From positions 1-64,000 of IMG/VR virus record IMGVR_UViG_3300031774_000005: a stretch of DNA of 64,000 nt; one strand, given 5' to 3'. Position numbers and translations under genes: made by a program. Positions 1-64,000 of the stretch are shown here, one piece after another; positions within the stretch are counted from its first letter, which is position 1, and each line of letters opens with the position of its first letter. This DNA comes from a virus. The notes beneath the pieces were generated by a model. It was not told where the DNA came from. It saw only the letters and a program-made list of their open reading frames with translations, and did no database searches.

Positions 1-1
1 T

Positions 2-238
2 CCTCAATTTGATGACGATTCTAAAAAGGCGGAGAAATCAAAGAGTAATTTGCCCGATGAAGCAATAGAAAAAGTCACTCAACAATTAAAAGATGCATTT
101 GAAGGAATAGACCATGAGTTAATGATTAGCATTATATCTCCAACAGGTATAAAACCTGCCATGACTCAAAAAGAATTAGTTGATAGACTAACTAAAGAAA
201 CCATAAACCGCCTTAAGTCCGATAGATTATACAAGTGA
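2..238 (+). CDS. C-terminal part of an unidentified head-region protein (5' end outside window)
   Basis: The reading frame is open to the left edge, so this is the 3' end of a longer gene. The in-frame TTG at 50 is unlikely to be the start because acidic and lysine-rich codons continue upstream. The visible part ends with an amphipathic, charged region (DEAIEKVTQQLKDAFEG). The next gene overlaps its stop codon. It lies just upstream of the terminase cluster and is co-oriented with it. No family is recognised. Confidence 0.6.
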   Translation, partial: PQFDDDSKKAEKSKSNLPDEAIEKVTQQLKDAFEGIDHELMISIISPTGIKPAMTQKELVDRLTKETINRLKSDRLYK

Positions 239-243
239 TATTT

Positions 244-507
244 ATGTCAAGTTGGGAGGATTTTTTGAAAGCCCGTTATTATGACGGTGCTATGCAAACT
301 AATCCCGAATTGATAGCACAACAATTACGACAAGATTTTAGCAAAGCCCCTTCATTACACAAGGCACTTAGTAATTTTATTCCCATATTAGAAGAGTATG
401 CTCTTAAAGATAAAGCAAGAGCAAGCCAATATAGGCAAATTGCTGATAATCTAAGGAAGGTGGCTTCCGATATTAAACAAATGATAACCGAATATGAGAG
501 GTCTTGA
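244..507 (+). CDS. Small helical protein with W-x-x-F-L-K N-terminus; possible small terminase or head protein
   Basis: An 87-residue, mostly helical protein. ATG 244 is preferred to GTG 235, which overlaps the previous stop codon. It begins MSSWEDFLKA, a variant of the Trp...Leu-Lys tag seen at the N-termini of several neighbours at 3322, 7147 and 18415. The rest has regularly spaced charged and leucine residues. Its place two genes before the large terminase is a usual site for a small terminase subunit, but no helix-turn-helix is obvious, so that role is a guess. Confidence 0.6.
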   Translation: MSSWEDFLKARYYDGAMQTNPELIAQQLRQDFSKAPSLHKALSNFIPILEEYALKDKARASQYRQIADNLRKVASDIKQMITEYERS

Positions 508-1876
508 TTTGTTTAAAGAAATGTCTAAAGAAGAACTCCAACAACTATGGAGCGAGACAATGGGAGATAAACCATTTCCTATGAACAGGTCGGAAAACTC
601 CCCTTTGGATTCTTTTTATCCGATTGATAATTTTATAGTTTTTATGAAAGAAGGCAAACCTATTTCCGGACTTGGTTATTCTACAAGAGATGGGTTTAGT
701 CTTAGGGGCGGAGCATTTACTATTCCCGAAGAAAGAAATTCGGGGGTTTATAAAAAAGTAGCAAGTGAAGCAGATAGAATAATCCCTACTCCTTCTATTG
801 CAGGTTTTTCTTCATCTAATATTGATTCGGAAGAATGGAATGAAAAGGCAAAAGGTAGGGGTTGGATGATTAAACCCACTGATGAAGAGTTAGGAGAGTA
901 TGCAGATAATCCAACAATTAAAGCATTCAAAGATTATTATGATAATCACCCAAAGGGGGCATCTTGGGGAGTCAAAGGATTATCTTTGAAAAAGTGGTTT
1001 AGTATTCTTAAGTCATATAGAATGGAAATGGGTTCAGCAGGGTTTAATGTTCTCGATGCTTCGGGTAAAGTTTTGAATTACAAAGGACTTAGCCGTTCAC
1101 AAGCAAAGACTTTTATTACAGAATTACAAGAAGGAAAAGATGTAAGCAGGTTCACTACAAAACCTCGTAAATCTATTAGGGGCAATTGGTTTAATCAATT
1201 GAAAAAAATTGACCCTAATAGTGGTGGTTATGTGAAGTTGCCAATGAGCGATATTGACGAACAACAGGTAGAAACTCCTTTTATGATTAACATAGTTGAT
1301 GGTGTTGCTATTCTTTTTAATGCTCATTATCATTATAGATATTCTCAAAGAAGAAATACCGGACTAACTATTATGGATAATACAATAGCAAGAAAATTTA
1401 TTGCTCTTGAGCCTGTTTTAGAAGGTTGGAGTTATATTGATGATGATTCTAAAAACCATTCTCATGTTATGTTTGATAGATTGAATAGCCCAACTGATGT
1501 TATTAAAAGAACTAATCCTAAAAAAACTATTGGCGACATAAGAAATCCCGAAACGGGAGAACCAATTACCGAAGCAGTTGTGTTTCATCATATTAATGAC
1601 GGCCATGATTCACCGGATAAAGAAAAGAAAAGAGATATATTTTATTTTAAGAATGAAGGTATTAAACCAAATCATAAGCAAAAGTTGGGTGTGTCTCAAA
1701 AGAAAAGAACAGATAAAGATAAGCCGAAAGAATTAGTTGTTAATCCTCGACAACCCAAAGAAGAAAAACCGAAAGAAGAAAAACCAAAGAAAGAATTAAC
1801 AGGAAAGCCACCCGAACAAAAACTTCCGCCTCCCCCTAAAAAGAAAAGAAGGCCAAATAGACAAAGAAGGTGGTAA
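494..1876 (+). CDS. GNAT-like acetyltransferase domain fused to a C-terminal head-region domain
   Basis: A 460-residue, probably multidomain protein. Residues 40-140 resemble a GNAT fold: a strand ending in ISGLGYST, then a GGAFTIPEERNSGVYKKV stretch placed like the acetyl-CoA binding loop, then EEWNEKAKGRGWMI near the end. Around residue 165 is KKWFSILKS, the same motif found at the N-termini of neighbouring proteins; here it would separate the GNAT-like part from the C-terminal half. The last 70 residues are rich in Lys, Pro and Glu with repeats of PKEEK. It overlaps the previous gene by 14 bases and ends just before the terminase. The GNAT call is tentative; the acetyl acceptor is unknown. 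Confidence 0.5.
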   Translation: MRGLDLFKEMSKEELQQLWSETMGDKPFPMNRSENSPLDSFYPIDNFIVFMKEGKPISGLGYSTRDGFSLRGGAFTIPEERNSGVYKKVASEADRIIPTPSIAGFSSSNIDSEEWNEKAKGRGWMIKPTDEELGEYADNPTIKAFKDYYDNHPKGASWGVKGLSLKKWFSILKSYRMEMGSAGFNVLDASGKVLNYKGLSRSQAKTFITELQEGKDVSRFTTKPRKSIRGNWFNQLKKIDPNSGGYVKLPMSDIDEQQVETPFMINIVDGVAILFNAHYHYRYSQRRNTGLTIMDNTIARKFIALEPVLEGWSYIDDDSKNHSHVMFDRLNSPTDVIKRTNPKKTIGDIRNPETGEPITEAVVFHHINDGHDSPDKEKKRDIFYFKNEGIKPNHKQKLGVSQKKRTDKDKPKELVVNPRQPKEEKPKEEKPKKELTGKPPEQKLPPPPKKKRRPNRQRRW

Positions 1877-1878
1877 TT

Positions 1879-3312
1879 ATGGAAGAATTAGAAGCATTTA
1901 ATTTTGAACATGAAATGGATATGAAATTATCCAAAAACTCTTTTCCTTATTTTTTTCAAAATGTATTAGGTTTTGATTTTCCTCCATACATACAAGAATG
2001 GCATGAATTAATGAACTCTACTCAAAGAACTGTAATTATTTGTTCAAGAGACCACGGAAAATCTGTTTTTATGCATAGTTGGGTTGTTTGGAAATTAATC
2101 TTTGAAAAGCCACCATATCAAATGCTTTATATTTCTTCTAACCAAAAGCAGACTTTAGTTCACATGAGAGACATTGATAAGATGTTCACTCATCCTATGC
2201 TTAAAAAGTATAAACCCGCAAGAGGTTGGGCTATTGGTAATATTACTTTAACTAACGGTAATCAAATCTTAGAGCGTTCCGTTGGTTCACAGATTAGAGG
2301 ACTTCACCCTCAAGAGATTATTATTGACGACCCTTTGAAAGAGTTTAGTATGACAGGTATTCAAAAAGTCACAGATTGGTTTTATGGTGACATGATACCA
2401 ACACTTCACCACACCGCTTCTCTAAGAGTTATTGGAACTCCATTTAGTTATACAGATATATACCAACAGTTAGCAGAAAATCCTGCATATACTGTCAATA
2501 CTTATCCTTGTTTTAATGCGTTAAATGAACCCTTATGGCCGGAAAGATGGAACTATGATGCACTAATGGCTCGTAAAGCGGAAGTCGGTTCTTTGATGTT
2601 CACAAGAGAATATATGTGTGTTCCTATTTCAACGGGAACATCTTTGTTTAACCCCGAACATTTGGATAATGCCAAGAATAAAGACTTAATATTGAAGCCC
2701 TTAAAGAGAGAAGGCTACAAATACTTCGTCGGTGTAGACCCTGCTATTTCTACTGATGGAGATTACAATGTAATTACTGTAATAGAAATGGATGCAGAAG
2801 AAAATAAATCAATTATTTATATTGACCGAGCCAAGAATGTTCAATTTAGAGAAAACATACAGAAGGTCAAACTTATCGGTCAAATATTTAGACCCGAAGT
2901 TATTTTATTTGAAACAAACACATTCGCTAAGTCATTTACTCAAGAGTTGAGACAAGTGGCTGATTTAAATGTCCATGACTTTAATACAACAAGGAGAAAG
3001 AAGCAGGAGATTATTCTTAATCTACAAATGACTCTTGAAAATGGAAAACTAAATTTTCCTTATGGGAATGAAGAGAGCAGAAAAGTCTCTTCTATATTAA
3101 TTGAAGAACTGTCTATGTTTGCTATTACTGAAAGAGGCAAGTTTGAAGGAATAGGGGCGCACGACGATATGGTTATGAGTTTAGCATTAGCAAATGCCGC
3201 AACATACCAAGCCAACGATAACTTCATACTATTAGATGATTTAGGGCTATTTAATGAAACTCCTAATGATGGGAGAAAGCCTGTTAGAAATGCAATAGGA
3301 TTAAATTTTTGA
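1879..3312 (+). CDS. terL: Terminase large subunit (packaging ATPase-nuclease)
   Basis: 477 residues, normal for the family. The ATPase half has Walker A CSRDHGKS (residues 55-62) and Walker B EIIIDDPL (146-153). The RNase H-like nuclease half has the acidic residues D287 (VGVDPA), E345 (LFETN) and D429/D430 (AHDDMVMSLALA). It cuts concatemeric DNA and drives it through the portal into the prohead. ATG 1879 was chosen over GTG 1870 because AAGGTGG sits five bases before it and the GTG overlaps the previous stop. Portal and capsid genes follow on the same strand. Confidence 0.95.
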   Translation: MEELEAFNFEHEMDMKLSKNSFPYFFQNVLGFDFPPYIQEWHELMNSTQRTVIICSRDHGKSVFMHSWVVWKLIFEKPPYQMLYISSNQKQTLVHMRDIDKMFTHPMLKKYKPARGWAIGNITLTNGNQILERSVGSQIRGLHPQEIIIDDPLKEFSMTGIQKVTDWFYGDMIPTLHHTASLRVIGTPFSYTDIYQQLAENPAYTVNTYPCFNALNEPLWPERWNYDALMARKAEVGSLMFTREYMCVPISTGTSLFNPEHLDNAKNKDLILKPLKREGYKYFVGVDPAISTDGDYNVITVIEMDAEENKSIIYIDRAKNVQFRENIQKVKLIGQIFRPEVILFETNTFAKSFTQELRQVADLNVHDFNTTRRKKQEIILNLQMTLENGKLNFPYGNEESRKVSSILIEELSMFAITERGKFEGIGAHDDMVMSLALANAATYQANDNFILLDDLGLFNETPNDGRKPVRNAIGLNF

Positions 3313-3321
3313 GGTTTTATT

Positions 3322-3714
3322 ATGGGTTGGTTTAGTATTTTAAAAATAGGAAATACCTATCCTTCACCAAAATATACAACCTTTATGGTTCATGATAATG
3401 TTTGGAATAGTGCTAATATGATTAATAATGTTGGTGGTATTAGAGAATTAGAAATGTCTTTAGGTAGAGAATTAACCGAGAAAGATTTTACCGATGCTCC
3501 TGTTAATTGGTCTAATAAATATTGGAATGAATGGAGGGCAAAAAACGCTACTCCTGATGAAATAAATGCAGATAGTGATTCCATAAAAAGAAAAAAAGAA
3601 ATATTAGGCGAAGAAGGAAGAAAAAAATTAGCAAGAAGTTATTTGAATAACGATAGACCAAACAAATATCCGGATAGAATAAAAGAAGCAGAAAGAATAT
3701 TGGGGGTCGTGTGA
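3322..3714 (+). CDS. Unidentified 130-residue protein beginning MGWFSILK
   Basis: No family recognised. It begins MGWFSILKI, the clearest example of the N-terminal W-F-x-I-L-K tag shared with 7147 and 18415. The body is hydrophilic and Trp/Asn rich in the middle (VNWSNKYWNEWRAK) with a charged helical tail (IKRKKEILGEEGRKKL). It lies directly between terminase and the LAGLIDADG fusion protein, so a head-internal or packaging role is likely. GAGGTTTTATT before the ATG provides the ribosome site. Confidence 0.7.
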   Translation: MGWFSILKIGNTYPSPKYTTFMVHDNVWNSANMINNVGGIRELEMSLGRELTEKDFTDAPVNWSNKYWNEWRAKNATPDEINADSDSIKRKKEILGEEGRKKLARSYLNNDRPNKYPDRIKEAERILGVV

Positions 3715-3715
3715 A

Positions 3716-5092
3716 ATGTCGGAAGCAGGGGATAAAGTTAGAGAAACAATGAGGCAGATGGGAGAGTTAGCCAACATTGAAGATAAAAAAGCAAAGACAC
3801 AAGAAGAAATAAAAAGACTTAGTGCAGAAAAAAATGAAGAAGTGCAAGCAAGTCTCTTTACAAATACTCATGTTCTATCCGAGCATGAGGAAATAACAAA
3901 ACTTGCAGACCATCTTAACATAAATGCAACAGAAGCAAGAAAACAATTAGATAATTTTCCTAATGAATATTTAGTCCAAGAACATACTATTCCCGATGTA
4001 GTAAGAAAAATGAGAAAGGCTCGCAGGGCTTTGAAAGGTGAACAAAGAATCAAAATGTCAAAGGCGATTGATACAATGATTGATGCTTATGCCGACCATT
4101 TACAAAAGTGCATTGGGTCAATAACATGGTTAAACGATTATACAATTCCTTTATCTAAAATGAGATACAATGAAAAAGATTTAGTTAAACTAAATAAAAT
4201 GAAAAGTAGTGAATTAAGAAGAGAAACAATTGATGCTCTTTGTAAATATTGGGAAGCAGAATTAGAACAAAAAGATATGGCTTATGGTAAAGAATATAGC
4301 GATTTATTTAAGACAATGAAAACTGCAAAGAAACAATTTAGAAATACAATAAATAAAATAACTAATCAATCTATTTCTAAAAGTAAAAAACAAAGACAAG
4401 AAGATTTTATTTTAAAAACTGTATGCGAAAATCCGGGTATTTCTGCTAAAGGAATACATGAAAGAATGCCGTCTCAACTGTTTAAAATATCAAGTCCTAA
4501 TAATATATCTAAAGTAATTAAAAAATTAGATATTGCTTCAAATGAGGGTTCTTATTATAAGATGCCATCTATGATTAAAAAGAATATTTGGGCTTATACT
4601 GCGGCTTTCATTGACTCCGATGGATATATTACATTAGACCGTAATATGAATCCAAGAGTGGGTTTAGTTGCCACAGGTGAAAGAGGCAAGGTGTTTATGA
4701 AAGAAATGCACAAATCATTAGGATTTGGCCGTATGCACTTAGACCAAAAATCCCCACAACAAACCCGCTTAATTAACAGACTTAATTTTTATTCTCAAGC
4801 AGATGTTAGCCAACTATTAACTAAGTGCCTACCACATTTTAGATTAAAGAAAGGTAATGCTAAATTATTATTAGAATTAATTCGTATGAAAAAAGCACAC
4901 AAGAAGGCCGATTGGTATAAAGGAAGATGTGATGAGATATTTAAGTTAATGAAATGGGAAAACCATAAAGACCATGTGGGTTTCGATTGGTTGAAAGAGG
5001 GAATTTATCTTGACAATATACAGAAATACAAAGACAACTGCAAAATGTCAGTCATGGATAGTTTAGAAACAGTAGGCGGTATTCTTGTTTAG
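3716..5092 (+). CDS. Coiled-coil / winged-helix protein with a C-terminal LAGLIDADG domain
   Basis: 458 residues. The first 220 are helical and charged. A winged-helix-like segment covers about 230-285 (ENPGISAKGIHERM, then ISKVIKKLDIASNEG). A LAGLIDADG domain follows: TAAFIDSDG ends at 303 and keeps both acidic residues, D300 and D302. It is followed by strands and helices typical of one LAGLIDADG repeat (PRVGLVAT, KSLGFG, FYSQADVSQLLTKCLPHF, KLLLELI). Such enzymes usually are free-standing or inside introns or inteins. Here the domain is fused to a long helical region between terminase and portal, suggesting either a homing nuclease using a packaging gene as carrier or a domesticated packaging factor. 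Its stop overlaps the next mini-gene. Confidence 0.75.
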   Translation: MSEAGDKVRETMRQMGELANIEDKKAKTQEEIKRLSAEKNEEVQASLFTNTHVLSEHEEITKLADHLNINATEARKQLDNFPNEYLVQEHTIPDVVRKMRKARRALKGEQRIKMSKAIDTMIDAYADHLQKCIGSITWLNDYTIPLSKMRYNEKDLVKLNKMKSSELRRETIDALCKYWEAELEQKDMAYGKEYSDLFKTMKTAKKQFRNTINKITNQSISKSKKQRQEDFILKTVCENPGISAKGIHERMPSQLFKISSPNNISKVIKKLDIASNEGSYYKMPSMIKKNIWAYTAAFIDSDGYITLDRNMNPRVGLVATGERGKVFMKEMHKSLGFGRMHLDQKSPQQTRLINRLNFYSQADVSQLLTKCLPHFRLKKGNAKLLLELIRMKKAHKKADWYKGRCDEIFKLMKWENHKDHVGFDWLKEGIYLDNIQKYKDNCKMSVMDSLETVGGILV

Positions 5093-5201
5093 ATACTGCG
5101 GGGATTGCTATTCAACAGAAAAGGTTTATCCATTTGGGTTATGTAAAAAGTGCTGGATAAAGTATGGAAAACCTAAAGCCATGCAAGTAATAGAGGAATA
5201 A
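5085..5201 (+). CDS. 38-residue zinc-ribbon microprotein
   Basis: A short frame starting at TTG 5085 and overlapping the previous stop by eight bases. It reads FRYCGDCYSTEK then FGLCKKCWIKYGKP: two CxxC pairs separated by 11 residues, a classic zinc ribbon. AGGCGG lies five bases before the TTG and the next gene follows two bases after its stop. Codon use and the paired cysteines argue it is real. It could also be reached by frameshifting from the LAGLIDADG gene. Confidence 0.55.
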   Translation: MFRYCGDCYSTEKVYPFGLCKKCWIKYGKPKAMQVIEE

Positions 5202-5203
5202 TT

Positions 5204-5452
5204 ATGATTATGAAAAGCATGTCTTGGCAAGAATTAAAAACAGGAATACTCAATGATGAGTTGCCTAAAGATAGAAGCAAATATGTTAGGTATAGCAATC
5301 TTGCTTCTATTAATAAAAAAATGGTTGTCTATTATCTACGCTCCGGTTTTAAGAAGCCCGAAAATAGAAGTAAATTCCTGCGTGGTATTTTAGATGAAAT
5401 GCTCCGTTCAAGTAATGAAAGGTATGACATTGAAGATGCTTCTAAACGGTGA
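5204..5452 (+). CDS. Small basic helical protein beginning MIMKSMSWQELK
   Basis: 82 residues with no recognised family. The start may be ATG 5204, 5210 or 5219; the last gives MSWQELKTG, another Trp...Leu-Lys N-terminus like its neighbours. The rest is basic and helical (NKKMVVYYLRSGFKKPENRSKF). It sits immediately before the portal gene. Confidence 0.6.
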   Translation: MIMKSMSWQELKTGILNDELPKDRSKYVRYSNLASINKKMVVYYLRSGFKKPENRSKFLRGILDEMLRSSNERYDIEDASKR

Positions 5453-5506
5453 TAGCGAAGGCTTGATAACTGATAGGAGTCCTGCAATAATTCAAGGGGT
5501 ATAATT

Positions 5507-7147
5507 ATGGTTGAGCAAAAAAGAAGATTTAGCCTAACCAACCTGTTTAGGCGTTCTACTCCTAAACCTGCGGATAGAACCGTATTTAATATGGGAATCC
5601 AAGAAAGGGAAACACATCACATGATGAATGGCCCGATTATTTACAATATTGTTAATCAATCAGTTATTGCGAGAACCTGTATTACTCAATTGAAACAAGA
5701 AGTTTTTCGTAGAGGCTACATTTGGGAAAAAGCATTTGAAGCCCGATGTGAGGATTGTAAAAAGGAACATACAAGACCTGTTCAAGAATGCTCAAGATGC
5801 AAAAGCACAAACTTAACACTTCCTAATATAGAACAATTAGAGTATGCTGAAAAATTCTTAGAAGGATATGTCAATAAATCGGAACAACTTTTTATTGATG
5901 TATTGCAGGAATTAGAAGATGATTTGAATATTATGGATGATGCCTATATTGTTTTGGTAAAAGAATACTTTTTAGATGGTAATGGTAAAATTAGAATGCA
6001 CCGTATTAAAGAATTATATCGTGGCGACCCTGTGACTATGTTTATTTATTCCGATGAGTTAGGACAAAGGGGAACAAAAGGATTTACTTGCGTTAATCAT
6101 AGGCAGATGATTTACAAAGACCCACATGAACCTTGCGAGCATTGTGGAGCAAATACTTTTCCTGTGCATTATGTAAATAGAGTCAATGGAGAAGACCAAC
6201 ATTTCCTAAAAGGAGAAGTTTTGCATTTTAGTAAATACAGTCCATCAAGACTTTATGGTATGTCTCCTGTAATTACTTTATTTAATAATATTATGACTCT
6301 TATTGCTATGGAAAATTATGTCAATTCTTCATATACCAAGAGCAGAATGCCAAAAGGAATACTTGCAGTTCAAACAAGAAATATGGATTCAATGAAATCT
6401 TTTTGGAGAGCAGTAAAAGAAAAAATGGAAGCCGACCCACATTTTATTCCTGTTATGGGTATTGAAGCCGAGAATGGTAAAGGTGCGGTTGAGTGGGTTA
6501 AGTTTATGGATAGTCTAAAAGAAATGGATTATGTTTCTGTTAAAGATGATTTAAGAGATAGAATATCAGCCTTTTATGGAGTAAGTAAAGTTTTCATGGC
6601 TGATAATACTACAAGCGGTGGATTAAACAATGAAGGTATGCAAATACTTGTCACTAATAGAGCAGTTCAAAAAGCACAAACTGTCTATAATAATTATGTA
6701 TTCCCATTCCTCATAAAACAATTTGGAATTACTGATTGGAATTTAAAACTTCCACCAAGCGAAGAAGAAGATGAAATAGCAGTATTAAGGAAGAGAGAGT
6801 TAGAAGTAAATATTGCGGCCTCTACTAAAAATTTAGGATTTGAAGTTGATATGGATGAAGATGGAAACTTTACCTTTACTAAACCTGAACCGGAAGAATC
6901 AAAAGAAGGTGAAGGTGGAGAAGAACAAGTTGAAACAGACCCTTATGCCGGAACTAATATAGATGCCTCCCAATTAGGACAAATGCAGGAGCAAGCATTA
7001 CAGGGCGGAAGTAAGCCACAAGCAAATCCAGCAACAACAAGAAATAAACCATCTATGAATCAAGGGCCGGATAAAAGAATGTCAGGATTACCATTAGAAG
7101 CAGGAAACCAAAACAACGATAAAAGAACTGAAAGGAGGGTTAATTAA
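5507..7147 (+). CDS. Portal protein with two inserted zinc-binding sites
   Basis: 546 residues. Order, size and the conserved core fit the portal ring through which DNA enters the head: LHFSKYSPSRLYGMSP, the MENYVNSSYTK helix, and LRDRISAFYGVSK followed by SGGLNNEGM. Unusual for portals are cysteine pairs at C81/C84 with C95/C98, and C195/H198 with C210/C213, which look like two zinc ribbons in the N-terminal wing. The C-terminal 80 residues are Glu, Gly and Gln rich and probably disordered. GGGGTATAATT precedes ATG 5507. The stop overlaps the next start by one base. Confidence 0.88.
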   Translation: MVEQKRRFSLTNLFRRSTPKPADRTVFNMGIQERETHHMMNGPIIYNIVNQSVIARTCITQLKQEVFRRGYIWEKAFEARCEDCKKEHTRPVQECSRCKSTNLTLPNIEQLEYAEKFLEGYVNKSEQLFIDVLQELEDDLNIMDDAYIVLVKEYFLDGNGKIRMHRIKELYRGDPVTMFIYSDELGQRGTKGFTCVNHRQMIYKDPHEPCEHCGANTFPVHYVNRVNGEDQHFLKGEVLHFSKYSPSRLYGMSPVITLFNNIMTLIAMENYVNSSYTKSRMPKGILAVQTRNMDSMKSFWRAVKEKMEADPHFIPVMGIEAENGKGAVEWVKFMDSLKEMDYVSVKDDLRDRISAFYGVSKVFMADNTTSGGLNNEGMQILVTNRAVQKAQTVYNNYVFPFLIKQFGITDWNLKLPPSEEEDEIAVLRKRELEVNIAASTKNLGFEVDMDEDGNFTFTKPEPEESKEGEGGEEQVETDPYAGTNIDASQLGQMQEQALQGGSKPQANPATTRNKPSMNQGPDKRMSGLPLEAGNQNNDKRTERRVN

Positions 7148-7539
7148 TGAATTGGCTAAGTATTTTAAAGAATAAAAGAAGTTTCAAGGATTTGAGACAA
7201 TTAAGAGAAGAAGGCGTTAGAGAAGGAAAACAAAGAAGAAAGTCTCCAACTCCTATGTCGGGTGGCGACCCCCAACCAAATAAAAGGAGACATACTCAAG
7301 CAATAGCGGGAGGAACAGAAGGTGGATTTTATGGTGATGAAAAAGAACCGTTTGATGAAACCGAAGAAGATAGATACACAAGACAATCTTTAGCAAATTC
7401 AACTCTTTTTGACCTAAAAGATAAGGTTAGAAGTATGTTAGATAATTTAACGCAAGATGAACTGATTGATATTTTAATTGCTTCTCAAGGAGAAGTAGGA
7501 ATTTTGGGAATTAAACTCGCAAACAGGAGAGGAAAGTAA
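7147..7539 (+). CDS. Unidentified 130-residue protein beginning MNWLSILK
   Basis: No family recognised. It begins MNWLSILKN, the same tag as MGWFSILK at 3322. A basic, Gly-rich middle (residues 20-60) is followed by an acidic helical end with the segment TLFDLKDKVRSMLDNL. Directly behind the portal, it is a candidate head-internal protein. Start and stop codons overlap those of both neighbours. Confidence 0.7.
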   Translation: MNWLSILKNKRSFKDLRQLREEGVREGKQRRKSPTPMSGGDPQPNKRRHTQAIAGGTEGGFYGDEKEPFDETEEDRYTRQSLANSTLFDLKDKVRSMLDNLTQDELIDILIASQGEVGILGIKLANRRGK

Positions 7540-7763
7540 TGACAGAAGATTTAAGACAAAAACAAATAAGACTAACAAAGGAGTTAGCACAAGTAAAGGC
7601 ATTGACCGCACAAGAAAATAATAAAGTAAAAAAGAATAGGGATATGTCGGTAGGACTACCAACAGATACTACGCATAAAGCAAGGCCGGAATCAAACGGT
7701 AATCCCGATGTTATTTTGTTGCCTTCTAAGAAAAGAAAGAGTTCGGAAAACATTCCATTTTAA
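7539..7763 (+). CDS. Small charged helical protein
   Basis: 74 residues, translationally coupled to the previous gene through TAATG. The N-terminal half is a strongly charged helix (LRQKQIRLTKELAQVKAL); the C-terminal half is polar with a basic end (SKKRKSS). Unknown function within the head gene cluster. Confidence 0.55.
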   Translation: MTEDLRQKQIRLTKELAQVKALTAQENNKVKKNRDMSVGLPTDTTHKARPESNGNPDVILLPSKKRKSSENIPF

Positions 7764-7772
7764 GGTGATTAA

Positions 7773-9401
7773 ATGATATTTGAATTATCTAAAGATAAGT
7801 CCTTGCTTCATGTATTAAGTAAGGTAGAGTTAGATGAAGACACTAAGGCTTTAGTGAAAGCAAAAGCGAGTCCTTCGGAAATAAAAAAATCTTTAGTTAA
7901 TAATCTTAATCCCTCTAATATGATTTCATATAGAAAATATATTAAAAAGGCAGAAGAAGAAGAGAAAGAAGACGACGACGAAACATACGGGTTCGCTGAT
8001 GATGAATCAGGAGAAGAAGAATCATTAGGAACTTCAAGTGAAGATTATCTAAGTAGTGAAGAAAGAGAGTCACGCTTAGAATCAGCAGAAATTGAATCCG
8101 ATATTCAATTGATGGAAGATGAAAAAGCCGCCTATAAATATTTAATTGAACTATCATCTAAACTTAAACCTCTTCAAGAAATAATGCAAAATGCAAGAGT
8201 TGAAGAACAAACTTTCAAGACGAGAAAGGCAGAAAAAAAGAAAGATGTCGTTGTTGGGGGAATGAAAAATTTCCTTAAAGTAAGTGGTAGCCAAGATAAC
8301 TCCATCAAAACACTACAAGATTTGAGAAGTATTAAAGCAGATAAAAATTATTTATTTACAGAATATGGTCGTTTATTGATTGAAGGTGTTCTAAAAGGAA
8401 AGGATTTCAAAAGAGACAAGGAAACTCGACAATTTGAAATTAAGTTAAATGAAAAGAAAAACATTGATGTAAAGCAATTACAAGATGATTTTGTTGCGCT
8501 ATTGTCTCAAGATATTGAAGGTAAAGATATTCTTGATATTATGAAAATGTTGCATCAACAACAATACGGTAGAACGCCAAAAACAATGCAGAATAGAGGC
8601 CAAAGAGCAAGAGAATTACGAGGCATGATGATGTTTGCTCAAGGAAAAAGCCAAAAAGTTCAAAGAGAATATAAGGCAATCAAAGATGATATAAAGGAAC
8701 TTAGAGACGAGGCAACTAAAATAAGAAATAAAAAAGAGTTTGTTGAAGAAACAATTCAAAAAATAGAAGAAATAATGCAAGACCCTGAAAAAATAGTTCT
8801 TGAGAAAATTAAAAGATTAAGACGGGGAATTATGACATTAATTAATTCCGCAGGAACAAAGCCTGAAGAAGTTAAAAAATTAATGGATAGAATTAAAGAA
8901 ATGGATAACAATAAAGAAAAATATATCAAAGAAGCCACAAGAGAAATCCAAGAAGATTTAGAGACTGAACAGGCTAAACTACAACACTACATGATTACTT
9001 TAAATGTGGCTGATAGACTCAAAGACCCTCTTAGTGGCTTTATAAGAATAGTTAATATGTTCCAAGAAAACGACCCAATAGACGCTCTTAAAAGAAAAAT
9101 AACAAGAGCCGGAAATATTGTTGTTAAATTATTTAACCAAGCAAAGGGGATAGAAATATTTGCTTCTCGTAAAGAAGATGGGATTGAGGGAGGCATAAGT
9201 GCCTATTTAACAGATAACCCCAAAGTCAAACTAACTCTTGATGCAGAAGGATTAGAGTTTGATGGCCTTCCAACAATTGATGCAGAAGCAGTTAGAAGAA
9301 TGGGAGAATTTGAAGATAAATTTAATGTTAAAGTTGATGAATTACAAGAGATTGTAAATCAACTAAATCACATGATAGACGGAAAGGGTGAAGAAGAATG
9401 A
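7773..9401 (+). CDS. Long coiled-coil head-region protein
   Basis: 542 residues, extremely rich in Glu and Lys. Acidic low-complexity sequence (EEEEKEDDDE) lies near residue 70 and predicted coiled coils run across about 100-470. It contains no enzyme motif I can see. AAGGTGATTAAATG supplies a perfect extended Shine-Dalgarno sequence. Its position between portal and protease suggests an internal, core or scaffold-like protein. The stop overlaps the next start as ATGA. Confidence 0.6.
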   Translation: MIFELSKDKSLLHVLSKVELDEDTKALVKAKASPSEIKKSLVNNLNPSNMISYRKYIKKAEEEEKEDDDETYGFADDESGEEESLGTSSEDYLSSEERESRLESAEIESDIQLMEDEKAAYKYLIELSSKLKPLQEIMQNARVEEQTFKTRKAEKKKDVVVGGMKNFLKVSGSQDNSIKTLQDLRSIKADKNYLFTEYGRLLIEGVLKGKDFKRDKETRQFEIKLNEKKNIDVKQLQDDFVALLSQDIEGKDILDIMKMLHQQQYGRTPKTMQNRGQRARELRGMMMFAQGKSQKVQREYKAIKDDIKELRDEATKIRNKKEFVEETIQKIEEIMQDPEKIVLEKIKRLRRGIMTLINSAGTKPEEVKKLMDRIKEMDNNKEKYIKEATREIQEDLETEQAKLQHYMITLNVADRLKDPLSGFIRIVNMFQENDPIDALKRKITRAGNIVVKLFNQAKGIEIFASRKEDGIEGGISAYLTDNPKVKLTLDAEGLEFDGLPTIDAEAVRRMGEFEDKFNVKVDELQEIVNQLNHMIDGKGEEE

Positions 9402-9766
9402 CATGGGATTTTTACGGTGAAGGAGAAGATTTTATCCTAAAGGCTGAAAAGCAAGAGCCAAAAGAAGTTCTTGATTCATTAGATTCTAAAGGCAGAAAGA
9501 AACTCAAAAAGACACTACAAGCGGCTGAACCAACAGAATTTTTTGGACAGGACTTTACTAAGTTAGGAGAATTAATTTCAACTCTTAGAGAATTAGATTT
9601 AACTAAGTCCGATAAAGTCTTAAACAAGAAAATGAAATCAATGGATGAGCGCAACATTGATATTGTGGCTACCGCTACCAAACTTCGTAAAGAGTATGAA
9701 CTTCTATATAGACAATTAAGAGACATTGTTTATCCAACAGGAGGAAAGAAGAATGACAAAAAATAA
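9398..9766 (+). CDS. Small helical protein with N-terminal W...FILK-A
   Basis: 122 residues starting MTWDFYGEGEDFILKAEK. The Trp near the start and FILK followed by Ala resemble the tag on neighbouring head proteins with a spacer. The rest is helical and charged (LGELISTLRELDLTKSDKVL). It is coupled to the previous gene through ATGA. Unknown function, probably head-internal. Confidence 0.6.
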   Translation: MTWDFYGEGEDFILKAEKQEPKEVLDSLDSKGRKKLKKTLQAAEPTEFFGQDFTKLGELISTLRELDLTKSDKVLNKKMKSMDERNIDIVATATKLRKEYELLYRQLRDIVYPTGGKKNDKK

Positions 9767-10007
9767 AACAATAAATGAAGAACTGCTAACAATAATTAAG
9801 GCTTTAACAAATAAAGTTGAAGAATTAGAAAGAACCGTATATTCAAAGGATAGTATTTTAAGAAAGGCCGGATTCGTTGTATCTAATAGCCCGACACCTG
9901 CTATTGATAATTCAATAGGTGGAGTTGGTGCATTACCAACAACAGATATTAGCAGCATGGATTGGTCGGAAATACACAAAATGGTAGAACAAGTGGAGGG
10001 AAACTAA
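9753..10007 (+). CDS. 84-residue protein sharing its C-terminal tail with the protease-scaffold
   Basis: ATG 9753 is chosen because GGAGGAAAG precedes it. Residues 5-32 form a short coiled coil (LLTIIKALTNKVEELERTV), then a Pro/Gly/Ser linker. It ends with MDWSEIHKMVEQVEGN; residues 70-78 are nearly identical to the end of the protease-scaffold protein at 13553 (MDWSDIHKMVGGLN). Since scaffold C-termini commonly bind capsid protein, this may be a second scaffold or a core protein docking to the same surface. SILRKA around residue 35 is a weaker form of the ILK motif. Confidence 0.6.
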   Translation: MTKNKTINEELLTIIKALTNKVEELERTVYSKDSILRKAGFVVSNSPTPAIDNSIGGVGALPTTDISSMDWSEIHKMVEQVEGN

Positions 10008-10568
10008 ATGCCGGAAAGAGTAACAAGAGAAGAAAGAATGATTAGTTTAACAATTGAAAAGGCTCGTAATGCGAAAGAACAACTTGCATTATCATTAGAA
10101 AATAATAGAAATCCAAGCAAAGATGAATCCGAAGCCGTTAAACTAAAGCGACCAAAGGCTGAAAAAGATACAACTAAATTTGATTCAAATGATGGGCCAA
10201 CTACATTACACGCTTATGCTGGCGATATTACAAAAGCAATTATGGTTCTTAAAAACATTAAAGAATCGGACTATATGACTAATCCCTTTTTAGATGAAGA
10301 AGATAGAAAGATGCTTACAGAAAGAATAGGAGAATTAGATAGAACAATAACTAATTTAGCAAGAGAATTTAAAGAAGGTGATGCTTCAAACAGAAGTCAA
10401 ATAAGTAGAATGATTACTTCTTTATCCGGTCTTGTTGGCGACCTTGAAAAAGAATTTAGAAGATTACCCGAACCAAAAGATGAAGAATCCGATGAAGCAT
10501 TAGACCCTGATTATGATAAGTTTATGCAACGACCCGAAACTGATTTTTCAGTTGAAGGAAAAAGATAA
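10008..10568 (+). CDS. Unidentified helical protein
   Basis: 186 residues starting directly after the previous stop. It is charged and helical, with a probable coiled coil at about residues 100-150 (MLTERIGELDRTITNLAREF) and an acidic end. It contains MVLKNIKE but no enzyme motif. A structural or core role is suggested only by location. Confidence 0.55.
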   Translation: MPERVTREERMISLTIEKARNAKEQLALSLENNRNPSKDESEAVKLKRPKAEKDTTKFDSNDGPTTLHAYAGDITKAIMVLKNIKESDYMTNPFLDEEDRKMLTERIGELDRTITNLAREFKEGDASNRSQISRMITSLSGLVGDLEKEFRRLPEPKDEESDEALDPDYDKFMQRPETDFSVEGKR

Positions 10569-10584
10569 TGTTGAAGGGGTTTAA

Positions 10585-13509
10585 ATGAAACTCGGCTCTA
10601 TTGAGAAGGATAAACAACCTTCTCAAGAAATATTAAGACTCTTTGAAAAAACAAGAGTTGCTTATTTATCAGCAGTTCACGACCCCGATGAATACGGAGG
10701 CCGTTGGAGAAAAGCGGTTGATTTAATCATAGAATCATATGAAGAATTAGATGCCGCAGGTAAAGAGTTAAGGAATTTTATTGATGAAGATGAAATAGAA
10801 GATAAAGAAGTTAAAAACCCAATATCAAGAGAAGCGAAAGACTTGTTTGAGAAAATAAAACTCATTAGATACTCTTCTAAAATAGTTGCTGACCCTTTTG
10901 CTGAAATGTTCAAAGGTAGTGTCCTTGAAGAATTGTTAGATAATCCCGAAACTATGGTGAAATTCATTCATTATGCACTAAGAGACGACAATAAAGCACT
11001 ATCTCCGGACATTTTAGCCATTAAAGGTATGCAACCCGACACAATAACGGAGGGTCTTGTTGGACTTGACCTTGAATCGGATGATATTGCCCTCTATATT
11101 ATAGAGCATTACGGTGATGGAAAAGACTCAAAGAAGGTTGAATCGAAAGTAAAGGCAGGAATGGAACTATTAGAACTTATTTTCTTTTCTCAACATGAAG
11201 AGAAAGAATGGACAGACTTAAAAGAAATAGAAGGATTAGAGAAATCACAAAAAGAATTAACAGAAAAGTCCATTTCTCAATTTATTGTTCCTAATAAACC
11301 AATGTATAGGATATTTGGGATAGACGACATTAATGAATTAAAAGGCTTTAGTGGTAATTGGTATGTCCAAGAGAAATATGACGGTATGAGAATACAGTTG
11401 CATAAAATAGATGGCTCGGTTAAAATTTATTCTTACAATGAAAAAGACATTACTGCTAAGTGCAAAGAACAGGTTGAAGAACTTAAGAAAAAAGAATACG
11501 GAGATTGTATTTTAGATGGAGAGTTAATTCTTTTTGATGGTGATGATGCACTACATAGAGCAGATACTATTGCTCATGTTTTCAAAGGCAAATACAAAGA
11601 CGCTAAATTAAAGTGTCATGTGTTTGATATTATTCGACATGAATCCCAAACATTAACAGATGAAGATTTAGAAGATAGAATGACTATTTTATTCAATAAT
11701 TATTCAGCAAAGTCTAATCAAGCAATTGCTTATCCTTCTAAAAAAGATACAAGACAGGCTGATAGTCTAAAAGATGTTGAAAAGTATGCGAAAGAAATGA
11801 TGGATATTCCCACTTCCGAAGGAGTTGTTATTAAAGATGCAACTTCAACATATTATATTGGAACTAAAAAGAACCCTAAATGGATTAAATGGAAGAAGTT
11901 TGTTGATTTAGATGTAATTGTTTTAGATAAGAAAAAGACGAAAAGCAATCTTTATTCATATACTGTGGGCGTTGGGCCAATTCCGGAAGATATGGAAGGA
12001 CAAGAAATTGATGGTAAAAAGTATCTTAGTGTTGGTAAAGCATTGAATACTAAAGTAGCCGTTAATGTTGGAGATATTGTTAGAGTCAAAGTTGATGAAG
12101 TTAAGAAAAAAGGAGATGGGTTTAGTTTATTTTCAGCAAAGGTAATTGAAATACCGGAAGTCGAACACCCCGATAAATTAGTCACTCTTGAACTTCTATC
12201 ACAAGATACCAAAAAATCACTTAACTATAATGTAGAAGCATTAACAAAGGGAATCAAAATAACTGATTATATACATGGTGAAACAAATGTAATCATGAAA
12301 TCGGATATGAATGGCTTTGTAATCTATGGTTTTGAAGAAGATAATCTAATGTCTAAGAATGCTTTGGCAGATTTGGATATGTGGAAAGCCCAAGCAGAAG
12401 AAATAATGAAAACTAAAGCAAGTCAATTAACGGTTGCTATTTTTCAGTATCTAAAAACAATGGGAGACAAGACAGTAAATGATGTTCATGACTTTTTGAA
12501 GGACAAACACAAAGATATTTATGAAGATGTATTAGAATCTAAAAAGACTAAATTGAAAGATTGGTCGGATAATAGAGACGGTATTTCATTCAAAGATAAG
12601 AAACTTCATGCTGATGATGATAAAATTATGCAAGAAGAAGAAATTATGAAATCACTTTTAATTAAAAATCAAAGACAAGAATTAATCCAAAGAATAAAAC
12701 AGGAACAGGAACAGGAACAAGGACAAGGACAAATCGCTATTGAAGCAGATATGTCGGGTGATTGTTGCACTCAATTAAAACATAAAATTATTGAAAATAG
12801 AAAACGCCAACTTGAATATTTAATGGGAAATAAATCTTGGGAAGAACTGAAAAATAACCCCCAATACAATTTATCATCTTTTGATAATTATAATTCTTTA
12901 GAAGAAACGATGGATTGGTATTCTAATTTTATAATGAATCGGGATTGTGAATGGTTAGCGACGGAATTTATTAGTGAAAAGAATAAAGAAGAGTGGAAGA
13001 GTGTAGAAGAATATAATGAATGTTTATATGGTGAAGGATTTTCCGATAAATACGCTATGTTAAAAGAATACAAAACCCCAAAAGAAAATAGAAAGGGTTT
13101 GTTTAAAATATATTCAAGAGAAGATGATAATATAACATTAGGTATTAAACTTGAAGATGAAAGTTTATTTTGGACTATTGACTTAGATAACCAAGAAGAA
13201 ATGTTTGATTTGTTTGGTGCGGCAGGAAAATATCCGGCAGAAGTGGCTAAAAATGTCGAAAGAGGAAAGGTAGTTGATGCAGGAGATATTGAGTTAGGTG
13301 TCCAAAAAGAAGGTTATCATGAATACTTCTTGAAAGGTAATAAATTTGAAACTAAGATGCATTTTAGAGTAATCAAGGTTGAAGGAAAAGAAATGTGGCT
13401 TGCATGGACAGGATATAAACAAGAACCTGCTGATACAGAAGGCGATAAAGGTTTATGGAATATATATGAAGATAAATACAGTAAATTGTCAATTCCGGCT
13501 AAAAATTAG
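10585..13509 (+). CDS. Giant ATP-dependent DNA ligase in the head module, with possible degenerate phosphoesterase-like C-terminus
   Basis: 974 residues, far longer than usual ATP ligases (about 300-600). Helical N-terminus about 1-250. Adenylation domain: motif I EKYDGMR with nucleophile K264, motif III LDGELILFDG, CHVFDII, motif IV SEGVVIKD, motif V WIKWKKF. An OB-like domain follows (VGDIVRVKVDEVKKKGDGF). After a helical region and a Gln/Glu repeat, the last 110 residues (GIKLEDESLFWTIDL ... YFLKGNKFETKMHFRVI ... MWLAWTGYKQEPAD) resemble the LigD 3'-phosphoesterase fold, but the usual catalytic histidines are absent. A complete second ligase lies at 58257-59792. Location suggests a virion-linked ligase, perhaps acting on incoming genome ends. 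Confidence 0.8.
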   Translation: MKLGSIEKDKQPSQEILRLFEKTRVAYLSAVHDPDEYGGRWRKAVDLIIESYEELDAAGKELRNFIDEDEIEDKEVKNPISREAKDLFEKIKLIRYSSKIVADPFAEMFKGSVLEELLDNPETMVKFIHYALRDDNKALSPDILAIKGMQPDTITEGLVGLDLESDDIALYIIEHYGDGKDSKKVESKVKAGMELLELIFFSQHEEKEWTDLKEIEGLEKSQKELTEKSISQFIVPNKPMYRIFGIDDINELKGFSGNWYVQEKYDGMRIQLHKIDGSVKIYSYNEKDITAKCKEQVEELKKKEYGDCILDGELILFDGDDALHRADTIAHVFKGKYKDAKLKCHVFDIIRHESQTLTDEDLEDRMTILFNNYSAKSNQAIAYPSKKDTRQADSLKDVEKYAKEMMDIPTSEGVVIKDATSTYYIGTKKNPKWIKWKKFVDLDVIVLDKKKTKSNLYSYTVGVGPIPEDMEGQEIDGKKYLSVGKALNTKVAVNVGDIVRVKVDEVKKKGDGFSLFSAKVIEIPEVEHPDKLVTLELLSQDTKKSLNYNVEALTKGIKITDYIHGETNVIMKSDMNGFVIYGFEEDNLMSKNALADLDMWKAQAEEIMKTKASQLTVAIFQYLKTMGDKTVNDVHDFLKDKHKDIYEDVLESKKTKLKDWSDNRDGISFKDKKLHADDDKIMQEEEIMKSLLIKNQRQELIQRIKQEQEQEQGQGQIAIEADMSGDCCTQLKHKIIENRKRQLEYLMGNKSWEELKNNPQYNLSSFDNYNSLEETMDWYSNFIMNRDCEWLATEFISEKNKEEWKSVEEYNECLYGEGFSDKYAMLKEYKTPKENRKGLFKIYSREDDNITLGIKLEDESLFWTIDLDNQEEMFDLFGAAGKYPAEVAKNVERGKVVDAGDIELGVQKEGYHEYFLKGNKFETKMHFRVIKVEGKEMWLAWTGYKQEPADTEGDKGLWNIYEDKYSKLSIPAKN
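12699..12732 (+). repeat. Hexanucleotide repeat coding Gln-Glu / Gln-Gly
   Basis: Tandem ACAGGA-type hexamers inside the large ligase gene, drifting to ACAAGG. They code a QEQEQEQGQGQ linker between helical and C-terminal domains. Probably grown by slippage; length may vary between relatives. Confidence 0.7.
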
Positions 13510-13515
13510 TTGTTC

Positions 13516-13524
13516 TTTATATAG
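13516..13524 (+). promoter_or_regulatory. Candidate archaeal TATA box before protease/capsid genes
   Basis: TTTATATAG lies in a 43-base gap, one of the few in the left arm. Its centre is about 33 bases before ATG 13553. With archaeal spacing (start about 25 bases downstream) a transcript would begin at about 13545, giving an almost leaderless mRNA for the protease-capsid genes. A separate late promoter for capsid would fit. This is a single motif in AT-rich sequence, so it remains tentative. Confidence 0.4.
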
Positions 13525-13552
13525 TGGATAGTATAAGAAAGGGTTGAGAGGA

Positions 13553-14737
13553 ATGGTATCATCTGTAATGAATAGAAGCAGACACGATTTCAGGATTCTT
13601 AAAGCACAAGACGATTTAATGATTGGAGGATATGCAAGCATCGAAATCGTTGATAAACAAAATGACTTAATCACACTCAAAGCACTTAACGAAGCAGTTA
13701 AAAAATATATGGAGAACCCAAAGTTTAGAAATGTAATGACAAATCATTCTAATGTTCAAGTTGGAGAAGTAGTAAAATCATATAGAGACAAAGCAGGGAA
13801 GTTATGGAAAACCGAAGTTGATGATGTAGGATTCTTTGTAGTAATTAAGTTAAGAGACGATATAGAAAAAGCCAAAGAAATTAATAGAGGCATAAGAAAA
13901 GGTTCATTGAGGTCATTTAGTATTGGAGGACAGGCTTTAGAAAAAGTAAAGAAAAACCACCAAGAATTAGGAGATTACAATGAAATTAGCAAACTTGAAT
14001 TACATGAAGTAACAATATGTGAAAAAGGAATTAACCCCGAAGCAAGATTTGATATTTTAAAGCAAGAAAAAAACACAAAAAAGGAAGTGAAAAATATGAG
14101 CAAAATAGAAAAAGCACTTGAAGAGTTAGATGCGCTAATGGCAGAAGTCAATACTCTACGCAAGGAAGAAGAAGAAGAAAAAACAGAACCTTTGACCGAA
14201 GAAATGGATAAAGGCGAATACATGGACACCACAGAAGAGGAAGATTTAGACACCGAAGCAAAAGCGGTTCTAAATACTCTTGATGCTGGCGGAATAGAAA
14301 TAGGCGAACCTGCTGATAGAGTTGTTATTAGCGGTGGAAAGCCTAAAGCATCTGATTTGCCCGTTGTTAAAGCATTTGACAACAGCGAATTAGAAACTCT
14401 TGATTTGTCCGTTGGAAACATTGAGAAGGCTTACGAGGCTTTCCGTCAAGAACAACTTGAAAAGTTGGCTTACGATAACCTCCAAAAGTCATTTGAAACA
14501 AGATTTAACCACGAAGTTTCTGCAAAAGAATCTATTTTGGCAAAATCTCAATATGATGCGGCAAGTGAAATTGCATCTCTAAAGGATGAATTTACCGCAT
14601 TAAGAAAGTCTCTAACTGCTGAAAAGGAAACAATCCTAAAAGCACAAGAAGAGGCAACCGTTGAACTCCCATCTATGGATGAATTGGCCGAAATGGATTG
14701 GTCGGATATTCATAAAATGGTCGGAGGACTTAATTGA
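13553..14737 (+). CDS. Prohead maturation protease (S78/XkdF-like) fused to scaffold
   Basis: 394 residues from ATG 13553. Residues 20-160 fit the XkdF-type protease: GGYASIEIVDKQNDLI, probable catalytic H65 in TNHSNVQVGEVV, serine in GSLRSFSIGG (121/123), and LELHEVTICEKGINPEA. Residues 182-394 are an acidic coiled-coil scaffold ending MDWSDIHKMVGGLN. The protease is flanked by ILK motifs: FRILK-AQ (13-19) and FDILK-QE (166-172); a third, TILK-AQ (360-365), precedes the tail. This spacing suggests self-cleavage that frees protease from scaffold. An in-frame ATG with its own ribosome site at 14096 may make scaffold alone. The capsid gene follows. Confidence 0.85.
   Translation: MVSSVMNRSRHDFRILKAQDDLMIGGYASIEIVDKQNDLITLKALNEAVKKYMENPKFRNVMTNHSNVQVGEVVKSYRDKAGKLWKTEVDDVGFFVVIKLRDDIEKAKEINRGIRKGSLRSFSIGGQALEKVKKNHQELGDYNEISKLELHEVTICEKGINPEARFDILKQEKNTKKEVKNMSKIEKALEELDALMAEVNTLRKEEEEEKTEPLTEEMDKGEYMDTTEEEDLDTEAKAVLNTLDAGGIEIGEPADRVVISGGKPKASDLPVVKAFDNSELETLDLSVGNIEKAYEAFRQEQLEKLAYDNLQKSFETRFNHEVSAKESILAKSQYDAASEIASLKDEFTALRKSLTAEKETILKAQEEATVELPSMDELAEMDWSDIHKMVGGLN
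14096..14737 (+). CDS. Nested in-frame scaffold protein (internal start)
   Basis: ATG 14096 (Met 182 of the protease-scaffold) is preceded by AAGGAAGTGAAAAAT. The leader of the SSB-like gene at 54645 is almost identical (AGGAAAGTGAAAAAT before ATG), which supports real initiation here. The product would be a 213-residue coiled-coil scaffold beginning MSKIEKALEEL and carrying the C-terminal tail. This mirrors lambda C/Nu3, where a scaffold is made from an internal start in the protease gene. Expression from this site is inferred, not shown. Confidence 0.55.
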   Translation: MSKIEKALEELDALMAEVNTLRKEEEEEKTEPLTEEMDKGEYMDTTEEEDLDTEAKAVLNTLDAGGIEIGEPADRVVISGGKPKASDLPVVKAFDNSELETLDLSVGNIEKAYEAFRQEQLEKLAYDNLQKSFETRFNHEVSAKESILAKSQYDAASEIASLKDEFTALRKSLTAEKETILKAQEEATVELPSMDELAEMDWSDIHKMVGGLN

Positions 14738-14749
14738 AGGTGATTTATT

Positions 14750-16102
14750 ATGACAGGATATATTAATACAATAGCAGACTTAGAAGCACAAACCTATGGA
14801 ACAGGCGCAACAGGCCATATTAGCAATCAATTGCTTAAGGCCGCAGGAACAGTAGCAGGTATTCATACTGCACACGATGGCTCGTTAAGCGCACCATCGG
14901 GCATTAACGCAAATCTTTACAACAAGATTTACGGCCAAAAAGTATGGTCTATGCTAAACCGAGAATGTAATGCACTATCGGTTATTTCAAAAAGACCTTA
15001 TTCATCAAGTGGTTGGAGAATTTTAAAGAAAAGACCTGCCGGTGGAGCAGGAAACCAATTAGATGTTTCTGCCGCTTCAAATACCGCATTAAGTGATGGA
15101 TTATATGGTGCTGATGCACTTAGAGCAGACCGTCTTGGTGGTGTTCCGGAAAATGCAAGTCTTGATTCAAATACAGATGGTTTGATTTCAATTGCACCGG
15201 AATATGATACACTATTTACAAGCCCTAAGATTATTGCACATCAATTCTCTTTCAGTGAATTGGCTATGGAAATGGCTTCTATTGATGATGGAATTGGCGA
15301 TATTAGAGCGCAACTAAGAGAAGATATGGGCAAGCATCACGCAGAAGTCCAAAACCAAATGCTTGTTATGCCTTTGGAAAACTATTCTCCAACAACTGCT
15401 TATGCTACCGCAAATGCCATTGATAGAGGATATACTTCTCTATTGAAGATTGTTTCTAACTCGGCTGAAATTACCGAATTAGCGGATAACTCCGGTGGAA
15501 ACCTTGTAGATGGTGCAACAGACCAAGCAATTGATACACTTTATGGAAAACTACGAAGTGCAGCAGGAAATGAATATCTTGATTCCGAAGTTTCTTTCGG
15601 TGATGGCTACCTTTCAGCAGAAGCACGACAATTAACTCTAACTGTTCTAAACGATATGATTAGAAGACTAAGAGTTGCCGGTGGTTCTCCAAAGGTTATT
15701 CTAACAGGATATGATACTCTACAAACTATCTCGGACTTGCTACAAGCCCAAGAAAGATTCATGGATAGAAAGGAAATTGTTCCAACTGTTAATGGAGTAA
15801 GAGGCGTAAAGGGTCAAGAAGTCGGATTTAGAGTTTCAACTTACTACGACATACCAATGATTCCGGTTGCTGCTATGACTTCAACAGGAACAAACTCTTC
15901 TTTGATTAGTGATATGCTTTTCCTTGATACAGACCATTTGTGGCTATCTGTTATGAAACCAACTCAATACTTTGAAGATGGTATTTCAAACGGAAACCCA
16001 TTCGGTGTCGGTTCTCTTGGAAACAAGGCTCTTTACCGAACAATGGGAGAAATGGGCTGTTCATACTTTAAGGGTCAAGGCAAAATTACAAACCTTCTGT
16101 GA
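14750..16102 (+). CDS. Major capsid protein (HK97-fold expected)
   Basis: 450 residues directly behind the protease-scaffold, the canonical place. Its composition (many Ala, Gly, Ser; a central region ISIAPEYDTLFTSPKII and an end with KPTQYFEDG) fits a head shell protein, though HK97 folds cannot be proven by eye. The first 30 residues end in NQLLK followed by AAG, resembling the ILK-Ala motif, so an N-terminal delta-like peptide may be removed during maturation. GAAGGTGATTTATT precedes the ATG. Confidence 0.8.
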   Translation: MTGYINTIADLEAQTYGTGATGHISNQLLKAAGTVAGIHTAHDGSLSAPSGINANLYNKIYGQKVWSMLNRECNALSVISKRPYSSSGWRILKKRPAGGAGNQLDVSAASNTALSDGLYGADALRADRLGGVPENASLDSNTDGLISIAPEYDTLFTSPKIIAHQFSFSELAMEMASIDDGIGDIRAQLREDMGKHHAEVQNQMLVMPLENYSPTTAYATANAIDRGYTSLLKIVSNSAEITELADNSGGNLVDGATDQAIDTLYGKLRSAAGNEYLDSEVSFGDGYLSAEARQLTLTVLNDMIRRLRVAGGSPKVILTGYDTLQTISDLLQAQERFMDRKEIVPTVNGVRGVKGQEVGFRVSTYYDIPMIPVAAMTSTGTNSSLISDMLFLDTDHLWLSVMKPTQYFEDGISNGNPFGVGSLGNKALYRTMGEMGCSYFKGQGKITNLL

Positions 16103-16112
16103 GGCGATTTAA

Positions 16113-16448
16113 TTGACACACACAGTAAGTTTGTTAGCAGACCATAAAGGTTTTACAAAGCCTAAAGCAATTGGTGATGAGTATATGGTTGATGCCATTG
16201 TAAATATTACCGCTTATGTTCAAGGTGGAATAACTCTAACTGCTGCTTCTGTCGGATTGAGCCAAATAACTCAATTAATGGTGACAGGAGTTGAAGAAAT
16301 AGGGCAATCAGCAAGAGCAGTTGTTTCCAATACAGGGGCATATGAATCCATTAGTAGTGCTAAAATTATTCTTTCAACAGGTTCGGCTCAATTAGCCGGA
16401 ACTTCCGATGAAGGGATTGTTAGGATTAGAGTTTATGGATTGCTTTGA
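16113..16448 (+). CDS. Small beta-rich capsid-associated protein, TTG start
   Basis: 111 residues, beginning with TTG behind GAGGCGATTTAA. Beta-rich, with a Gly/Thr/Ser-rich pattern (VQGGITLTAASVGLSQI) and an end IVRIRVYGLL. No cysteines. Its place after the capsid suggests a decoration or head-completion protein; family not recognised. Confidence 0.6.
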   Translation: MTHTVSLLADHKGFTKPKAIGDEYMVDAIVNITAYVQGGITLTAASVGLSQITQLMVTGVEEIGQSARAVVSNTGAYESISSAKIILSTGSAQLAGTSDEGIVRIRVYGLL

Positions 16449-16459
16449 GGGTGATTTAG

Positions 16460-16780
16460 TTGGCAACAATTAAATTAGCCAAAGGAGCAAGGTCTAAGAC
16501 TTTGTTGATGTTTGGTGAAATACTAAATAGAGACGCTACCGTTGAAGTAGAGGCTATTGATGCTCTTAGAGTATATGGTGATTCTAACTTAGATATTTCT
16601 TTTACTGAAAGCGATAGGAAAGATTTGAAACAAATTGACCCTAAAATGCTTACAAGGCTAACTAAGGCTTTTGGTAAAGAAATAACTACGCACGATGAGA
16701 TGTGTAAGGAATTATTACCTGCTAAAACAAGAGCAAAGAAAGCCCCTGCTAAACCTAAAAAGGCTTCTTTAGAAGAATAA
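16460..16780 (+). CDS. Small capsid-module protein, TTG start
   Basis: 106 residues beginning MATIKLAKGARSKTLLMFG from TTG 16460 behind GAGGGTGATTTAG. An alpha/beta N-terminal part is followed by a lysine, alanine and proline rich basic tail (KTRAKKAPAKPKKA). Possibly a head or neck protein whose tail binds DNA. No family recognised. Confidence 0.55.
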   Translation: MATIKLAKGARSKTLLMFGEILNRDATVEVEAIDALRVYGDSNLDISFTESDRKDLKQIDPKMLTRLTKAFGKEITTHDEMCKELLPAKTRAKKAPAKPKKASLEE

Positions 16781-16837
16781 TAGACCCATAGCATTAATAG
16801 GGAAAGCCCCTGTTCATGGTTTGAAGGAGATAGAGAT

Positions 16838-17116
16838 ATGGCAAGTTGCAGAAGTAGCGGAGTATTGACCGGAAGCGCAGTAGTTTATTCCGGAAAGTGT
16901 AAATTGATTTCTATTCATGCTTGTGAGGTTGCAGGTTCAGCCGCAACTGTAAAAGTGTGGGATAATGCAAGTGCAGCAAGCGGTAAAGAATTAGCAAGGA
17001 TTGTTTTATCCGCTAATCAAACAATTGAATTTGATATGCATGGAGTAATCTGTTCAAATGGATTATTCTTTGAAGAAGATGCAGGTTCAGTTGCAGTTTC
17101 TATTGAATTTGCTTGA
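16838..17116 (+). CDS. Small beta-sandwich-like virion protein
   Basis: 92 residues of alternating strands with short polar turns (GSAVVYSGKCKLISIHACEV, TVKVWDNASAASGKELARIV, SVAVSIEFA). Four or more cysteines but no CxxC. The pattern is typical of small phage decoration or head-fibre proteins. GAAGGAGATAGAGAT precedes ATG. The 57 bases before it hold only a weak GGG-AAAG-CCC stem and no clear promoter. Confidence 0.6.
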   Translation: MASCRSSGVLTGSAVVYSGKCKLISIHACEVAGSAATVKVWDNASAASGKELARIVLSANQTIEFDMHGVICSNGLFFEEDAGSVAVSIEFA

Positions 17117-17125
17117 GGTTTTATT

Positions 17126-17509
17126 ATGCCAGCGTTAAGCCAAGATACCCGTTTAGTTATGACTATACTTTTTGTTGGAGCATTAAGTGGAACAAATGTT
17201 TGGGCGTATGCTCAATTCGGAACAGGATTTCCTTATGGAGCATTAGCACATTCGGTTTTATTTGGATTAGGAACAATAGGTGCAATCATGGTTATGAAGG
17301 CCGTTTTTGATTTAGTCTTAAATGACAAGATAGAAATGTGGCTTCTTGATAGAAAGATAGCGGCCTTTTGGGAAAGAAAAGCAAGAGACGAGCAACAAAG
17401 AAACAAGATGCGTGAAAGCGCAAGACAATACAATACTAATCTTTATCAAGGTATTCAAGAAGAAGAAGAGAATACTGTTGGTAATGAGTTCTTAGCCGCA
17501 TTACAATAG
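17126..17509 (+). CDS. Membrane protein with two transmembrane segments
   Basis: 127 residues. Hydrophobic segments at about 9-30 (LVMTILFVGALSGTNVWAYA) and 40-65 (LAHSVLFGLGTIGAIMVMKAVF) are followed by a charged C-terminal tail (about 70-127), probably cytoplasmic. It is the first of a set of three: this gene, the single-span protein at 17521 and the GTPase at 17741, spaced by 1-11 bases. A virion membrane, entry or lysis role is possible but unproven. Confidence 0.7.
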   Translation: MPALSQDTRLVMTILFVGALSGTNVWAYAQFGTGFPYGALAHSVLFGLGTIGAIMVMKAVFDLVLNDKIEMWLLDRKIAAFWERKARDEQQRNKMRESARQYNTNLYQGIQEEEENTVGNEFLAALQ

Positions 17510-17520
17510 GCGGTGAAAGA

Positions 17521-17739
17521 ATGGTCTTTGGAGATTTAATGGGGTTCTCGGACTCCGATTATGCTTATAATCAAACAAGAGCGCATTCTGCCGATATTTT
17601 CTTTTTGAAAATGAGAGCATGGTTTTGGGGTTCTTGTGTAGGGCTATCCGCTTTTCTAATTGGAAACATAATGGGCGTATTTGATATTAATGTAATGGGT
17701 TGGATTATAGAAAAAGTATCGGGTTTATGGGGTCATTGA
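17521..17739 (+). CDS. Small membrane protein with one or two transmembrane segments
   Basis: 72 residues with a central hydrophobic segment (MRAWFWGSCVGLSAFLIGNI) and a second weakly hydrophobic end (VMGWIIEKVSGLWG). The N-terminus is polar and aromatic (SDSDYAYNQ). It lies directly upstream of the GTPase with one base between stop and start. Possible membrane anchor for the GTPase; holin-like function cannot be excluded. Confidence 0.65.
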   Translation: MVFGDLMGFSDSDYAYNQTRAHSADIFFLKMRAWFWGSCVGLSAFLIGNIMGVFDINVMGWIIEKVSGLWGH

Positions 17740-17740
17740 T

Positions 17741-18409
17741 ATGTCATTAATGACAGGCTTTGCTATATTAGTTGGTGAAGCAGTTATTGGTTTTTGGAAG
17801 AAAGTCCACGCTATTAATTTTGGAGTGTATGGAGCAACAATGGTTGGTAAAACAACACTAAGTCACCAATTAAGAACAAGGGGAGAAGTTCCTCAAATTA
17901 ATGAAAGAACAGTAGGACTACATAGAGCATCGAGAAAAAATGTAAAAATTGATGGTGATTCACATACAATAAAAAGTGCTGACATAGGAGGGGAAGCGAT
18001 TTATTGGAAAGAATGGGTCAAAGATATGCAAAAGCGTAGAGTAAAATATATTATTTTTATGATAGACCATAGGCATTTAGATAATGAAGCAAATTTAGAC
18101 CATCAAGTAGCATGGAAGTTTTTAGTTGATACCATTGTGTCGGATTTATGGCCAACAAATAGGAAAAAAAGAGAATCGGATTATCCTATGGCTATCGGAA
18201 TATGGGCTAACAAATATGACATATGGGGAGAAAAATATCCATTAGAAGAAGGCCAAACCATAGACAAACATAAAATATTTGAACCTTTTAAGTATGGAAT
18301 GAGGCAGTTGAACGACAAGGGAATACCTTGTTTCAAATATATAGTATCGGCAAAATCAGACCCCGAAATGGTATATAGAGGCGTAATGACGATGATAAAG
18401 GATTATTGA
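17741..18409 (+). CDS. Small GTPase of Arf/Ras type
   Basis: 222 residues with all five GTPase motifs in order: G1 GATMVGKT (31-38), G2 threonine in RTVGL (T57), G3 DIGGE (81-85), G4 NKYD in WANKYD (157-160), G5 SAK (203-205). The D-x-G-G form of G3 and the TVGL switch are Arf-like; Arf has Gln where this has Glu85, so hydrolysis may differ. The first 25 residues are hydrophobic or amphipathic and could contact membrane. Two membrane protein genes precede it and an ADP-ribosyltransferase-like gene follows. Complete small GTPases are unexpected in a virus head-tail region. A MglA- or Arf-like switch acting on host membrane or on virion assembly is possible. Confidence 0.85.
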   Translation: MSLMTGFAILVGEAVIGFWKKVHAINFGVYGATMVGKTTLSHQLRTRGEVPQINERTVGLHRASRKNVKIDGDSHTIKSADIGGEAIYWKEWVKDMQKRRVKYIIFMIDHRHLDNEANLDHQVAWKFLVDTIVSDLWPTNRKKRESDYPMAIGIWANKYDIWGEKYPLEEGQTIDKHKIFEPFKYGMRQLNDKGIPCFKYIVSAKSDPEMVYRGVMTMIKDY

Positions 18410-18414
18410 TTATT

Positions 18415-18975
18415 ATGTGGTTTAATATCTTAAAAAGACAAACTAAATTATACAATTATGACCCAGATTTTTTAAATCCTTATGGCGAAGTGTCTCACTT
18501 TCATGGAAGCAGGGCATCAAAAGAAAAATTATTAGAAGAAGGATTAAAACCTCAAGGAAAATATATTAGTCATCCTAAAGGATATACAAAAGAACATTAT
18601 AGAGATTTAGTTAAACCCGATAATAAAAATAAAAAATCATTGATATGGGCGGCAGGAAAAGAACAAGGACTTCCCTTAGAATACGGAGAATCTAAAGAAA
18701 ATGTCAAAGAAACAAAAGTTGATTATAATTCTTTATTTGATGAAAGGGGAATGCTATTACCAAATCCTAAAATTCTTGAATCTAACAAAACTATAAGGAC
18801 AGAAGGAAATATAGTAGGCATTAGAGGAAAGGATATTGATTGGAACAGAAGCGAGTCACCTATTTACAAAATAGGAACAAAATGGTATATCCATAATAAA
18901 CCAATTGACCCAGATAGATTAGTATTTCTAACAATAGAACAATGGAAAAAATATTTAAACAAGAAAGGCGATTAA
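18415..18975 (+). CDS. ADP-ribosyltransferase/Tpt1-like protein with N-terminal FNILK tag
   Basis: 186 residues from ATG 18415 (TTG 18406 overlaps the previous stop). It begins MWFNILKR, the tag shared with head proteins. Residues 28-45 read HFHGSRASKEKLLEEGLKP, matching the first motif of the ART/RNA 2'-phosphotransferase superfamily (H-G-S/T, helix, then G-L-x-P). Near the end KWYIHNKPIDPDRLVFL fits the final strand with I-x-P-x-x-L seen in many members. No certain catalytic Glu can be assigned. If it is packaged and injected, it would parallel T4 Alt, a tagged and processed ART. Fold call is by pattern only. Confidence 0.5.
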   Translation: MWFNILKRQTKLYNYDPDFLNPYGEVSHFHGSRASKEKLLEEGLKPQGKYISHPKGYTKEHYRDLVKPDNKNKKSLIWAAGKEQGLPLEYGESKENVKETKVDYNSLFDERGMLLPNPKILESNKTIRTEGNIVGIRGKDIDWNRSESPIYKIGTKWYIHNKPIDPDRLVFLTIEQWKKYLNKKGD

Positions 18976-18976
18976 A

Positions 18977-19639
18977 ATGTATAACAACCAATTAATAGGA
19001 CAAACCGCACCGCAACAATTTAACCCTGCACTAAATCCCTTACAACAAGCAAGGGCAAGTGGGGTTGTTCAAGAATATAAGTTTATAACTTTTAAACCAA
19101 AGAAGCAACAAAAGGAACTTATTAATGTTTTAAAAGCAGAACCTAAAAAATTTATAGGAATTAAATATGGTAAAAAATTTAATTTAAAAGATAGGTGCGT
19201 TGTTTGCGGGTATCATCATATTTGGGAACAAGGAGATTATATGCGACCACCTATTCCTTTAGATGGAGTAATTAAAGGAAGACCACTAAGAGGAACATAT
19301 TGCCCTAAACACGCATCACATTATATGCAGTTAGAAATGCTACAACAACAGATACTTGCAGATAAACACGGATTAGATTTTAAAGCGTTTAAACCTAAGA
19401 TGCCAAAGATACTAAAAAGTGGCCCAATCAAAAGTTTAACAAGAGAAGATGTTTTGTCATTAACTAACGCAGGTTGGTTTATAACCCCGCCCGCTTTAGC
19501 AGATAACAAGACGGCTACTGATGAAGTAATACGATTAATCACAGAAATAAATATAATGACAGACAGAATGAATCATTTGATGTTAAAATACGAAATTAAG
19601 GCAACTAACGAAGAACCAATAGAAAATAAGGAGGACTAA
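18977..19639 (+). CDS. Zinc-finger-containing structural-module protein
   Basis: 220 residues. A metal site is likely from CVVCGYHH (about 75-82) with YCPKHASHY (about 112-120). The N-terminus is Gln/Pro rich, and a helical C-terminus (about 180-215) follows. It also contains PKILKSG and NVLKAEP, weaker relatives of the ILK motif. Coupled closely to the ART-like gene. Function unknown; perhaps a head or neck component. Confidence 0.6.
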   Translation: MYNNQLIGQTAPQQFNPALNPLQQARASGVVQEYKFITFKPKKQQKELINVLKAEPKKFIGIKYGKKFNLKDRCVVCGYHHIWEQGDYMRPPIPLDGVIKGRPLRGTYCPKHASHYMQLEMLQQQILADKHGLDFKAFKPKMPKILKSGPIKSLTREDVLSLTNAGWFITPPALADNKTATDEVIRLITEINIMTDRMNHLMLKYEIKATNEEPIENKED

Positions 19640-19641
19640 TT

Positions 19642-20295
19642 ATGGGAATATTAGGAACAAGTAATGGAACAGTGATGAACGCAGTTCAAGCAACAAGCGA
19701 CCAACAATTTAAGAATGTAAATAATTTACTTTCTTTACAAGATAATCATGTTGAGGAATTTTTTCAATATCATGGTGAACAATTTTTATCGGCTCTTGAA
19801 AAACTAATGGAAGATGTAGTTCAACGAGTTGTTTCTCAAATGCTTAGTAAATTAGCATTTACATCTAACGGTGCTTCTATAACAATTAATGCTGATGCTA
19901 TGAGAGAATTTGAAAAAATTACTCAAGAGAATATTGATTTGGATATTCAAAAGTTGCTAAATTCAGCAATTAATACAGAAGTAGTTAATCAAAGAAAATT
20001 AGCCAAACAACAATATTTAGAATCTCAAGGATTTAGTGGCGGTGGACAAATGCAACAACCAAGCGCAGGTATGGCAGTAGCGGGATTAACAGGTAATACT
20101 CAACAATATCAACAAATGCAAGGTGCTATGAATAATGGAACAGGCTATCCTATTCCTCCTAATGGAACAGACGGATATGGTAGGCCATATTGGATTGATG
20201 CTCAAGGACAAATGAGTTATGAACCCCCACAAAGCGGTTTAGGATTAGGTTCAGCAATACAAAAAGGTGCGGCTTGGGCTAAATGGCTAATGTGA
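19642..20295 (+). CDS. Helical protein with Gln/Gly-rich tail
   Basis: 217 residues. The N-terminal 130 are helical (HVEEFFQYHGEQFLSALEKL, VVQRVVSQMLSKL); residues 130-200 are rich in Gln, Gly, Pro and Asn (QYQQMQGAMNNGTGYPIPP), followed by a short helix. GGAGGACTAATT precedes ATG. Likely a minor structural protein; family not recognised. Confidence 0.55.
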   Translation: MGILGTSNGTVMNAVQATSDQQFKNVNNLLSLQDNHVEEFFQYHGEQFLSALEKLMEDVVQRVVSQMLSKLAFTSNGASITINADAMREFEKITQENIDLDIQKLLNSAINTEVVNQRKLAKQQYLESQGFSGGGQMQQPSAGMAVAGLTGNTQQYQQMQGAMNNGTGYPIPPNGTDGYGRPYWIDAQGQMSYEPPQSGLGLGSAIQKGAAWAKWLM

Positions 20296-20308
20296 GGGGG
20301 AAATAAAT

Positions 20309-22018
20309 ATGGTCGCTTTTAGATGGGGTAATCAAAACTTATCCTTACCAAATTCCGCTAACTTTCTTAAGACGGAAATGAATGATTTTCTTAGCACAGG
20401 GGATAGAAGTTTTGTGGTTAAATTTAAGCGAGCAAAAGAAAGTGTTCAAGGTAGCAATTTAAATGAACAAGAGTTTATGGGTGAATTTAAAAAAATTTAT
20501 GAGGAAGTTTTACAACAACCTCTAAAACCACTTTTAGAAAATAAAGATGGTTGGAAACAATTTTCAAATATAAAGTCAGGTAAAAAGGGAACAATAACTA
20601 ATCAAGCCAATATTGATTTTATTGACGACCAAAAAATAGAAAATCTTACTGATGCTAAAGTATTAACAAGATTAAAAGGTGCAGGTGCGCTTGAATTTGC
20701 TAAAGAAGGTAAAGTTGAATTACCACCATTTCCTTTTGAAGAAGCATTTCCTAAGAGTGAGTTCACGCTTGGATATGGTCGGGATTTAGAAAAATTTATT
20801 GATGATGATGTTAGATTAAGAGTTAATTCACAAGGCGACGGTTGGAATTTAGCATACAAAAAAGAAAATGCAAGATTAGATGCACATATGCAAATAATTT
20901 TTCCTCCTATTGATGAAGGAAAAATAATGGCAGAAAAAGCCGATTATATTCTTGAAACAACAGGACAAAACGCTACTTTTAAATCGAAATCATCGCAGTT
21001 AAAGGTAGGAACTGAAATTATAGAGCATTCTTTTGATTTAACGGAAAAAGACCTAAAAAAGATAGGGGCTTTGTTTAAAGGAACACAATTAACACCAATG
21101 AAATTAGTTGATGATAAATTTGAAGTTGATGGGGAAAGACAACCAATTACTACCAAAATAGGTGGTGAAGGTTTAGAAAGTGAATTGGCTTTCTTAACTG
21201 CATTGAGCGATTTAGAAAGGACTCAAGAAATGTTAGATGAAGATATTGTTGTGTTAGGTGAACAATACTATTACTATAAGCAACCAAGCGGAACATTGGA
21301 TAATATAAATTTAGATTTACTTGATGAAGCAAAAGAATTTGTATTCGCAAATCAAGAACTACTCTTAAGAATATTAAAGCCGTATCTTGATGAACCAACG
21401 GCAGTATATACAGGAAAAATACTTGCTAACATTAAAACAAAACAAAAGCCTAAAGATACTTTTAGAGCCACCGCATTATCAACACAAACAAAAGACGCAA
21501 AATACTCAAAAACAAGATATGCTGAAAATAAAGAAAATCCGGAAGAAAGAATAACACCGGAAAAATACAAAGCCCTTCCTATTGAAGAAAGAAAAAAATA
21601 CAAATTAGTTTCTAAACCATTAACAGACGAAGAAATAATGGAATTAACAGAACAGGCATTTAAGCATAAAGAAACCGGAGAAACTATTTCCGAATTAGGC
21701 TATCAAGCACTATCTAATGAAGATAAAAAGAATTACAAGACTAATCTTCAAGTTCTTGAAACAAAAGAAGGAGTTTCGGGGGCTAATATAAGAGGCATGG
21801 AAACTTACGGTGGCCAAGAATACAAATATGATTCAATTAATTCACACAACGCAGAAGAATTGTTTGCGAATGCCTTTGTTGAATGTCAAATATATGTAAT
21901 CAACAATGGTGAATATAATTTGAATCCATTTAGAAGAGGGGCAGGTAATAGGGCTTTGTCTAAAGAAATTAACAAACTAAAAAGAAATGTTAGAAGATTA
22001 AAGAAAATATTTGGGTGA
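20309..22018 (+). CDS. Large unidentified virion-region protein with two Y-x-A-L-x-x-E repeats
   Basis: 569 residues, no recognised family. Charged, mixed alpha/beta. Residues about 405-475 hold two related units: ITPEKYKALPIEERKKYKLV and ISELGYQALSNEDKKNYKTN, a motif of the sort found repeated in phage structural proteins. The extreme C-terminus is strongly basic (RALSKEINKLKRNVRRLKK). Its location between head accessory and connector genes suggests a minor head or neck component. GAGGGGGAAATAAAT is the ribosome site. Confidence 0.6.
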   Translation: MVAFRWGNQNLSLPNSANFLKTEMNDFLSTGDRSFVVKFKRAKESVQGSNLNEQEFMGEFKKIYEEVLQQPLKPLLENKDGWKQFSNIKSGKKGTITNQANIDFIDDQKIENLTDAKVLTRLKGAGALEFAKEGKVELPPFPFEEAFPKSEFTLGYGRDLEKFIDDDVRLRVNSQGDGWNLAYKKENARLDAHMQIIFPPIDEGKIMAEKADYILETTGQNATFKSKSSQLKVGTEIIEHSFDLTEKDLKKIGALFKGTQLTPMKLVDDKFEVDGERQPITTKIGGEGLESELAFLTALSDLERTQEMLDEDIVVLGEQYYYYKQPSGTLDNINLDLLDEAKEFVFANQELLLRILKPYLDEPTAVYTGKILANIKTKQKPKDTFRATALSTQTKDAKYSKTRYAENKENPEERITPEKYKALPIEERKKYKLVSKPLTDEEIMELTEQAFKHKETGETISELGYQALSNEDKKNYKTNLQVLETKEGVSGANIRGMETYGGQEYKYDSINSHNAEELFANAFVECQIYVINNGEYNLNPFRRGAGNRALSKEINKLKRNVRRLKKIFG

Positions 22019-22023
22019 TAACG

Positions 22024-23328
22024 ATGGGAACAACCATATCGCCAAGCGACTTTACTGAAATAAACCCTGACTATTCACAAGGCAGGGGATTTTATACTAA
22101 TGCAACAGAAGTCGCTAACCTATTACAAATACCTGCTTTTACAAATAGCACTTATCCAACAGTTGCTCAAGTTGGAAATATAATAAAAAGAGTTGAAGGA
22201 ATTATTGATGATAAAGTCAAGCGTTCCTTTAGACCAATTATTACTAAAGATGAATACCATAACTTTGAATTTTCAAGAAGGCCACATAAAACATATTTTG
22301 GTGGCCATGTTGGATTTGTTCAACTAAAACAAATGAAAGTTAGAAAAATAGTTTCCTTGTTAGTTTGGCAAGGAGGTTCATATGAAGAGTTAGCATCAGC
22401 GCAAGCAAAAATACATTTTCTTGAAAATTTTAGAGATTTAAATTCAATCATATTACAACTACCTAATAGCGGTGTATCTTTTGAGTTGTTATCGGAGAAT
22501 GACATAACTGATTTAGCAAATAGTGAATTTTGTAATACATTTGGATTAAAAACCACTAATGATGAGATTACTGCACTAATCAATGAATCTTTCCCTTCTG
22601 CTACATCTTCTTTTACCGGAGCAACTGCGCCAAAGGCTCTAACCTCTTCTAATCTATCCATTTCCGACTTTTTCTATGCCTCAAAAGATAAGAATAATGG
22701 CAAGCAACTTCTCATTTCCTCCCTACTTTCCGGTGATGATGGGGCAGATTGTGTATTAAAAGCAACCATAAAACAATCATGCACTACTGCTAACTCATCA
22801 ACTGCTCTTACTGTTGCGGATTCATCTAAATTAGGTGTTGGTATGACTGTTAGCGGAACAGGCATTACAGGAACAATTACTATTGCTTCAATTACAGATG
22901 GAACGCATGTTGTATTAAGTGCGCCAGCATCAGCAAGCGGAACAAATGTTCTTACTTTTACTGCAACAGATACAATACCAACAGTTTGTAATCTTGTTGA
23001 TTTTACAGACAAAGAAGATTTGAATAGGCTTGGTTCTTTTTGGACAATTGGTGAAGAAGGCCGAATATTCTTTTTCAACGATTACCCATTCCATGCTAAT
23101 AATTCTGTAATAGTTTCTTATGTTGCAGGTGATGGTAGAGTTCCTTCTGCTATACATGAAGCCGCTACAAAATTAGTTTCGGCTGAAATAATAAGGCACG
23201 ACGACCAAAGCATATTAATTGCAGAAACAGGAGCAAATATTTCTACTAAAGAAAAGTATGATATACTCCGAAAAGAGGGAATGGATATTCTAAAGGGTAA
23301 AGGCGACCTTGTATATTTCTTGGATTGA
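22024..23328 (+). CDS. Head-tail connector/adaptor protein with inserted beta domain
   Basis: 434 residues from ATG 22024. The ends resemble gp6/gp15-type adaptors: N-terminal helices NATEVANLLQIPAF and VGNIIKRVEGIIDDKV, and C-terminal helices IHEAATKLVSAEIIRH and EKYDILRKEGMDILKG. Between them about 75 residues form a Thr/Ser/Val-rich beta module (SSKLGVGMTVSGTGITG...) that is similar to a segment inside the giant tail protein at 34155-34360. The adaptor function follows from order: it precedes two neck genes and the tail tube gene. Confidence 0.65.
   Translation: MGTTISPSDFTEINPDYSQGRGFYTNATEVANLLQIPAFTNSTYPTVAQVGNIIKRVEGIIDDKVKRSFRPIITKDEYHNFEFSRRPHKTYFGGHVGFVQLKQMKVRKIVSLLVWQGGSYEELASAQAKIHFLENFRDLNSIILQLPNSGVSFELLSENDITDLANSEFCNTFGLKTTNDEITALINESFPSATSSFTGATAPKALTSSNLSISDFFYASKDKNNGKQLLISSLLSGDDGADCVLKATIKQSCTTANSSTALTVADSSKLGVGMTVSGTGITGTITIASITDGTHVVLSAPASASGTNVLTFTATDTIPTVCNLVDFTDKEDLNRLGSFWTIGEEGRIFFFNDYPFHANNSVIVSYVAGDGRVPSAIHEAATKLVSAEIIRHDDQSILIAETGANISTKEKYDILRKEGMDILKGKGDLVYFLD
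22780..22970 (+). repeat. Beta module shared with the giant tail protein (copy 1)
   Basis: Codes CTTANSSTALTVADSSKL followed by GVGMTVSGTGI. The copy at 34155-34360 codes CTTTNGSPDVVVQDSSNL and VVGMTVGGVGV. Both share GATTCATCTAA and GGTATGACTGTTAG-like stretches at DNA level. This looks like a mobile immunoglobulin- or fibronectin-like insert used in two virion proteins. Confidence 0.6.
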
Positions 23329-23333
23329 TTAAC

Positions 23334-23549
23334 ATGGCAGTTGAAATAAATGTTAAAAAACTCCATGAGTTATATGAAATAGAAAAGGAAAGACAACTTG
23401 CTATGAAAGAATTGTCCGAACAATTAGGTTATGATATTTCATTCAGCGATAATGAAGTAATGCAAAACGCCATACAGTCATATAATAAATATATTAACAA
23501 AACAATAGAACAGGAGGTATTATCATTGATGAAGTCTCTCTTCTTATAG
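23334..23549 (+). CDS. Small helical neck-region protein
   Basis: 71 residues from ATG 23334; GTG/TTG forms upstream overlap the previous stop. Helical and charged (INVKKLHELYEIEKERQLAM). Its last codons contain GGAGGT, which is the ribosome site for the next gene, and its C-terminus overlaps that gene's start. Unknown function; probably neck or tail completion. Confidence 0.55.
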   Translation: MAVEINVKKLHELYEIEKERQLAMKELSEQLGYDISFSDNEVMQNAIQSYNKYINKTIEQEVLSLMKSLFL

Positions 23550-24040
23550 ACCTATTATCAACTCAATGGTCGTCTAATGCTACGGCGTTAGTAAGTGCAG
23601 GAACAATTGGTGTTTCTCATGCTATTACTCCGGATTTTATTGATATTAGAACAATGTCGGCTAATAAAGGAGTTAGAGTTGATTTAAGCAGAACTCCTGC
23701 AACAATTGTTGTGTTTGAAGATTCACAAAATATTGAATATCCAACTGTGACTTATGATATTAGAAATGAATCATATACATTTACTTTACATATTAGAGTT
23801 TTACATGATGAAAGAGCAGGATTAGATGCTTCTTATGGCAAAGATAGGCTAAGGGCTATATACTTGATACTTCGTAGAGTGCTTGAAAGCAAGAGGCACG
23901 GTTATACTTCAAGTGACGGTTCTAAATTTCAACAATTATTTTTAGGTGCAAGAAGTGAAAGTAATGACCGAGCAAAACGGCTTTTCGGATATAAGATTAC
24001 ATTAGAAGCAAAAAGATATGCATTAAACATTCCCTCGTAA
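23525..24040 (+). CDS. Tail-completion-like protein with non-canonical ATT start
   Basis: The coding frame is clearly open from 23498, and the sequence IDEVSLLIDLLSTQWSS continues smoothly into the downstream protein, but no ATG, GTG or TTG occurs before 23654. GGAGGT at 23513-23518 ends six bases before ATT 23525, so initiation at AUU (or the nearby ATC 23522) is likely; length 171 residues. A start at ATG 23654 would discard 43 well-formed residues. Composition and position (after the connector, before tail tube) suit a tail-completion protein: VTYDIRNESYTFTLHIRV, then LRAIYLILRRVLESK. Confidence 0.65.
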   Translation: MDEVSLLIDLLSTQWSSNATALVSAGTIGVSHAITPDFIDIRTMSANKGVRVDLSRTPATIVVFEDSQNIEYPTVTYDIRNESYTFTLHIRVLHDERAGLDASYGKDRLRAIYLILRRVLESKRHGYTSSDGSKFQQLFLGARSESNDRAKRLFGYKITLEAKRYALNIPS

Positions 24041-24066
24041 GTTAGTAAGGAAAGGGGAGCGATAAT

Positions 24067-25671
24067 ATGGTAAATAACGAAATTTTTTTAGGAAGCGGCT
24101 CAAGCACAACACTCATACCCGAACAGGATATTTATATTCCTCTTGACGGAACGGGTGGTGGAGTATCAACAGTCACAGTCACACCGGATAATGCTTTTGA
24201 TGCGGTTTTTAAATTTGTTCCTAATATTTACATTGGTTGTAATATTGATATTTATACTGCCGCTAATGCTCTAATTTCAAGCCATACTGTTGCTTCAAAT
24301 GCAGTAGATACCATTACTCTCTCAAGTAATGTTGGTTCGGGAACTCCTGCTTATGCACTATTAAGAGCATATGGTTCTCCTTCACCACACCCCGAAGTTG
24401 GCGGCAGACAATGTTTATTGGCTGATAATTACTTAGGATTGATGGAATCAGTCACATTTCCTAATTTAAGCCAAGAATTGAAACAAATGAATCTTGGTCT
24501 TGGTGGAACAAGAAACTTTACTTTCCAATACAAAGGAATTAGAACTGCTGATAATGGCTCTCTTGCTTTAGTCGCAAATACAGGTGCTTGGCTTTATTAC
24601 GCTTTTGGGGCTATGGATGCTATTACTTTTACCAGAAAAACACATCTAACAGTCACTTATCCTGCCGATACTGCGCCTCCAACCGGAACTGCTGATGCCA
24701 TTTATATTGAAGGAACAAATGTTGGAAATGACGGAACTGCAATAGTCACGGAAACAGGCCCACACTTTTATAGAACAGTAAAAGGCGGAACAACTCTTGT
24801 TCCTCCTGTTGATTTTACAGTTTTTCCTACATCAAATGCAAATAATCAAACCGTAGATTTTGATACAGATGGAAGGCCGAAAAACATTACTTATACAATT
24901 AAAGAACTTAATAGCGACCAATTGCCTTCATTTAGCCTTGAACAATCAATGGCTAAAGACCCTGCAAGTTTGACTACAAACGCAAATATTGGTGCAAGTC
25001 CAAACCCTCTTGATGAATCTAATAACTTTGTTAGAATCGCAAGAGGTTGCCGTGTTAATTCATTAACTATTGAAGCATCCGAAGGTGAAGAATTAAAAAT
25101 GAATATGGATATTAATGCAAGAGTAGTTGATAGTATTAGTGATTTATATGCTTCTGCCTCTTTACAAACAGATTATGTTTCAAGAGCAGGTCAAACAGAT
25201 AATGCTAATTTGTTTAACTTTAATGCAGGAACAAACCATGCTTCACCATTCTTTTTCTCTCAAGGAACATTTAGCGCATTTGGCCAACAATTTTTGAAAG
25301 TTAATTCAGTAAGTATTGCTATCAATAACAACTTGATGGATAAAAGATACATGGGCGGTCATAGAGATATGAAAGAGGGTATTCCTGCACAACGCTCATA
25401 TGAAATTACTTTTGAAGCAGTTGTGACTGACGATTTACTATTCAAAGAAATGCTTAATGAAACAGAAAACACAAGTGCAAATCGTGTGAGTTTTACTTTC
25501 ACAAAGCCCGATACAAGCGAAAGTATAAATTTAGTATTCAAAGATTATTTCCTTGACACAACAGAAATTACTATTCCTGACGATAAAGGGCCAATTAGTT
25601 TTAGCGCAACAATTAAGCCAAGAAATCTACATTCTTGTTCGATTATAACTGATTATGTCCTCATGGGGTGA
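24067..25671 (+). CDS. Tail tube protein
   Basis: 534 residues. The second half fits the tail tube family: LPSFSLEQSMAK, IARGCRVNSLTIEASEGEEL, MNMDINARVV, then VSIAINNNLMDK and QRSYEITFEAVVTDD. The N-terminal part has Ig-like strands (VSTVTVTPDNAFDAVFKFV). It would polymerise into the tail tube; no sheath gene is present, so a siphovirus-like tail is expected. Two small chaperone-like frames and the tape measure follow, the standard order. Confidence 0.8.
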   Translation: MVNNEIFLGSGSSTTLIPEQDIYIPLDGTGGGVSTVTVTPDNAFDAVFKFVPNIYIGCNIDIYTAANALISSHTVASNAVDTITLSSNVGSGTPAYALLRAYGSPSPHPEVGGRQCLLADNYLGLMESVTFPNLSQELKQMNLGLGGTRNFTFQYKGIRTADNGSLALVANTGAWLYYAFGAMDAITFTRKTHLTVTYPADTAPPTGTADAIYIEGTNVGNDGTAIVTETGPHFYRTVKGGTTLVPPVDFTVFPTSNANNQTVDFDTDGRPKNITYTIKELNSDQLPSFSLEQSMAKDPASLTTNANIGASPNPLDESNNFVRIARGCRVNSLTIEASEGEELKMNMDINARVVDSISDLYASASLQTDYVSRAGQTDNANLFNFNAGTNHASPFFFSQGTFSAFGQQFLKVNSVSIAINNNLMDKRYMGGHRDMKEGIPAQRSYEITFEAVVTDDLLFKEMLNETENTSANRVSFTFTKPDTSESINLVFKDYFLDTTEITIPDDKGPISFSATIKPRNLHSCSIITDYVLMG

Positions 25672-25676
25672 TTATA

Positions 25677-25805
25677 ATGAGTTATACGAAAAACGAAAAA
25701 AGAGCATTAATGCTAAAAAAGAAGTTAGAGGCTGAATCAGCAAAAAAGAAGAAACCAAAGAAATCAAAGGCTATGGAAGAGACTACTACTGAATCAGCAG
25801 AATAA
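25677..25805 (+). CDS. 42-residue lysine-rich protein
   Basis: A short frame with start MSYTKNEKRALMLKKKLEAE, then a Lys-rich stretch (AKKKKPKKSK) and an acidic/Thr end. GGGGTGATTATA before its ATG is the same type of ribosome site as in neighbours, which supports translation. Between tail tube and the tail chaperone genes. Function unknown; the basic middle could bind nucleic acid. Confidence 0.55.
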   Translation: MSYTKNEKRALMLKKKLEAESAKKKKPKKSKAMEETTTESAE

Positions 25806-25811
25806 TATTCC

Positions 25812-25838
25812 ACCAACACCGTTTGTTTGTTTGTTGGT
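25812..25838 (+). terminator. Perfect 7-bp stem-loop after tail tube genes
   Basis: ACCAACA (25812-25818) pairs with TGTTGGT (25832-25838) around a 13-base T/G-rich loop. No T-run follows, so it may be an mRNA 3' stabiliser or attenuator limiting read-through after the abundant tail tube transcript rather than a classic terminator. Confidence 0.35.
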
Positions 25839-25854
25839 ATAAAAGGTGGAGAAT

Positions 25855-26226
25855 ATGTTAGATGATAAAAAAATTGTAAAAGATAAAAGTGTATTATTTA
25901 CACTTACAGAACCGACGCTACATTATGTTAAAGTAGCACCCGAAAATGATGAATACCTCAAGGTATGGGTAAAAGAACCCTCATGGCTTGAAGTAGATAA
26001 GGCAGTAAATAGCCTTATGAAAATAAATCCTAACACACAAAGCATGGATATTGATTTGAATGCCATGTTTAGATATATGGTTGAAAACTTTATAGCAAAG
26101 ACTGAACCACATCTTAGTGTCGTAGATATTCTCCGATTAACTCCTTATGTGGGTAGTCAATTAAAAGAAGTATTACCAAATCCTCTTGAATCAATGTCGG
26201 GGGATGACGAAAAAAACGAAGATTGA
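25855..26226 (+). CDS. Tail assembly chaperone, short form (gpG-like)
   Basis: 123 residues from ATG 25855, with AAAGGTGGAGA before it. It occupies the gpG position between tail tube and tape measure. The body is alpha/beta (LHYVKVAPENDEYLKVWV; then helices IDLNAMFRYMVENF and VVDILRLTPYVGSQL). Near its 3' end is A AAA AAC (26211-26217) followed nine bases later by the stop. Reading shifts by -1 would fuse it to the frame at 26223. Confidence 0.7.
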   Translation: MLDDKKIVKDKSVLFTLTEPTLHYVKVAPENDEYLKVWVKEPSWLEVDKAVNSLMKINPNTQSMDIDLNAMFRYMVENFIAKTEPHLSVVDILRLTPYVGSQLKEVLPNPLESMSGDDEKNED

Positions 26227-26429
26227 AGCGGGTAATGAGGGGAGGTAAAGCCGAACCAAAAGACGCTTCATTAATCGTTGTATATACATTAGCGAAAGCA
26301 TTATCTATAAGCCCCCTTGAAATATATAAAATGCCAGCAGGGTTAGTGATGGATTTGTTAGCCGTTCACAGCGCAGTTAAGGAAATAGAATCTGAAGAAA
26401 TGGATAAGCAAATGAAAAAACATAAGTGA
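25855..26429 (+). CDS. Tail assembly chaperone, frameshifted long form (gpGT-like)
   Basis: A -1 shift on A AAA AAC at 26211-26217 leaves frame 1 and continues as CGA AGA TTG AAG CGG into the overlapping frame, giving about 191 residues. The second part (VMRGGKAEPKDASLIVV, LAKALSISPLEIYKMPAGL) is helical and lies just upstream of the tape measure. Production of two chaperones in a fixed ratio by programmed frameshifting is conserved in tailed phages. Here both the frame relation and heptamer are visible; use of the site is inferred. Confidence 0.6.
26211..26217 (+). promoter_or_regulatory. Probable -1 ribosomal frameshift slippery heptamer A AAA AAC
   Basis: Zero-frame codons are GAA AAA AAC GAA GAT TGA, so the heptamer has exact X XXY YYZ phasing. 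The downstream frame lies in the -1 phase and has no good start of its own except TTG 26223. AGGGGAGG about 20 bases downstream is a purine-rich segment whose effect is unclear. Confidence 0.65.
26223..26429 (+). CDS. Second frame of the tail chaperone (T-like), probably translated only by frameshift
   Basis: 68 codons from TTG 26223, overlapping the stop of the first chaperone. Ends in KQMKKHK directly before the tape measure start. The frame has no good ribosome site for TTG 26223; it is best read as the extension made by the -1 shift. Confidence 0.6.
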   Translation: MKRVMRGGKAEPKDASLIVVYTLAKALSISPLEIYKMPAGLVMDLLAVHSAVKEIESEEMDKQMKKHK

Positions 26430-26434
26430 TTAAT

Positions 26435-29029
26435 ATGTCCGAAATAGCCACTTTAAATAAATCAATACTTGGTTTAAGTGGTAATATTGAGGATTTTATT
26501 AAATCATTAGGCAACATGGAAACAAGAGCCACTACGGTTAATAAAAAAGTAAAAGAATTGACGAAGGCTCAAGACGCTTTAGGATTATCATATAGAGACA
26601 ATATTAAAGGCGAAAAGGAATTATTTAATAAAAAAACCAAACTTAGAGTAGATAGATTTGGGGCGGCACTTGGAGAAGCCGGAAAAAAAATGACTTCTTT
26701 TAACAAAAGAACAAGTATTATTAGTGAAAGCATAAAAGAATTAAATAAAACTAATGAAAGATTTAATTTAGGTTTTAAATCTTTTTCAACATATACAAAA
26801 ATGGGCGGAAATGCCTTTGAGTATTTGGCTGAATTTATATCAAGCGGTAGAGAAGAAATTACTATTTTTGGTGTTGAAGCGGCTAAAGCCCGTAAATTTT
26901 TATACGGATTTTTACCTGCCGGAGTATTTAGAATGCTAAATAAGTTTTCCTCAACCCTTCAATTAGTTGGAGGACAATATAGAAAATTGGTGACTGATTC
27001 AGGGGCGGCTAAAGAAGAAGTAGAGAAGTTAAAGATGGCAATTGAAAACTTTGATGGCGACCCCGATGAACTTAAAGGCTTAAAGAAAAGATTAGAAGAA
27101 TTAGAAGTTCCCGATGGTATCTTCTCAACAGTATTCAAGGGCTTCAAAAAAATGAAAAAATTTGTTTCTAAGCCACTACAATTAAATTTCGACCAAGAAG
27201 GCATTTATGAAATGGATTCCACTTTTAGAAAAACTACGCAGTTAATGAAAAAGAACTTCGGAATGACACTTACCGATGATGTAGATGGGAAAAGAGGAAC
27301 TAAGAGCGAAAGAAAATATTTAAAGGAAAGAAAAAGGTCTTTACTACAACAACAAAAAGGTTCAACAGGCGCAGATTTTGGTGTATTAACGAAAGAAATA
27401 AAAGCAGTAGAACAGAAAATAGCAGATATAGATGATAAAGCGATTCAAGGTATTAGAAAAAGATATAGAGATTTAGGCAAAGAAATGAAAGCATCAAAAA
27501 AATTATTTAAATTTGGTATGGATGCCGAAGAAGTAGTAAAAAACCAAGAAGCATTAGTTTCAATGAAAGATAATTTATCCGATGTTGAAAAGGGAATAAG
27601 ATTTGCACGACAACAAGCAGAAGCCTTTGAATCCGTAGCATTCTTAGGTGATGAAGAAGATGCAAAGAAAGCAATAGAGTTTCAACAACAGTTAGAAGAT
27701 TTATTAAAAGAACAATTAGAATTACAAAGAAATATTGCTGAAACCACTGTTCAAGAAAAAGGAATAAAAAAGGTCATGAAAGAAATAGATGAACAGGACA
27801 AATTGCTTAAGAAAAAAGAAGGTTATCTTGAATTAATGGATAAAGATATAAAGAAACTTGAATATACGCTTGAATTACTTGAAGCAGAACAAGATGCTTC
27901 TTTTGACCCACAAAAACAAATACAAATAGCGGGAGTGCAAGCAGAAATCGCACAAAAAGAGGGTCAAAAATTAGAAACAGAAGGTGCAATCACTAAAGAT
28001 AAAGAGTCCTTAGAAGCACTAAACGAACAAAAAGACTTGTTAAAAGAAATGAGAGAAAACTCAATAGATAAACTGTTAGAAAAACACCCATTCTTTAAAG
28101 GAATTAATAAGTTAAGAAAGGGATTAAAACAAGTAATTCCAGCGTTAAGAATGTTCCTAAAAGCATTTATGATGGGCTTTATGTATGTAAGTTTAGCCAT
28201 ATTAGGGATTTTAGCCTTAGTAAAGATATTCGGGCCAATTATTAAAGATACTATTGGAACTATAATAAAAGTCCTTGCTCCGATAATAGAATTTACAATG
28301 GGCGCAATCGGTTTAATCTTCGATGGTGTAAAACAAGTATTTGGTGCGTTTTTCGGTGATGGCACTTTTGAAGATGCTATTGATGGATTACTTAAGATAG
28401 GTGCAGGTATTCTTGGAGTAGTAGTATCATTAGCAATAGCGGCTTTAGTAGCACTTGGAACTTTAGTTGTAGCCGGAATAGGGCATGCAATTGTAAAAGT
28501 AAAAGGCTTCTTCAAAGAAATGTTTTCAAGTTGGAAAGGATTTTTGAAAAGTGTTGCAGTTATAATAGCGATAGCAGGAACTATTATTGCATTAATCATG
28601 GGTGCGCCTGTTTGGTTAGCACTTGTGATAGGTATTGCTTTGTTTAAGGGAGTTAAATTAATTATTAAGGGGATTAAGTGGCTTGCCGATAAAATAAATC
28701 CTAAAAAGAAAGTTAAAAAGTTCTTAGGCGGTATAAGAGATAAAGTGACGGGTAGAGCAACCGGAGGAACAGTTAGAGTTGGAGAAACAACTCTTGTTGG
28801 AGAAAATGGGCCGGAATTAGTTAAATTACCTGCGGGTTCAAGAGTTTTTACAAATGCACGAACAAGAAAAATGGCTAAAGGAACTGCAAATACTAACAAC
28901 AATACCATAAACATTACAATTAATGCCAAAGATACTTCCGATGCTGAAATGCGACGAATAGCAGAAAAGGTCGGAAGATTAGTAAATAGCAGTATTAATA
29001 GAAATACAGGAATGTCAGGGATAAGGTGA
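26435..29029 (+). CDS. Tape measure protein
   Basis: 864 residues. About 1-560 is coiled coil; 580-800 holds several hydrophobic segments (MGFMYVSLAILGILALVKIF; GILGVVVSLAIAALVALGTL; VAVIIAIAGTIIALIMG). The C-terminus has the tape measure hallmark GGTVRVGETTLVGENGPELV followed by KLPAGSRVF. It sets tail length and may form the channel for DNA entry. At about 1.5 angstrom per residue it predicts a tail near 130 nm (family rule, rough). ATG 26435 is preferred to GTG 26426. Confidence 0.9.
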   Translation: MSEIATLNKSILGLSGNIEDFIKSLGNMETRATTVNKKVKELTKAQDALGLSYRDNIKGEKELFNKKTKLRVDRFGAALGEAGKKMTSFNKRTSIISESIKELNKTNERFNLGFKSFSTYTKMGGNAFEYLAEFISSGREEITIFGVEAAKARKFLYGFLPAGVFRMLNKFSSTLQLVGGQYRKLVTDSGAAKEEVEKLKMAIENFDGDPDELKGLKKRLEELEVPDGIFSTVFKGFKKMKKFVSKPLQLNFDQEGIYEMDSTFRKTTQLMKKNFGMTLTDDVDGKRGTKSERKYLKERKRSLLQQQKGSTGADFGVLTKEIKAVEQKIADIDDKAIQGIRKRYRDLGKEMKASKKLFKFGMDAEEVVKNQEALVSMKDNLSDVEKGIRFARQQAEAFESVAFLGDEEDAKKAIEFQQQLEDLLKEQLELQRNIAETTVQEKGIKKVMKEIDEQDKLLKKKEGYLELMDKDIKKLEYTLELLEAEQDASFDPQKQIQIAGVQAEIAQKEGQKLETEGAITKDKESLEALNEQKDLLKEMRENSIDKLLEKHPFFKGINKLRKGLKQVIPALRMFLKAFMMGFMYVSLAILGILALVKIFGPIIKDTIGTIIKVLAPIIEFTMGAIGLIFDGVKQVFGAFFGDGTFEDAIDGLLKIGAGILGVVVSLAIAALVALGTLVVAGIGHAIVKVKGFFKEMFSSWKGFLKSVAVIIAIAGTIIALIMGAPVWLALVIGIALFKGVKLIIKGIKWLADKINPKKKVKKFLGGIRDKVTGRATGGTVRVGETTLVGENGPELVKLPAGSRVFTNARTRKMAKGTANTNNNTINITINAKDTSDAEMRRIAEKVGRLVNSSINRNTGMSGIR

Positions 29030-29033
29030 TGAA

Positions 29034-29684
29034 ATGCCAATAGATGTAGCAGATACAACACATAATGTTTTTTTGAAATTAAATGTTCATGGTAAAGAAA
29101 CTGCCAGTAATCAAGTTGATACTATTCCTCTTAAAGTGACTTCAATCGCTGTTGATGTTAGCAGAACAGTTCCGGCTATACCCGTTCCTCTTTCAAGCAT
29201 AGCAAGGGGTCAATCGGAAACAATAGCAGTTGATTTAGGAATGGCGAGTAAAAGTATAACAATACAAGGAGTAATCACAAGTGGTAGAATTAGAAGAAGC
29301 CATACAGGAACTTCACCGAACTTTACTGCAATAGATATGACCGCATCGGAATTGGCTCAATTAATTGCTTCGGGTGTTGATTCTTCGGGTTTGGCTCATT
29401 ATCAAAATTTTAATGAGTTAGTTTTCTTAATTGAGTCAAACATTGATGAAAATTATGTTGAAAGACAAAACGGAGTAGAAAGAATACCATTTACTTTTGC
29501 TTCAAGAGGCGCAGCATTAGAAAAAGATAATGCGAGAGTTCCATTACCTGCTAATTTTCCAGAAGACGCTACTTCCACAGGATTAACCGGATTTATTGAA
29601 CAGTTTGGCTTTACATTAGATGCAGAAGAACCATTAGAAGTCGCATTTAATATGAATTTTAGAGTGGCTACTATTTTCCCATGA
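29034..29684 (+). CDS. Tail-tip protein (distal-tail-like position)
   Basis: 216 residues, beta-rich, beginning IDVADTTHNVFLKLNVHG with an end EPLEVAFNMNFRVATIF. It follows the tape measure, where distal tail proteins stand. The repeated strand pattern (SITIQGVITSGRI) fits a tube-like or Dit-like fold, but no diagnostic motif is visible. Confidence 0.55.
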   Translation: MPIDVADTTHNVFLKLNVHGKETASNQVDTIPLKVTSIAVDVSRTVPAIPVPLSSIARGQSETIAVDLGMASKSITIQGVITSGRIRRSHTGTSPNFTAIDMTASELAQLIASGVDSSGLAHYQNFNELVFLIESNIDENYVERQNGVERIPFTFASRGAALEKDNARVPLPANFPEDATSTGLTGFIEQFGFTLDAEEPLEVAFNMNFRVATIFP

Positions 29685-29694
29685 GGCGATTTAA

Positions 29695-30834
29695 ATGTAT
29701 GATATTTATGTAGGAAAGCAAAGAAGCATAGTGTTTCCCATTATGTGTAATGCTCATATAAATATTAGTTATGCAGATAACATTGTTGATTTTGCTAATA
29801 ACAACGATACAACAGATGATGTTCCTTACGGTTTATGGGGTCATAGCGGGTCTTTTACTTATGAAGCACTATTTACTCCATATGATATTAATGGAATGGG
29901 TGCAGGTGGTTTAAGAGGTCGCACCGCCCAACAAACAAGCGATTTTATAATGCCTCAAGGGGGAACAGGAAAAATAAGTGAACATTACTTACAACAAAGA
30001 TACGGACACCCTATGGTTCTTTTTTATAATCCTAACTTTCAAATTTATCTTCAAAATACTACAACCAATAATAATAACCAACCGGCTGAATATAAAATAG
30101 TCGTCTCTTTAAAAATAAATGGAGTTGTTCAATCTTTTGAGACAGGAACAGTTATTAGCGCAGTATCGGATAAAACTTGGTTAAAAGGTAATGTAAATAA
30201 TAATAGCAACTTTTCAGGATTTGATGCTAATGGTAAATTAAAATATGAAAGCGTAGCGGCTTTAAGTTCCGGATTTAGTGCAGGAGGAACAAGTTTAGCA
30301 CTAACTATAAATGGCACAAGAACTGCTTCGCATTTCTTTGAAGGACAAAAATTATTTGTTAGAGACGGTTTCAATTTTACTGAAATAGGAACAATAGCAA
30401 ATGGTGGAATTGGTAATCTTAGTAATAGCAATATTACATTAACTATTCCTGCCTATAATGCTGATATTGCTAATGGAAGCGAGATATATATTGAGCCTTT
30501 CAAAGAACCAAAGTATGTAAAAAACATGCATCATGTTGCCGTTGTATTTAATGCATTTAGTAATTCAGTGACTATTTTTTACAATGCTAATTTAGCCCAT
30601 TCATCTTCTCATAATACAAGTGGAACTTTTGAGTTTAGTAAGACAGATTGTTTGATTGGTAGGAATACTATTGATGGAACAGTTTCAGCAACAAACTCTT
30701 ATCAATATATGGGAGAAATACATGAAATGTCATTAGAAAAAGGAATAAAGAAAACTATATCTTACAGTAATACTTTATTTCCGTTTTTTGATAATACTTT
30801 GATGTATCTAAGATTTGAAGAGGTTGATGAATAA
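29695..30834 (+). CDS. LamG/concanavalin-like tail protein
   Basis: 379 residues. Two jelly-roll-like halves: residues 40-70 (YGLWGHSGSFTYEALFTPYD) and 280-365 (MHHVAVVFNAFSNSVTIFYN, then YQYMGEIHEMSLEKG) follow the laminin-G pattern of a strand ending in W/H-H-V-A-V-x-F and a closing G-E-I-x-E-x-x-L. Such domains bind glycans or proteins at the tail tip. In between is a Gly/Ser/Thr-rich beta insertion. Probably a receptor-binding or baseplate component. Stop overlaps next start. Confidence 0.65.
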   Translation: MYDIYVGKQRSIVFPIMCNAHINISYADNIVDFANNNDTTDDVPYGLWGHSGSFTYEALFTPYDINGMGAGGLRGRTAQQTSDFIMPQGGTGKISEHYLQQRYGHPMVLFYNPNFQIYLQNTTTNNNNQPAEYKIVVSLKINGVVQSFETGTVISAVSDKTWLKGNVNNNSNFSGFDANGKLKYESVAALSSGFSAGGTSLALTINGTRTASHFFEGQKLFVRDGFNFTEIGTIANGGIGNLSNSNITLTIPAYNADIANGSEIYIEPFKEPKYVKNMHHVAVVFNAFSNSVTIFYNANLAHSSSHNTSGTFEFSKTDCLIGRNTIDGTVSATNSYQYMGEIHEMSLEKGIKKTISYSNTLFPFFDNTLMYLRFEEVDE

Positions 30835-33800
30835 TGACAATAAGCATTGGCGGTGTTTCCTCTTCCTATAACACAACTCCGAATAATTTTTATGATGTTC
30901 CTACTAACCCTCGTATTTATACTGCGGGATATAATTTTTCAGCCGAAGATAAATTATTTACAATAATATATGAAGATGGAAGCATATCTAATGATACAAT
31001 GGAAAGACCTATTTCTTCCGGTAATATACATACTGAATATTCTAATTTACATAATACCGATGGTTTTTCAATTAGATGTTTTGATAGCCATTCAAATACA
31101 GGATTAGATTTATCAAGTATTAATTTAGCAAATAATGAATACTATGTATTAATAAATTCAGATAATATGCATTTGTATCACTTTGCTAAAATAACTAAAG
31201 TGGTAAGTGCTGATACTCAAGGAGATAAATTTGAATTTAGCCCAAGATTAGGTAATGAAGTGGCAAAAGGCGTTAAGTTTAAAGTTTTTAAAGGCCCATC
31301 TAATACTGATAAAATAGTTGCTATTTCAGCAGGAATAGACCAACAAATAGGAGATACAATCAACAATGTAGTATCTATGTTTAACATAGCAAGACCCTTC
31401 TTTTATTTTTATAACGATAAATTGGATAAAAAGAATGAATTAAATCATAATACTAAATATATGTTAAGAATGGGCGACACAAATAGTAATGTAAATTCAA
31501 TAACAATAAATACTCATAATTTTGCCTTTACTACTGTTGCCGACCATAGATATAAAATAATAGATTACAGCAAATTTACTTATAATATTAAATTAGAAGA
31601 TAAGTTGAAATTATTAGACGACCCTGATGCGGGAACAAGTAATGAAAGTAGCCTTCTTAATTCAACTTATACTACAACAACTGATTATAATAATTGTTTT
31701 ATTAATGCAAGAAGAGATGTTAATGACGACCCTTCTTCTTTAGATTTAACCGGCCCAAAAAGATATGTTTATTATAATTTTTCACCCGAAGATAATAATA
31801 GAATGCCAATTGTTTATGAGTGTAATATTGCAGATTCATTTGACGCTAAGGCCGGTTATGCTTCTCTTAAATTAATTGATGGCACTAAAAATTTATCAAA
31901 TAAAATTCTTAATAATGATAGGCTCATGGTTAATCAAAAATTAAGCGAAGAAGACTTGAATGATTGGGTTGAAGTTGGTGAAATTGAATCTAATGTAGGA
32001 CTACTTTATACATTAAGGGCTGATGTAGAAAGACCTAATTTATATTTTAGTGCAGGTAATGAAGTGTTAATAGGAAATATGATATGTATTGTTGATAGTG
32101 TTTCTGCTACAAGTCCATATAACCGAATTACTTTAAACACGGCAAATGGAACTGACCCAAGAGGAAGATTAAAAACAGACTCGGAATTTACCAGCCGTGT
32201 TGGTTTAGTTTTTGCAGAAGGAACAAAAGTGTATAGAAGAAGATTAAATCCTGTTGATAACACCTTTTTTACTGAAACAAATATATCAGGAAATAAATTA
32301 GAAAAACTAAATGCAGTAATTATTTCTAATCAATACAAAAACTTTTATTGCCATATGGGCAGTTTTATATCAAATGCTGATGAAGATTATGGCCTATTAA
32401 CTTTAACTTTTGAAAATAACCTAATGGATAATGAAACGGCTTTACGGTATGTCTTTGGTGAAATTTTGTTAAATTATCAAATATTCTTTGGGAAGGTTGA
32501 GTCTATAAATAAAACTTTAGAAAACCAACAAAGTATTTTTGAAGTGCAAGGAAGAAATACATTGTCTAAATTAGTTGATATTATTACTAACAAAGATACT
32601 TTATTTAGTGCTGATTTTATTACAACAGGGTTTAGTCCATATAATGATGTTTCTTTAGTTGGACAGGCCGTATGGGGTAATATTGGTGGAGCAGGTGGAG
32701 CAACAAATATTAATTTTACAAGTGGAGTGACTTTATCCGAAGGCGACCACTTATGGTCGAGTAGTGGATATATAGGGCAAGTTGTCGCAAGTGGTTCTAA
32801 TATAACGAATTATACTGTCATTAACGGCATTTCTCATGAAAACGGGCCAACTACTAACGATAAAAATGTCTATAAAGAAACAAATAAACATTATATTTTC
32901 GGAAAAGCGATGGCTTCTAATTCTTATACTAATTCAGTCACAAGTTTATCGGGAGCAAGTGATAAAGGTTTATTTTTTAATGATGGTGTAAAACTTAGTG
33001 GCACAAAAATGAATAATTTGGTTGAATCAACACCATTAGTCGGTTCTGCCGAAGATACTCACATAAAGGCTCAGGGTTTTAACATTAGTAAGACTGAAAA
33101 CCTGCTAAATGATTTACCATTTCAAGCGACCATTGATGGATTTACTGATGAAGTAATTAATACTTTGATTGATTTTACAGTTATTGAAGTTAGCAAAGAT
33201 AAATCATTAACAACTGTGAAACTTGCTCCTTATATGCCTTTAACTTTAGGAAGAGAGACAGTTAATTATTTAAATTTTGAAGCACCTTCATTAGCAGGTT
33301 TAGGTAGTTTTAGCAGTTATGTTGAAACAGATGCGACAAATGGAAATAGACATATTCTATTAACTACGGAAAGTTTTGGGTATTCAGCCCAAATGAACTA
33401 TTTATACTATTTACGAATTGGCGACCCTTTATTTTCTAACAATCAATTTATTGGTAGATTTACAGGCTATCAAACAAGGCAAGTTTCTGCAAACAACAAC
33501 ATAGGAAATGTAGCAGACTCTACTCGTATTTTTGTTGATAGACCCGTAAGTTTAACTGCGGGAGATACAATAAGTTGTTTATCAGGATATGGAAATAAAA
33601 ACATACCCTTGCATTTAGTAAATGGGGCGCACTTACACCTAAACAAAATGATAGGATTAATTGGACAAAGAGTAAATGGTAATACAAATAATGGAAGCAT
33701 TAGAAAATACAATTTTAATTTAGACTACCAAACCACAAGTCAGCAAATAGGACAAAATACTTATACAACCGAAGTAGATAATATAAAAAGATACTCCGAC

Positions 33801-36800
33801 CAATTTTACAGAATATTTAATTTAGAAAAAGGCCAAATAGGAGATAAAAAATACAATCTTGTTAATGTTCTTGAAGATACTATTGGAGGAAATTCTACAC
33901 CCCTAAAGGGAATAAATAAGCCATTTTATTCTTTCTCTTCTATTTTTAATTATTATGCTGATACATATAATAAGCACCCTTTATGGGCAGTTTCAAATAG
34001 GATTGAAAGCATTAGTCTAACCGAGAACTCAAGCCCTGTATTGAATAGGTCTTTGCCAATTGGCCAAAGAGGGGTTAGACCAATCACCTATTCTAATTTT
34101 GCCGATAAAAAGTTTATTCCTCCCATATCTAAAAGTTTGATAGGAACAACTCAACAAACCTGCACAACTACTAATGGAAGTCCTGATGTAGTTGTTCAAG
34201 ATTCATCTAATTTAGTTGTTGGAATGACTGTTGGTGGAGTTGGTGTTCCTTTGAATGGAAATTTTGCCGCTACTATTCAATCTATAAATGGTAATAATAC
34301 AACAGAAATAACTTTAGATACCAATGCTAATGTTAGTGCCACTAACATTTTAGTTTTTATTAAACAATACAAGGTCAATACCAAAGACAACACTTATCAA
34401 GTTCTTTTACCAAATACTCCGAGTAATATATATGGACACAAGCCAAAAGCGGGTTCAGCAATAGAAAGCATATTTAATCCTCTTTTGGTAAGGGATAAAT
34501 TACACCAAATTGATAATAAAGCCGCAAGGTTGTTTTTATATGGTAATAGAGATATAGAATTTTACAGTTCAAGAAGAACGGATAGTTTATTAAATAGTGC
34601 CACAAGAACATTAAATCTTTATGGATTATTTTCTATTGATTCTCCAATTCAGTCTTCCCATTCAGTAAATAAAAACGACACTTATGGAAATACTGTTTCA
34701 AGTATTTATACTGACATAAGTTATAAACATTCTAATATTATTAGCAGTAATAAAACTTTATCTAATCTTAAAAGGTTTTCATTAATGAGACTAACTGAAT
34801 GTGTTTATGATTCATTTTTTAATCCTATAAATCCTGAATTTGATGTTTTGGAGTCTGCTACCGTTGAATCAACAGTTATTAATTCTATAAAAGTGCATGA
34901 AACGCCCGAAACTATAACTGCAATACCCGCTATTGGCAGTAATGATATTATTTTATCTTCGCCACCAGCAGTAGGGTTTGGCGTTAATGATTTTATTTAT
35001 GACCGTTTAACTAATAAAATTGTAGGAAGAGTCACCGCAATAAATGGAGCAACAGTCACTTGTGGAGATGGTTTATTTTATACTCGTATAAATAACGGAG
35101 CAGGTGGCTCAACTGCAAATCAACACTATACTTCTACATCAGAAGTATTATCAGGATTTGCTTATGTTGCCGGAGATAATTTATTGTTTATTAAGAATGC
35201 AGATGTAATAAATCCCATAACTATTGGTGGAAGGGAAATTGGTTCAATACTGTATGAATATCCTATGGGTGTTAATAATTTTACAGATTTTAGATTTAAG
35301 GCAACTAATATTCATTTATTATATGGAACAATAATGAATCAAAACGACATATTTACAGGAAATAATGACCCTCTTGGACAAAGTAATGCAGATAACCGCA
35401 TAACTCCCTCAACTTGGAGTGATTATTATATTGAACAATCAACACCTGCGGCAGATTTTCCAACAGACATGAGAACTATAAGAAAAACTACTATTTATGA
35501 TAAGCAAAGCATATTACTTCCTTACGCCTTTTTTGGAGCAAATAATAACCACCCAACTAATGCTTCGGGAAGTCCTGCCCCTACAAATGCTTCCGCTTCC
35601 GACCCCGAAGGTTTTTGGAGAGTTGAAACAGTTGATGCTTCTTCTAATAATACTATTGAACATTGGGATTATTATGGAGATTATTTGTATAATCAACAAG
35701 GTCAGCAATTAAATCGTTTATTTAGAGACATAAATGATTTCGATATAGTTTGGTTTTTAGATAGATTAGAATTTAAGCAGGGAGCAAAAACAGATGATAA
35801 GTTAGTGTCGTCAATAAAAGTTGTTAATCTTAAACCAATAGGAACAGAAAGCCAACAGGCCGATATTAATTCACACATGGTAAGCCCATTTTGCACATAT
35901 GCTTCATTAGGTTATGTATTTAGACACGGTGATGTTGCTATTAACACAGGGCGCAGTATTGTTTATCCAATGCTCGGAACTACTACGGATGCTGGATTTG
36001 GAATACCAACAGAATCAGCAGATAAAGAAGCAACTACTATAAGTGGATATATGGGTATTAAATTTCATTTAGATATGACGAATCAACAAGGTCTGCCTAT
36101 TTCTTCAACCGGAGCAAATACTAATTTTAATCATCCAATTATAATGAATGAAGAAAACACTTTTTTGAAAAATGTTGATTTAACAGGTTGTTATCTTGTT
36201 CCCGTAGGAAAAGGAAAAAAATACAAACGAGGCGATGTTTCTTCATCTTCATCATTTTCTTCCGACCATGAATTAATGCACAACGATAATGAACTAATAT
36301 ATGTGGTTGCTCATGAAAATGATATGACTACGGAAGGTAATTTATCTGCGCCAACGGGATTTGTTTATGGTAATAGATGCCGTATTATAACAGATAAAGC
36401 ATTATCGGCACTAAAGTATAAAATTCTACAACCTAATCCTGTTTGTTTTTGGGATAAAACACCAAAAGAAATAAAACTTAATACATTAAGTTCTGCATAT
36501 ACAAAAAACATGGATAATGAAAATATGATTTCCGAACCGCCTTCATGGAGTAATTATCTAAATTCCGAAGGAGATGGAAATTCCTCTAAAGAAGGTGTTC
36601 AATCAATGTATGTAATAGCCGATTTAGATACTTTAGGAGGACAAGGTGATTTAGTGGTAAGAACAACTTCTGCTTTATCTGCTATTTTAAACAATTTAGA
36701 AGGTGAATTTTGTTTATCCGATGGAGATAATTCTTTAGTTTGTAATTTAAGAGGGATAGACCAAAACGATACTTTAGGATATTATTTAGAATTAGCAGAA

Positions 36801-37799
36801 ATAAAAAAATTAAATGGAATTATTTCTGTTTCCGAAATATTTGAATTAATAGTTAATGGCGACATAGATGAAAAAGCAACAAGAGCAGTAATAGGCACAA
36901 CTGTTGATATATGCAAGGAAATAGAGGAAAGTGTTGAAGAACTATTGATAGAAAATGATATTGATTTTGATTTAACAAAGGAAGATTATAAGTTATTCGC
37001 TTCGCCTGATTTTCAAGGAACTAATTTATTTAACTTACTTAATTATTTATTAAAATTAAAAGATAAAAAAATGGTTAATATAGCAGGTAAAATTAAAATA
37101 ATAAACTATGATGATTCCGATTATCAGGCTAAATACTCTTTTGATGATAATGATATAGTAGAAATCCAATTAACTAAATCTAATTTTAATTATTTTAATG
37201 AAGTAATAGTTTATGGAAGCAAGCATAAGGCTATTAGAAAAGACTTTAGAGAAATAAAGAAAAATGGAAAAAAGACATTAGAAATTTTTGAAGATAAATT
37301 AGGAACTAAAGAAGATGTAGAGAGAGAAGCACAAGAAAAATTGATTATGCATACTCAACTACAAGACCTAATTGAATGCAAACTACCTGTCTCTAAAGTA
37401 AAATGCTTGGATATAGGGGAAACCGTTATCATAGAATCTAAAGTGGCAGGTATAAAACCAAGACCTTTCTTGTTATTAGAGAAAATACAAACTTTTAGTG
37501 GGTTAGTCCAACTAAAATTAGGTAAATATATTAAGGGAATAGAAGACACCCTCGCTGATTTACTTCTTGATAATAAGAAAACTAAATCATATATAAGAAA
37601 AAAGAACTTCAATGTTAATGAAAACGCTTTTGATTTCTTTGACAGTATGAAAATAAATGAAATGCACTTGTTGATTAGAAAAAGGGAAACAGTAGGAAGC
37701 ACTTTAGGAATGCAGACACCGTTAAATACAAACACAAGCCAACTTGGTTTTAATGGCGGAAGCACTACTTACACTACTTTAAAGGAGGAAGATTTATGA
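30834..37799 (+). CDS. Giant tail hub/adhesin protein
   Basis: 2321 residues, about a tenth of the window. Mostly beta-rich, Asn/Thr/Ser-rich modules. About residues 2110-2250 resemble phage tail hub proteins (gp44/gpD-like fold): FNYFNEVIVYGSKHKAI, a helix EDVEREAQEKLIMHTQLQDL, IECKLPVSKVKCLDIGETVI and FLLLEKIQTFSGLVQLKLG. The centre would be host-recognition or wall-like domains. One module near residue 1110 (DSSNLVVGMTVGGVGV) matches an insert in the connector protein at 22024. Expected role: central tail tip and receptor binding; no enzyme motif was found. Confidence 0.7.
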   Translation: MTISIGGVSSSYNTTPNNFYDVPTNPRIYTAGYNFSAEDKLFTIIYEDGSISNDTMERPISSGNIHTEYSNLHNTDGFSIRCFDSHSNTGLDLSSINLANNEYYVLINSDNMHLYHFAKITKVVSADTQGDKFEFSPRLGNEVAKGVKFKVFKGPSNTDKIVAISAGIDQQIGDTINNVVSMFNIARPFFYFYNDKLDKKNELNHNTKYMLRMGDTNSNVNSITINTHNFAFTTVADHRYKIIDYSKFTYNIKLEDKLKLLDDPDAGTSNESSLLNSTYTTTTDYNNCFINARRDVNDDPSSLDLTGPKRYVYYNFSPEDNNRMPIVYECNIADSFDAKAGYASLKLIDGTKNLSNKILNNDRLMVNQKLSEEDLNDWVEVGEIESNVGLLYTLRADVERPNLYFSAGNEVLIGNMICIVDSVSATSPYNRITLNTANGTDPRGRLKTDSEFTSRVGLVFAEGTKVYRRRLNPVDNTFFTETNISGNKLEKLNAVIISNQYKNFYCHMGSFISNADEDYGLLTLTFENNLMDNETALRYVFGEILLNYQIFFGKVESINKTLENQQSIFEVQGRNTLSKLVDIITNKDTLFSADFITTGFSPYNDVSLVGQAVWGNIGGAGGATNINFTSGVTLSEGDHLWSSSGYIGQVVASGSNITNYTVINGISHENGPTTNDKNVYKETNKHYIFGKAMASNSYTNSVTSLSGASDKGLFFNDGVKLSGTKMNNLVESTPLVGSAEDTHIKAQGFNISKTENLLNDLPFQATIDGFTDEVINTLIDFTVIEVSKDKSLTTVKLAPYMPLTLGRETVNYLNFEAPSLAGLGSFSSYVETDATNGNRHILLTTESFGYSAQMNYLYYLRIGDPLFSNNQFIGRFTGYQTRQVSANNNIGNVADSTRIFVDRPVSLTAGDTISCLSGYGNKNIPLHLVNGAHLHLNKMIGLIGQRVNGNTNNGSIRKYNFNLDYQTTSQQIGQNTYTTEVDNIKRYSDQFYRIFNLEKGQIGDKKYNLVNVLEDTIGGNSTPLKGINKPFYSFSSIFNYYADTYNKHPLWAVSNRIESISLTENSSPVLNRSLPIGQRGVRPITYSNFADKKFIPPISKSLIGTTQQTCTTTNGSPDVVVQDSSNLVVGMTVGGVGVPLNGNFAATIQSINGNNTTEITLDTNANVSATNILVFIKQYKVNTKDNTYQVLLPNTPSNIYGHKPKAGSAIESIFNPLLVRDKLHQIDNKAARLFLYGNRDIEFYSSRRTDSLLNSATRTLNLYGLFSIDSPIQSSHSVNKNDTYGNTVSSIYTDISYKHSNIISSNKTLSNLKRFSLMRLTECVYDSFFNPINPEFDVLESATVESTVINSIKVHETPETITAIPAIGSNDIILSSPPAVGFGVNDFIYDRLTNKIVGRVTAINGATVTCGDGLFYTRINNGAGGSTANQHYTSTSEVLSGFAYVAGDNLLFIKNADVINPITIGGREIGSILYEYPMGVNNFTDFRFKATNIHLLYGTIMNQNDIFTGNNDPLGQSNADNRITPSTWSDYYIEQSTPAADFPTDMRTIRKTTIYDKQSILLPYAFFGANNNHPTNASGSPAPTNASASDPEGFWRVETVDASSNNTIEHWDYYGDYLYNQQGQQLNRLFRDINDFDIVWFLDRLEFKQGAKTDDKLVSSIKVVNLKPIGTESQQADINSHMVSPFCTYASLGYVFRHGDVAINTGRSIVYPMLGTTTDAGFGIPTESADKEATTISGYMGIKFHLDMTNQQGLPISSTGANTNFNHPIIMNEENTFLKNVDLTGCYLVPVGKGKKYKRGDVSSSSSFSSDHELMHNDNELIYVVAHENDMTTEGNLSAPTGFVYGNRCRIITDKALSALKYKILQPNPVCFWDKTPKEIKLNTLSSAYTKNMDNENMISEPPSWSNYLNSEGDGNSSKEGVQSMYVIADLDTLGGQGDLVVRTTSALSAILNNLEGEFCLSDGDNSLVCNLRGIDQNDTLGYYLELAEIKKLNGIISVSEIFELIVNGDIDEKATRAVIGTTVDICKEIEESVEELLIENDIDFDLTKEDYKLFASPDFQGTNLFNLLNYLLKLKDKKMVNIAGKIKIINYDDSDYQAKYSFDDNDIVEIQLTKSNFNYFNEVIVYGSKHKAIRKDFREIKKNGKKTLEIFEDKLGTKEDVEREAQEKLIMHTQLQDLIECKLPVSKVKCLDIGETVIIESKVAGIKPRPFLLLEKIQTFSGLVQLKLGKYIKGIEDTLADLLLDNKKTKSYIRKKNFNVNENAFDFFDSMKINEMHLLIRKRETVGSTLGMQTPLNTNTSQLGFNGGSTTYTTLKEEDL
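34155..34360 (+). repeat. Beta module shared with connector protein (copy 2)
   Basis: Codes CTTTNGSPDVVVQDSSNL, VVGMTVGGVGV and a closing NNTTEITLDTNANVSATNIL. It corresponds to the segment at 22780-22970 in order and spacing of strands. See that entry. Confidence 0.6.
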
Positions 37800-38131
37800 T
37801 AACAGATAAACTAAAAGAAATATTAGCAACACGGATAAAAGACATTGTTGATGGAGGCAAGTTAGGATTGGGTGGAAATACTACAAGCCCCGTAGCACTT
37901 GACTTAGATGTGCCAATTACAGGAACGCCGACAATTAGTGTTGAAAAATCAAATGCTAATGTGGTTCAAATAATGGTTGAGGAAGTCGGGTCTAATATAA
38001 CAGGGAAACTGATAAGAGAGATGGCTTTTTTTGATGGAACAGATATGCTTGGCAGGGTCAATTTTGAAGCAGTTGGGCCATTTAGCGGAACAGAAAGAAT
38101 ACAGATTTTTTTAACAGTAGAGGTTGAGTAA
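37796..38131 (+). CDS. Small tail-fibre-associated protein
   Basis: 111 residues starting MITDKLKEILATRIKDIVDG, then strands with GKLIREMAFFDGTDMLGRVNF and ERIQIFLTVEVE. This order (E-x-x-F-F-D...L-x-R-V-x-F) is common in small proteins next to phage tail fibre genes. AAAGGAGGAAGATTT precedes ATG and overlaps the giant gene's end. Fibre assembly or baseplate wedge role inferred. Confidence 0.55.
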   Translation: MITDKLKEILATRIKDIVDGGKLGLGGNTTSPVALDLDVPITGTPTISVEKSNANVVQIMVEEVGSNITGKLIREMAFFDGTDMLGRVNFEAVGPFSGTERIQIFLTVEVE

Positions 38132-38132
38132 T

Positions 38133-39959
38133 ATGAGTAAAGCAATTAATAATCCAAATTTTATAGCCACAAACGATAGTCCGGAGGGGTCTGCACCAAT
38201 AACAGGACAGATACTTGATGGGTTTGATTTTCCACATACAGGATTAATCAAAGTATTTAATTTAGCATGTGCGGGAAGTTATGCTATTCGTGGTTTTAAT
38301 GGAACAAATATTAACGCTACACAGGCTACATTTGCTGGCGGTGCTGTTTTCTTAAAAGGAACACTTACCCCAATAAGTGGGCCTACAACAGTGACAATTT
38401 CCGGTAATTCACCTAAAACTCATCATTTACTCGTAGCAAGAGCAGGTGCGATAGTTTTAATTCAAGGAACTGTTGATAATGAAGTTCCTCCTTTTGTTGA
38501 TGGAGATGTAATTATAGCCCTTCTAAAATATACAGGTAGCGACCCTATGCAAATACAATATTTAACTTTTAATCAAACCTATAAATCTTTAAGCATTGGT
38601 AGATTAGATACCAATACAAATCAGTATTTAGAAGGACTTAGTATCAAATCCACGCCAAGCGGGAATAGTATAGGAGATATTATAATAGAATCTTTTGAAC
38701 AGGATAAAGATATTGTTTTCAAAGTAAATGATGGAGGAAGCCCAAGTCAAGAAATTTTAAGAATTGATGCGAGCGATAAAGAGGTATATTTGGACAAGGG
38801 TTATCTTCATCTTAAAAGCGATGATGCCGGAGAAGCACCTAAACTTACCTTAGAAAACAGAAATAACGGAGTTGATGCAGGGGCTATTCATTTTCTTAAA
38901 GATGGAAGTTCACCCGCTAATAATGACAAAATAGGAACAATTATTTTTGAATCCGAAAGTGCGTTGAGTGCAGACCATACTTATGCTGATATAATGGTAT
39001 ATTCAAAAGACACAACAAATAGTGCAGAACACGGAAGAATGAATTTTCGTATATCAAAAGCAGGTAGTTTGGTAAGTGCATTAGACATAAATGATGATGA
39101 AATAGTAGTTAATGAAACTTCAAAAGATATAAATTTTAGAGTTGAAAGCGACACTAACCAAAATATGTTTGTTGTTGATGCTTCAACTGATAGAATAGGA
39201 ATAGGAACTGCAACACCTGTTGCGCCTCTTCATGTAATGACAAGTAATACAGATGAAACATTAAGGCTACAATCCGATGACGCTACCGCTACAACTGCAC
39301 CGGATTTAATATTTCATAGAAATTCTGCTTCTCCTGCGGCAAGTGATGGAATAGGCCACATTAAATTTTTAGGAAGAAATGCAGCCAATAATGCCGATAT
39401 AATGTATGCGGCCATGTATGCAAGTATTAGAGACACAACTGCAAATAATGAAGATGGGTCACTTATATTTACTACTGAAACTGCGGGTAATGATAAAAAT
39501 AGGATGGCTATAATGCCAACGGAAGTTAATATTAATGATAATGGGGAAGCATTAAATTTTAGAGTTGAAAGCGATAGTAATGTAAATATGTTATTTGTTG
39601 ATGGAACAAATAATAAAGTTGGAATTGGAACTAATACTCCATCTGCAACATTAGAAGTTGCTACCGGAGGAACTTTTAGAAGCCCAAGACTACCAATGGT
39701 TTCTGTTTCAGCCTCCACTACTTTAACAGAAGCAACTCACGCAGGAGCATATCTAAAATGTGCAGGAAATGTAACTTTACCTGCTACTTCTTCCGATGGG
39801 GAACATTATACTATTTTAAACACAACAAATGGTAATATTACTGTTGGAAGAAATGGTAATAATATTAATGGCGCAGGTTCGGATGCTACGGTTTCTACTT
39901 TTAATGCGGTGACTTGTATTGCTATTGGTAGTAATGATTGGATTGTATTAGGAGTTTGA
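38133..39959 (+). CDS. Tail fibre protein with duplicated modules
   Basis: 608 residues from ATG 38133. Beta-rich with Asn/Asp/Gly repeats. Two copies of a fibre unit: FRVESDTNQNMFVVD then RIGIGTATPVAPLHV, and FRVESDSNVNMLFVD then KVGIGTNTPSATLEV. The G-I-G-T-x-x-P motif is typical of phage fibre and bacterial intramolecular-chaperone-type fibres. The end (about 520-608) is a Thr/Ala/Gly-rich beta domain. Likely trimeric receptor-binding fibre. Confidence 0.75.
   Translation: MSKAINNPNFIATNDSPEGSAPITGQILDGFDFPHTGLIKVFNLACAGSYAIRGFNGTNINATQATFAGGAVFLKGTLTPISGPTTVTISGNSPKTHHLLVARAGAIVLIQGTVDNEVPPFVDGDVIIALLKYTGSDPMQIQYLTFNQTYKSLSIGRLDTNTNQYLEGLSIKSTPSGNSIGDIIIESFEQDKDIVFKVNDGGSPSQEILRIDASDKEVYLDKGYLHLKSDDAGEAPKLTLENRNNGVDAGAIHFLKDGSSPANNDKIGTIIFESESALSADHTYADIMVYSKDTTNSAEHGRMNFRISKAGSLVSALDINDDEIVVNETSKDINFRVESDTNQNMFVVDASTDRIGIGTATPVAPLHVMTSNTDETLRLQSDDATATTAPDLIFHRNSASPAASDGIGHIKFLGRNAANNADIMYAAMYASIRDTTANNEDGSLIFTTETAGNDKNRMAIMPTEVNINDNGEALNFRVESDSNVNMLFVDGTNNKVGIGTNTPSATLEVATGGTFRSPRLPMVSVSASTTLTEATHAGAYLKCAGNVTLPATSSDGEHYTILNTTNGNITVGRNGNNINGAGSDATVSTFNAVTCIAIGSNDWIVLGV
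39133..39660 (+). repeat. Internal duplication in tail fibre gene
   Basis: Two units at about 39133-39240 and 39557-39660 each start AATTTTAGAGTTGAAAGCGA and go on to GGAATWGGAACT and ACWCC. The first 20 bases are identical, suggesting relatively recent duplication or gene conversion of fibre modules, a known route to host-range change. Confidence 0.65.
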
Positions 39960-39964
39960 TTACT

Positions 39965-40771
39965 TTGTATAACGCTATTGCGGGTTCTTGTGCTGAACAA
40001 GAGGCTAATGCGGGTGGTGGTGGTTCTCCACCTGCGGGAATTACTTTAAATCAAATTTATTTTTCCGATAGCGCAACAGGGGGAGCAAGTGCAGGTAATA
40101 CTATTGAATTTTGGCAAAATAATATGTTTCTTCAAATTGGCACTCAACCTATTAACAGGTCATATGGTTCGGCACAGTCAATAGCACAGTTATTAAGCAC
40201 ACCTACTGTTTCTGCATTATCAGCAACAGAAACAAAAAGTGCATATACTCTACCTGCAAGCACATTAATTTCTTTTATGAATCTTGCAGTCACAGGGCAA
40301 ACAAGCCCATATACAAATAATAACGAACCAAGCCAAATACTCTTAAATATTGGTATGTTTTTACAAGCCCCTAACGGATTAAATAGTATTACTCAATATG
40401 AACTTGATAATATGACGATAGGTTGGGGTGGAGTTATCTCACAATTTCCGTTTATAGCGAATAATACTCCTAATTTTCCTCAACAAAATTCATTAGGACT
40501 TTCAACTGATTATCCATCAAATACTAATGTTAATTTTAATCCAGCAACAGGAAATAGCGGTGATTGGGGAATACTCGGTAATTCGGGCGTATTAACCTTA
40601 AATTTTTCAGCCAATTATGCAATTGATTTAGTATATATATTTGATATTCGGGCAAGGGGAGCGAGTCCATCAGCAGGACAAACGGCAACTTTTAGATATA
40701 AAGCAATAGCAGTTAATGGCGCAGGAGCAACGGAAACTGCATATCACACAGTAGAAATAACATTAACATGA
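39965..40771 (+). CDS. Tail fibre/tip protein, TTG start
   Basis: 268 residues. TTG 39965 is chosen with GGAG about 10 bases before it; no ATG is available, and TTG 39938 or 39956 are alternatives. N-terminus MYNAIAGSCAEQEANAGGGG, then beta-rich sequence ending ATFRYKAIAVNGAGATET. Unknown family. The Gly linker and all-beta body fit an adhesin at the fibre tip. Confidence 0.55.
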   Translation: MYNAIAGSCAEQEANAGGGGSPPAGITLNQIYFSDSATGGASAGNTIEFWQNNMFLQIGTQPINRSYGSAQSIAQLLSTPTVSALSATETKSAYTLPASTLISFMNLAVTGQTSPYTNNNEPSQILLNIGMFLQAPNGLNSITQYELDNMTIGWGGVISQFPFIANNTPNFPQQNSLGLSTDYPSNTNVNFNPATGNSGDWGILGNSGVLTLNFSANYAIDLVYIFDIRARGASPSAGQTATFRYKAIAVNGAGATETAYHTVEITLT

Positions 40772-40780
40772 GGCGATAAA

Positions 40781-41290
40781 ATGTTAGGAATAAATATACC
40801 CGAAGATGAAAAAGGCAATTGGAAAATAGAAGTGGATAATGGGGAATGTTCATTAGTTAAATTAAGCATTGGTAATTCTATTATGAAAGACAGTCAATGG
40901 GAATATGATACACATAAATGGCTTTGGGATAATGCTACGGGGGATATATTAGTAGCGGGTTTAGGAATAGGTTTTCTAAATAAAGAATTAATTGATAATC
41001 ATAGTTTTAATTCAATTACTATTATAGAAAATTCACAAGATGTAATAGATATGGTTTGGCCTTATTGTGCAAAGGATAGTAGATTTACTTTAATTAAAGA
41101 AGATATAGAAACTTGGAATATCCCAGCAGGTTCACATTGGGATATTGGTTGGTTTGATTCTTGGATAGGAGATAATCCATTGTCTTATAATGGCTATATG
41201 GCCGCTATGAAACATAAATATGACTCTTATTGTGATAAAATAGGTTTTTGGAATGTTAGTGGTGAATTACTTAATCGCATTTTTCCTTAG
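40781..41290 (+). CDS. SAM-dependent methyltransferase-like protein
   Basis: 169 residues. Motif I-like GDILVAGLGIGFLNKEL, motif II-like SITIIENSQDVI with acidic Glu at the end of strand 2, then DSRFTLIKEDIETW and WDIGWFDSWIGD as the later strands. This is the Rossmann pattern of class I methyltransferases (spermidine-synthase-like branch). Substrate unknown. At the end of the tail module it might modify a fibre or a host component. GAGGCGATAAA precedes the ATG. Confidence 0.6.
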   Translation: MLGINIPEDEKGNWKIEVDNGECSLVKLSIGNSIMKDSQWEYDTHKWLWDNATGDILVAGLGIGFLNKELIDNHSFNSITIIENSQDVIDMVWPYCAKDSRFTLIKEDIETWNIPAGSHWDIGWFDSWIGDNPLSYNGYMAAMKHKYDSYCDKIGFWNVSGELLNRIFP

Positions 41291-41402
41291 TTTTATTTTT
41301 GGCTATTTTACTATGTCATTATTATTAAGCGATAATGAAAAAGTCGGAGTTATTTTTGTTCAAGAAAATGATTTTGATTTAGTCGAACAAGATTCAAAAT
41401 AA
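41253..41402 (+). CDS. 49-residue single-span membrane protein
   Basis: Frame beginning MLVVNYLIAFFLSFIFGYFT overlaps the methyltransferase 3' end by 38 bases in another frame. One hydrophobic segment (about 3-25), then a charged acidic tail (NEKVGVIFVQENDF). It is the last gene of the left arm, just before the convergent terminator. The single span plus tail would suit a small holin- or spanin-like role, but that is only a guess. No strong ribosome site. Confidence 0.45.
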   Translation: MLVVNYLIAFFLSFIFGYFTMSLLLSDNEKVGVIFVQENDFDLVEQDSK

Positions 41403-41440
41403 GCGAACAAAAAATCGTGATTTTTAAAAAACCAAAAAAA

Positions 41441-41470
41441 AAATGAGAGAGGCCGAAGCCCCCCTCATTT
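41441..41470. terminator. Bidirectional terminator between convergent arms
   Basis: AAATGAGAGAGGC pairs with GCCCCCCTCATTT around a CGAA loop (11 of 13 pairs). TTTAGTTTT follows on the plus strand, and a run of about ten A before it gives a T-run on the minus strand. It sits exactly where the plus-strand late genes meet the minus-strand early genes. Confidence 0.7.
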
Positions 41471-41608
41471 AGTTTTATCCGACCATATTCCATTACAAGC
41501 CCTGCATTCCCACAATTTTACTTGTTCGGGAGAACCTACATAGAAACCTAATAGCCTTCTCGCTACTGTTTTTTCGCCACAGTAGCGACATTCTTGTTTT
41601 AAACTCAT
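41465..41608 (-). CDS. 47-residue zinc-ribbon microprotein
   Basis: Starts MSLKQECRYCGEKTVARRLL and ends with WECRACNGIWSDKTK: two CxxC pairs, a zinc ribbon. Its stop codon lies inside the terminator hairpin. It is the most distal gene of the right arm. Unknown function; related ribbons occur at 46044, 49055 and 61116. Confidence 0.65.
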   Translation of the reverse strand: MSLKQECRYCGEKTVARRLLGFYVGSPEQVKLWECRACNGIWSDKTK

Positions 41609-41612
41609 ACAA

Positions 41613-41762
41613 TCACTTGTTTTTGTTATCTTCGCTCATCAAACGCTTCATATATTCTTCGACGCTTTCATCGGTGATATTAGTTCCACCGAAAGCGGCA
41701 AAGAAAAGAAGCATAAGAATTACGACGAAAACAAACAAGCCAAACCATTCCCAGCCAGTCAT
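41613..41762 (-). CDS. 49-residue single-span membrane protein
   Basis: MTGWEWFGLFVFVVILMLLF begins a hydrophobic segment through about residue 25, followed by a charged tail (DESVEEYMKRLMSEDNKNK). Its ATG overlaps the stop of the exonuclease gene (TGATG). Unknown role. Confidence 0.6.
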   Translation of the reverse strand: MTGWEWFGLFVFVVILMLLFFAAFGGTNITDESVEEYMKRLMSEDNKNK

Positions 41763-42355
41763 CACCAATCAACCTCCAATTCTTTATGTTCTCCCTTTTC
41801 CATAGAAAAGGCTTTTACTATTCCATTATCTTGTCCATATTTCCAAAGGTCATAGACTAATTGTGTATCTTTCATGCAATACTCAACAACTTCATCATAT
41901 TGACCCATTTTCCATAATTTAGGTGCATCTGCACTATCCATTAGTTTTGCATCATTCATGGTGCATTTAACTAAATTTTTAAGTTGGAATCTTTCTTTAT
42001 GTTCTTTCATTAAGATGCGACTTGTATCTATAAATTTTTCTTCTTTTAAATACTTATTAATGCAATAAATATCCATAGAATCTCTCAATATAGGTAAATC
42101 AAAAGCCTTAATGTTATGCCCTAACAAAACCCCGCCTTTTTGTAAATGCTCATCTAAGTCGTATTTTAGTTCGGATAACGATTTAATAATATGGCCGGAT
42201 TTAGCAAAACTATCCATTTTCTCATCAACATAAACTGTTCCGGTTTTACCATCCCAAGTAGCAACAGTAGATACTTGGAACATATGGGTATTACCAAAAC
42301 CGCCTATGTCAAAAGACATATTTTTAGTTTCTAAGTCAATAGCCAATACTGACAT
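41762..42355 (-). CDS. DEDDy 3'-5' exonuclease (RNase H-like)
   Basis: 197 residues. Exo I DLE in AIDLET (D7, E9), Exo II GHNIKAFD (N81, D86), Exo III YCMKD (Y159, D163). The three motifs and their spacing fit a stand-alone DnaQ/DEDDy nuclease that trims or proofreads DNA. It may supplement PolB, whose own Exo II site is altered (see 49608). Overlaps the small membrane gene and follows the DUF4177-like gene by two bases. Confidence 0.85.
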   Translation of the reverse strand: MSVLAIDLETKNMSFDIGGFGNTHMFQVSTVATWDGKTGTVYVDEKMDSFAKSGHIIKSLSELKYDLDEHLQKGGVLLGHNIKAFDLPILRDSMDIYCINKYLKEEKFIDTSRILMKEHKERFQLKNLVKCTMNDAKLMDSADAPKLWKMGQYDEVVEYCMKDTQLVYDLWKYGQDNGIVKAFSMEKGEHKELEVDW

Positions 42356-42357
42356 AC

Positions 42358-42588
42358 TTATTCACCAGCATTAGACCAAAGTTTGCTAATTTTTTCCTCT
42401 TCTTTATTTACTTTAGGTTTTTCATCTATGTCAGTTCTTCTTTTTAAGAAACAAACTATCTGTTTATTAGCCACAATTAGTTGAGAACAACATTCCCAAC
42501 CATCATCTCCATAAGTATTTAATGTGTCAATTATTACTTTTGGCCCTTTTTCTACTTGAAAAACTAAATATGTATTTTCCCATTTCAT
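42358..42588 (-). CDS. DUF4177-like small protein
   Basis: 76 residues with the pattern WENTYLVFQ, then LNTYGDDGWECCSQLI and VCFLKRR, as in the small DUF4177 family (W...G-x-x-G-W-E...F-L-K-R). Function unknown in that family. Coupled to the helicase-like gene by a four-base overlap. Confidence 0.6.
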   Translation of the reverse strand: MKWENTYLVFQVEKGPKVIIDTLNTYGDDGWECCSQLIVANKQIVCFLKRRTDIDEKPKVNKEEEKISKLWSNAGE

Positions 42589-44048
42589 TCATCATCACCT
42601 TTTATCATTCTAATATATGTTGTTCTGCCTTCCTTCTTTTCTGCAAACTTATGTCTAATAACTTCATAATATCTGTAAATCTGCGCCCTTGACTTCTTTG
42701 CTTTGGTCTTGACTTCGGTTAAGAGGTTGGTCTTATTCACGAATCCCTCATCATCTTTATTTAACTTATCGTAGATTTCGACGAAAATCGGCTCTAAATT
42801 GTTTTCTGCGATGCTTCGCTTCTTCTGTCTCATGGTTCTTTCAAGCCAATCAACTAATGTCATGTAGCATTGTTTGATAATAGTTGCGGCTTGACGCACA
42901 TTATGTCCTGTCACTTTGAATCTATCTTCTTCATTGTTAATAGATGGTGCGGAAGCAACGCTACAAAGAACAGACATTTTATACAATATTTTCATTAAAC
43001 GAGTAGTAAAGTTTCCTGCAATAACCGCAACATCTTCTCTTGCATCTTGCATGATTTTTCTTAATGTTTCATATTCTAATGTTAAAACTTGGTTAAAGTC
43101 CGGAGTAAATGTCATTGTTTCAAGGGAGTTCTTATTCGCATCTTCCCATCTTTTCTTAGTCATGTTGTAAATAGTCATTAAAGCCTCAACATATTTATCA
43201 ATTGGTGCATTTACTTCTTCTATTGTTCCTGCTTTTGCTATTTGCTCAAGTCTCATTTTATGTTGGATAAATTCGGGAACTTCCCAACAATAAACAAGCA
43301 TTCTTTGTAATACTCCTTTTTCAGCCATTACTTGATTAAGATTACTTGGAGGGTAAGTCATAGCAATTACTGAACGCTCACAAAAACATTCCATAACCAT
43401 ACCACCAAAAGAAGTTAATGCTTTTGATATTATCCAAGAATTACCCGATAATGAGTTCATTAAAGTGTTTAGATAAACAATTGAATTTTCTTTATGTTGA
43501 GTTTGTTTAAAGATACCGGAGTATTCAAATTCATCCCAATGGGCTAAACCATTTCCTTCTAAAACGCCCGGATTTCTTTCATATACATTTTCTCCATCAT
43601 CATCTTGTTCTTTAGTAAAACCACCAATTAGAACAGAATCGGTATAATCAGTAATACCAAAAGTATCAAAGATTCTATTCATAGGTATATTGTTTTCATT
43701 TAAATATGGTGGGTGTGCGTTTTGTGCATTTATTCTCTTAAATACTCTATTAGCAACAGGGCCAACAAAATTCCATAGAGTTGATTTACCCGTTCCTGAA
43801 GTTTGAATCCAACAAAAGTGTATTCTTGTATCTTCATGGTTTCTTCCGTTAGGAATAGTAATAAAATCTTTACAAATCTGTCCTAAGATAGTAAAGAAAC
43901 TTATTGCGGCAGGTATCTCATTATAGTGTGATACTTCAATTGCTGATTTTTGAAAGTCTCTAACGACTCTCGGTAGGGCTTCACTGAAAACACCTGCATT
44001 AGTTTCAAGCATTTCCATATATTCTTCTTCATTATATTCTTCATTCAT
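42585..44048 (-). CDS. Replicative helicase-like P-loop ATPase (DUF3987-type)
   Basis: 487 residues. Walker A SGTGKST (84-90); Walker B-like AHWDEFEY (169-176). A likely sensor region is SFGGMVMECFCERSVIAMTY. The C-terminal 90 residues form a winged helix (KTNLLTEVKTKAKKSRAQIY). This fits DUF3987-type helicases rather than MCM, whose GDPGxAKS motif is absent. It lies with primase, XPF-like nuclease and clamp genes, so it is the best candidate for the replicative helicase. Confidence 0.65.
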   Translation of the reverse strand: MNEEYNEEEYMEMLETNAGVFSEALPRVVRDFQKSAIEVSHYNEIPAAISFFTILGQICKDFITIPNGRNHEDTRIHFCWIQTSGTGKSTLWNFVGPVANRVFKRINAQNAHPPYLNENNIPMNRIFDTFGITDYTDSVLIGGFTKEQDDDGENVYERNPGVLEGNGLAHWDEFEYSGIFKQTQHKENSIVYLNTLMNSLSGNSWIISKALTSFGGMVMECFCERSVIAMTYPPSNLNQVMAEKGVLQRMLVYCWEVPEFIQHKMRLEQIAKAGTIEEVNAPIDKYVEALMTIYNMTKKRWEDANKNSLETMTFTPDFNQVLTLEYETLRKIMQDAREDVAVIAGNFTTRLMKILYKMSVLCSVASAPSINNEEDRFKVTGHNVRQAATIIKQCYMTLVDWLERTMRQKKRSIAENNLEPIFVEIYDKLNKDDEGFVNKTNLLTEVKTKAKKSRAQIYRYYEVIRHKFAEKKEGRTTYIRMIKGDDE

Positions 44049-44734
44049 ATTTTCACCTTCTCTTCCGAGTTTAATGTGGAGATTATTCTTTTGGCTAAGG
44101 TTTCCCCAATACCTTCAATTGCTTGCAGTTCAAAAACTGAACATTCACCAATTTCCATAATAGAGCCGAATTGCTTTATTAGTTCTTTTGCCTTTTTTAC
44201 TGATATTCCTTTAATACTTGTTAATAAATCTAATCTTAAATCATCTGTTGTTAATCTTTTAAATACTTGTGGTGCTATTGTTTCTCTTGTTCTTGGTTTC
44301 ATTTTACTTACTGCTGTTATTATTGATGCCGCTTCTTCTTCTGTTTTTACCCAAAAGGGTTTTATGTCCGTGTCTAATACTATTCTCCCTAATGCTCCAA
44401 GAAACTTATTGTTTAACATCACGCTTCTTGCGGCTACGGGCAATTTACTGCTGGAATGTTCAATTATATTTAGTATGGCCTCACTAAGCGAGCCATAGAT
44501 GATTACTACATTGGTTTGGTAATGTCTATCCATGTTATCAAGTTGAGTCCAAAGCCTTTTTGACATTACAGACCCGATGAAATCAATAGTGGATTTTGCT
44601 TCAAAGCAAACATCATCATAAACATAGTCGCCTATCTCAATCCATTTTTTCTCATGTGGAATGAATAGGGCTTTTGCCTTTTTCATTACTAAGTCGGCTA
44701 ACTTGGACTTTTCTCTTGAATCAATTATTAGCAT
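44045..44734 (-). CDS. XPF/Mus81/Hef-family nuclease (ERCC4 domain + helix-hairpin-helix)
   Basis: 229 residues from ATG 44734, with GGAGGT six bases before it. ERCC4 nuclease: IIDSREKS at the start, IGDYVYDDVCFEAKSTIDF with GD 35-36 and E45-x-K47...D51 (usual E-R-K-x3-D; Arg is Ala here). The last 65 residues hold two helix-hairpin-helix motifs (TSIKGISVKKAKELIKQFG; LQAIEGIGETLAKRIIS). It likely cuts branched DNA during replication or recombination. Overlaps the primase gene by 14 bases. Confidence 0.85.
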   Translation of the reverse strand: MLIIDSREKSKLADLVMKKAKALFIPHEKKWIEIGDYVYDDVCFEAKSTIDFIGSVMSKRLWTQLDNMDRHYQTNVVIIYGSLSEAILNIIEHSSSKLPVAARSVMLNNKFLGALGRIVLDTDIKPFWVKTEEEAASIITAVSKMKPRTRETIAPQVFKRLTTDDLRLDLLTSIKGISVKKAKELIKQFGSIMEIGECSVFELQAIEGIGETLAKRIISTLNSEEKVKI

Positions 44735-45692
44735 TTGAATACCTCCAACATTTCCCAACACAAAACCCATCACTAATCAGTTTATCACAATGAGGGGTGT
44801 TGTAATTATTATATACAGTAAATTTAGAATGTTTGATAGTTTCACTTTTATCCCAATCCAACCATACTGAATCGGATTCAGCAAATACTCTTTCTAATTC
44901 TTCAACTACTAATTTATGCACTTGCGTTTTATCTGCTTGATTTACTAAATCAGTATAGCCCGATAATAAATCTCGATACCAAGATACCAAATATGCTCTT
45001 GCTAAATGCGTAGGATTTTCTACCATAACGGCATTATGCAAACAAGGCAACATAGGCAAATTACCAACTGTTGAAGGCACAGAAACCGAGCCTTCCATAG
45101 CCTCAATAGGGGGTGCTTCGGGGAAAACTACCTCTTTTTTCCCGCTTTTTTTGAACGGTAAAAGGCGTGGCTCAAGAGCCATTGTTAGTATTTCTTCAAT
45201 ATCTAATCGTAAGTCATCAATTGTTAAAGGTATGCAATACCGAGCATTTCCTTTACCATCGGAAGAGGACATATTAACAGTATTGGGAACTCTTCTCAAT
45301 CTTGTTTTCTGTCCAACTCTTTCATCTAATGAATTTTTCTTACCGACTTTTAAATCTAACAATTGTTTTATTTCTCTAAATAAGGTTTGAACATTTCTCA
45401 TGTTTTTTGTTGTCTTACCAAATAAGAATAAATGAAATCCACGACCTGAAAAAAATAAAGTATGTAAATAACTATTTTCAATAACCATTTCCATTACAAC
45501 CTTAACATCTCTCCAAGCCATATCTAAATTATCTTCATGAGCATCAAAATCTAAAAAGATTCTATCAATAATTACACTATCCTCAACAGGCATAGTTTCT
45601 GTAAAATGTTCAAAATCATAAACGGTAGTATATACATTAGTTCGGTTGTTATGAGATTTAACAAACTCAAAGTATTCATTCTTTGTTGTCAT
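44721..45692 (-). CDS. Primase: PriS-like catalytic domain fused to PriL-like Fe-S C-terminus
   Basis: 323 residues from ATG 45692 (longer starts are possible). Catalytic AEP core: IFLDFDAHED (D48, D50), FFSGRGFHLFLFG (S82-H87), and RRVPNTVNMSS. The C-terminal part MLPCLHNAVMVENPTHLARA and TPHCDKLISDGFCVGKC places Cys 217, 302, 311 and 315 as in the Fe-S domain of PriL. In archaea PriS and PriL are separate subunits; here both functions seem to be in one short chain. It would make primers for PolB. Confidence 0.8.
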   Translation of the reverse strand: MTTKNEYFEFVKSHNNRTNVYTTVYDFEHFTETMPVEDSVIIDRIFLDFDAHEDNLDMAWRDVKVVMEMVIENSYLHTLFFSGRGFHLFLFGKTTKNMRNVQTLFREIKQLLDLKVGKKNSLDERVGQKTRLRRVPNTVNMSSSDGKGNARYCIPLTIDDLRLDIEEILTMALEPRLLPFKKSGKKEVVFPEAPPIEAMEGSVSVPSTVGNLPMLPCLHNAVMVENPTHLARAYLVSWYRDLLSGYTDLVNQADKTQVHKLVVEELERVFAESDSVWLDWDKSETIKHSKFTVYNNYNTPHCDKLISDGFCVGKCWRYSNANN

Positions 45693-46047
45693 CTTTTTTC
45701 TTTTCATTTGCGGAGCGTTTTTTACTTGACTCCCCGCCCAAACCATTCTCGGAAACTTCATTGTTATTACCTCCAAAATTAACTGTTGCAGTATTAAGCA
45801 TCTGTTTAATTACTTCCGCTACATCTGCTTGTATTTGTATTAATCCAATATCTCTAAACATATCTTCGTAAGTTCTTCCTACCATATTTTCATTTATTCT
45901 AATATCTCTAATCAATTCAAATCTTTCTTGAAGAGACAATTCTATGTAAATATCATTGGCTAAAGAACCAATAGAAGTTGCTAAATCGCTAACTTCAACA
46001 AAAGACCATTGTTTAGATAAAACTTTTTTCTTAATTAGTTCTTTCAT
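45676..46047 (-). CDS. Unidentified 123-residue protein
   Basis: Helical N-terminal 85 residues (FVEVSDLATSIGSLANDIYI, QERFELIRDIRI), then a polar Asn/Gly/Lys-rich tail (KKKDDNKE). No family recognised. Overlaps the primase start by 17 bases, and the zinc-ribbon gene upstream by four bases. Confidence 0.6.
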   Translation of the reverse strand: MKELIKKKVLSKQWSFVEVSDLATSIGSLANDIYIELSLQERFELIRDIRINENMVGRTYEDMFRDIGLIQIQADVAEVIKQMLNTATVNFGGNNNEVSENGLGGESSKKRSANEKKKDDNKE

Positions 46048-46316
46048 TCTTCCCTCTCCTTTAATTGTTCATATGCTTGTAGTCTGCTTTGTTTTAATGA
46101 ATTAGCCATTTGTATAACTGATGCTATTATAGAACAAACTCCCTCATGGGCTTCACGGTCTAATCCTCTAAGTAATATTCTACTTGCAGTAACATAATCA
46201 TTACAGTCTCTACATACTCTATCTTCAAAATTCTCAAGAAGAGGTTGTGGATTATTACTTTCAAATTCCATCATTTTTTCATTACATAATTTACATTCTA
46301 TTACATTAGTATTCAT
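46044..46316 (-). CDS. Zinc-ribbon protein, 90 residues
   Basis: From ATG 46316 (MNTNVIECKLCNEKMMEF). CKLC (9-12) and CRDC (about 34-37) form a zinc ribbon, followed by a long helix (VCSIIASVIQMANSLKQSRL). GGGGTTGATAAA lies before the start. Possible DNA- or transcription-linked role, unproven. Confidence 0.65.
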   Translation of the reverse strand: MNTNVIECKLCNEKMMEFESNNPQPLLENFEDRVCRDCNDYVTASRILLRGLDREAHEGVCSIIASVIQMANSLKQSRLQAYEQLKEREE

Positions 46317-46320
46317 TTTA

Positions 46321-47250
46321 TCAACCCCATGTGTCTTCTTGAGCCGCAGGACAAATACCAAAATAAGAGCATGAAGCACACATCTTGTAAAAGAAAGTTG
46401 GTGTAAATTCTTTTATTTCATATGCTTTTATCAGTTTAGCAATATTTAGTTTAACAGAAGTCATAGACCTTTTCTTTACTTCTTCAACTGTAATATGATT
46501 AGCCGCAGGATAATACCAACCCCAATGAGTGACCTTCATATCTTTGTTTAAACCATGTTTAGCCAAAACTTCTTCACTACAATTCTCTATCATTAGTTGA
46601 TAAAACGCCATTTCTTGACGCATAGAAGTTGTTTTGTAATCTTTCCAACCTCCTGTTTTATATTCAAAAGGAATTAAATTACCATTTTCTATAAATATTC
46701 TATCAATAATACCTTGAAGTCTAACCGTATATGGTCTGTTAAGAGTAAATTCTTGATAATTATTCCATGCTCCGCCTTTATATGGGCCAATTGGAATAAC
46801 TATTTCTGTATCAAACATTTCTTCATTAACAATAGGAAGAAACTCATGTAGTTTATCTTCAGATTTTGCTTCAATAAATCGTTGTGCTTCAAATGCCGCC
46901 ACATTTAATGTAATGTCAAAATAATCATCAACGGGCATTAAACTTGTGCAATATTCTAAGACTTCACTATTATTCATATTCTCGGCTTTTTTAATATCAA
47001 AATCATTAAAGAAATCTTCACGATGATTATGTAATACCGTTCCTTTACGCATGGCTTCGGTTTGGTCTTGTGGCCTTCTCTCAATATAATTAAATTGATA
47101 CTTTTTAGGACACCAATTAAATGAACCTAAAGAAGATTTACTAATCTTCAATATTGGTTTAGATGGGTCATCAAAATTTTCCCATTCCCATTTATATGTA
47201 AAATCCTGCATGCTTGCTATTCTTGCTTTATATTTCTCATCTGTATTCAT
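46321..47250 (-). CDS. Cas4/RecB-type PD-(D/E)xK nuclease with Fe-S cysteines
   Basis: 309 residues. SSLGSFNWCPKKYQFNYIER and KGTVLHNHREDFF form the N-terminal part, GIIDRIFIENGNLIPFEYKTG holds the D...ExK centre, and RQEMAFYQLMIEN is the QxxxY motif. Cys 47 and Cys 291, 294, 300 (CASCSYFGIC) are placed like the 4Fe-4S ligands of Cas4/AddB. It likely resects DNA ends, perhaps feeding recombination with the Sak4-like ATPase. No CRISPR array or cas gene is near. Confidence 0.85.
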   Translation of the reverse strand: MNTDEKYKARIASMQDFTYKWEWENFDDPSKPILKISKSSLGSFNWCPKKYQFNYIERRPQDQTEAMRKGTVLHNHREDFFNDFDIKKAENMNNSEVLEYCTSLMPVDDYFDITLNVAAFEAQRFIEAKSEDKLHEFLPIVNEEMFDTEIVIPIGPYKGGAWNNYQEFTLNRPYTVRLQGIIDRIFIENGNLIPFEYKTGGWKDYKTTSMRQEMAFYQLMIENCSEEVLAKHGLNKDMKVTHWGWYYPAANHITVEEVKKRSMTSVKLNIAKLIKAYEIKEFTPTFFYKMCASCSYFGICPAAQEDTWG

Positions 47251-47254
47251 ATTA

Positions 47255-47467
47255 TCACCTGTCTATTTGTAATTGTTTAATTTCTTGAAATGACGCTCTT
47301 AATTCAGCGCACATATGGTCGTATAAAAAAACTAAATACTCTTCAAAAGTATAATCTCTAAACTGTTCATAATCGTCTTTTTCGGATTTATAATCTAAAT
47401 ATAAACCGTCTCTTACCTCTTCTAATCTTTCTCTTTCTAATAATATTTCATCTTCTCTCAAAACCAT
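47255..47467 (-). CDS. Small acidic helical protein
   Basis: 70 residues if started at ATG 47467 (MVLREDEILLERERLEEVRD); a start at 47518 adds 17 residues but overlaps PolB-C more. Acidic helices and YTFEEYLVFLYDHM. Overlaps the end of PolB-C by 10 bases. No family. Confidence 0.5.
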   Translation of the reverse strand: MVLREDEILLERERLEEVRDGLYLDYKSEKDDYEQFRDYTFEEYLVFLYDHMCAELRASFQEIKQLQIDR

Positions 47468-48348
47468 TCCTCCAAACTTCTTTGTATTGTTCCCGTTCTT
47501 ATTGATGTTAAATCCCATGCCATCGCACTAAAAATAGGCTCGGCCTTCTTTACTACTTGTTCGGCATAGTGCTTGAGGTCGGGATTACAACCCTCAAACT
47601 CCTTCGCAGTTGTGCATGATACATACTCAACTACTTTTCTTTCCTTTGTTAAAGGGTGAATATAATACTCACTATTGTTTAATACTTTCATAAAGATATA
47701 TGAATCATCAAATTCAGTATCTTTACTCCAAGCATAAATAACTCCTGCGATACCCGAACCTATTGTCGGTTTTTTACCTTCAAGAGTTGTGAATTTCTTT
47801 GTATGTGTAGCGCATTTACTACATACAGAATGCTCTAATTCTAAACATTCTTTTAGATGATATTTAGCATTACAATCCGGACATTTAACCATGAGCCTAT
47901 TAGTTCTTAATCTACTTCTTTTAATAAGAGGCGTTAGTCCTAACTTTCCATCTAAAACATCGGCATACTTAGAGTAAAGAAATTGCACTATTTCTGCTTG
48001 TGACTTTTGATTTACCCACATTTTCAATACATCTGTTTGAACTTCTTTAGCCAACTTAGTTTCACTAACTCTTTTGGCAGTAAATCCGGTCATGCTGAAT
48101 TTAGGCTCATCAAGCCATTCTCCATCTTCCCAAGACACCAAACCCGCATTTCTATTTCTAACAGTTCCGACACCTAATGCTGAAAAATACTTTTCAAACT
48201 CTAATACTACGGGGTGTTCATCTAATCCCATTACATTTGGAAAGTGTTCTCTTACGCTTTCTTCTATCTCCTTGATAGCCGTCTGCGCTTTTTCAACAGA
48301 ATCTATTTGAACATAAATAGAATCAGTATGTCCATAAACTACTTTCAT
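47458..48348 (-). CDS. Family B DNA polymerase, C-terminal fragment (motif C, thumb)
   Basis: 296 residues starting MKVVYGHTDS, so motif C is at residues 5-10. YGDTDS is usual; here the first Asp is His while the second, the essential metal ligand in family B, is kept. FTAKRV, then a thumb with an inserted zinc site (KCPDCNAKYHLKEC and CSKC) follow. The last eight residues QRSLEEWF fit a PCNA-interacting box. It must join the N-terminal fragment at 49608-51263 to form the active site. Six small genes separate the two. Confidence 0.9.
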   Translation of the reverse strand: MKVVYGHTDSIYVQIDSVEKAQTAIKEIEESVREHFPNVMGLDEHPVVLEFEKYFSALGVGTVRNRNAGLVSWEDGEWLDEPKFSMTGFTAKRVSETKLAKEVQTDVLKMWVNQKSQAEIVQFLYSKYADVLDGKLGLTPLIKRSRLRTNRLMVKCPDCNAKYHLKECLELEHSVCSKCATHTKKFTTLEGKKPTIGSGIAGVIYAWSKDTEFDDSYIFMKVLNNSEYYIHPLTKERKVVEYVSCTTAKEFEGCNPDLKHYAEQVVKKAEPIFSAMAWDLTSIRTGTIQRSLEEWF

Positions 48349-48554
48349 TATTTCATACCCACCCTTGTTGGTGCATTTATCTTATTAATAACATAAAAGT
48401 CTCTATTTTCTCCAAGATATTCTTGCATTTCGCATACTGCTCGTTCTAACTTAGCAGTATTTATTTCAAATAATACATCTAAGTCTTTTTGTAAGCCCTT
48501 GATTGTCTTTTTTAATCCTTCTATTTCTTTTTGTAATTTATCTATATCATTCAT
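48348..48554 (-). CDS. Small coiled-coil protein
   Basis: 68 residues, clear coiled coil (LQKEIEGLKKTIKGLQKDLD), then a short polar end. Stop overlaps PolB-C start (TAATG). First of six small genes between the PolB halves. Unknown. Confidence 0.6.
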   Translation of the reverse strand: MNDIDKLQKEIEGLKKTIKGLQKDLDVLFEINTAKLERAVCEMQEYLGENRDFYVINKINAPTRVGMK

Positions 48555-48676
48555 ACTATCACCGTCATAATTGTTATAATGGTCGCTATGTTCACGATAT
48601 TTACCATCATTAATATCTTATTTGATTTTGCTATCATAGCCAGCAATTCTTCTAATAATTCATTTGTTTTGTCCAT
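48551..48676 (-). CDS. 41-residue membrane microprotein
   Basis: MDKTNELLEELLAMIAKSNK precedes a hydrophobic segment (MMVNIVNIATIITIMTVIV) that ends the protein. Two further ATGs lie immediately upstream (48679, 48682). Start and stop overlap both neighbours (ATGA). Unknown role. Confidence 0.55.
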   Translation of the reverse strand: MDKTNELLEELLAMIAKSNKILMMVNIVNIATIITIMTVIV

Positions 48677-48833
48677 CATCATTTTTATTCGCTCCTTGCT
48701 CAATATCAATAATGACCGCATTACGCTTTAAATTATTCATCATTTGAAATATCTCCTTTACTTCTTTTAAAGTAATATCCCATGTTTCTTCGGTATCATA
48801 CGATACCTTTACACTTACAATTTTAGTTCTCAT
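48660..48833 (-). CDS. Small protein, 57 residues
   Basis: From ATG 48833 with AGGAGGATTAAAC before it. MRTKIVSVKVSYDTEETWDI then LKEVKEIFQMMNNLK: a strand-strand-helix shape with an end DIEQGANKNDDG. No family recognised. Overlaps upstream gene by 11 bases. Confidence 0.55.
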   Translation of the reverse strand: MRTKIVSVKVSYDTEETWDITLKEVKEIFQMMNNLKRNAVIIDIEQGANKNDDGQNK

Positions 48834-49050
48834 GTTTAATCCTCCTGTAAATCTTTCTTCCTTTAGATGTTTTAATAGGCTCAACATATTTTTGTCTATT
48901 CAAATACCAACCAATAGCGGCATTATCACAAACAAATGTTGTTCCTCTTGTTTCAATTAGTTTTTCTTTTATTGACATAGCGAAAAATTCTTCGCCAATA
49001 TCAAGGGATAAAACTAATTCATCTATCCATCTTTTAATGTGTGTGTTCAT
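48823..49050 (-). CDS. Winged-helix-like small protein
   Basis: 75 residues. EEFFAMSIKEKLIETRGTTF, then CDNAAIGWYLNRQKYVEPI and GRKIYRRIKH follow the order of a winged helix (helix, recognition helix, beta wing). Possibly a DNA-binding regulator. Unknown target. Confidence 0.5.
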   Translation of the reverse strand: MNTHIKRWIDELVLSLDIGEEFFAMSIKEKLIETRGTTFVCDNAAIGWYLNRQKYVEPIKTSKGRKIYRRIKHEN

Positions 49051-49054
49051 ATTA

Positions 49055-49177
49055 TCATCTCTTATCTATTAAATCCAAGAACTTTTCAGCCTCAATTCTT
49101 GCTTCTTCGGCACATCTTTTACAATGGTATTTGCCTTCAAATTCCGGCCTACATCTTAGTGGTGTTTTACATTTCAT
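49055..49177 (-). CDS. 40-residue zinc-finger microprotein
   Basis: MKCKTPLRCRPEFEGKYHCK then RCAEEARIEAEKF: Cys 3, 9, 19 and 22 may bind one zinc, followed by a helix. Its start overlaps the stop of the upstream gene. Unknown. Confidence 0.5.
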   Translation of the reverse strand: MKCKTPLRCRPEFEGKYHCKRCAEEARIEAEKFLDLIDKR

Positions 49178-49611
49178 ACTTCTAACTCCTTATTTTTATT
49201 TTGTGCGTATTTTAGTGCTTGGATTTGAGAACTAAAAAACTTAAACAAACCATTTTGCCGAGTTCTTTTACCGCACTTTTCACAAGGCGATGATTGAAAA
49301 ATACCATTTTTTAATTTATGTTCACCATGCTTAGTGGACATAATATTATATTGACCGCAACCTTCTTTTGGTGTTCTACCAGCAGGTTTTAACTTATTAT
49401 CTTCTAATTGAACAGGGCATTTCCAAACCACCCAATTTCTTGAATGAATAGGAGATTGTTTTATTTCTTTCTCTAAAATATGGGAATGCCCTTCTCTAAC
49501 TTCTTTATATTTTAAAAGAACGAGGGCTTCTTTTTCTGTAAAACTTAATGCTTCACTCATGGGTAATAAGTCCTTAATTAAAATATAAGTCCTTAAAGTT
49601 ATACCACTCAT
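49174..49611 (-). CDS. Zinc-binding protein with HTH-like N-terminus
   Basis: 145 residues. Residues 20-50 (LSFTEKEALVLLKYKEVREG) are helical and may be a helix-turn-helix. Two cysteine sets: WKCPVQ with GCGQYN, and SSPCEKCGKRTRQNG. The end is a helix (SSQIQALKYAQNKNKELEV). Coupled to PolB-N by four bases. Unknown; a replication or transcription accessory. Confidence 0.55.
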   Translation of the reverse strand: MSGITLRTYILIKDLLPMSEALSFTEKEALVLLKYKEVREGHSHILEKEIKQSPIHSRNWVVWKCPVQLEDNKLKPAGRTPKEGCGQYNIMSTKHGEHKLKNGIFQSSPCEKCGKRTRQNGLFKFFSSQIQALKYAQNKNKELEV

Positions 49612-51263
49612 ATTTCCATCTCCTTCGCCTTAAATGCGGCTAATCTAATAGCCTCTCTTGCACTTGCCGTTATAGAAGCCGCTAAATTAACATTAGCCCA
49701 ACCAAATCCTTGAAAGGCAATAATTCCGTAAAATGAAGCCATTAAACGCTTTACTGCCATTTGATTATTATGCCATTTTTGATACTCGCCACTATCATTA
49801 GAGGCTTTCATTCTTTTCTTATAGTCATTTCTTAACTCTTTTAATTCTAATACTGCTCTTGGTAATAGTCCTAATTCATCTGTTTTAAAATACAACATAT
49901 GTTTCTTTTCAACGGGGCTAAAATCTCTTGGTGTTAGAATATTAACTGCAAATTCTGTTGGTTCTTCACTAATGGTTTCCCAAGATATATTTCTTGCTAT
50001 CATCATTGAAGGATATAGACCTGCAAAATCAAAAGCCGCAACATTAAGATGTAATCCTTGAGTTTGTTCACTTAAAGGGTCATATATCATAGCCCCTTCA
50101 TAAGTTTCTCTTTTCTCTACTTTACTTCCTGTCTTGCATTTCCACCAAGCATTTCTCATAAAGTAAATAGAACCCATGTGAGAAGCGTAGAAACAAGCAT
50201 CAAATGGTGCTTTTAGTAATCTTTGTAGTGATAATATTGCTTCACTACAATAGTTTGATTCATCTATCTCGACTATCAACTTTACATCTTGTATAGCATA
50301 GTCAAGATAAGTTTGAGTATCTTCTAACCAAGCCCTGCGATAAAATTCATTTGTATCGGGAAACTTCTCCGAGACAAGTTTCTTCTTGTTTAGAACTGTT
50401 TCACCAATATAATCAAGAGACAAAGAAGGTAATGTTCCTCTTTGTGAATCATTCCATTGTCTTTCAAATGCTAAATCTAAAGATAAAGTAATTCTTCCAT
50501 TAATAGGTTGTTCAATAGGGCTAAAACCCTTTTCACCATATGCAAAGGAAAAACTATCTTTCTTTTTCTTTATACCTTTAATGTGTCCTGTTGGCGACAT
50601 TATTTGTGGATTAAGACCAAGAGCGCAGGTTCTTTCTAATAACTTAGGTATATCTGCAAAATGACCGAACCATGCAATTAACATATCGGGGTCTTTTACA
50701 ACCATTGTTGTCATAAAGTTTTCAAGCATGTCTTTTTCATTAGTGAATATTTTAGCATTCCCAAGAGGATAAGTGTGCATAATTTTACGCATTGCCTTTT
50801 CAGGAAACCATACCCATTGATGATACTTCTCTTCATAATTATCATACACTACAATAGTAGTAATACAATCGTGATATTCTCCGCCTTGTTGCCATTCCAT
50901 ATCCCAATACCATTTACGCATTTTATACTCCGGCATTTCTTTTACTTCATCAACTGCATATCTAAAGTGAAAAGGCACATCAGCCTCATAGGTTTTCTTG
51001 AACATATCTTTAGCCTTTCTAATATCAAAAGAAGTATCAACTACAACTTTCTTTAACGGCTCATTATCAATATTAACCCAATCACCACGAATATACTCAA
51101 AGTCTCTATCAATATACTTTGATGCCTTATACTTGGAAGGTTCTTTCTCATCTTCTTTAACATAAAAATAAGGTTTAACTTCCACCATTTCAAACTTCTT
51201 TTCACCGTTCTCTCTCCAAGATTTATAGATTCTTTTACCATCATTCATCTTACTTATTATCAT
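49608..51263 (-). CDS. polB: Family B DNA polymerase, N-terminal fragment (exonuclease + motifs A and B)
   Basis: 551 residues. Exonuclease: Exo I WDMEW (D121, E123), Exo II region DPDMLIAWFGHFADIP, where the usual Asn is missing but an Asp remains, Exo III YAIQD (322-326). Palm: motif A FDFAGLYPSMMI (411-422), motif B KRLMASFYG (505-513, Ala where Asn is common). It ends about 38 residues beyond motif B and lacks motif C, which is in the fragment at 47458. Split archaeal PolB proteins are known (Methanothermobacter), so a two-chain enzyme is plausible. Clamp gene is upstream. Confidence 0.9.
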   Translation of the reverse strand: MIISKMNDGKRIYKSWRENGEKKFEMVEVKPYFYVKEDEKEPSKYKASKYIDRDFEYIRGDWVNIDNEPLKKVVVDTSFDIRKAKDMFKKTYEADVPFHFRYAVDEVKEMPEYKMRKWYWDMEWQQGGEYHDCITTIVVYDNYEEKYHQWVWFPEKAMRKIMHTYPLGNAKIFTNEKDMLENFMTTMVVKDPDMLIAWFGHFADIPKLLERTCALGLNPQIMSPTGHIKGIKKKKDSFSFAYGEKGFSPIEQPINGRITLSLDLAFERQWNDSQRGTLPSLSLDYIGETVLNKKKLVSEKFPDTNEFYRRAWLEDTQTYLDYAIQDVKLIVEIDESNYCSEAILSLQRLLKAPFDACFYASHMGSIYFMRNAWWKCKTGSKVEKRETYEGAMIYDPLSEQTQGLHLNVAAFDFAGLYPSMMIARNISWETISEEPTEFAVNILTPRDFSPVEKKHMLYFKTDELGLLPRAVLELKELRNDYKKRMKASNDSGEYQKWHNNQMAVKRLMASFYGIIAFQGFGWANVNLAASITASAREAIRLAAFKAKEMEI

Positions 51264-51269
51264 TAATAT

Positions 51270-52043
51270 TCACGCACCTATATGTGGTGCTTTCAATAGT
51301 ATTCTATCATTAGCCACTATCAAAAGCGGAAATTCATCTTTCATGTATATGTTTAACATTTGGTCTTTCTCAAAGAAAGCATAAAGAGGGCTACTAAATT
51401 CAATAGTTGCCCCTTCATTTGGATTAGTAATAAACAACGGAGTTAGCGTTTCTTCATACTTGTTAGTAATGCTTTGTCTTGTTGAAAGTGTTATTGTTTC
51501 ATTCTTATCTAACTTGTATATGCCACTCTTAACCAATTCACATGCTTTAAGTGCATTCTGTAATTGTGCGTGTGTAATAGTAAATGCAGTTTCAAATTGT
51601 CCTTTGCCGAAAGTCCATAGTCTATTCGGATTTACTTCATATCTAACATGACTTAGCATTCCCTTAATTCTTGTTAATGGTTGAATTTGAGGGTGATTGA
51701 CAACTAAAGGTATTGAAGCCTTCTTTGAATCACCACTTGTAATGGTAATAAAATCACCAACTGAAAATGTTATCTCATTAGAAAATGATTTCAAATAAGG
51801 AAGAACATTTGCGCTATCAAGACAGCAAATGCCTTCTTCGGATTCACCTTCTAATGGAATAGTTAGTGATACAAAGAAAGTTTGGTTTCCATTCCAAATA
51901 CTCAAATTATTATCTTTAACTTCTAAAAGAGCGTATGTTCCAAGATTGGTATTACCAAATCCATTATTAGTTGTTCCCTTTCCTTTAACTTGGACACTCT
52001 CTAATCCGTTCTTTAGTTCATTTGTTTCTATTGTAAATTTCAA
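51270..52043 (-). CDS. Sliding clamp (PCNA-like), TTG start
   Basis: 257 residues, standard clamp length. TTG 52043 with GAGGGATTGA before it is the start; the longer frame begins inside the upstream gene. KFTIETNELKNGLESV begins the first domain; the repeated strand pattern and the end FPLLIVANDRILLKAPHIGA are clamp-like. The family is divergent, so the call rests on length, pattern, PIP boxes in PolB-C and in the ATPase at 55830, and the location next to PolB and near the clamp loader. Confidence 0.75.
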   Translation of the reverse strand: MKFTIETNELKNGLESVQVKGKGTTNNGFGNTNLGTYALLEVKDNNLSIWNGNQTFFVSLTIPLEGESEEGICCLDSANVLPYLKSFSNEITFSVGDFITITSGDSKKASIPLVVNHPQIQPLTRIKGMLSHVRYEVNPNRLWTFGKGQFETAFTITHAQLQNALKACELVKSGIYKLDKNETITLSTRQSITNKYEETLTPLFITNPNEGATIEFSSPLYAFFEKDQMLNIYMKDEFPLLIVANDRILLKAPHIGA

Positions 52044-52861
52044 ATCAATCCCTCTCGCAATTCGGGAATACCTGTCCAAGAAACTTTACCTGTTCCGACA
52101 GTTAATGATTCCCAAGTTTTACCGACAAGTGCAGTATTGGTTTTACTACTTAGTAATTCAGCCTTATACACTACATCGTTTTTCTTGCGAGTTCTTCTTG
52201 TTGAAATAATTTGGAACATATAATCTCCCCAATTGTGCCAATTAGGTTTAGAACCAATTACTTCTCCTGTTGCTCCATAATCTGCTTTAGCATGAGTAAT
52301 GTAGATTTGGTCGCAATCTAAATTCTTACACATCATCAATAGAGAATAAAATGGTGCATTTCTTTTGCCCCATTCAAACTTCATCTTTTGTGGTTTGCCG
52401 ATTTTAGAACTTCCGGTCACATTTAATGTGCAACAGTCAAGCCACTTATCTACTCCATCAAATACAAACAAAACATCTTCTCCTTCTGCTATTTTAGACT
52501 TAACGAATAAAACAAAATCTTCGGAATTTGCTTCCGACTTTTGAATATCTAATTCGCCATTTTCATTTCTTACTTCGGGATTCCACAAAGTAATTCTTTC
52601 AGTCATCTCATGGTTTTGTCTCCATGTAGGTTCGCAACCATTATCCCAATCTAAAACATAAATTTGTTTATTAGGGAAATCAAGGGCTAATCCACTTTTG
52701 ACTGTTTTGGGTTCTCCCCAAATACCACAAACTAAACGATTACTTCTTGCTAATCTACCTTCTGTTTGTTTCTTTAATTTATCCTGAAATGCGACAACTC
52801 TTTGGTTCTCTATCATTTCATTCGCTACTGCCGGTTGTTTATTCTTACTTGTTAAACTCAT
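52040..52861 (-). CDS. Sak4/RadA-like recombination ATPase
   Basis: 273 residues. Walker A is deviant: GIWGEPKTVKSGLAL (GEPKTVKS at 49-56). QIYVLDWDNGCEP follows; Walker B is DVLFVFDGVD. DQIYITHAKADYG and FQIISTRRTRKK complete a RecA core typical of phage Sak4-type annealing/recombination ATPases. It works with SSB and nucleases. Its stop overlaps the clamp's TTG. Confidence 0.75.
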   Translation of the reverse strand: MSLTSKNKQPAVANEMIENQRVVAFQDKLKKQTEGRLARSNRLVCGIWGEPKTVKSGLALDFPNKQIYVLDWDNGCEPTWRQNHEMTERITLWNPEVRNENGELDIQKSEANSEDFVLFVKSKIAEGEDVLFVFDGVDKWLDCCTLNVTGSSKIGKPQKMKFEWGKRNAPFYSLLMMCKNLDCDQIYITHAKADYGATGEVIGSKPNWHNWGDYMFQIISTRRTRKKNDVVYKAELLSSKTNTALVGKTWESLTVGTGKVSWTGIPELREGLI

Positions 52862-52865
52862 TATA

Positions 52866-53123
52866 TCACCATTCCTCTATTATATCTTCATCTTCTATAT
52901 TTATTTTCTTTCCATTAAGTTTAGACCATGTTTCCAATACTGTTTTTAAATCTTCAATATTATTACAAACATATCTTGCTTCTTTAGTTCCAATATGGAA
53001 CTTAGCCCAATAGGTATTTTCTTTCTTGTCATTTTCTTTCCAAGTAATAAAATCTACTTTAGACAAGTCAATCATATAACTATTGGTCTTTATTAAATAC
53101 TTATCTTCTTTTAGTTCATTCAT
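52866..53123 (-). CDS. Small protein, paralogue of 53116
   Basis: 85 residues: YMIDLSKVDFITWKEN, then strands WAKFHIGTKEARYVC and a helix IEDLKTVLETWSKLNG, with an acidic end (DEDIIEEW). The gene upstream has the same order (IHYDKIQHISWNSNG ... LEDLERFLDSY). A tandem duplication of a small strand-helix domain. Function unknown. Confidence 0.6.
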   Translation of the reverse strand: MNELKEDKYLIKTNSYMIDLSKVDFITWKENDKKENTYWAKFHIGTKEARYVCNNIEDLKTVLETWSKLNGKKINIEDEDIIEEW

Positions 53124-53340
53124 AGGTAAATCCCCCTACTCCTAACCAATCACGAACATAAGAATCTAAAAACCTTTCAAGGTCTTCAAGTTCTAAATAT
53201 TGGATTATTGTTCCTGCGCTTGAATACACTTTCAATTCCATACCTAACACTCCATTTGAGTTCCATGAAATGTGTTGGATTTTATCGTAGTGAATAAACG
53301 CTCTATCTGTTTTTAGTGCATTTTTAAAAATTCTTATCAT
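53116..53340 (-). CDS. Small protein, paralogue of 52866
   Basis: 74 residues; AFIHYDKIQHISWNSNG, then LKVYSSAGTIIQYLEL and DLERFLDSYVRDW. AAGGAGAAATTATT is its ribosome site. An 81-base gap with a hairpin lies upstream. Function unknown; the fold may be PH- or TBP-like in topology, but this is uncertain. Confidence 0.6.
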   Translation of the reverse strand: MIRIFKNALKTDRAFIHYDKIQHISWNSNGVLGMELKVYSSAGTIIQYLELEDLERFLDSYVRDWLGVGGFTYE

Positions 53341-53356
53341 AATAATTTCTCCTTAA

Positions 53357-53377
53357 ATATAGGCTTCGCACCTATAT
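53357..53377 (-). promoter_or_regulatory. Hairpin and TATA-like sequence upstream of the 53116-53340 gene
   Basis: ATATAGG (53357-53363) pairs perfectly with CCTATAT (53371-53377) around a 7-base loop, in one of the longest gaps of the right arm. On the minus strand CCTATATTTAAGG also looks like an archaeal TATA box overlapping the ribosome site. The hairpin may end the SSB message or protect the next one. Confidence 0.4.
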
Positions 53378-53421
53378 GACCGTCATTAACGCCAACGACT
53401 ACACAATGATTGAATAATCAA

Positions 53422-54645
53422 TCAAAACCAATCAAAGTTATCCTCAACGGGTTGGGAAACTTCAACGGCTGAACCATGCTTTAGGGTGCAATAAATACCC
53501 GAAGCATTAATTGTTGTTGGTTCAACTCCTTCATCGGTTGTTCTTTGGCTTGTTCGGCCAACAATAATAACTGATGATTGAATACCGAAATCAATATTCA
53601 AATGTGGGGGAATCCAACAAGTGACAATTCCCGAACCATCGGAATAATCCAATTCATAATCAATATCTGTTATATTGATAATTCTATTACCGTTCTTTGT
53701 TGGAGTCATATTCATATTAGTGACTGTTCCATCTGTAATTACAAATCTTTCTTTAGAAGGTAATTCCTGTCTTTGAATATGCGCTCTATCTAATTCCATA
53801 AGTGGAGTTAGATGAGAACCAAAGTTATTTCTTAGACAATCTTCAAAGTCAAAGTTAGACATATCCCTAAATAATTCATTGTCCGGACTCATTTCACTAT
53901 TTAATGAAAGGCTATTGAATGTTAAATCTTTAGCCCCATAAATATCTGTTCCTGCATCATTAGCAACACAAAGGAAATGCACCCATTCAAATGTATTAGG
54001 TGCAAAATCTACTCCGCCTTGATTCTTATAAGAAAAGAAATAAGGTTTCATTTCACTTGTTCCAACAGAACCATAAAATATACCGCTTCTTCTCATTTGT
54101 TGTGGTGGTAGTGGTTTTCCGTATTGTGCATTCTTTCCGCCATTCATATAAACGGGCGTGTTATCTAAAGGAACATAATATCGGCCATCTTCTGTTTCTT
54201 CTGCTCCCGCAGGTAGAGATGAAATGGTTTTTTCTTCATATTCTCCATGTTGATAACGGGAAATAACCCACTTACCTAAAGCGTTTTCATTTGCTATTGC
54301 TACAATTCCTTTTTCAAGGGCATTATCAGCATCACGCATAAACTCTTCTTTTGCTTTCATTCTGTTCCACGCCATCATATCTCTTGGTTCTTCTAAAGCA
54401 ACAAAGAATCCAAATGCTGCCTTGTAAAAAGAATCATTACTGTTGTTATTGTTATTATTTGAATCTCCCTCTTGGGTTCTTCTAACATTCGCAACATAGT
54501 TTCTCCATACACCTTTAGCAATTGGGGCGGTTGTTTCAATTCCGTTTTCTTCGCAAACTTCAACGAATTTTGCTAACGCTTCTTCTTCGCTCAAACCAAT
54601 ATATTGTGCGCTTTTAATCACTTCTGCTTTCATATCTTCATTCAT
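53422..54645 (-). CDS. Single-stranded DNA-binding protein (RPA/SSB-like)
   Basis: 407 residues from ATG 54645 (leader AGGAAAGTGAAAAAT). Residues 290-390 form an OB-fold pattern (RFVITDGTVTNMNMTPT, RIINITDIDYELDYSDG, GIVTCWIPPHLN, SSVIIVGRTSQRT). The C-terminus EDNFDWF is an acidic, aromatic tip like that of SSB proteins, which recruits partners. N-terminal part helical with an Asn repeat (SNNNNNNSN). Location after the clamp loader supports the role. Confidence 0.7.
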   Translation of the reverse strand: MNEDMKAEVIKSAQYIGLSEEEALAKFVEVCEENGIETTAPIAKGVWRNYVANVRRTQEGDSNNNNNNSNDSFYKAAFGFFVALEEPRDMMAWNRMKAKEEFMRDADNALEKGIVAIANENALGKWVISRYQHGEYEEKTISSLPAGAEETEDGRYYVPLDNTPVYMNGGKNAQYGKPLPPQQMRRSGIFYGSVGTSEMKPYFFSYKNQGGVDFAPNTFEWVHFLCVANDAGTDIYGAKDLTFNSLSLNSEMSPDNELFRDMSNFDFEDCLRNNFGSHLTPLMELDRAHIQRQELPSKERFVITDGTVTNMNMTPTKNGNRIINITDIDYELDYSDGSGIVTCWIPPHLNIDFGIQSSVIIVGRTSQRTTDEGVEPTTINASGIYCTLKHGSAVEVSQPVEDNFDWF

Positions 54646-54695
54646 ATTTTTCACTTTCCTATTTTTTGTTTTTTTGTTTTTGTTTTTGTTCAATT
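54646..54695 (-). promoter_or_regulatory. A-rich intergenic leader before SSB gene
   Basis: On the minus strand this gap is a run of ACAAAA units ending in the ribosome site AGGAAAGTGA. No TATA box. Likely an unstructured translation enhancer for an abundant protein. Confidence 0.35.
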
Positions 54696-55604
54696 CTATG
54701 ATAGTTGGCCAATTAACCATGAGGCTAATACTTTAGGAGTCATAGTGGTTGAACGCCATTCACTTTCTCCTATCGTTCTAAGGACTTTAAATTTCAAATT
54801 GCTATCTAATTCAGCAATTAATACTGCGTCATGCAAGCCAATACAAATTTCACGGATAGTATATCCATCGTAAAGTAAGTTATGTATTGCCTGTAAAGAA
54901 TCTGCCTGTTTATCAATTATTTTCATTAGTATTTTGCTATATTCATCTAAACTGTTATCCACCTGTGCCTTGAGGGAAGAATCACTTGCTTTTGCGGCCT
55001 GTAATTCTGTAATCGCCCTCCGCATATCACCGTTCATAGCATATATAAAGGAGTTCAAATCATTGGTTTCAAAACGAGTTATACCTTCTTTTTGAAGAAT
55101 TGATTGTATTACTTCCAATAATGATTCATTACTCAATGGCTTAAAATGATAGTTGGCACATCTACTTTGTAATGCAAAGATAATCTTATTTCTATCATTA
55201 CAAGTAATAATAAATCTTATATTACTTGAATATCTTTCCATAATTCTTTTCAATGCATTTTGAGCATCATTAGTCATTCCATCCATTTCATCTAATAATA
55301 CGATTCTAAATGGTGCATCACCTATTGTTGCACTTTGAGCAATATTCTTTATTGTTGTTCTTACTGTTTCTAATCTTCTATCATCGGAAGCATTTACTTC
55401 TATATAATTATCAATAAAAGATTCACCAAGTATTTCTTTGGCTAATACTAAAGAAGCACTTGTTTTCCCATTTCCCGGATTTCCATGAATTAAAACATTA
55501 GGCATGTTTCTTTCTTCTATCCATGTTTTAGCGTCTAAACTAAAGTGTTCTTGTCCTATTAAGTCATTTAACTTATTTGGCCTGTATTTTTCTGTCCATA
55601 ACAT
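54696..55604 (-). CDS. Clamp loader small subunit (RFC-S-like)
   Basis: 302 residues from ATG 55604, preceded by GGAGGAATAAAA. MLWTEKYRPNKLNDLIGQ is the typical RFC start, Walker A GNPGNGKT (41-48), Walker B LLDEMDGM (D105, E106), and SRC box LQSRCANYHF (147-149) with the arginine finger. GDMRRAITELQAA is sensor 2. It loads the clamp. No separate full-length RFC large subunit is visible; the P-loop protein at 55830 with a PIP box may take that part. Confidence 0.93.
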   Translation of the reverse strand: MLWTEKYRPNKLNDLIGQEHFSLDAKTWIEERNMPNVLIHGNPGNGKTSASLVLAKEILGESFIDNYIEVNASDDRRLETVRTTIKNIAQSATIGDAPFRIVLLDEMDGMTNDAQNALKRIMERYSSNIRFIITCNDRNKIIFALQSRCANYHFKPLSNESLLEVIQSILQKEGITRFETNDLNSFIYAMNGDMRRAITELQAAKASDSSLKAQVDNSLDEYSKILMKIIDKQADSLQAIHNLLYDGYTIREICIGLHDAVLIAELDSNLKFKVLRTIGESEWRSTTMTPKVLASWLIGQLS

Positions 55605-55833
55605 TTTTATTCCTCCATATATTAACATCTTTTATTTTACATTTTCCAATCTTTTCAAATCTTTTATTTCTAAGTAGTTGTGCAATTTGATTTGAGGTAA
55701 ATGAATATGACCTATTGGAAGAACTGCGCTTCCTTGAATTTTCTTTATTTAATTCATCCATTATCTGCCTACAAGTCATTTCTTTATCTTGTAAAACAGA
55801 TTCTATTCTATAAATTAATTTTCTTGTTTTCAT
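55573..55833 (-). CDS. Winged-helix protein
   Basis: 86 residues: IYRIESVLQDKEMTCRQIMD, a Ser/Arg-rich linker, TSNQIAQLLRNKRFEKIGK, then VNIWRNKN: a winged helix with a recognition helix and wing. Between ATPase and clamp loader, overlapping both. Probably a DNA-binding regulator. Confidence 0.55.
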   Translation of the reverse strand: MKTRKLIYRIESVLQDKEMTCRQIMDELNKENSRKRSSSNRSYSFTSNQIAQLLRNKRFEKIGKCKIKDVNIWRNKNVMDRKIQAK

Positions 55834-56672
55834 AAATAGTCCTCCAAAGAGGTTTGTTTTGCTCTTATCGGGTCTGTCTTTTTTCTTTTTCTTTTTTCAC
55901 CTAAACCTAAAAGACGACATTCCCCGTTGTTTAGTTTCTTTTTGAATTGTGAAACAACTATTTCATCCTTACAAAGTTGCTTTAATAATCTTGGATTTCT
56001 TACTCCAAGCCTTCTTGCTAACTTAGGTAATACCGAATACTTTCTTCTTTTAGGCATATTTAATCTATCAAAAGAACCGCCTTCATGTGCATAGGCTAAC
56101 ATTTGATAAAAATAGTCTTGACTCCATCTTCTCTTTACTACACCATCAACAAAGATTAATCTATGCGGGTGCATATTTTCACTTAACCAAGATACTATTT
56201 GAGTGTCCGGAGGTTTGTTATAAACTAATAACTTAGCAACTAAATCTCTATCTCTCTCCTTCAGGTAGCCCCTTACGAGGGAATAGGTATCTCTTTCAAA
56301 AGAAAACGGTTTTTCTGAATTAGGGGCAATTGATTTAATTGACTCTTCAAGAAAGTTATAAGAACCTGCCCGTTTTATACGACACATATCTTTTATTTCT
56401 TTGGGAACGGATTTCTCATTAATAGAAGTTAATACAATTTGTCCTCTATAATTCCTTAAAATAAATAGAATTGCTTGTTTATCAGGTTTATAGTGAACAT
56501 CTTCTATGATAATACCATTTTCCATAGGAAAAGAACCTACATCAATATTAATATCATTAGCAAAAACAATCATTGGTTCTTTTACTAATGTTAATGCTTG
56601 AGTTGATTTTCCTGTTCCTATTTTGCCTGTTATTAAAATTGCTCTATTTTGATTCATTGTTGTTAATCCCAT
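55830..56672 (-). CDS. P-loop ATPase with C-terminal PIP box
   Basis: 280 residues. Walker A ITGKIGTGKSTQAL, later LIFVDGVVKRRW as possible Walker B. A basic region (KRRKYSVLPKLARRLG; EKRKRKKTDPIRAK) precedes the last eight residues QTSLEDYL, which fit the PCNA-binding consensus. Position beside RFC-S suggests a clamp-dependent replication factor, perhaps a reduced RFC-L substitute or a DNA-modifying ATPase. AGGGGTAATTTA precedes ATG 56672. Confidence 0.65.
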   Translation of the reverse strand: MGLTTMNQNRAILITGKIGTGKSTQALTLVKEPMIVFANDINIDVGSFPMENGIIIEDVHYKPDKQAILFILRNYRGQIVLTSINEKSVPKEIKDMCRIKRAGSYNFLEESIKSIAPNSEKPFSFERDTYSLVRGYLKERDRDLVAKLLVYNKPPDTQIVSWLSENMHPHRLIFVDGVVKRRWSQDYFYQMLAYAHEGGSFDRLNMPKRRKYSVLPKLARRLGVRNPRLLKQLCKDEIVVSQFKKKLNNGECRLLGLGEKRKRKKTDPIRAKQTSLEDYL

Positions 56673-57070
56673 TAAATTACCCCTTTTAATTCTAATAATT
56701 TATCTAATCCTTTTTGTGTCAAATGTTCTTTGTTCACCAACATTTTAACTACCGTATCAACCGTAGTCCACTCTCCTTGACGACTTTCTAAATTGTCGGG
56801 AATGTTATTTATTACTTTCTCAAGATTCCTTATCCCGCTAATATACATTATTGGTTTTGGTCTTGAAGAGGATTCTTCGTTGTGATAAGAAGAATATACT
56901 CCCCAATGCAACAAAGACCGTTGCACACCATGTAGAAACTTAGCCTTTCCTCTTATGGCCAAACCTATTATTGGTTTGTAGCCAATCTTTAATTCATCTG
57001 TTCTAATAATCTTGAACTGAACTTTTGCACATGATAATAAAATTCCTACTAACATATCTTTACTAAACAT
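56672..57070 (-). CDS. Degenerate LAGLIDADG-fold protein
   Basis: 132 residues from ATG 57070. The N-terminal helix MLVGILLSCAKVQFKI aligns with a LAGLIDADG helix but the catalytic acid is gone. Then FLHGVQRSLLHWGVYSSYHN and MYISGIRNLEKVINNI, and close to the end NKEHLTQKGLDKLLELKG, which resembles the N-K-E-H-L-T-x-E-G-L-x-K-I ending of LAGLIDADG_1 nucleases. A nuclease-dead, DNA-binding derivative is likely. It lies within the replication operon between two unidentified genes. Confidence 0.65.
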   Translation of the reverse strand: MFSKDMLVGILLSCAKVQFKIIRTDELKIGYKPIIGLAIRGKAKFLHGVQRSLLHWGVYSSYHNEESSSRPKPIMYISGIRNLEKVINNIPDNLESRQGEWTTVDTVVKMLVNKEHLTQKGLDKLLELKGVI

Positions 57071-57419
57071 AATTCTCACTTACTTTTATTCCTAAGTATT
57101 CGCATTTGTATCTAAGAAAATTTAGCCCATCTAAGATTATTCCTTTGATGGTATTTTCTGTTTCCGAAGCGTCTCCTGCAAAGATAAACGCTAAACTTGT
57201 TCCTTGATAAGTATTCCAAGCAACCGCTTGCTTCTCATCTATTGGGTCAAAAAATACTGCCATTTCCGAGTATTTCTTAATCTGTTGAAGATGAATAACT
57301 ACTCCCTTAATCAACAGTTCCACTTCTTCTTCTTTCAAATCCCCAAATACTACAAATGTAAAACTCGTAGCCGTTCCATGACTTTCTATCCATTCTTGAA
57401 TATGAAGGTCATTGAACAT
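57063..57419 (-). CDS. Unidentified 118-residue protein
   Basis: From ATG 57419 (MFNDLHIQEWIESHG). Alternating strands and helices: SFTFVVFGDLKEEEVELLI, then AVFFDPIDEKQAVAW and SLAFIFAGDASETENTI. No family seen. Overlaps the LAGLIDADG-fold gene by eight bases. Confidence 0.55.
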   Translation of the reverse strand: MFNDLHIQEWIESHGTATSFTFVVFGDLKEEEVELLIKGVVIHLQQIKKYSEMAVFFDPIDEKQAVAWNTYQGTSLAFIFAGDASETENTIKGIILDGLNFLRYKCEYLGIKVSENYV

Positions 57420-57424
57420 AATAA

Positions 57425-57868
57425 TCATTCCTTCATGTATTCCATGTTTGACGGCCAATATCCATTAGGTGCAGTATTTGTTTCTAACCAAAAGAAATGT
57501 GCAGCAGTTATTCGACTATCGCCCCTGCTTATAGCATTTTCTTCTGCGTTGGCTATTAAGTTGCATAAAGCCGTTTCAACCCATTCACCCACGAAATACC
57601 TTGCTTGATTAGAAACTTGTAAATCTGTATTTTCCTTAAACAGTTTTGTTATATTCACCTTTGTTTTTGGTTTATGTTTTGGTATTTGTGGTTTCTCCGG
57701 AATAACAATTGCATTATCTTTGATATAAGGACAATACTTCTGTAATACTAATTTAGGTCTGCCTTGCTCATGTAATATATTTTTAAGATGAGCATAACCT
57801 TCTTTATCAATTTTAATACATCTATAAGTTATGGTATCAATAATTGTCATTTCTCCTGCTTGAATCAT
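57425..57868 (-). CDS. Histone-fold protein with N-terminal extension
   Basis: 147 residues from ATG 57868. Residues 72-130 follow an archaeal histone: ITKLFKENTDLQVSNQAR (helix 1 and loop), YFVGEWVETALCNLIANAEE (long helix 2), ISRGDSRITAAHFFWLE (loop and helix 3). The first 70 residues are not histone-like (YRCIKIDKEGYAHL..., then a Pro/Lys linker). The extended form differs from short archaeal histones. It may pack viral DNA, replace host chromatin proteins, or dimerise with another factor. Confidence 0.6.
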   Translation of the reverse strand: MIQAGEMTIIDTITYRCIKIDKEGYAHLKNILHEQGRPKLVLQKYCPYIKDNAIVIPEKPQIPKHKPKTKVNITKLFKENTDLQVSNQARYFVGEWVETALCNLIANAEENAISRGDSRITAAHFFWLETNTAPNGYWPSNMEYMKE

Positions 57869-57870
57869 AA

Positions 57871-58260
57871 TCATTCCTCTTCCATTGGTTCTAACGCCTG
57901 TTGTAATACTGCTTTAATTAAGCCAATATCATCATTTCCATTCTCTATAAAATTAAGAGCAGTTAGTATGATGTGCTTATGTCTTTGGTCGTCAAGAGCG
58001 TATTTATCATTCTCAAGCATACCTAAAGTTTGAGCAATCTTCTTTTTGGCATCTTTTCTTTGATAGTTTGTTTCGCCTTGTTGATGTAAAAGAATAAATC
58101 TTCTTTGATATAAACCAAGAAGATGAACATATTGAGTTCTTATTCTTCTCATGATATTCCTAATTTCACGATTAGTTTGGTTCATTGATAAATCACTTAT
58201 CTTTATACTTCTACCAAATATATCTGTCATGTATTTAGTATTCCATGATGCACCTTTCAT
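57871..58260 (-). CDS. Unidentified helical protein
   Basis: 129 residues, basic and helical (NREIRNIMRRIRTQYVHLLG; KKKIAQTLGMLENDKYAL), ending PMEEE. No motif. Coupled on both sides to ligase and histone-fold genes. Confidence 0.55.
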   Translation of the reverse strand: MKGASWNTKYMTDIFGRSIKISDLSMNQTNREIRNIMRRIRTQYVHLLGLYQRRFILLHQQGETNYQRKDAKKKIAQTLGMLENDKYALDDQRHKHIILTALNFIENGNDDIGLIKAVLQQALEPMEEE

Positions 58261-59792
58261 TCTAATCTCTCCACATCTTCTAAGGTATTAATATCCGCAA
58301 CAAACTTATCATCTCTAATTCTAACACATCTTGGGAATCTTAAGCCTAAGTTGTCCTTTTCATCTCTTGAAACTAAATCAGCCTTAACTTCTAAAACTAC
58401 AACAGGTGAAACAAAGAACTGCCCATTCTCAAATTTCTCAACATTTCTTCTTAGCGTATTTGTTAGTGTGATTAAATCCTCATCGGAAAAACCACTACCA
58501 CACCAACCAACGCTTTGATAACCATTGTCGGACTTTACTCCTAATTCAAATGTGCCGAATACATTTGCTCTTTTACCTTCTCCATACTTAGTAGATAATA
58601 TAACTACATCAAGATTAATTTGTGGTGGTTTGTATTTAGCCCAACCAACACTTCTTTTCCCTGCTTCATAAGCCATTGAAGAATCTTTGACGATAATACC
58701 TTCAAAACCATCATTAATTGCTTGATGATAAAAAGCCATAATATCGCCTTCTGTTATTCGGTGCGCTTGATTCGGTAAATCTTTCATCTTCTCAAGCCTT
58801 TCATTGTATGGTAAATCCATAATAGTTTCATCGTTTAGCATAAGACAATCAAAGATAACCCATTCAACCTTTACCTTTTCTGCCGCTTCTAAATGATTCT
58901 TAGAATGAACTCTTGTAGCCATTAGTTTATGTGGTGCAGGTGTTCCATCATCTTTTATTGGATATATTTCACCATCAAGTATTGCGTTCTTAATATCATA
59001 CTTTGCACATAATAAAACAATATCGGGGAATTGAACTGTTACCAATTTACCCTTACGATTAAAAATCATTACCTTGCCATCTTCAATATGAATTTGATAC
59101 CTATTACCATCATACTTGTAATCAACAACAAAGTTAGTTGGCCACTTATTCATAGGCACTTCTTTTGCTAACATAGGTGCTACAAACTTTCCGTGTGTTA
59201 AATTACATGGAGGTTCTATTCCTCTTTCATAGGCAGAACAAACTACTTCAATAGAATTAAAGTTCAAGTGTTTCTTAACCTCTTTAACTTTCTTCTTGTA
59301 GTAATGAGCCATAATTTTCGTGACTGTTCCTCTATTGATACCGTTTCTTGGTGTTCTTAGAAGATACCTAATGAACCATCTTCGGCCATTAGCAGACATA
59401 CCGACTAAAGCCGTTTCTACATTTGTAAAAACATCGGAATCAATTTTACCACAATTAAATTCCAATATTAGTTTAGCACTTAGTAAAGGCATACCGTCTT
59501 TTATTTCTGTTTCTGCTGAAACATCAAGATAATATATCGCATCTCCTAAATCATTATGAGCCGCTAACAGTCCATCTATTTCACTTTCAAATACATCAAA
59601 TATCTTCGCTAACCATTTCTTAGCCTTTGCTAAACCTAAGTTATTAGCAGTAAGGTTATCTTTATCTAAAATAGATAATACTAATCCTTTATTTTCAAAA
59701 TTCTCAAGAGCGTTTCCTATCATTTTTATCTGTTGCGTTGGTGTTAGAGTATCGCTCGCTTCTAATAACCTTGCCATTCGTTCCCATGTCAT
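58257..59792 (-). CDS. ATP-dependent DNA ligase (replicative type)
   Basis: 511 residues, normal archaeal size. N-terminal helical domain to about 200; motif I DYKYDGNR with K226, motif III ILDGEI, IIIa WVIFDCL, motif IV FEGIIVKD, motif V GWAKYKP, motif VI LRFPRCVRIRDDK. Seals nicks in lagging-strand synthesis. A second, unusual ligase lies in the head module (10585). The N-terminal 89 bases overlap the next gene upstream in another frame. Confidence 0.95.
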   Translation of the reverse strand: MTWERMARLLEASDTLTPTQQIKMIGNALENFENKGLVLSILDKDNLTANNLGLAKAKKWLAKIFDVFESEIDGLLAAHNDLGDAIYYLDVSAETEIKDGMPLLSAKLILEFNCGKIDSDVFTNVETALVGMSANGRRWFIRYLLRTPRNGINRGTVTKIMAHYYKKKVKEVKKHLNFNSIEVVCSAYERGIEPPCNLTHGKFVAPMLAKEVPMNKWPTNFVVDYKYDGNRYQIHIEDGKVMIFNRKGKLVTVQFPDIVLLCAKYDIKNAILDGEIYPIKDDGTPAPHKLMATRVHSKNHLEAAEKVKVEWVIFDCLMLNDETIMDLPYNERLEKMKDLPNQAHRITEGDIMAFYHQAINDGFEGIIVKDSSMAYEAGKRSVGWAKYKPPQINLDVVILSTKYGEGKRANVFGTFELGVKSDNGYQSVGWCGSGFSDEDLITLTNTLRRNVEKFENGQFFVSPVVVLEVKADLVSRDEKDNLGLRFPRCVRIRDDKFVADINTLEDVERLE

Positions 59793-59922
59793 CTATAATC
59801 ACTTCCATATTTTCATTTATATTTTTTATCAGTTCTTTTAACAGGCTACTGATTTTCCCGTCATGCTTTTCAGCATATGTCCACATAGCATTTGCTAAGT
59901 AAATCCATTCATTCTTCTTCAT
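59704..59922 (-). CDS. Small helical protein overlapping the ligase start
   Basis: From ATG 59922, behind GGGGAAG: MKKNEWIYLANAMWTYAEK, then LLKELIKNINENMEVIIDD. The last 27 codons overlap the ligase in another frame and look unstructured (SNTNATDKNDRKRS), so the true 3' end may have been altered by a small shift. Unknown. Confidence 0.5.
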   Translation of the reverse strand: MKKNEWIYLANAMWTYAEKHDGKISSLLKELIKNINENMEVIIDDMGTNGKVIRSERYSNTNATDKNDRKRS

Positions 59923-60265
59923 TTGATTCTTCCCCATCTAATCTTTGAAGCAATCTCAAGAAGTTAGCCATGATTTGTTGTATAGTATGTATTTCTTCTT
60001 GGTTGCCTCTTTCAATAAAGCGGTGCATCATATGAATAAAAGTTGCTTGAGTAATAGCAGGTGCTAATCTTGCTAAATCGTTATGGGAATAAATCTCCCA
60101 ATAACAAACAAAAGAGGCTCTTGCTAAGTAATTACCTTTAGCGATACCTGCATATCCCATATTAAAATGTTCTAATTCAACATCATTAAGTGCTTTCTTT
60201 TGTTTCTTAGCCCATTCATCAAACTTCTTATCATTTGTTGTTATTAAAAATAATTTATTGTTCAT
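59909..60265 (-). CDS. Unidentified helical protein
   Basis: 118 residues from ATG 60265. NNKLFLITTNDKKFDEWAKK starts the chain; ARLAPAITQATFIHMMHRFI and IQQIMANFLRLLQRLDG are helices. Acidic end (GEESNEEE). No family. Confidence 0.55.
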   Translation of the reverse strand: MNNKLFLITTNDKKFDEWAKKQKKALNDVELEHFNMGYAGIAKGNYLARASFVCYWEIYSHNDLARLAPAITQATFIHMMHRFIERGNQEEIHTIQQIMANFLRLLQRLDGEESNEEE

Positions 60266-60527
60266 CTTCTTCAACTCCTTTATCCATAAAATCTCTTAAT
60301 GTTTTGTAAAATCTACTGTATGCTAATTCAACATGAAGTCTTTGAACTCTACTTCCTGCCCCTTTTCTTGGTGGAACAGTCATTTGACTTTCCAAATACT
60401 GTGCAAATAAATCCATTAAATCTGCTGAACAGTTAATGAATAAATCTACTGAACCATGTCCATACTGTCTATCTTCGTTTGCTTTCTTCAAACTCTTTTT
60501 GGCTTGAACTACGCTTATTCTTTTCAT
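60255..60527 (-). CDS. Unidentified helical protein
   Basis: 90 residues: VVQAKKSLKKANEDRQYGHG, then DLFINCSADLMDLFAQYLES and LHVELAYSRFYKTLRDFMD. Helix lengths recall a histone-fold, but the match is weak. Coupled to the PC4-like gene. Confidence 0.5.
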   Translation of the reverse strand: MKRISVVQAKKSLKKANEDRQYGHGSVDLFINCSADLMDLFAQYLESQMTVPPRKGAGSRVQRLHVELAYSRFYKTLRDFMDKGVEEDEQ

Positions 60528-60724
60528 TCTATCTCTCTCCCTAATATTTGTAATAATAATTTTGCTTCTTCCATGTTCACCCGAACACCTTTCATTGTTG
60601 GTAAATTATCTTTAAACCAGCGAATATCCAAGACTTCAATATTCCTGTATTTACCTCTTTTAATTTTACATTCCATGCTATCATCACGGATAATAGTTCC
60701 AATAACTTCTAATCCATCTGTCAT
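60524..60724 (-). CDS. PC4/Sub1-like ssDNA-binding transcription coactivator
   Basis: 66 residues from ATG 60724, with CAGGGGTGG before it. IIRDDSMECKIKRGKYRNIE, VLDIRWFKDNLPTMKGVRVN and MEEAKLLLQILGREIE follow the PC4 fold (four strands, then a helix; D-I-R, K-G-V and the closing helix are typical). PC4 proteins bind ssDNA and promoters and often act in archaeal viruses or phages on late transcription. Likely a regulator of viral or host transcription. Confidence 0.75.
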   Translation of the reverse strand: MTDGLEVIGTIIRDDSMECKIKRGKYRNIEVLDIRWFKDNLPTMKGVRVNMEEAKLLLQILGREIE

Positions 60725-61119
60725 GTTAGCCACCCCTGTTTGAATTTATCTAAATCCTGTCTTGATGTAAAGTATCTTGGTGTATCTAATTCATCAATAC
60801 GATTAACTATCCAACATGCGCCTCCTAATGAAGAAACTTGAACCACTTCATATTGACCGCTATTTACTTCTATAACTTCTTTAGTATTTATTTTAGGAAC
60901 TAATCCCCACTTAAGAGTTAATTCTTGAGCAACTTCATGTATGTTTTCAGCAACATATTTTATGATATGCGCTCTTTGAATAGGTATTTTAGGAGCAACT
61001 TCTATTGCTAATTCACCTGTCATTTTACAGACATTACATTTGTTTCCTAAACAAATAGGACACTTTACTCTTGCTTTATGCGGAGCAGGTAAATTAACTG
61101 TTATTGCTTTCTTTTTCAT
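60721..61119 (-). CDS. Protein with DnaJ-like cysteine motif
   Basis: 132 residues from ATG 61119 with AGGTGATGAGAA before it. KCPICLGNKCNVCKMTGE (22-39) has CxxC...CxxC as in half of a DnaJ zinc finger. The rest is alpha/beta (QYEVVQVSSLGGACWIVNRI). Close to the chaperonin operon, so a chaperone-linked role is possible. Stop overlaps the PC4-like start. Confidence 0.6.
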   Translation of the reverse strand: MKKKAITVNLPAPHKARVKCPICLGNKCNVCKMTGELAIEVAPKIPIQRAHIIKYVAENIHEVAQELTLKWGLVPKINTKEVIEVNSGQYEVVQVSSLGGACWIVNRIDELDTPRYFTSRQDLDKFKQGWLT

Positions 61120-61217
61120 TTTCTCATCACCTTTATGCACTTCTCACATACACCGTATCGTCTTACATAATAAGCATCTGTTGGTCTTATACGCCTTTTA
61201 CATCTTGAACAGTCCAT
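61116..61217 (-). CDS. 33-residue zinc-ribbon microprotein
   Basis: MDCSRCKRRIRPTDAYYVRR, then YGVCEKCIKVMRK: CxxC...CxxC. GGAGGAACAAATA supplies its ribosome site; it overlaps the neighbours as TAATG and ATGA, as coupled genes do. Function unknown. Confidence 0.6.
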   Translation of the reverse strand: MDCSRCKRRIRPTDAYYVRRYGVCEKCIKVMRK

Positions 61218-61321
61218 TATTTGTTCCTCCGTTCAATTCTAAATACATTCCCGTCTTTAACAAGAATAATCATTGAACCATCGGAATAAACAGTTGTCAT
61301 TCTTACGATTTCTTTTTCCAT
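61217..61321 (-). CDS. 34-residue beta-hairpin-like microprotein
   Basis: MEKEIVRMTTVYSDGSMIIL, then VKDGNVFRIERRNK. GGAGGCTTGATT precedes it and its stop overlaps the next ATG. Two or three strands, no cysteines. Unknown. Confidence 0.5.
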   Translation of the reverse strand: MEKEIVRMTTVYSDGSMIILVKDGNVFRIERRNK

Positions 61322-61323
61322 AA

Positions 61324-61521
61324 TCAAGCCTCCGACAATAACGCCCATTCAATTTTATCTTTCAAATCAACACCGAATCTGTGTTCATATGCCATAAGAA
61401 AATCAACTACGGTTTCAATACAACCTACCTGTTCTACCATATCTTCTATATCTTGCTTATCCCAATCATAAATATTAGTAGCAATATAACACGCTAAGTT
61501 TTTCATTTCTCTATATCCCAT
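61324..61521 (-). CDS. Small helical protein behind the chaperonin
   Basis: 65 residues (MGYREMKNLACYIATNIYDW, then IEDMVEQVGCIETVVDFLMA). Two bases after the chaperonin stop. No family; a chaperonin-coupled adaptor is a guess. Confidence 0.55.
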   Translation of the reverse strand: MGYREMKNLACYIATNIYDWDKQDIEDMVEQVGCIETVVDFLMAYEHRFGVDLKDKIEWALLSEA

Positions 61522-61523
61522 AC

Positions 61524-63038
61524 TTAAGCCTCCGGCAATAATACTGCTACATCTGTTGAGTAGAATAAAGATGCTATTGATAATGCCGCCAAGAAACTAT
61601 TCTTAACTACCTTATATGGGTCAAAGACTCCTGCTTCTTCTAAGTTTTCTATCTTATTAGTAAGAGCATTGTAGCCCATACCGGAAGAAACATCAATTTC
61701 TAATTTTGATGAAACATCACCGCTATTTTCAATCAATGTTAGCATTGGTTGTTTTAAAGAATATGTGAACCACTTCGGTAAAGTATCGTCTTTTGCTAAT
61801 TTAGCATATAATGTTCCTCCACCAACTACAATTCCTTCTTCTAATGCGGCCTTTGTTGCATGTAAAGCATCATCAAGTCTTTCTTTAGTTTCTCGCATTT
61901 CAATAGATGAAGAAGCACCAATTCTAATTGTGGCAACTCCCCCGCTAAGTTTTGCTATTCTGTTTTTGATTCTTGCTACTTGATGTCCTTTAGTATCTTT
62001 AGCCTGTTTCTTAAGCGTTTCAATTCTACTTAGAATCTCATATTCTTTTTCTTCATTTGTTCCAATAAAGGTAGTTGATTCTTTGGTAATAGATACTTTC
62101 TTACAAGTTCCTAAATCTAAAAGAGTGAAAACTTTAGGGTCGTCTTTGCTTTCTTCAACAAAAACTCTTCCACCTAATGCACAAGCCATATCTCCTAATT
62201 CATTTATTTGTTCATCACCAAAATTAGGTGAAAGGACAACTGCACATTGAATAGTCTTTTGTAAAAGATTCATAACTAAATTATTCATGGCTGAACCATC
62301 AAACCCTTTACAGAAAATAACAAGAGGCCGGTTGTTTGCTGAACTAAATTCTAATAGTGGCATAATATCGCTAAACTTTCTAATAGAAACATTAGACATA
62401 AACACCAATGGATTATCAAACTCAACACGGCCATTTTCAGTATTGCACATCAAATGACTTAGATAGCCTTCATTGATTTCCATACCTTTTCTAATCTCAA
62501 TTTCTGTATTATAATTATTAGATTCTTCAACGGTGATAATACCGTCTCTTCCTACTTCATCAATTGCTCCTTTAATTAGACTACCAAGATGCCTGTCATT
62601 GTTTGCCGCTATTGTAGCAACATTAAGAACATCGTCGTTTTCTACTTCAACAACATAAGTATCTAAATAATTAATCATCGTATCTCTTAAATCGCTAATT
62701 AAGTTATTAAAATCATGAATTGACATATCTTCTCCAAAATCAACTAAATTATTACAAAAAGCCTGTGCTAAAATACAAGCGGTAGTTGTTCCATCGCCCG
62801 AATTATCTTGTGCTTTACTTGCTAAGTTTTGAACTAATTGTATTCCCATTTGAACATACGGGTCTTCATGAGAAATATACTTTGTAATGGTAACTCCGTC
62901 ATTAATAATAATGGGTGGATTACCTTGCAGTATAACTGTTTTGGCTTGTGGGCCAAGTGTAGGTTTTACTGTATTAGCAACTAAATTAATTCCTTCTAAC
63001 AATTTCTTTTTAACTTCTATTCTATCATTCAGTATCAT
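61524..63038 (-). CDS. Group I chaperonin (GroEL/HSP60-like)
   Basis: 504 residues from ATG 63038, behind GAGAGGAAAG. KPTLGPQAKTVIL, INDGVTITKYI (D48) and GDGTTTACILAQ (81-92) form the ATP site; RIAKLSGGVATIRIG and RLDDALHATKAALEEGIVVG give the equatorial/intermediate signature of group I, not of archaeal thermosomes. The GGM tail is absent (end VAVLLPEA). It likely folds capsid or tail proteins. A GroES-like gene lies just upstream. The host's own chaperonin is expected to be group II, which makes this notable. Confidence 0.93.
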   Translation of the reverse strand: MILNDRIEVKKKLLEGINLVANTVKPTLGPQAKTVILQGNPPIIINDGVTITKYISHEDPYVQMGIQLVQNLASKAQDNSGDGTTTACILAQAFCNNLVDFGEDMSIHDFNNLISDLRDTMINYLDTYVVEVENDDVLNVATIAANNDRHLGSLIKGAIDEVGRDGIITVEESNNYNTEIEIRKGMEINEGYLSHLMCNTENGRVEFDNPLVFMSNVSIRKFSDIMPLLEFSSANNRPLVIFCKGFDGSAMNNLVMNLLQKTIQCAVVLSPNFGDEQINELGDMACALGGRVFVEESKDDPKVFTLLDLGTCKKVSITKESTTFIGTNEEKEYEILSRIETLKKQAKDTKGHQVARIKNRIAKLSGGVATIRIGASSSIEMRETKERLDDALHATKAALEEGIVVGGGTLYAKLAKDDTLPKWFTYSLKQPMLTLIENSGDVSSKLEIDVSSGMGYNALTNKIENLEEAGVFDPYKVVKNSFLAALSIASLFYSTDVAVLLPEA

Positions 63039-63192
63039 TCTTTCCTCTCCTATATTGTGTTTCTTTAATTCCTTCTTGTAGTAAATAAACAAGAATCTCA
63101 TTTGTTGTCATATTTAGGTCGTCTCTCATCTTCATTATGAAACTCCATTGTTGTTCCGTAAATGGTAATGAATTAATATTTATTTCCTTCAT
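63025..63192 (-). CDS. Ribbon-helix-helix-like microprotein
   Basis: 55 residues: KEININSLPFTEQQWSFIMK, then MRDDLNMTTNEILVYLLQEG. One strand followed by two helices with the M-T-x-x-E-I-L turn fits RHH DNA-binding proteins. It overlaps the chaperonin start by 14 bases and the GroES-like end by four. It may regulate the chaperone operon. Confidence 0.5.
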   Translation of the reverse strand: MKEININSLPFTEQQWSFIMKMRDDLNMTTNEILVYLLQEGIKETQYRRGKNDTE

Positions 63193-63437
63193 TCTTTCAC
63201 CAACTTAGTTTGTTTTGTTTTAGAAAATACTCCCAACAAGTTTTCTGTTGGAACAAAAATCATATCTTCATGTGTTGGGAATCTATGTCTATCATCAAAT
63301 AGAACTTCTTGTCCTTCTAATTCGGGATATTTAGGACATGAAACAACAAGCCCTCTTCCATCAGTTTTAATTTGAATACCACTTGAAGAAGTTGAGTTCT
63401 CAAGTTTAATTATGCAATAATCTCCAATAGCCCTCAT
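63189..63437 (-). CDS. GroES-like co-chaperonin
   Basis: 82 residues from ATG 63437, with CGGAGGAAGAG before it. AIGDYCIIKLENSTSSSGIQ has the N-terminal strand and the mobile loop with G-I-x-I; then GRGLVVSCPKYPELEGQEVL and EDMIFVPTENLLGVF follow GroES order. Shorter than 97 residues, and the beta-hairpin roof seems reduced (as in T4 gp31-type variants). It likely caps the GroEL-like ring. Confidence 0.75.
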   Translation of the reverse strand: MRAIGDYCIIKLENSTSSSGIQIKTDGRGLVVSCPKYPELEGQEVLFDDRHRFPTHEDMIFVPTENLLGVFSKTKQTKLVKE

Positions 63438-63700
63438 TACTCTTCCTCCGATGGTAAAGCAACCCAACCTCTTGCAGTTTCGGAAACCCATACTGATGTA
63501 TGAGTTTTGTAAAACTGTTTCAGTCTTTTGTCTCTTTCTGTTTCTTTAGACCAAGTAATGCCTCTATCTTCCCTTCTAATGTTTTTATCATTAGGGTGTC
63601 TTTCTTGATGCCTTCTTTGTCTTTCAAGAAGAGTTTTAGGTTCTTCATCTACAATGACTTCTCCATATTCTCTTTTCTTTTGTTTTCTTTTATTATACAT
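63437..63700 (-). CDS. Unidentified basic protein
   Basis: 87 residues from ATG 63700 (ATG 63706 is too near the GAGG). Strongly basic N-terminal half (MYNKRKQKKREYGEVIVDEE; ERQRRHQERHPN) and a Trp-containing end (VWVSETARGWVALPSEEE). Overlaps GroES-like start as TAATG. No family. Confidence 0.55.
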   Translation of the reverse strand: MYNKRKQKKREYGEVIVDEEPKTLLERQRRHQERHPNDKNIRREDRGITWSKETERDKRLKQFYKTHTSVWVSETARGWVALPSEEE

Positions 63701-63702
63701 AT

Positions 63703-63999
63703 TCATTCCTCTTCATTTCCATATTGATTCCATGTTTGGGTTCTTTCTAATTCGTGATTAACATAAATATCTAATTGTTTAGGTTTATCGTTTTCCCAAA
63801 AACCATAGTGGCCTTTGCCACCTAAAACATAAGCAGTTTCCATCAATGGTTGCCAAATAGATACTGTGCTAATATCTGTTCCACTAAAATAAGCACTACC
63901 GAATGGGTGTGTATGAATCCAACATCTAACAGGCATTTTCATTCCTTTAGGAACAGAACCAAAATCAACAAAACCGGATGAACCGGATGAAACATAACA
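63703..63999 (-). CDS. JAMM/MPN+ metalloprotease, C-terminal part (5' end outside window)
   Basis: The frame is open to the right edge, so the start is outside. CWIHTHPFGSAYFSGTDIST contains the zinc site H-x-H-P...S-x-x-D, which is the JAMM signature. Preceding residues GFVDFGSVPKG and following ETAYVLGGKGHYGFW fit the domain. Such enzymes cleave isopeptides of ubiquitin-like tags; archaea use SAMP-type tags. In phage tail genes JAMM proteins also occur, but here it lies in the early arm, so action on host modified proteins seems more likely. Confidence 0.75.
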   Translation of the reverse strand, partial: CYVSSGSSGFVDFGSVPKGMKMPVRCWIHTHPFGSAYFSGTDISTVSIWQPLMETAYVLGGKGHYGFWENDKPKQLDIYVNHELERTQTWNQYGNEEE

Positions 64000-64000
64000 A

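Follow-up and report, generated by a model that had tools for sequence, protein, structure and literature searches.

The window analysed here comprises 64,000 nucleotides, positions 1–64,000 of the 75,473-base virus record IMGVR_UViG_3300031774_000005. At positions 10585–13509 on the plus strand, it contains an intact ORF that runs from an ATG to a stop codon without internal stops and encodes a 974-residue protein (head ligase) identified as an ATP-dependent ligase by Pfam and by sequence and fold matches to solved ligases. Upstream on the same strand, family scans identify the terminase large subunit, TerL (1870–3312), and the portal protein (5507–7147; Phage_portal, 9e-12; phrog_18178, 1e-62). 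Downstream, again on the plus strand, an S78/XkdF-type head maturation protease recognised in family scans (13544–14737) starts 34 bases past the ligase stop codon and is followed by the major capsid protein gene (14750–16102), whose product matches, and is nearest to, the capsid protein of the Haloarcula tailed virus HCTV-1. A conventional ATP-dependent DNA ligase of 511 residues, in which Pfam recognises both the middle and the C-terminal ligase domain, is encoded in the replication arm (58257–59792, minus strand). The initial annotation, which described a second ATP ligase in the head module, flanked by structural genes and coexisting with a normal ligase in the replication arm, is confirmed in these respects.

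The gene content of the virus further includes a family B DNA polymerase split over two genes (47458–48348 and 49608–51263, minus strand), a clamp-loader-type AAA ATPase, a weak match to a sliding clamp, and Cpn60; the head and replication arms are opposed in the genome. This content points to a magrovirus-like virus of marine archaea, a placement made by gene content and not by a tree. The gene content and the arms fit the Magrovirales, although the record is 75 kb long compared with genomes of 90–110 kb in that group. Among 23 related records, chosen mostly for length, the head ligase is present in all 23 and the replicative ligase also in 14. Both ligases are found in each of the 12 records of at least 77 kb, and the nine that lack the replicative ligase are all shorter than 74 kb; therefore, having two ligases appears to be usual in these viruses and not peculiar to one genome. 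One locus, L010 (IMGVR_UViG_3300021958_000021, 184,733 bases), encodes two replicative and two head ligases and looks like two virus genomes joined in assembly.

Scans of viral contigs identify 328 and 542 stretches that encode relatives of the head ligase, so that the gene is far from a chance occurrence. The best 80 of the 328 and the best 80 of the 542 stretches were retained; a collection of 155 loci yielded 134 full-length readings and 92 distinct proteins. Comparison with four relatives gives dN/dS values of about 0.26, 0.06, 0.10 and 0.12 and, judging from these ratios, the head ligase is under purifying selection. The gene neighborhood is strongly conserved as well: the head protease is encoded directly downstream of the head ligase in all 78 loci with a long enough flank, the capsid gene lies within 3.2 kb in all 55 loci with enough flank, and in 54 of the 56 loci where the flank suffices the portal gene is found no more than 6.5 kb upstream, on the same strand.

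The head ligase is a multidomain protein. The N-terminal helical region (residues 1–229; 10585–11271) yields no family match in family scans and is delineated with the help of a full-length AF2 model, which is poor (pLDDT 64.6, pTM 0.31) and from which only the ligase core and the rough order of helices and strands were taken. It is followed by the ATP ligase adenylation domain (residues 253–437; 11341–11895), defined by Pfam and alignment, with motif I, KYDGMR, including the catalytic lysine K264, aligned at 11374–11391. An OB-type domain (approximately residues 440–542; 11902–12210) comes next; residues 229–542, that is, the adenylation and OB-type domains, match DNA ligases by fold, and solved archaeal and human ligases match the protein in sequence comparison. 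A winged-helix-like helical stretch (approximately residues 597–676; 12373–12612) is suggested by the model only, with low to middling confidence. The C-terminal part consists of a 137-residue insert (residues 690–826; 12652–13062), delimited by alignment, and a domain (residues 828–974; 13066–13506) that fold comparison, a profile bridge and alignment suggest to be a degenerate LigD-type 3'-phosphoesterase (PE). Of the 92 distinct ligases, 19 have the insert and 73 lack it; it is cleanly missing from relatives that are 97% identical elsewhere, e.g., L015. It holds a conserved CCxxLK stretch; a search for a homologue elsewhere returned chance-level matches only.

Pfam DNA_ligase_A_M matches residues 253–437 with an E-value of 3.8e-30. 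The same protein shows a weak match to Pfam RNA_ligase (27.8 bits, barely above the cut-off of 27; E = 3.2e-6), which could mean that it is an RNA ligase or another RNA-repair enzyme, injected or made late, that acts against host RNA-cutting defences. This would be in line with the frequency of RNA-directed domains among polyvalent proteins in the accessible text of PMC5512222. However, the protein matches the DNA ligase profile much better, DNA ligases are the best fold matches, and domains of DNA methylase and pyrimidine-dimer glycosylase type are found in the more distant relatives described below, so that we consider an RNA substrate highly improbable.

The ORF had been credited with complete ligase motifs. 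This holds for motifs I, III, IIIa, IV and V, whose key residues, among them the catalytic lysine and the DxE, EG and KxK residues, are invariant in all 92 distinct relatives, but not for the classical motif VI (RxDK), which is not recognisable in the OB domain in the alignment of these 92 sequences. In its place (residues 515–531; 12127–12177), the head ligases have SAKVIEIPEVxxPDK, with the core residues invariant throughout. The Pfam ligase C-terminal domain does not match the head ligase, whereas it matches the replicative ligase at 1e-14, and the latter carries the classical motif VI, RFPRCVRIRDDK. Motif VI serves self-adenylation; with no recognisable motif VI, both the charging of the head ligase and its activity on ATP are uncertain.

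The C-terminal domain is highly conserved, with 42 invariant positions among 147 columns in an alignment of 53 sequences (54 dereplicated domains were available; L086 was left out because it comes from a bacterial genome bin). Modelled alone with AF2, the domain gives a pLDDT of 90.7 and a pTM of 0.86, and the six best PDB chains in a Foldseek search started with this model are all LigD-type phosphoesterases. A VIA-align comparison of the model returns 3p43 (Z 10.5, rmsd 2.7, 103 residues), 3p4h (10.3, 2.1, 93), 3n9b (9.2, 3.3, 107), 3n9d (9.0, 3.0, 102), 5dmp (8.1, 2.6, 99) and 2lj6 (7.9, 3.2, 103), with the first unrelated row, at Z 3.3, below all six listed LigD-PE entries. Direct profile searches from this region come up empty: family searches with Pfam, PHROGs and PF13298 on the record detect nothing in it, hmmsearch of PDB sequences with the domain does not find LigD PE, and neither hhalign nor hmmsearch links it to 8 LigD PE domains selected by residue pattern from 14 loci. 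Taken by themselves, these searches would suggest a domain unrelated to LigD PE, a reading overturned by the fold search and by intermediate sequences. A PE-signature DNA pattern identifies 11 viral stretches, 8 of which are PE domains (the bridge set, plus the domain from ANMV-1). Between the bridge set with the ANMV-1 domain and LigD PE, the E-value is 2.9e-12 (115 columns); between the magrovirus domain and the bridge set it is 3.3e-11 (54 columns), compared with 0.097 for a reversed profile. Hence the proposed resemblance of the C-terminus to LigD PE is borne out, and a profile search does reach LigD PE, albeit only through the bridge.

In the accessible text of PMC8656161, the metal residues of LigD PE are His42, His48 and Asp50, and the phosphate is contacted by Arg52, His84 and Tyr88 (Pseudomonas aeruginosa numbering). 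The bridge PE domains retain the QxH...HxDxR pattern in all five aligned sequences. In the magrovirus domains, histidine occurs in at most 14 of the 92 sequences at any position of 838–866, in agreement with the noted loss of the catalytic histidine; in an alignment made by eye, the catalytic places are taken by Y843, R845, T/N851, V/A/S/G853 and K855. Because the metal-binding histidines are gone, this domain cannot hold the known PE metal site. Thus, judged from profiles and the predicted fold, it is a LigD-type PE by descent that has lost its metal site, and in one widespread marine virus group a PE domain appears to persist without its active site. In a scan of cellular genomes, the domain is detected only in two contigs, both binned as Maricaulis (L085 and L086; NZMJ01000024.1 and NZMJ01000133.1), which look like misbinned virus. 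The closest viral structure in BFVD belongs to an 827-residue protein that is 56% identical within the domain; hence the family is already in databases, without description.

The loss of both motif VI and the PE active site raises the possibility that the head ligase is a structural component of the head or the portal vertex, in which the ligase fold is kept without enzyme activity and the ligase and PE domains bind DNA. We find this improbable given that the invariance of the catalytic lysine, DxE, EG and KxK exceeds the needs of DNA binding alone.

The bridge alignment contains no ligase residues; searched against viral contigs, it identifies 46 other contigs with an intact-type PE. A ligase domain is encoded in 38 of these: 25 have it in the PE ORF itself and 13 in another ORF of the same strand. 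Records with the XkdF-type head protease (PF14550) number 24 of the 46; in 20 it lies inside the PE ORF, and in 14 contigs PE, ligase and XkdF protease form one ORF. When the 46 PE ORFs are clustered at 90% identity, 34 clusters remain, of which 29 have a ligase, 17 a ligase in the same ORF and 9 the triple fusion. Pfam detects both ligase and XkdF protease in all five giant ORFs scanned, and the PHROG head-maturation protease models match four of five proteins scanned, missing L241; adding phrog_133 as a second protease model gained little. A portal protein is recognised in 21 of the 46 contigs; a scripted rule for portals near the PE ORF finds 19 and misses L202, in which the portal gene overlaps the ORF start by 61 bases. 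Some of these PE-ligase cousins possess extra domains, namely, a D12 DNA methylase (L190, L196, L226 and L238), a metallo-beta-lactamase (L190) and a match to pyrimidine-dimer glycosylase (L188). In L190, the order is TerL, portal, a methylase-ligase-lactamase protein, a PE-ligase protein, one gene without assignment and the capsid protein. A crude RxDK pattern is found after the ligase domain in 2 of 33 cousins, which, the pattern being crude, is no proof that motif VI is missing. A match in Aeromonas phage PVN05 (E = 7e-3; annotation and family scan) was given no weight.

In a tree of 55 ligase domains, which includes four of the eight intended magrovirus head rows, the magrovirus head ligases group with the PE-linked and ANMV-1 ligases (95/90), and the magrovirus replicative ligases and cellular LigD stand apart from them. 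Because of long branches, this placement is tentative; with the same caveat, the tree lends no support to an origin of the head ligase by duplication of the virus's own replicative ligase. Taken together, these comparisons suggest that the magrovirus head ligase is part of a real and conserved, wider set of head-linked multidomain enzymes with LigD-like parts. What appears to be new here is this family of 46 PE-encoding contigs, most with a predicted ligase and 14 with the predicted fusion to the XkdF head-maturation protease. Fusion of ligase-PE to the head protease ties the family to the prohead and, with the protease adjoining the ligase throughout the magroviruses, upholds the association with the head; it is seen in the distant viruses and in none of the magroviruses.

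The closest cellular analog is LigD of bacterial and archaeal non-homologous end joining, in which an ATP ligase is likewise linked to a 3'-phosphoesterase domain with the same fold. Unlike LigD, the head ligase is encoded in a head-gene context, with no Ku and no polymerase domain found, it has lost the PE metal site, and its ligase domain falls outside the cellular LigD clade in the tentative tree. The present case places LigD-type PE domains in viral head modules, outside the known Ku-based repair pathway. As described in the accessible text of PMC7719229, mycobacteriophages Omega and Corndog employ Ku-based end joining at infection; they bring Ku and borrow the host LigD, whereas the magrovirus has a ligase-PE protein and no Ku. 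Ku is found in none of the 36 viral records searched, the source record included, so that this is not a route of the Omega/Corndog type, and Ku-dependent end joining is ruled out as far as a search of these records can test it.

Among viruses, the ANMV-1 ligase AJP62006.1 similarly combines a ligase with a C-terminal PE-type domain and is encoded between the portal gene and that of a protein ending in a MuF-type domain; it differs from the head ligase in keeping the H...HxD pattern, in having another N-terminus and in lacking the insert, and the stretch common to the two C-termini spans 38 columns. The whole ANMV-1 ligase-PE protein finds no relatives in viral contigs. In the same genome (L083, KP703175.1), the product of 1913–3193, annotated as 'MutT-like phage hydrolase', is the portal protein (Phage_portal_3, 3e-22), and 5868–9368 encodes a 1166-residue cysteine-rich protein with a C-terminal MuF-type head-morphogenesis domain. 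In HCTV-1, a MuF-like protein and a zeta-toxin protein are encoded between the portal and capsid genes. The polyvalent proteins of tailed phages (Iyer et al. 2017) are comparable as large multidomain enzymes of the head module that are thought to be injected; the accessible part of that literature mentions neither a DNA ligase that carries a LigD-type PE nor a fusion of such a protein to XkdF. Judged by its genes alone, the head ligase has the hallmark of head-packaged proteins, a multidomain protein encoded beside portal, protease and capsid genes. The available text of PMC7318539 mentions in passing a magrovirus ligase gene beside the prohead protease gene. Accessible texts on magrovirus families list one ATP-dependent DNA ligase, placed under replication, and do not discuss the head copy or its PE end. 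The open-access literature yields nothing further on a virion ligase or on XkdF with a DNA ligase; given this scope of the search, an earlier mention of the ligase-protease pairing is possible.

Of these gene comparisons, the fusion to the head protease gives the strongest clue to the mechanism. Because the ligase and PE domains are fused to the protease in the cousins, they are expected inside the prohead when the protease acts; because the same gene order stands unfused in magroviruses, their ligase is probably head-loaded and delivered with the DNA. Gene position and fusion are evidence of co-assembly but not of delivery. In the main competing explanation, the protein is a late ligase active in the infected cell during packaging: it would seal nicks in concatemeric DNA at which the terminase-portal motor might otherwise stall or cut, and would itself stay out of the particle. 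The gene order with TerL, portal and protease, from which late expression follows, and the existence of a separate early ligase are compatible with such a role. Nevertheless, we regard it as rather unlikely, for the one-ORF protease fusions would put the ligase inside the prohead and not in the cytoplasm.

With a confidence that goes slightly past even, we therefore favor a different role: the head ligase would be a head-associated member of a viral ligase-PE family, made with or fused to the head protease, that is packaged and seals the entering genome. It is best read as a head-loaded, injected nick- or end-sealing enzyme, with PE turned into a docking domain; the head loading, the delivery, the ligase activity and the substrate are what we infer. 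The ligase would be drawn into the prohead during head assembly (within the protease chain in those cousins that have the fusion, where the protease presumably would cut it free), enclosed with the DNA, and enter the host alongside it, where it would seal nicks or ends of the entering genome before the replicative ligase is made. Nick sealing is as likely as joining of the genome ends. In magroviruses, 3'-end trimming by the PE would be lost, and the domain more likely holds on to DNA that is nicked or broken, or keeps the protein in the head.

A broader proposition, less likely than not when all its parts are taken jointly, is that tailed viruses, archaeal ones included, carry an injected, Ku-free, LigD-like end-sealing kit, in which the magrovirus PE serves as a DNA-end clamp. 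Such a kit would comprise ligase and 3'-phosphoesterase, in some viruses with DNA methylase, glycosylase or metallo-beta-lactamase domains; the enzymes would be built into the prohead within the protease chain, freed at maturation and injected, and would heal and close the arriving genome. A single-use ligase, loaded with AMP ahead of packaging, would be in keeping with the missing motif VI. Genome healing and circularisation after entry, before viral gene expression, are understood for few tailed viruses. If a ligase indeed rides in the head, this step would become testable in many uncultured virus groups, and DNA end sealing would join the list of injected functions.

Several other features of the head arm deserve mention. 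The product of 3716–5092, between TerL and the portal, has a homing-endonuclease-like end (phrog_5046, HNH endonuclease, E = 1.5e-4). A 93-residue protein (9726–10007) and the head protease have in common the C-terminal string MDWS[ED]IHKMV, which resembles a common scaffold- or capsid-binding tail. The hexamer W[FLMIVY]x[ILVF][LIF]K (in MWFSILK, MNWLSILK and MWFNILK) marks small head-arm proteins; it is absent from the N-terminus of the head ligase, a point against the favored head loading, is N-terminal in the products of 3322–3714, 7147–7539 and 18406–18975, and is internal in that of 494–1876. Across 20 magrovirus loci, the hexamer has 18 matches in 543 ORFs, compared with 1.75 in shuffles, and 15 of the 18 are N-terminal; it may be a capsid-docking tag.

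Follow-up and report, generated by a model that had tools for sequence, protein, structure and literature searches.

An Arf-like GTPase encoded with two small membrane proteins in a conserved gene block of magroviruses

Genes and Features of the Locus

The window, by which we mean the whole stretch of DNA that was analysed, is 64 kb long and comes from an IMG/VR record of 75.5 kb. On its virion strand lie the genes of two small membrane proteins (M1 and M2) and of a small GTPase (G), followed by a variable inserted gene (D) and two further conserved genes (E and F). The features are as follows:

17126-17509, + strand: M1, 127 aa, with two membrane segments, one at residues ~10-28 and one at ~43-61, and with a C-terminal region that is charged; always 5' of M2
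17521-17739, + strand: M2, 72 aa, with one membrane segment (residues ~38-56)
17741-18409, + strand: G, a 222-aa Ras-superfamily GTPase, Arf-like in structure, identified by motifs, profiles and fold
17747-17806, + strand: residues 3-22 of G, hydrophobic and forming an N-terminal helix in the AlphaFold2 model, with G6, F7 and E13 invariant in 175 homologues
17831-17854, + strand: G1 motif (P-loop) GATMVGKT; G31, G36, K37 and T38 in 175/175
17909-17911, + strand: switch I threonine T57 (in RTVG); R56, T57 and G59 in 175/175
17981-17995, + strand: G3 motif DIGGE, D81 to E85; residue 85 is Glu in 172/175 and Gln in 3/175
18209-18220, + strand: G4 motif NKYD, N157 to D160; N157, K158 and D160 in 175/175
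18347-18355, + strand: G5 motif SAK (S203, A204, K205); 175/175
18415-18975, + strand: D, 186 aa, carrying MWFNILK as its N-terminal tag; an inserted gene outside the conserved block, without relatives in the near, mid and far sets
18977-19639, + strand: E, a 220-aa zinc-finger-like protein (CxxC...CxxH) and fourth gene of the block, by its motif (179 of 182 distinct homologues) and linkage
19642-20295, + strand: F, 217 aa, fifth gene of the block, conserved like G in nearer relatives, by identity and linkage

The virion strand also encodes a terminase, a portal, a prohead protease, an HK97-type MCP, a tail tube and a tape-measure-like protein; the MCP resembles that of halovirus HCTV-1 at 25% identity. 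On the opposite strand are a two-gene B-family polymerase, an ERCC4 nuclease, a DNA ligase and GroEL. Magroviruses, which make up the order Magrovirales, are tailed and have marine group II archaea (Poseidoniales) as hosts, and their gene layout has been described (PMC10768690; PMC10160649). The record from which the window comes has an MCP near that of Druskaviridae, its own replisome with PolB and ligase, a chaperonin, and two opposed gene clusters. Because the window's gene content matches the published descriptions, the source virus is a magrovirus. The B-family DNA polymerase occupies two separate genes (47458-48348 and 49608-51263, both on the - strand), an arrangement that has been reported for Aoguangviridae (PMC10768690). 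There are also two ATP-dependent DNA ligase genes, at 10585-13509 (+) and 58257-59792 (-), and one of these ligases, of 974 aa, is encoded between the portal and protease genes, inside the virion cluster.

G Is a Ras-Superfamily GTPase

A reading of this DNA made from sequence only had named five GTPase motifs in G. All five were found where that reading had placed them, and their key residues did not vary among 175 distinct relatives with 59-100% identity to the window protein. D81, G83 and G84 are likewise invariant (175/175), and the neighbouring residue 85 is the position at which Ras and Arf carry the catalytic Gln.

As a single sequence, G gave weak GTPase matches in profile searches (MMR_HSR1, 0.0024; TIGR00231, 0.0015; also Roc, SRPRB, and Ras) and found nothing in the PDB. 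Since these matches were weak, homologues were gathered stepwise. Among 60 diverse members of the family, Pfam matches were obtained to MMR_HSR1 in 59 (best 1.2e-5), to SRPRB in 47 (4e-5), to Ras in 43, and to Arf in 12 (3.8e-5; counted at E up to 1), and a sequence-profile search of the PDB gave Rab33B as the best match (E 0.001). G is a genuine Ras-superfamily GTPase. The weak single-sequence scores are what might speak for a chance P-loop, a misread ORF, or a pseudogene; this possibility is ruled out by the invariance of the motifs in 175 homologues, a dN/dS of about 0.06, and the predicted fold, and we give it practically no weight.

Compared with the window protein, G had a median identity of 86% in the near set of relatives, 80% in the mid set, and 62% in the far set. 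The values for the MCP were 72, 66, and 59%, and those for F were 82, 80, and 53%, so that near the window G is more conserved than the MCP (86 vs. 72%). Median dN/dS was 0.059 for G, 0.094 for M1, and 0.128 for M2, all of them rough values because dS was high. As judged from these sequence comparisons, G is under strong constraint.

Structure of G and Family Placement

The AlphaFold2 model of G built on 60 diverse sequences shows a Ras-type fold with a preceding helix at residues 3-22 (pLDDT 77.7, pTM 0.77), although the P-loop and switch I are poorly modelled; an alignment restricted to 24 close sequences gave a pLDDT of 47. With this model, Foldseek returned 1469 matches from the PDB with E values of 0.001 or lower, Rab33 and Rab1 being on top, whereas VIA-align placed Arf6, Arf1, Arl1, and Arl3 first (Z from 15.6 to about 14). 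In the VIA-align ranking, GerdArfR1 and HodArfR1, both from Asgard archaea, scored 14.4 and 14.1, and the highest Rab reached 13.6; differences in Z under 1 are ties. Because of these ties and because the two aligners rank the matches differently, "Arf-like" is the reading that fits best but is not proven. MglA was absent from the VIA-align list of structural matches, an absence that excludes nothing. Against a library of modelled viral proteins, the best matches that carried a name came from giant viruses of eukaryotes.

Window G had no match to Pfam Arf (PF00025), and L403 was the sole relative above the Arf cut-off among the matches listed (23.7 vs. 22.3 bits). For SRPRB, the window protein scored 13.9 bits against a cut-off of 25, and the ten members listed reached at most 20-21. 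DxGG is invariant in G, but the catalytic Gln that completes the DxGGQ signature of the Arf family is not there, its place being taken by Glu (172/175). Since both the catalytic Gln and the Pfam cut-off failed for the window protein, G is not to be filed as a member of the Arf family, and Arf membership is not established. It is a separate claim that G appears to resemble Arf in anatomy, with its predicted N-terminal helix, its DxGG, and its putative membrane partners. The earlier attribution to an Arf/Ras type is supported by the invariant motifs and the Ras-type predicted fold, with Arf as the best structural match and no proven family; in profile searches, the matches to the Ras superfamily bear it out, but the Arf cut-off of Pfam was mostly missed.

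With Arf, Arl, and Asgard ArfR proteins, G shares the Ras fold, DxGG in G3, an extra helix before the first strand, and its top VIA-align scores (Arf6 and GerdArfR1). It differs from them in its Glu for the catalytic Gln, in the SAK of G5, in a longer stretch from switch I to G3, and in the scores of most of its members, which fall under the Pfam cut-off. It also differs in having what appear to be two dedicated membrane partners and in being encoded by a virus of non-Asgard archaea. Likeness to Ras and Rab lies in the SAK of G5, in Rab33B as the best PDB sequence-profile match, and in the top Foldseek rows. However, membrane attachment is predicted to be N-terminal in G and is C-terminal in Ras and Rab, G3 reads DxGG rather than DTAG, and the VIA-align score of Rab is lower than that of Arf (13.6 vs. 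15.6).

The Rab/Ras-like GTPases of giant viruses (Pithovirus, mimivirus) are also virus-encoded and have the fold in common with G (mimivirus Rab 5xc5, Z 13.6), but they belong to viruses of eukaryotes, and we know of no conserved late block with membrane proteins in their case. In the MglA-MglB polarity system of bacteria, the partner of MglA is the soluble MglB, whereas the putative partners of G are two membrane proteins; no Pfam match to a Roadblock (MglB-type) partner was found among the neighbours of G, a search that would miss a diverged or distant one. The beta subunit of the SRP receptor (SRPRB) is a GTPase with an N-terminal membrane segment, as is predicted for G, and weak Pfam matches to it occur in 47 of the 60 G members; however, the listed scores of G are below the cut-off, and no SRP-receptor alpha partner was seen.

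Membrane Features of M1, M2, and G

M1 and M2 had been read as two small membrane proteins placed before the GTPase, and their hydrophobic segments are indeed kept, with two peaks in all 161 distinct homologues of M1 and one peak in 164 of the 168 of M2. The intergenic gaps are 11 bases (M1-M2) and 1 base (M2-G), in agreement with the spacing of 1-11 bases that had been noticed in the window. The hydrophobic moment of the N-terminal helix of G averages 0.34 over 175 proteins; that of the window protein, 0.30, lies above the mean of shuffled sequences and below their 95th percentile (0.39).

A Five-Gene Block in the Late Array

The block lies between the MCP gene (14750-16102) and the tail tube gene (24067-25671), which confirms its placement between capsid and tail modules, and it is located 3' of gene C and 5' of gene I wherever both are visible. 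Gene C itself (16838-17116) has weak matches to head proteins. Gene E has no Pfam match despite its zinc-finger-like motif.

The sequence-only reading had proposed a unit of three genes. The linkage of M1, M2, and G stands, but the conserved unit is larger and comprises five genes, M1-M2-G-E-F. This order is constant in 320 loci that carry any of these genes (repeat contig copies counted), and the block is not broken up in relatives; 278 of the 320 loci carry all five genes, and every missing gene is explained by a contig end. The spacing of M1 and M2 is always tight, and other genes intervene between M2 and G in 19 of 183 distinct loci. Tight spacing was for this reason rejected as the defining feature of the block.

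The block occurs in GroEL-bearing magroviruses and in one thermosome-bearing virus, and is thus not confined to a single magrovirus group. In two other marine lineages, the MCP-A-C-I layout is similar, but one protein of 790-1027 aa replaces the block; G is absent throughout the searched records of these lineages, with the L403 record as a positive control. No relative of G was found in HCTV-1, vir519, or vir335, the block being wholly absent from haloviruses, nor in the phage collection or the plasmid collection. When mapped onto the MCP tree, G presence requires one change, which is compatible, at low support (52/81), with a single gain or loss of G. A scan of 84,980 species genomes, with a reach of close relatives, gave one contig (L085, NZMJ01000024.1) of 12.2 kb in a 'Maricaulis' MAG. 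As it carries the magrovirus genes MCP-A-C-M1-M2-G-E-F, this contig is most likely a misbinned magrovirus contig.

The protein of about 1000 aa at the block site of G-minus marine viruses was located at L176:12355-15288, L198:12362-15412, L191:12488-15568, and L221:12769-15768; hhalign found no homology between it and G, E, F, or H, and no similarity to the block was found. One record, IMGVR_UViG_3300021958_000021 (L037, L149, L153), has 184733 bases, twice the usual magrovirus length, and contains two different GTPase regions and two chaperonin genes; it is perhaps two virus genomes joined in assembly.

A Proposed Role at the Membrane

The computations establish a conserved GTPase of Ras-type fold within a five-gene unit that is present or absent as a whole. 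Because related viruses with complete sets of virion genes lack the entire block, it would be an added function and not a core part of the virion. Its place in the late array and its strong conservation, together with the fact that it is nonetheless dispensable in sister lineages, favour an added late membrane function. We propose that G is a working Arf/Ras-type switch that would hydrolyse GTP, made late, probably alongside the virion proteins. Its N-terminal helix, together with M1 and M2 as putative anchors or regulators, would hold it at the host cytoplasmic membrane; E and F may be its cytosolic partners, and the five proteins may physically associate. In Asgard archaea, ArfR proteins with an N-terminal amphipathic helix move to membranes when GTP-bound (reviewed in PMC12554972). 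We consider it likely that G is a membrane-tethered late GTP switch that acts with M1 and M2.

The GTP cycle might then time or drive a membrane step at virus exit, by remodelling or permeabilisation. This whole explanation, a membrane-tethered late switch with exit as its role, is our leading but tentative reading, with somewhat less than an even chance of being right. Several findings count against exit: the N-terminal helix of G is not significantly amphipathic by hydrophobic moment, profile searches including Pfam placed none of M1, M2, E, and F in a family known for exit or lysis, and the head-tail gene interval is an unusual location for lysis genes. The genes that intervene between M2 and G in 19 of 183 distinct loci also count against this explanation. 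A further proposition, doubtful in our opinion, is that some tailed archaeal viruses have a dedicated five-protein, GTP-driven membrane module built round an Arf-like switch and serving an undescribed mode of exit or membrane remodelling, which would be the first small-GTPase membrane system known from a prokaryote virus.

Exit is ranked above assembly, entry, and host manipulation, in that order, although sequence data cannot decide among them. Were G, E, and F, with M1 and M2 as anchors, to control head maturation or head-tail joining, GTP hydrolysis would provide timing or direction. The location of the block between the capsid genes and the head-tail region would fit such an assembly switch, as would the conservation of F, like that of G, in nearer relatives and the presence of another large protein at the block site in sister lineages. 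However, these sister lineages have the same gene layout without the block, and to our knowledge tailed virion assembly in known systems needs no GTPase or membrane proteins; we therefore find this role unlikely. Next in rank is a factor for entry, in which M1, M2, and perhaps G would travel with the particle and, as the DNA enters, work on the membrane of the next cell. The block is encoded inside the virion gene array and is conserved along with it, and small virion membrane proteins can aid DNA entry in other phages. Against this, we know of no precedent for a virion-delivered GTPase, and the high conservation of G across lineages is ill-suited to a host-specific factor, which leaves entry improbable.

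The block could also serve to alter membrane traffic, cell division, or polarity in the host, or to stop superinfection. It is accessory to virion making, in that sister lineages are without it, and in cells such tasks are performed by small GTPases of the MglA and Arf types (PMC11016934; PMC12554972). However, it sits with late structural genes and not with early genes, PADLOC recognised no defence family, and there was no defence or counter-defence match, so that host manipulation appears a poor candidate, ranked after entry. As for a narrow lysis cassette, a special case of the exit role in which M1 and M2 would be holin-like and G a timer, the sizes and segment counts of M1 (two segments) and M2 (one) occur among holins, and little is known about lysis genes in archaeal viruses (PMC12596118). 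M1 and M2 have no holin family match, though, and no recognised endolysin lies alongside. Nor do we know of a GTPase timer in lysis, and we hold this special case to be the least probable of these roles.

No GTPase is mentioned in the magrovirus literature that was searched (PMC10160649; PMC10768690; PMC12999244; PMC5332604; PMC5628999; PMC8651126), earlier annotation elsewhere being possible, and the literature searched gave no description of any phage or archaeal virus with a small GTPase. Arf-type switches with a membrane-binding N-terminal helix have been described as deriving from a family found exclusively in Asgard archaea and in the eukaryotes that descend from them (PMC12554972). If viruses of marine archaea outside the Asgard group have a conserved Arf-like protein that is fixed in the late array with two membrane proteins, this would show that GTP-controlled membrane work exists in prokaryote viruses too. 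The block suggests an undescribed GTP-driven step in the way that magroviruses handle the cell membrane. These viruses, which are among the most abundant in the ocean, have never been cultured, and the block is a testable entry point to how they leave or enter their hosts.

Tagged Insert Genes in the Late Array

An N-terminal tag, MWxx[IVL][LI]K, is common to genes inserted on either side of G and at other places in the late array. It was found in 101 distinct ORFs with a length of 60 aa or more, the bodies of which fall into 46 clusters without detectable mutual similarity; all 101 lie on the virion strand, and the tag is present in G-minus viruses as well. Examples are the following:

18415-18435, + strand, window: tag of gene D
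L002:9445-9996, L037:9056-9691, L076:9157-9450, and L053:5224-5514: tagged genes in other loci
L307 and L314: further loci with tagged genes

The codon use of the tag varies, which indicates that it is conserved as protein. It looks like a targeting signal (to capsid or membrane) or a packaging signal on shuffled cargo genes. Some of the tagged proteins are acetyltransferase-like or nucleotidyltransferase-like, as judged by eye.
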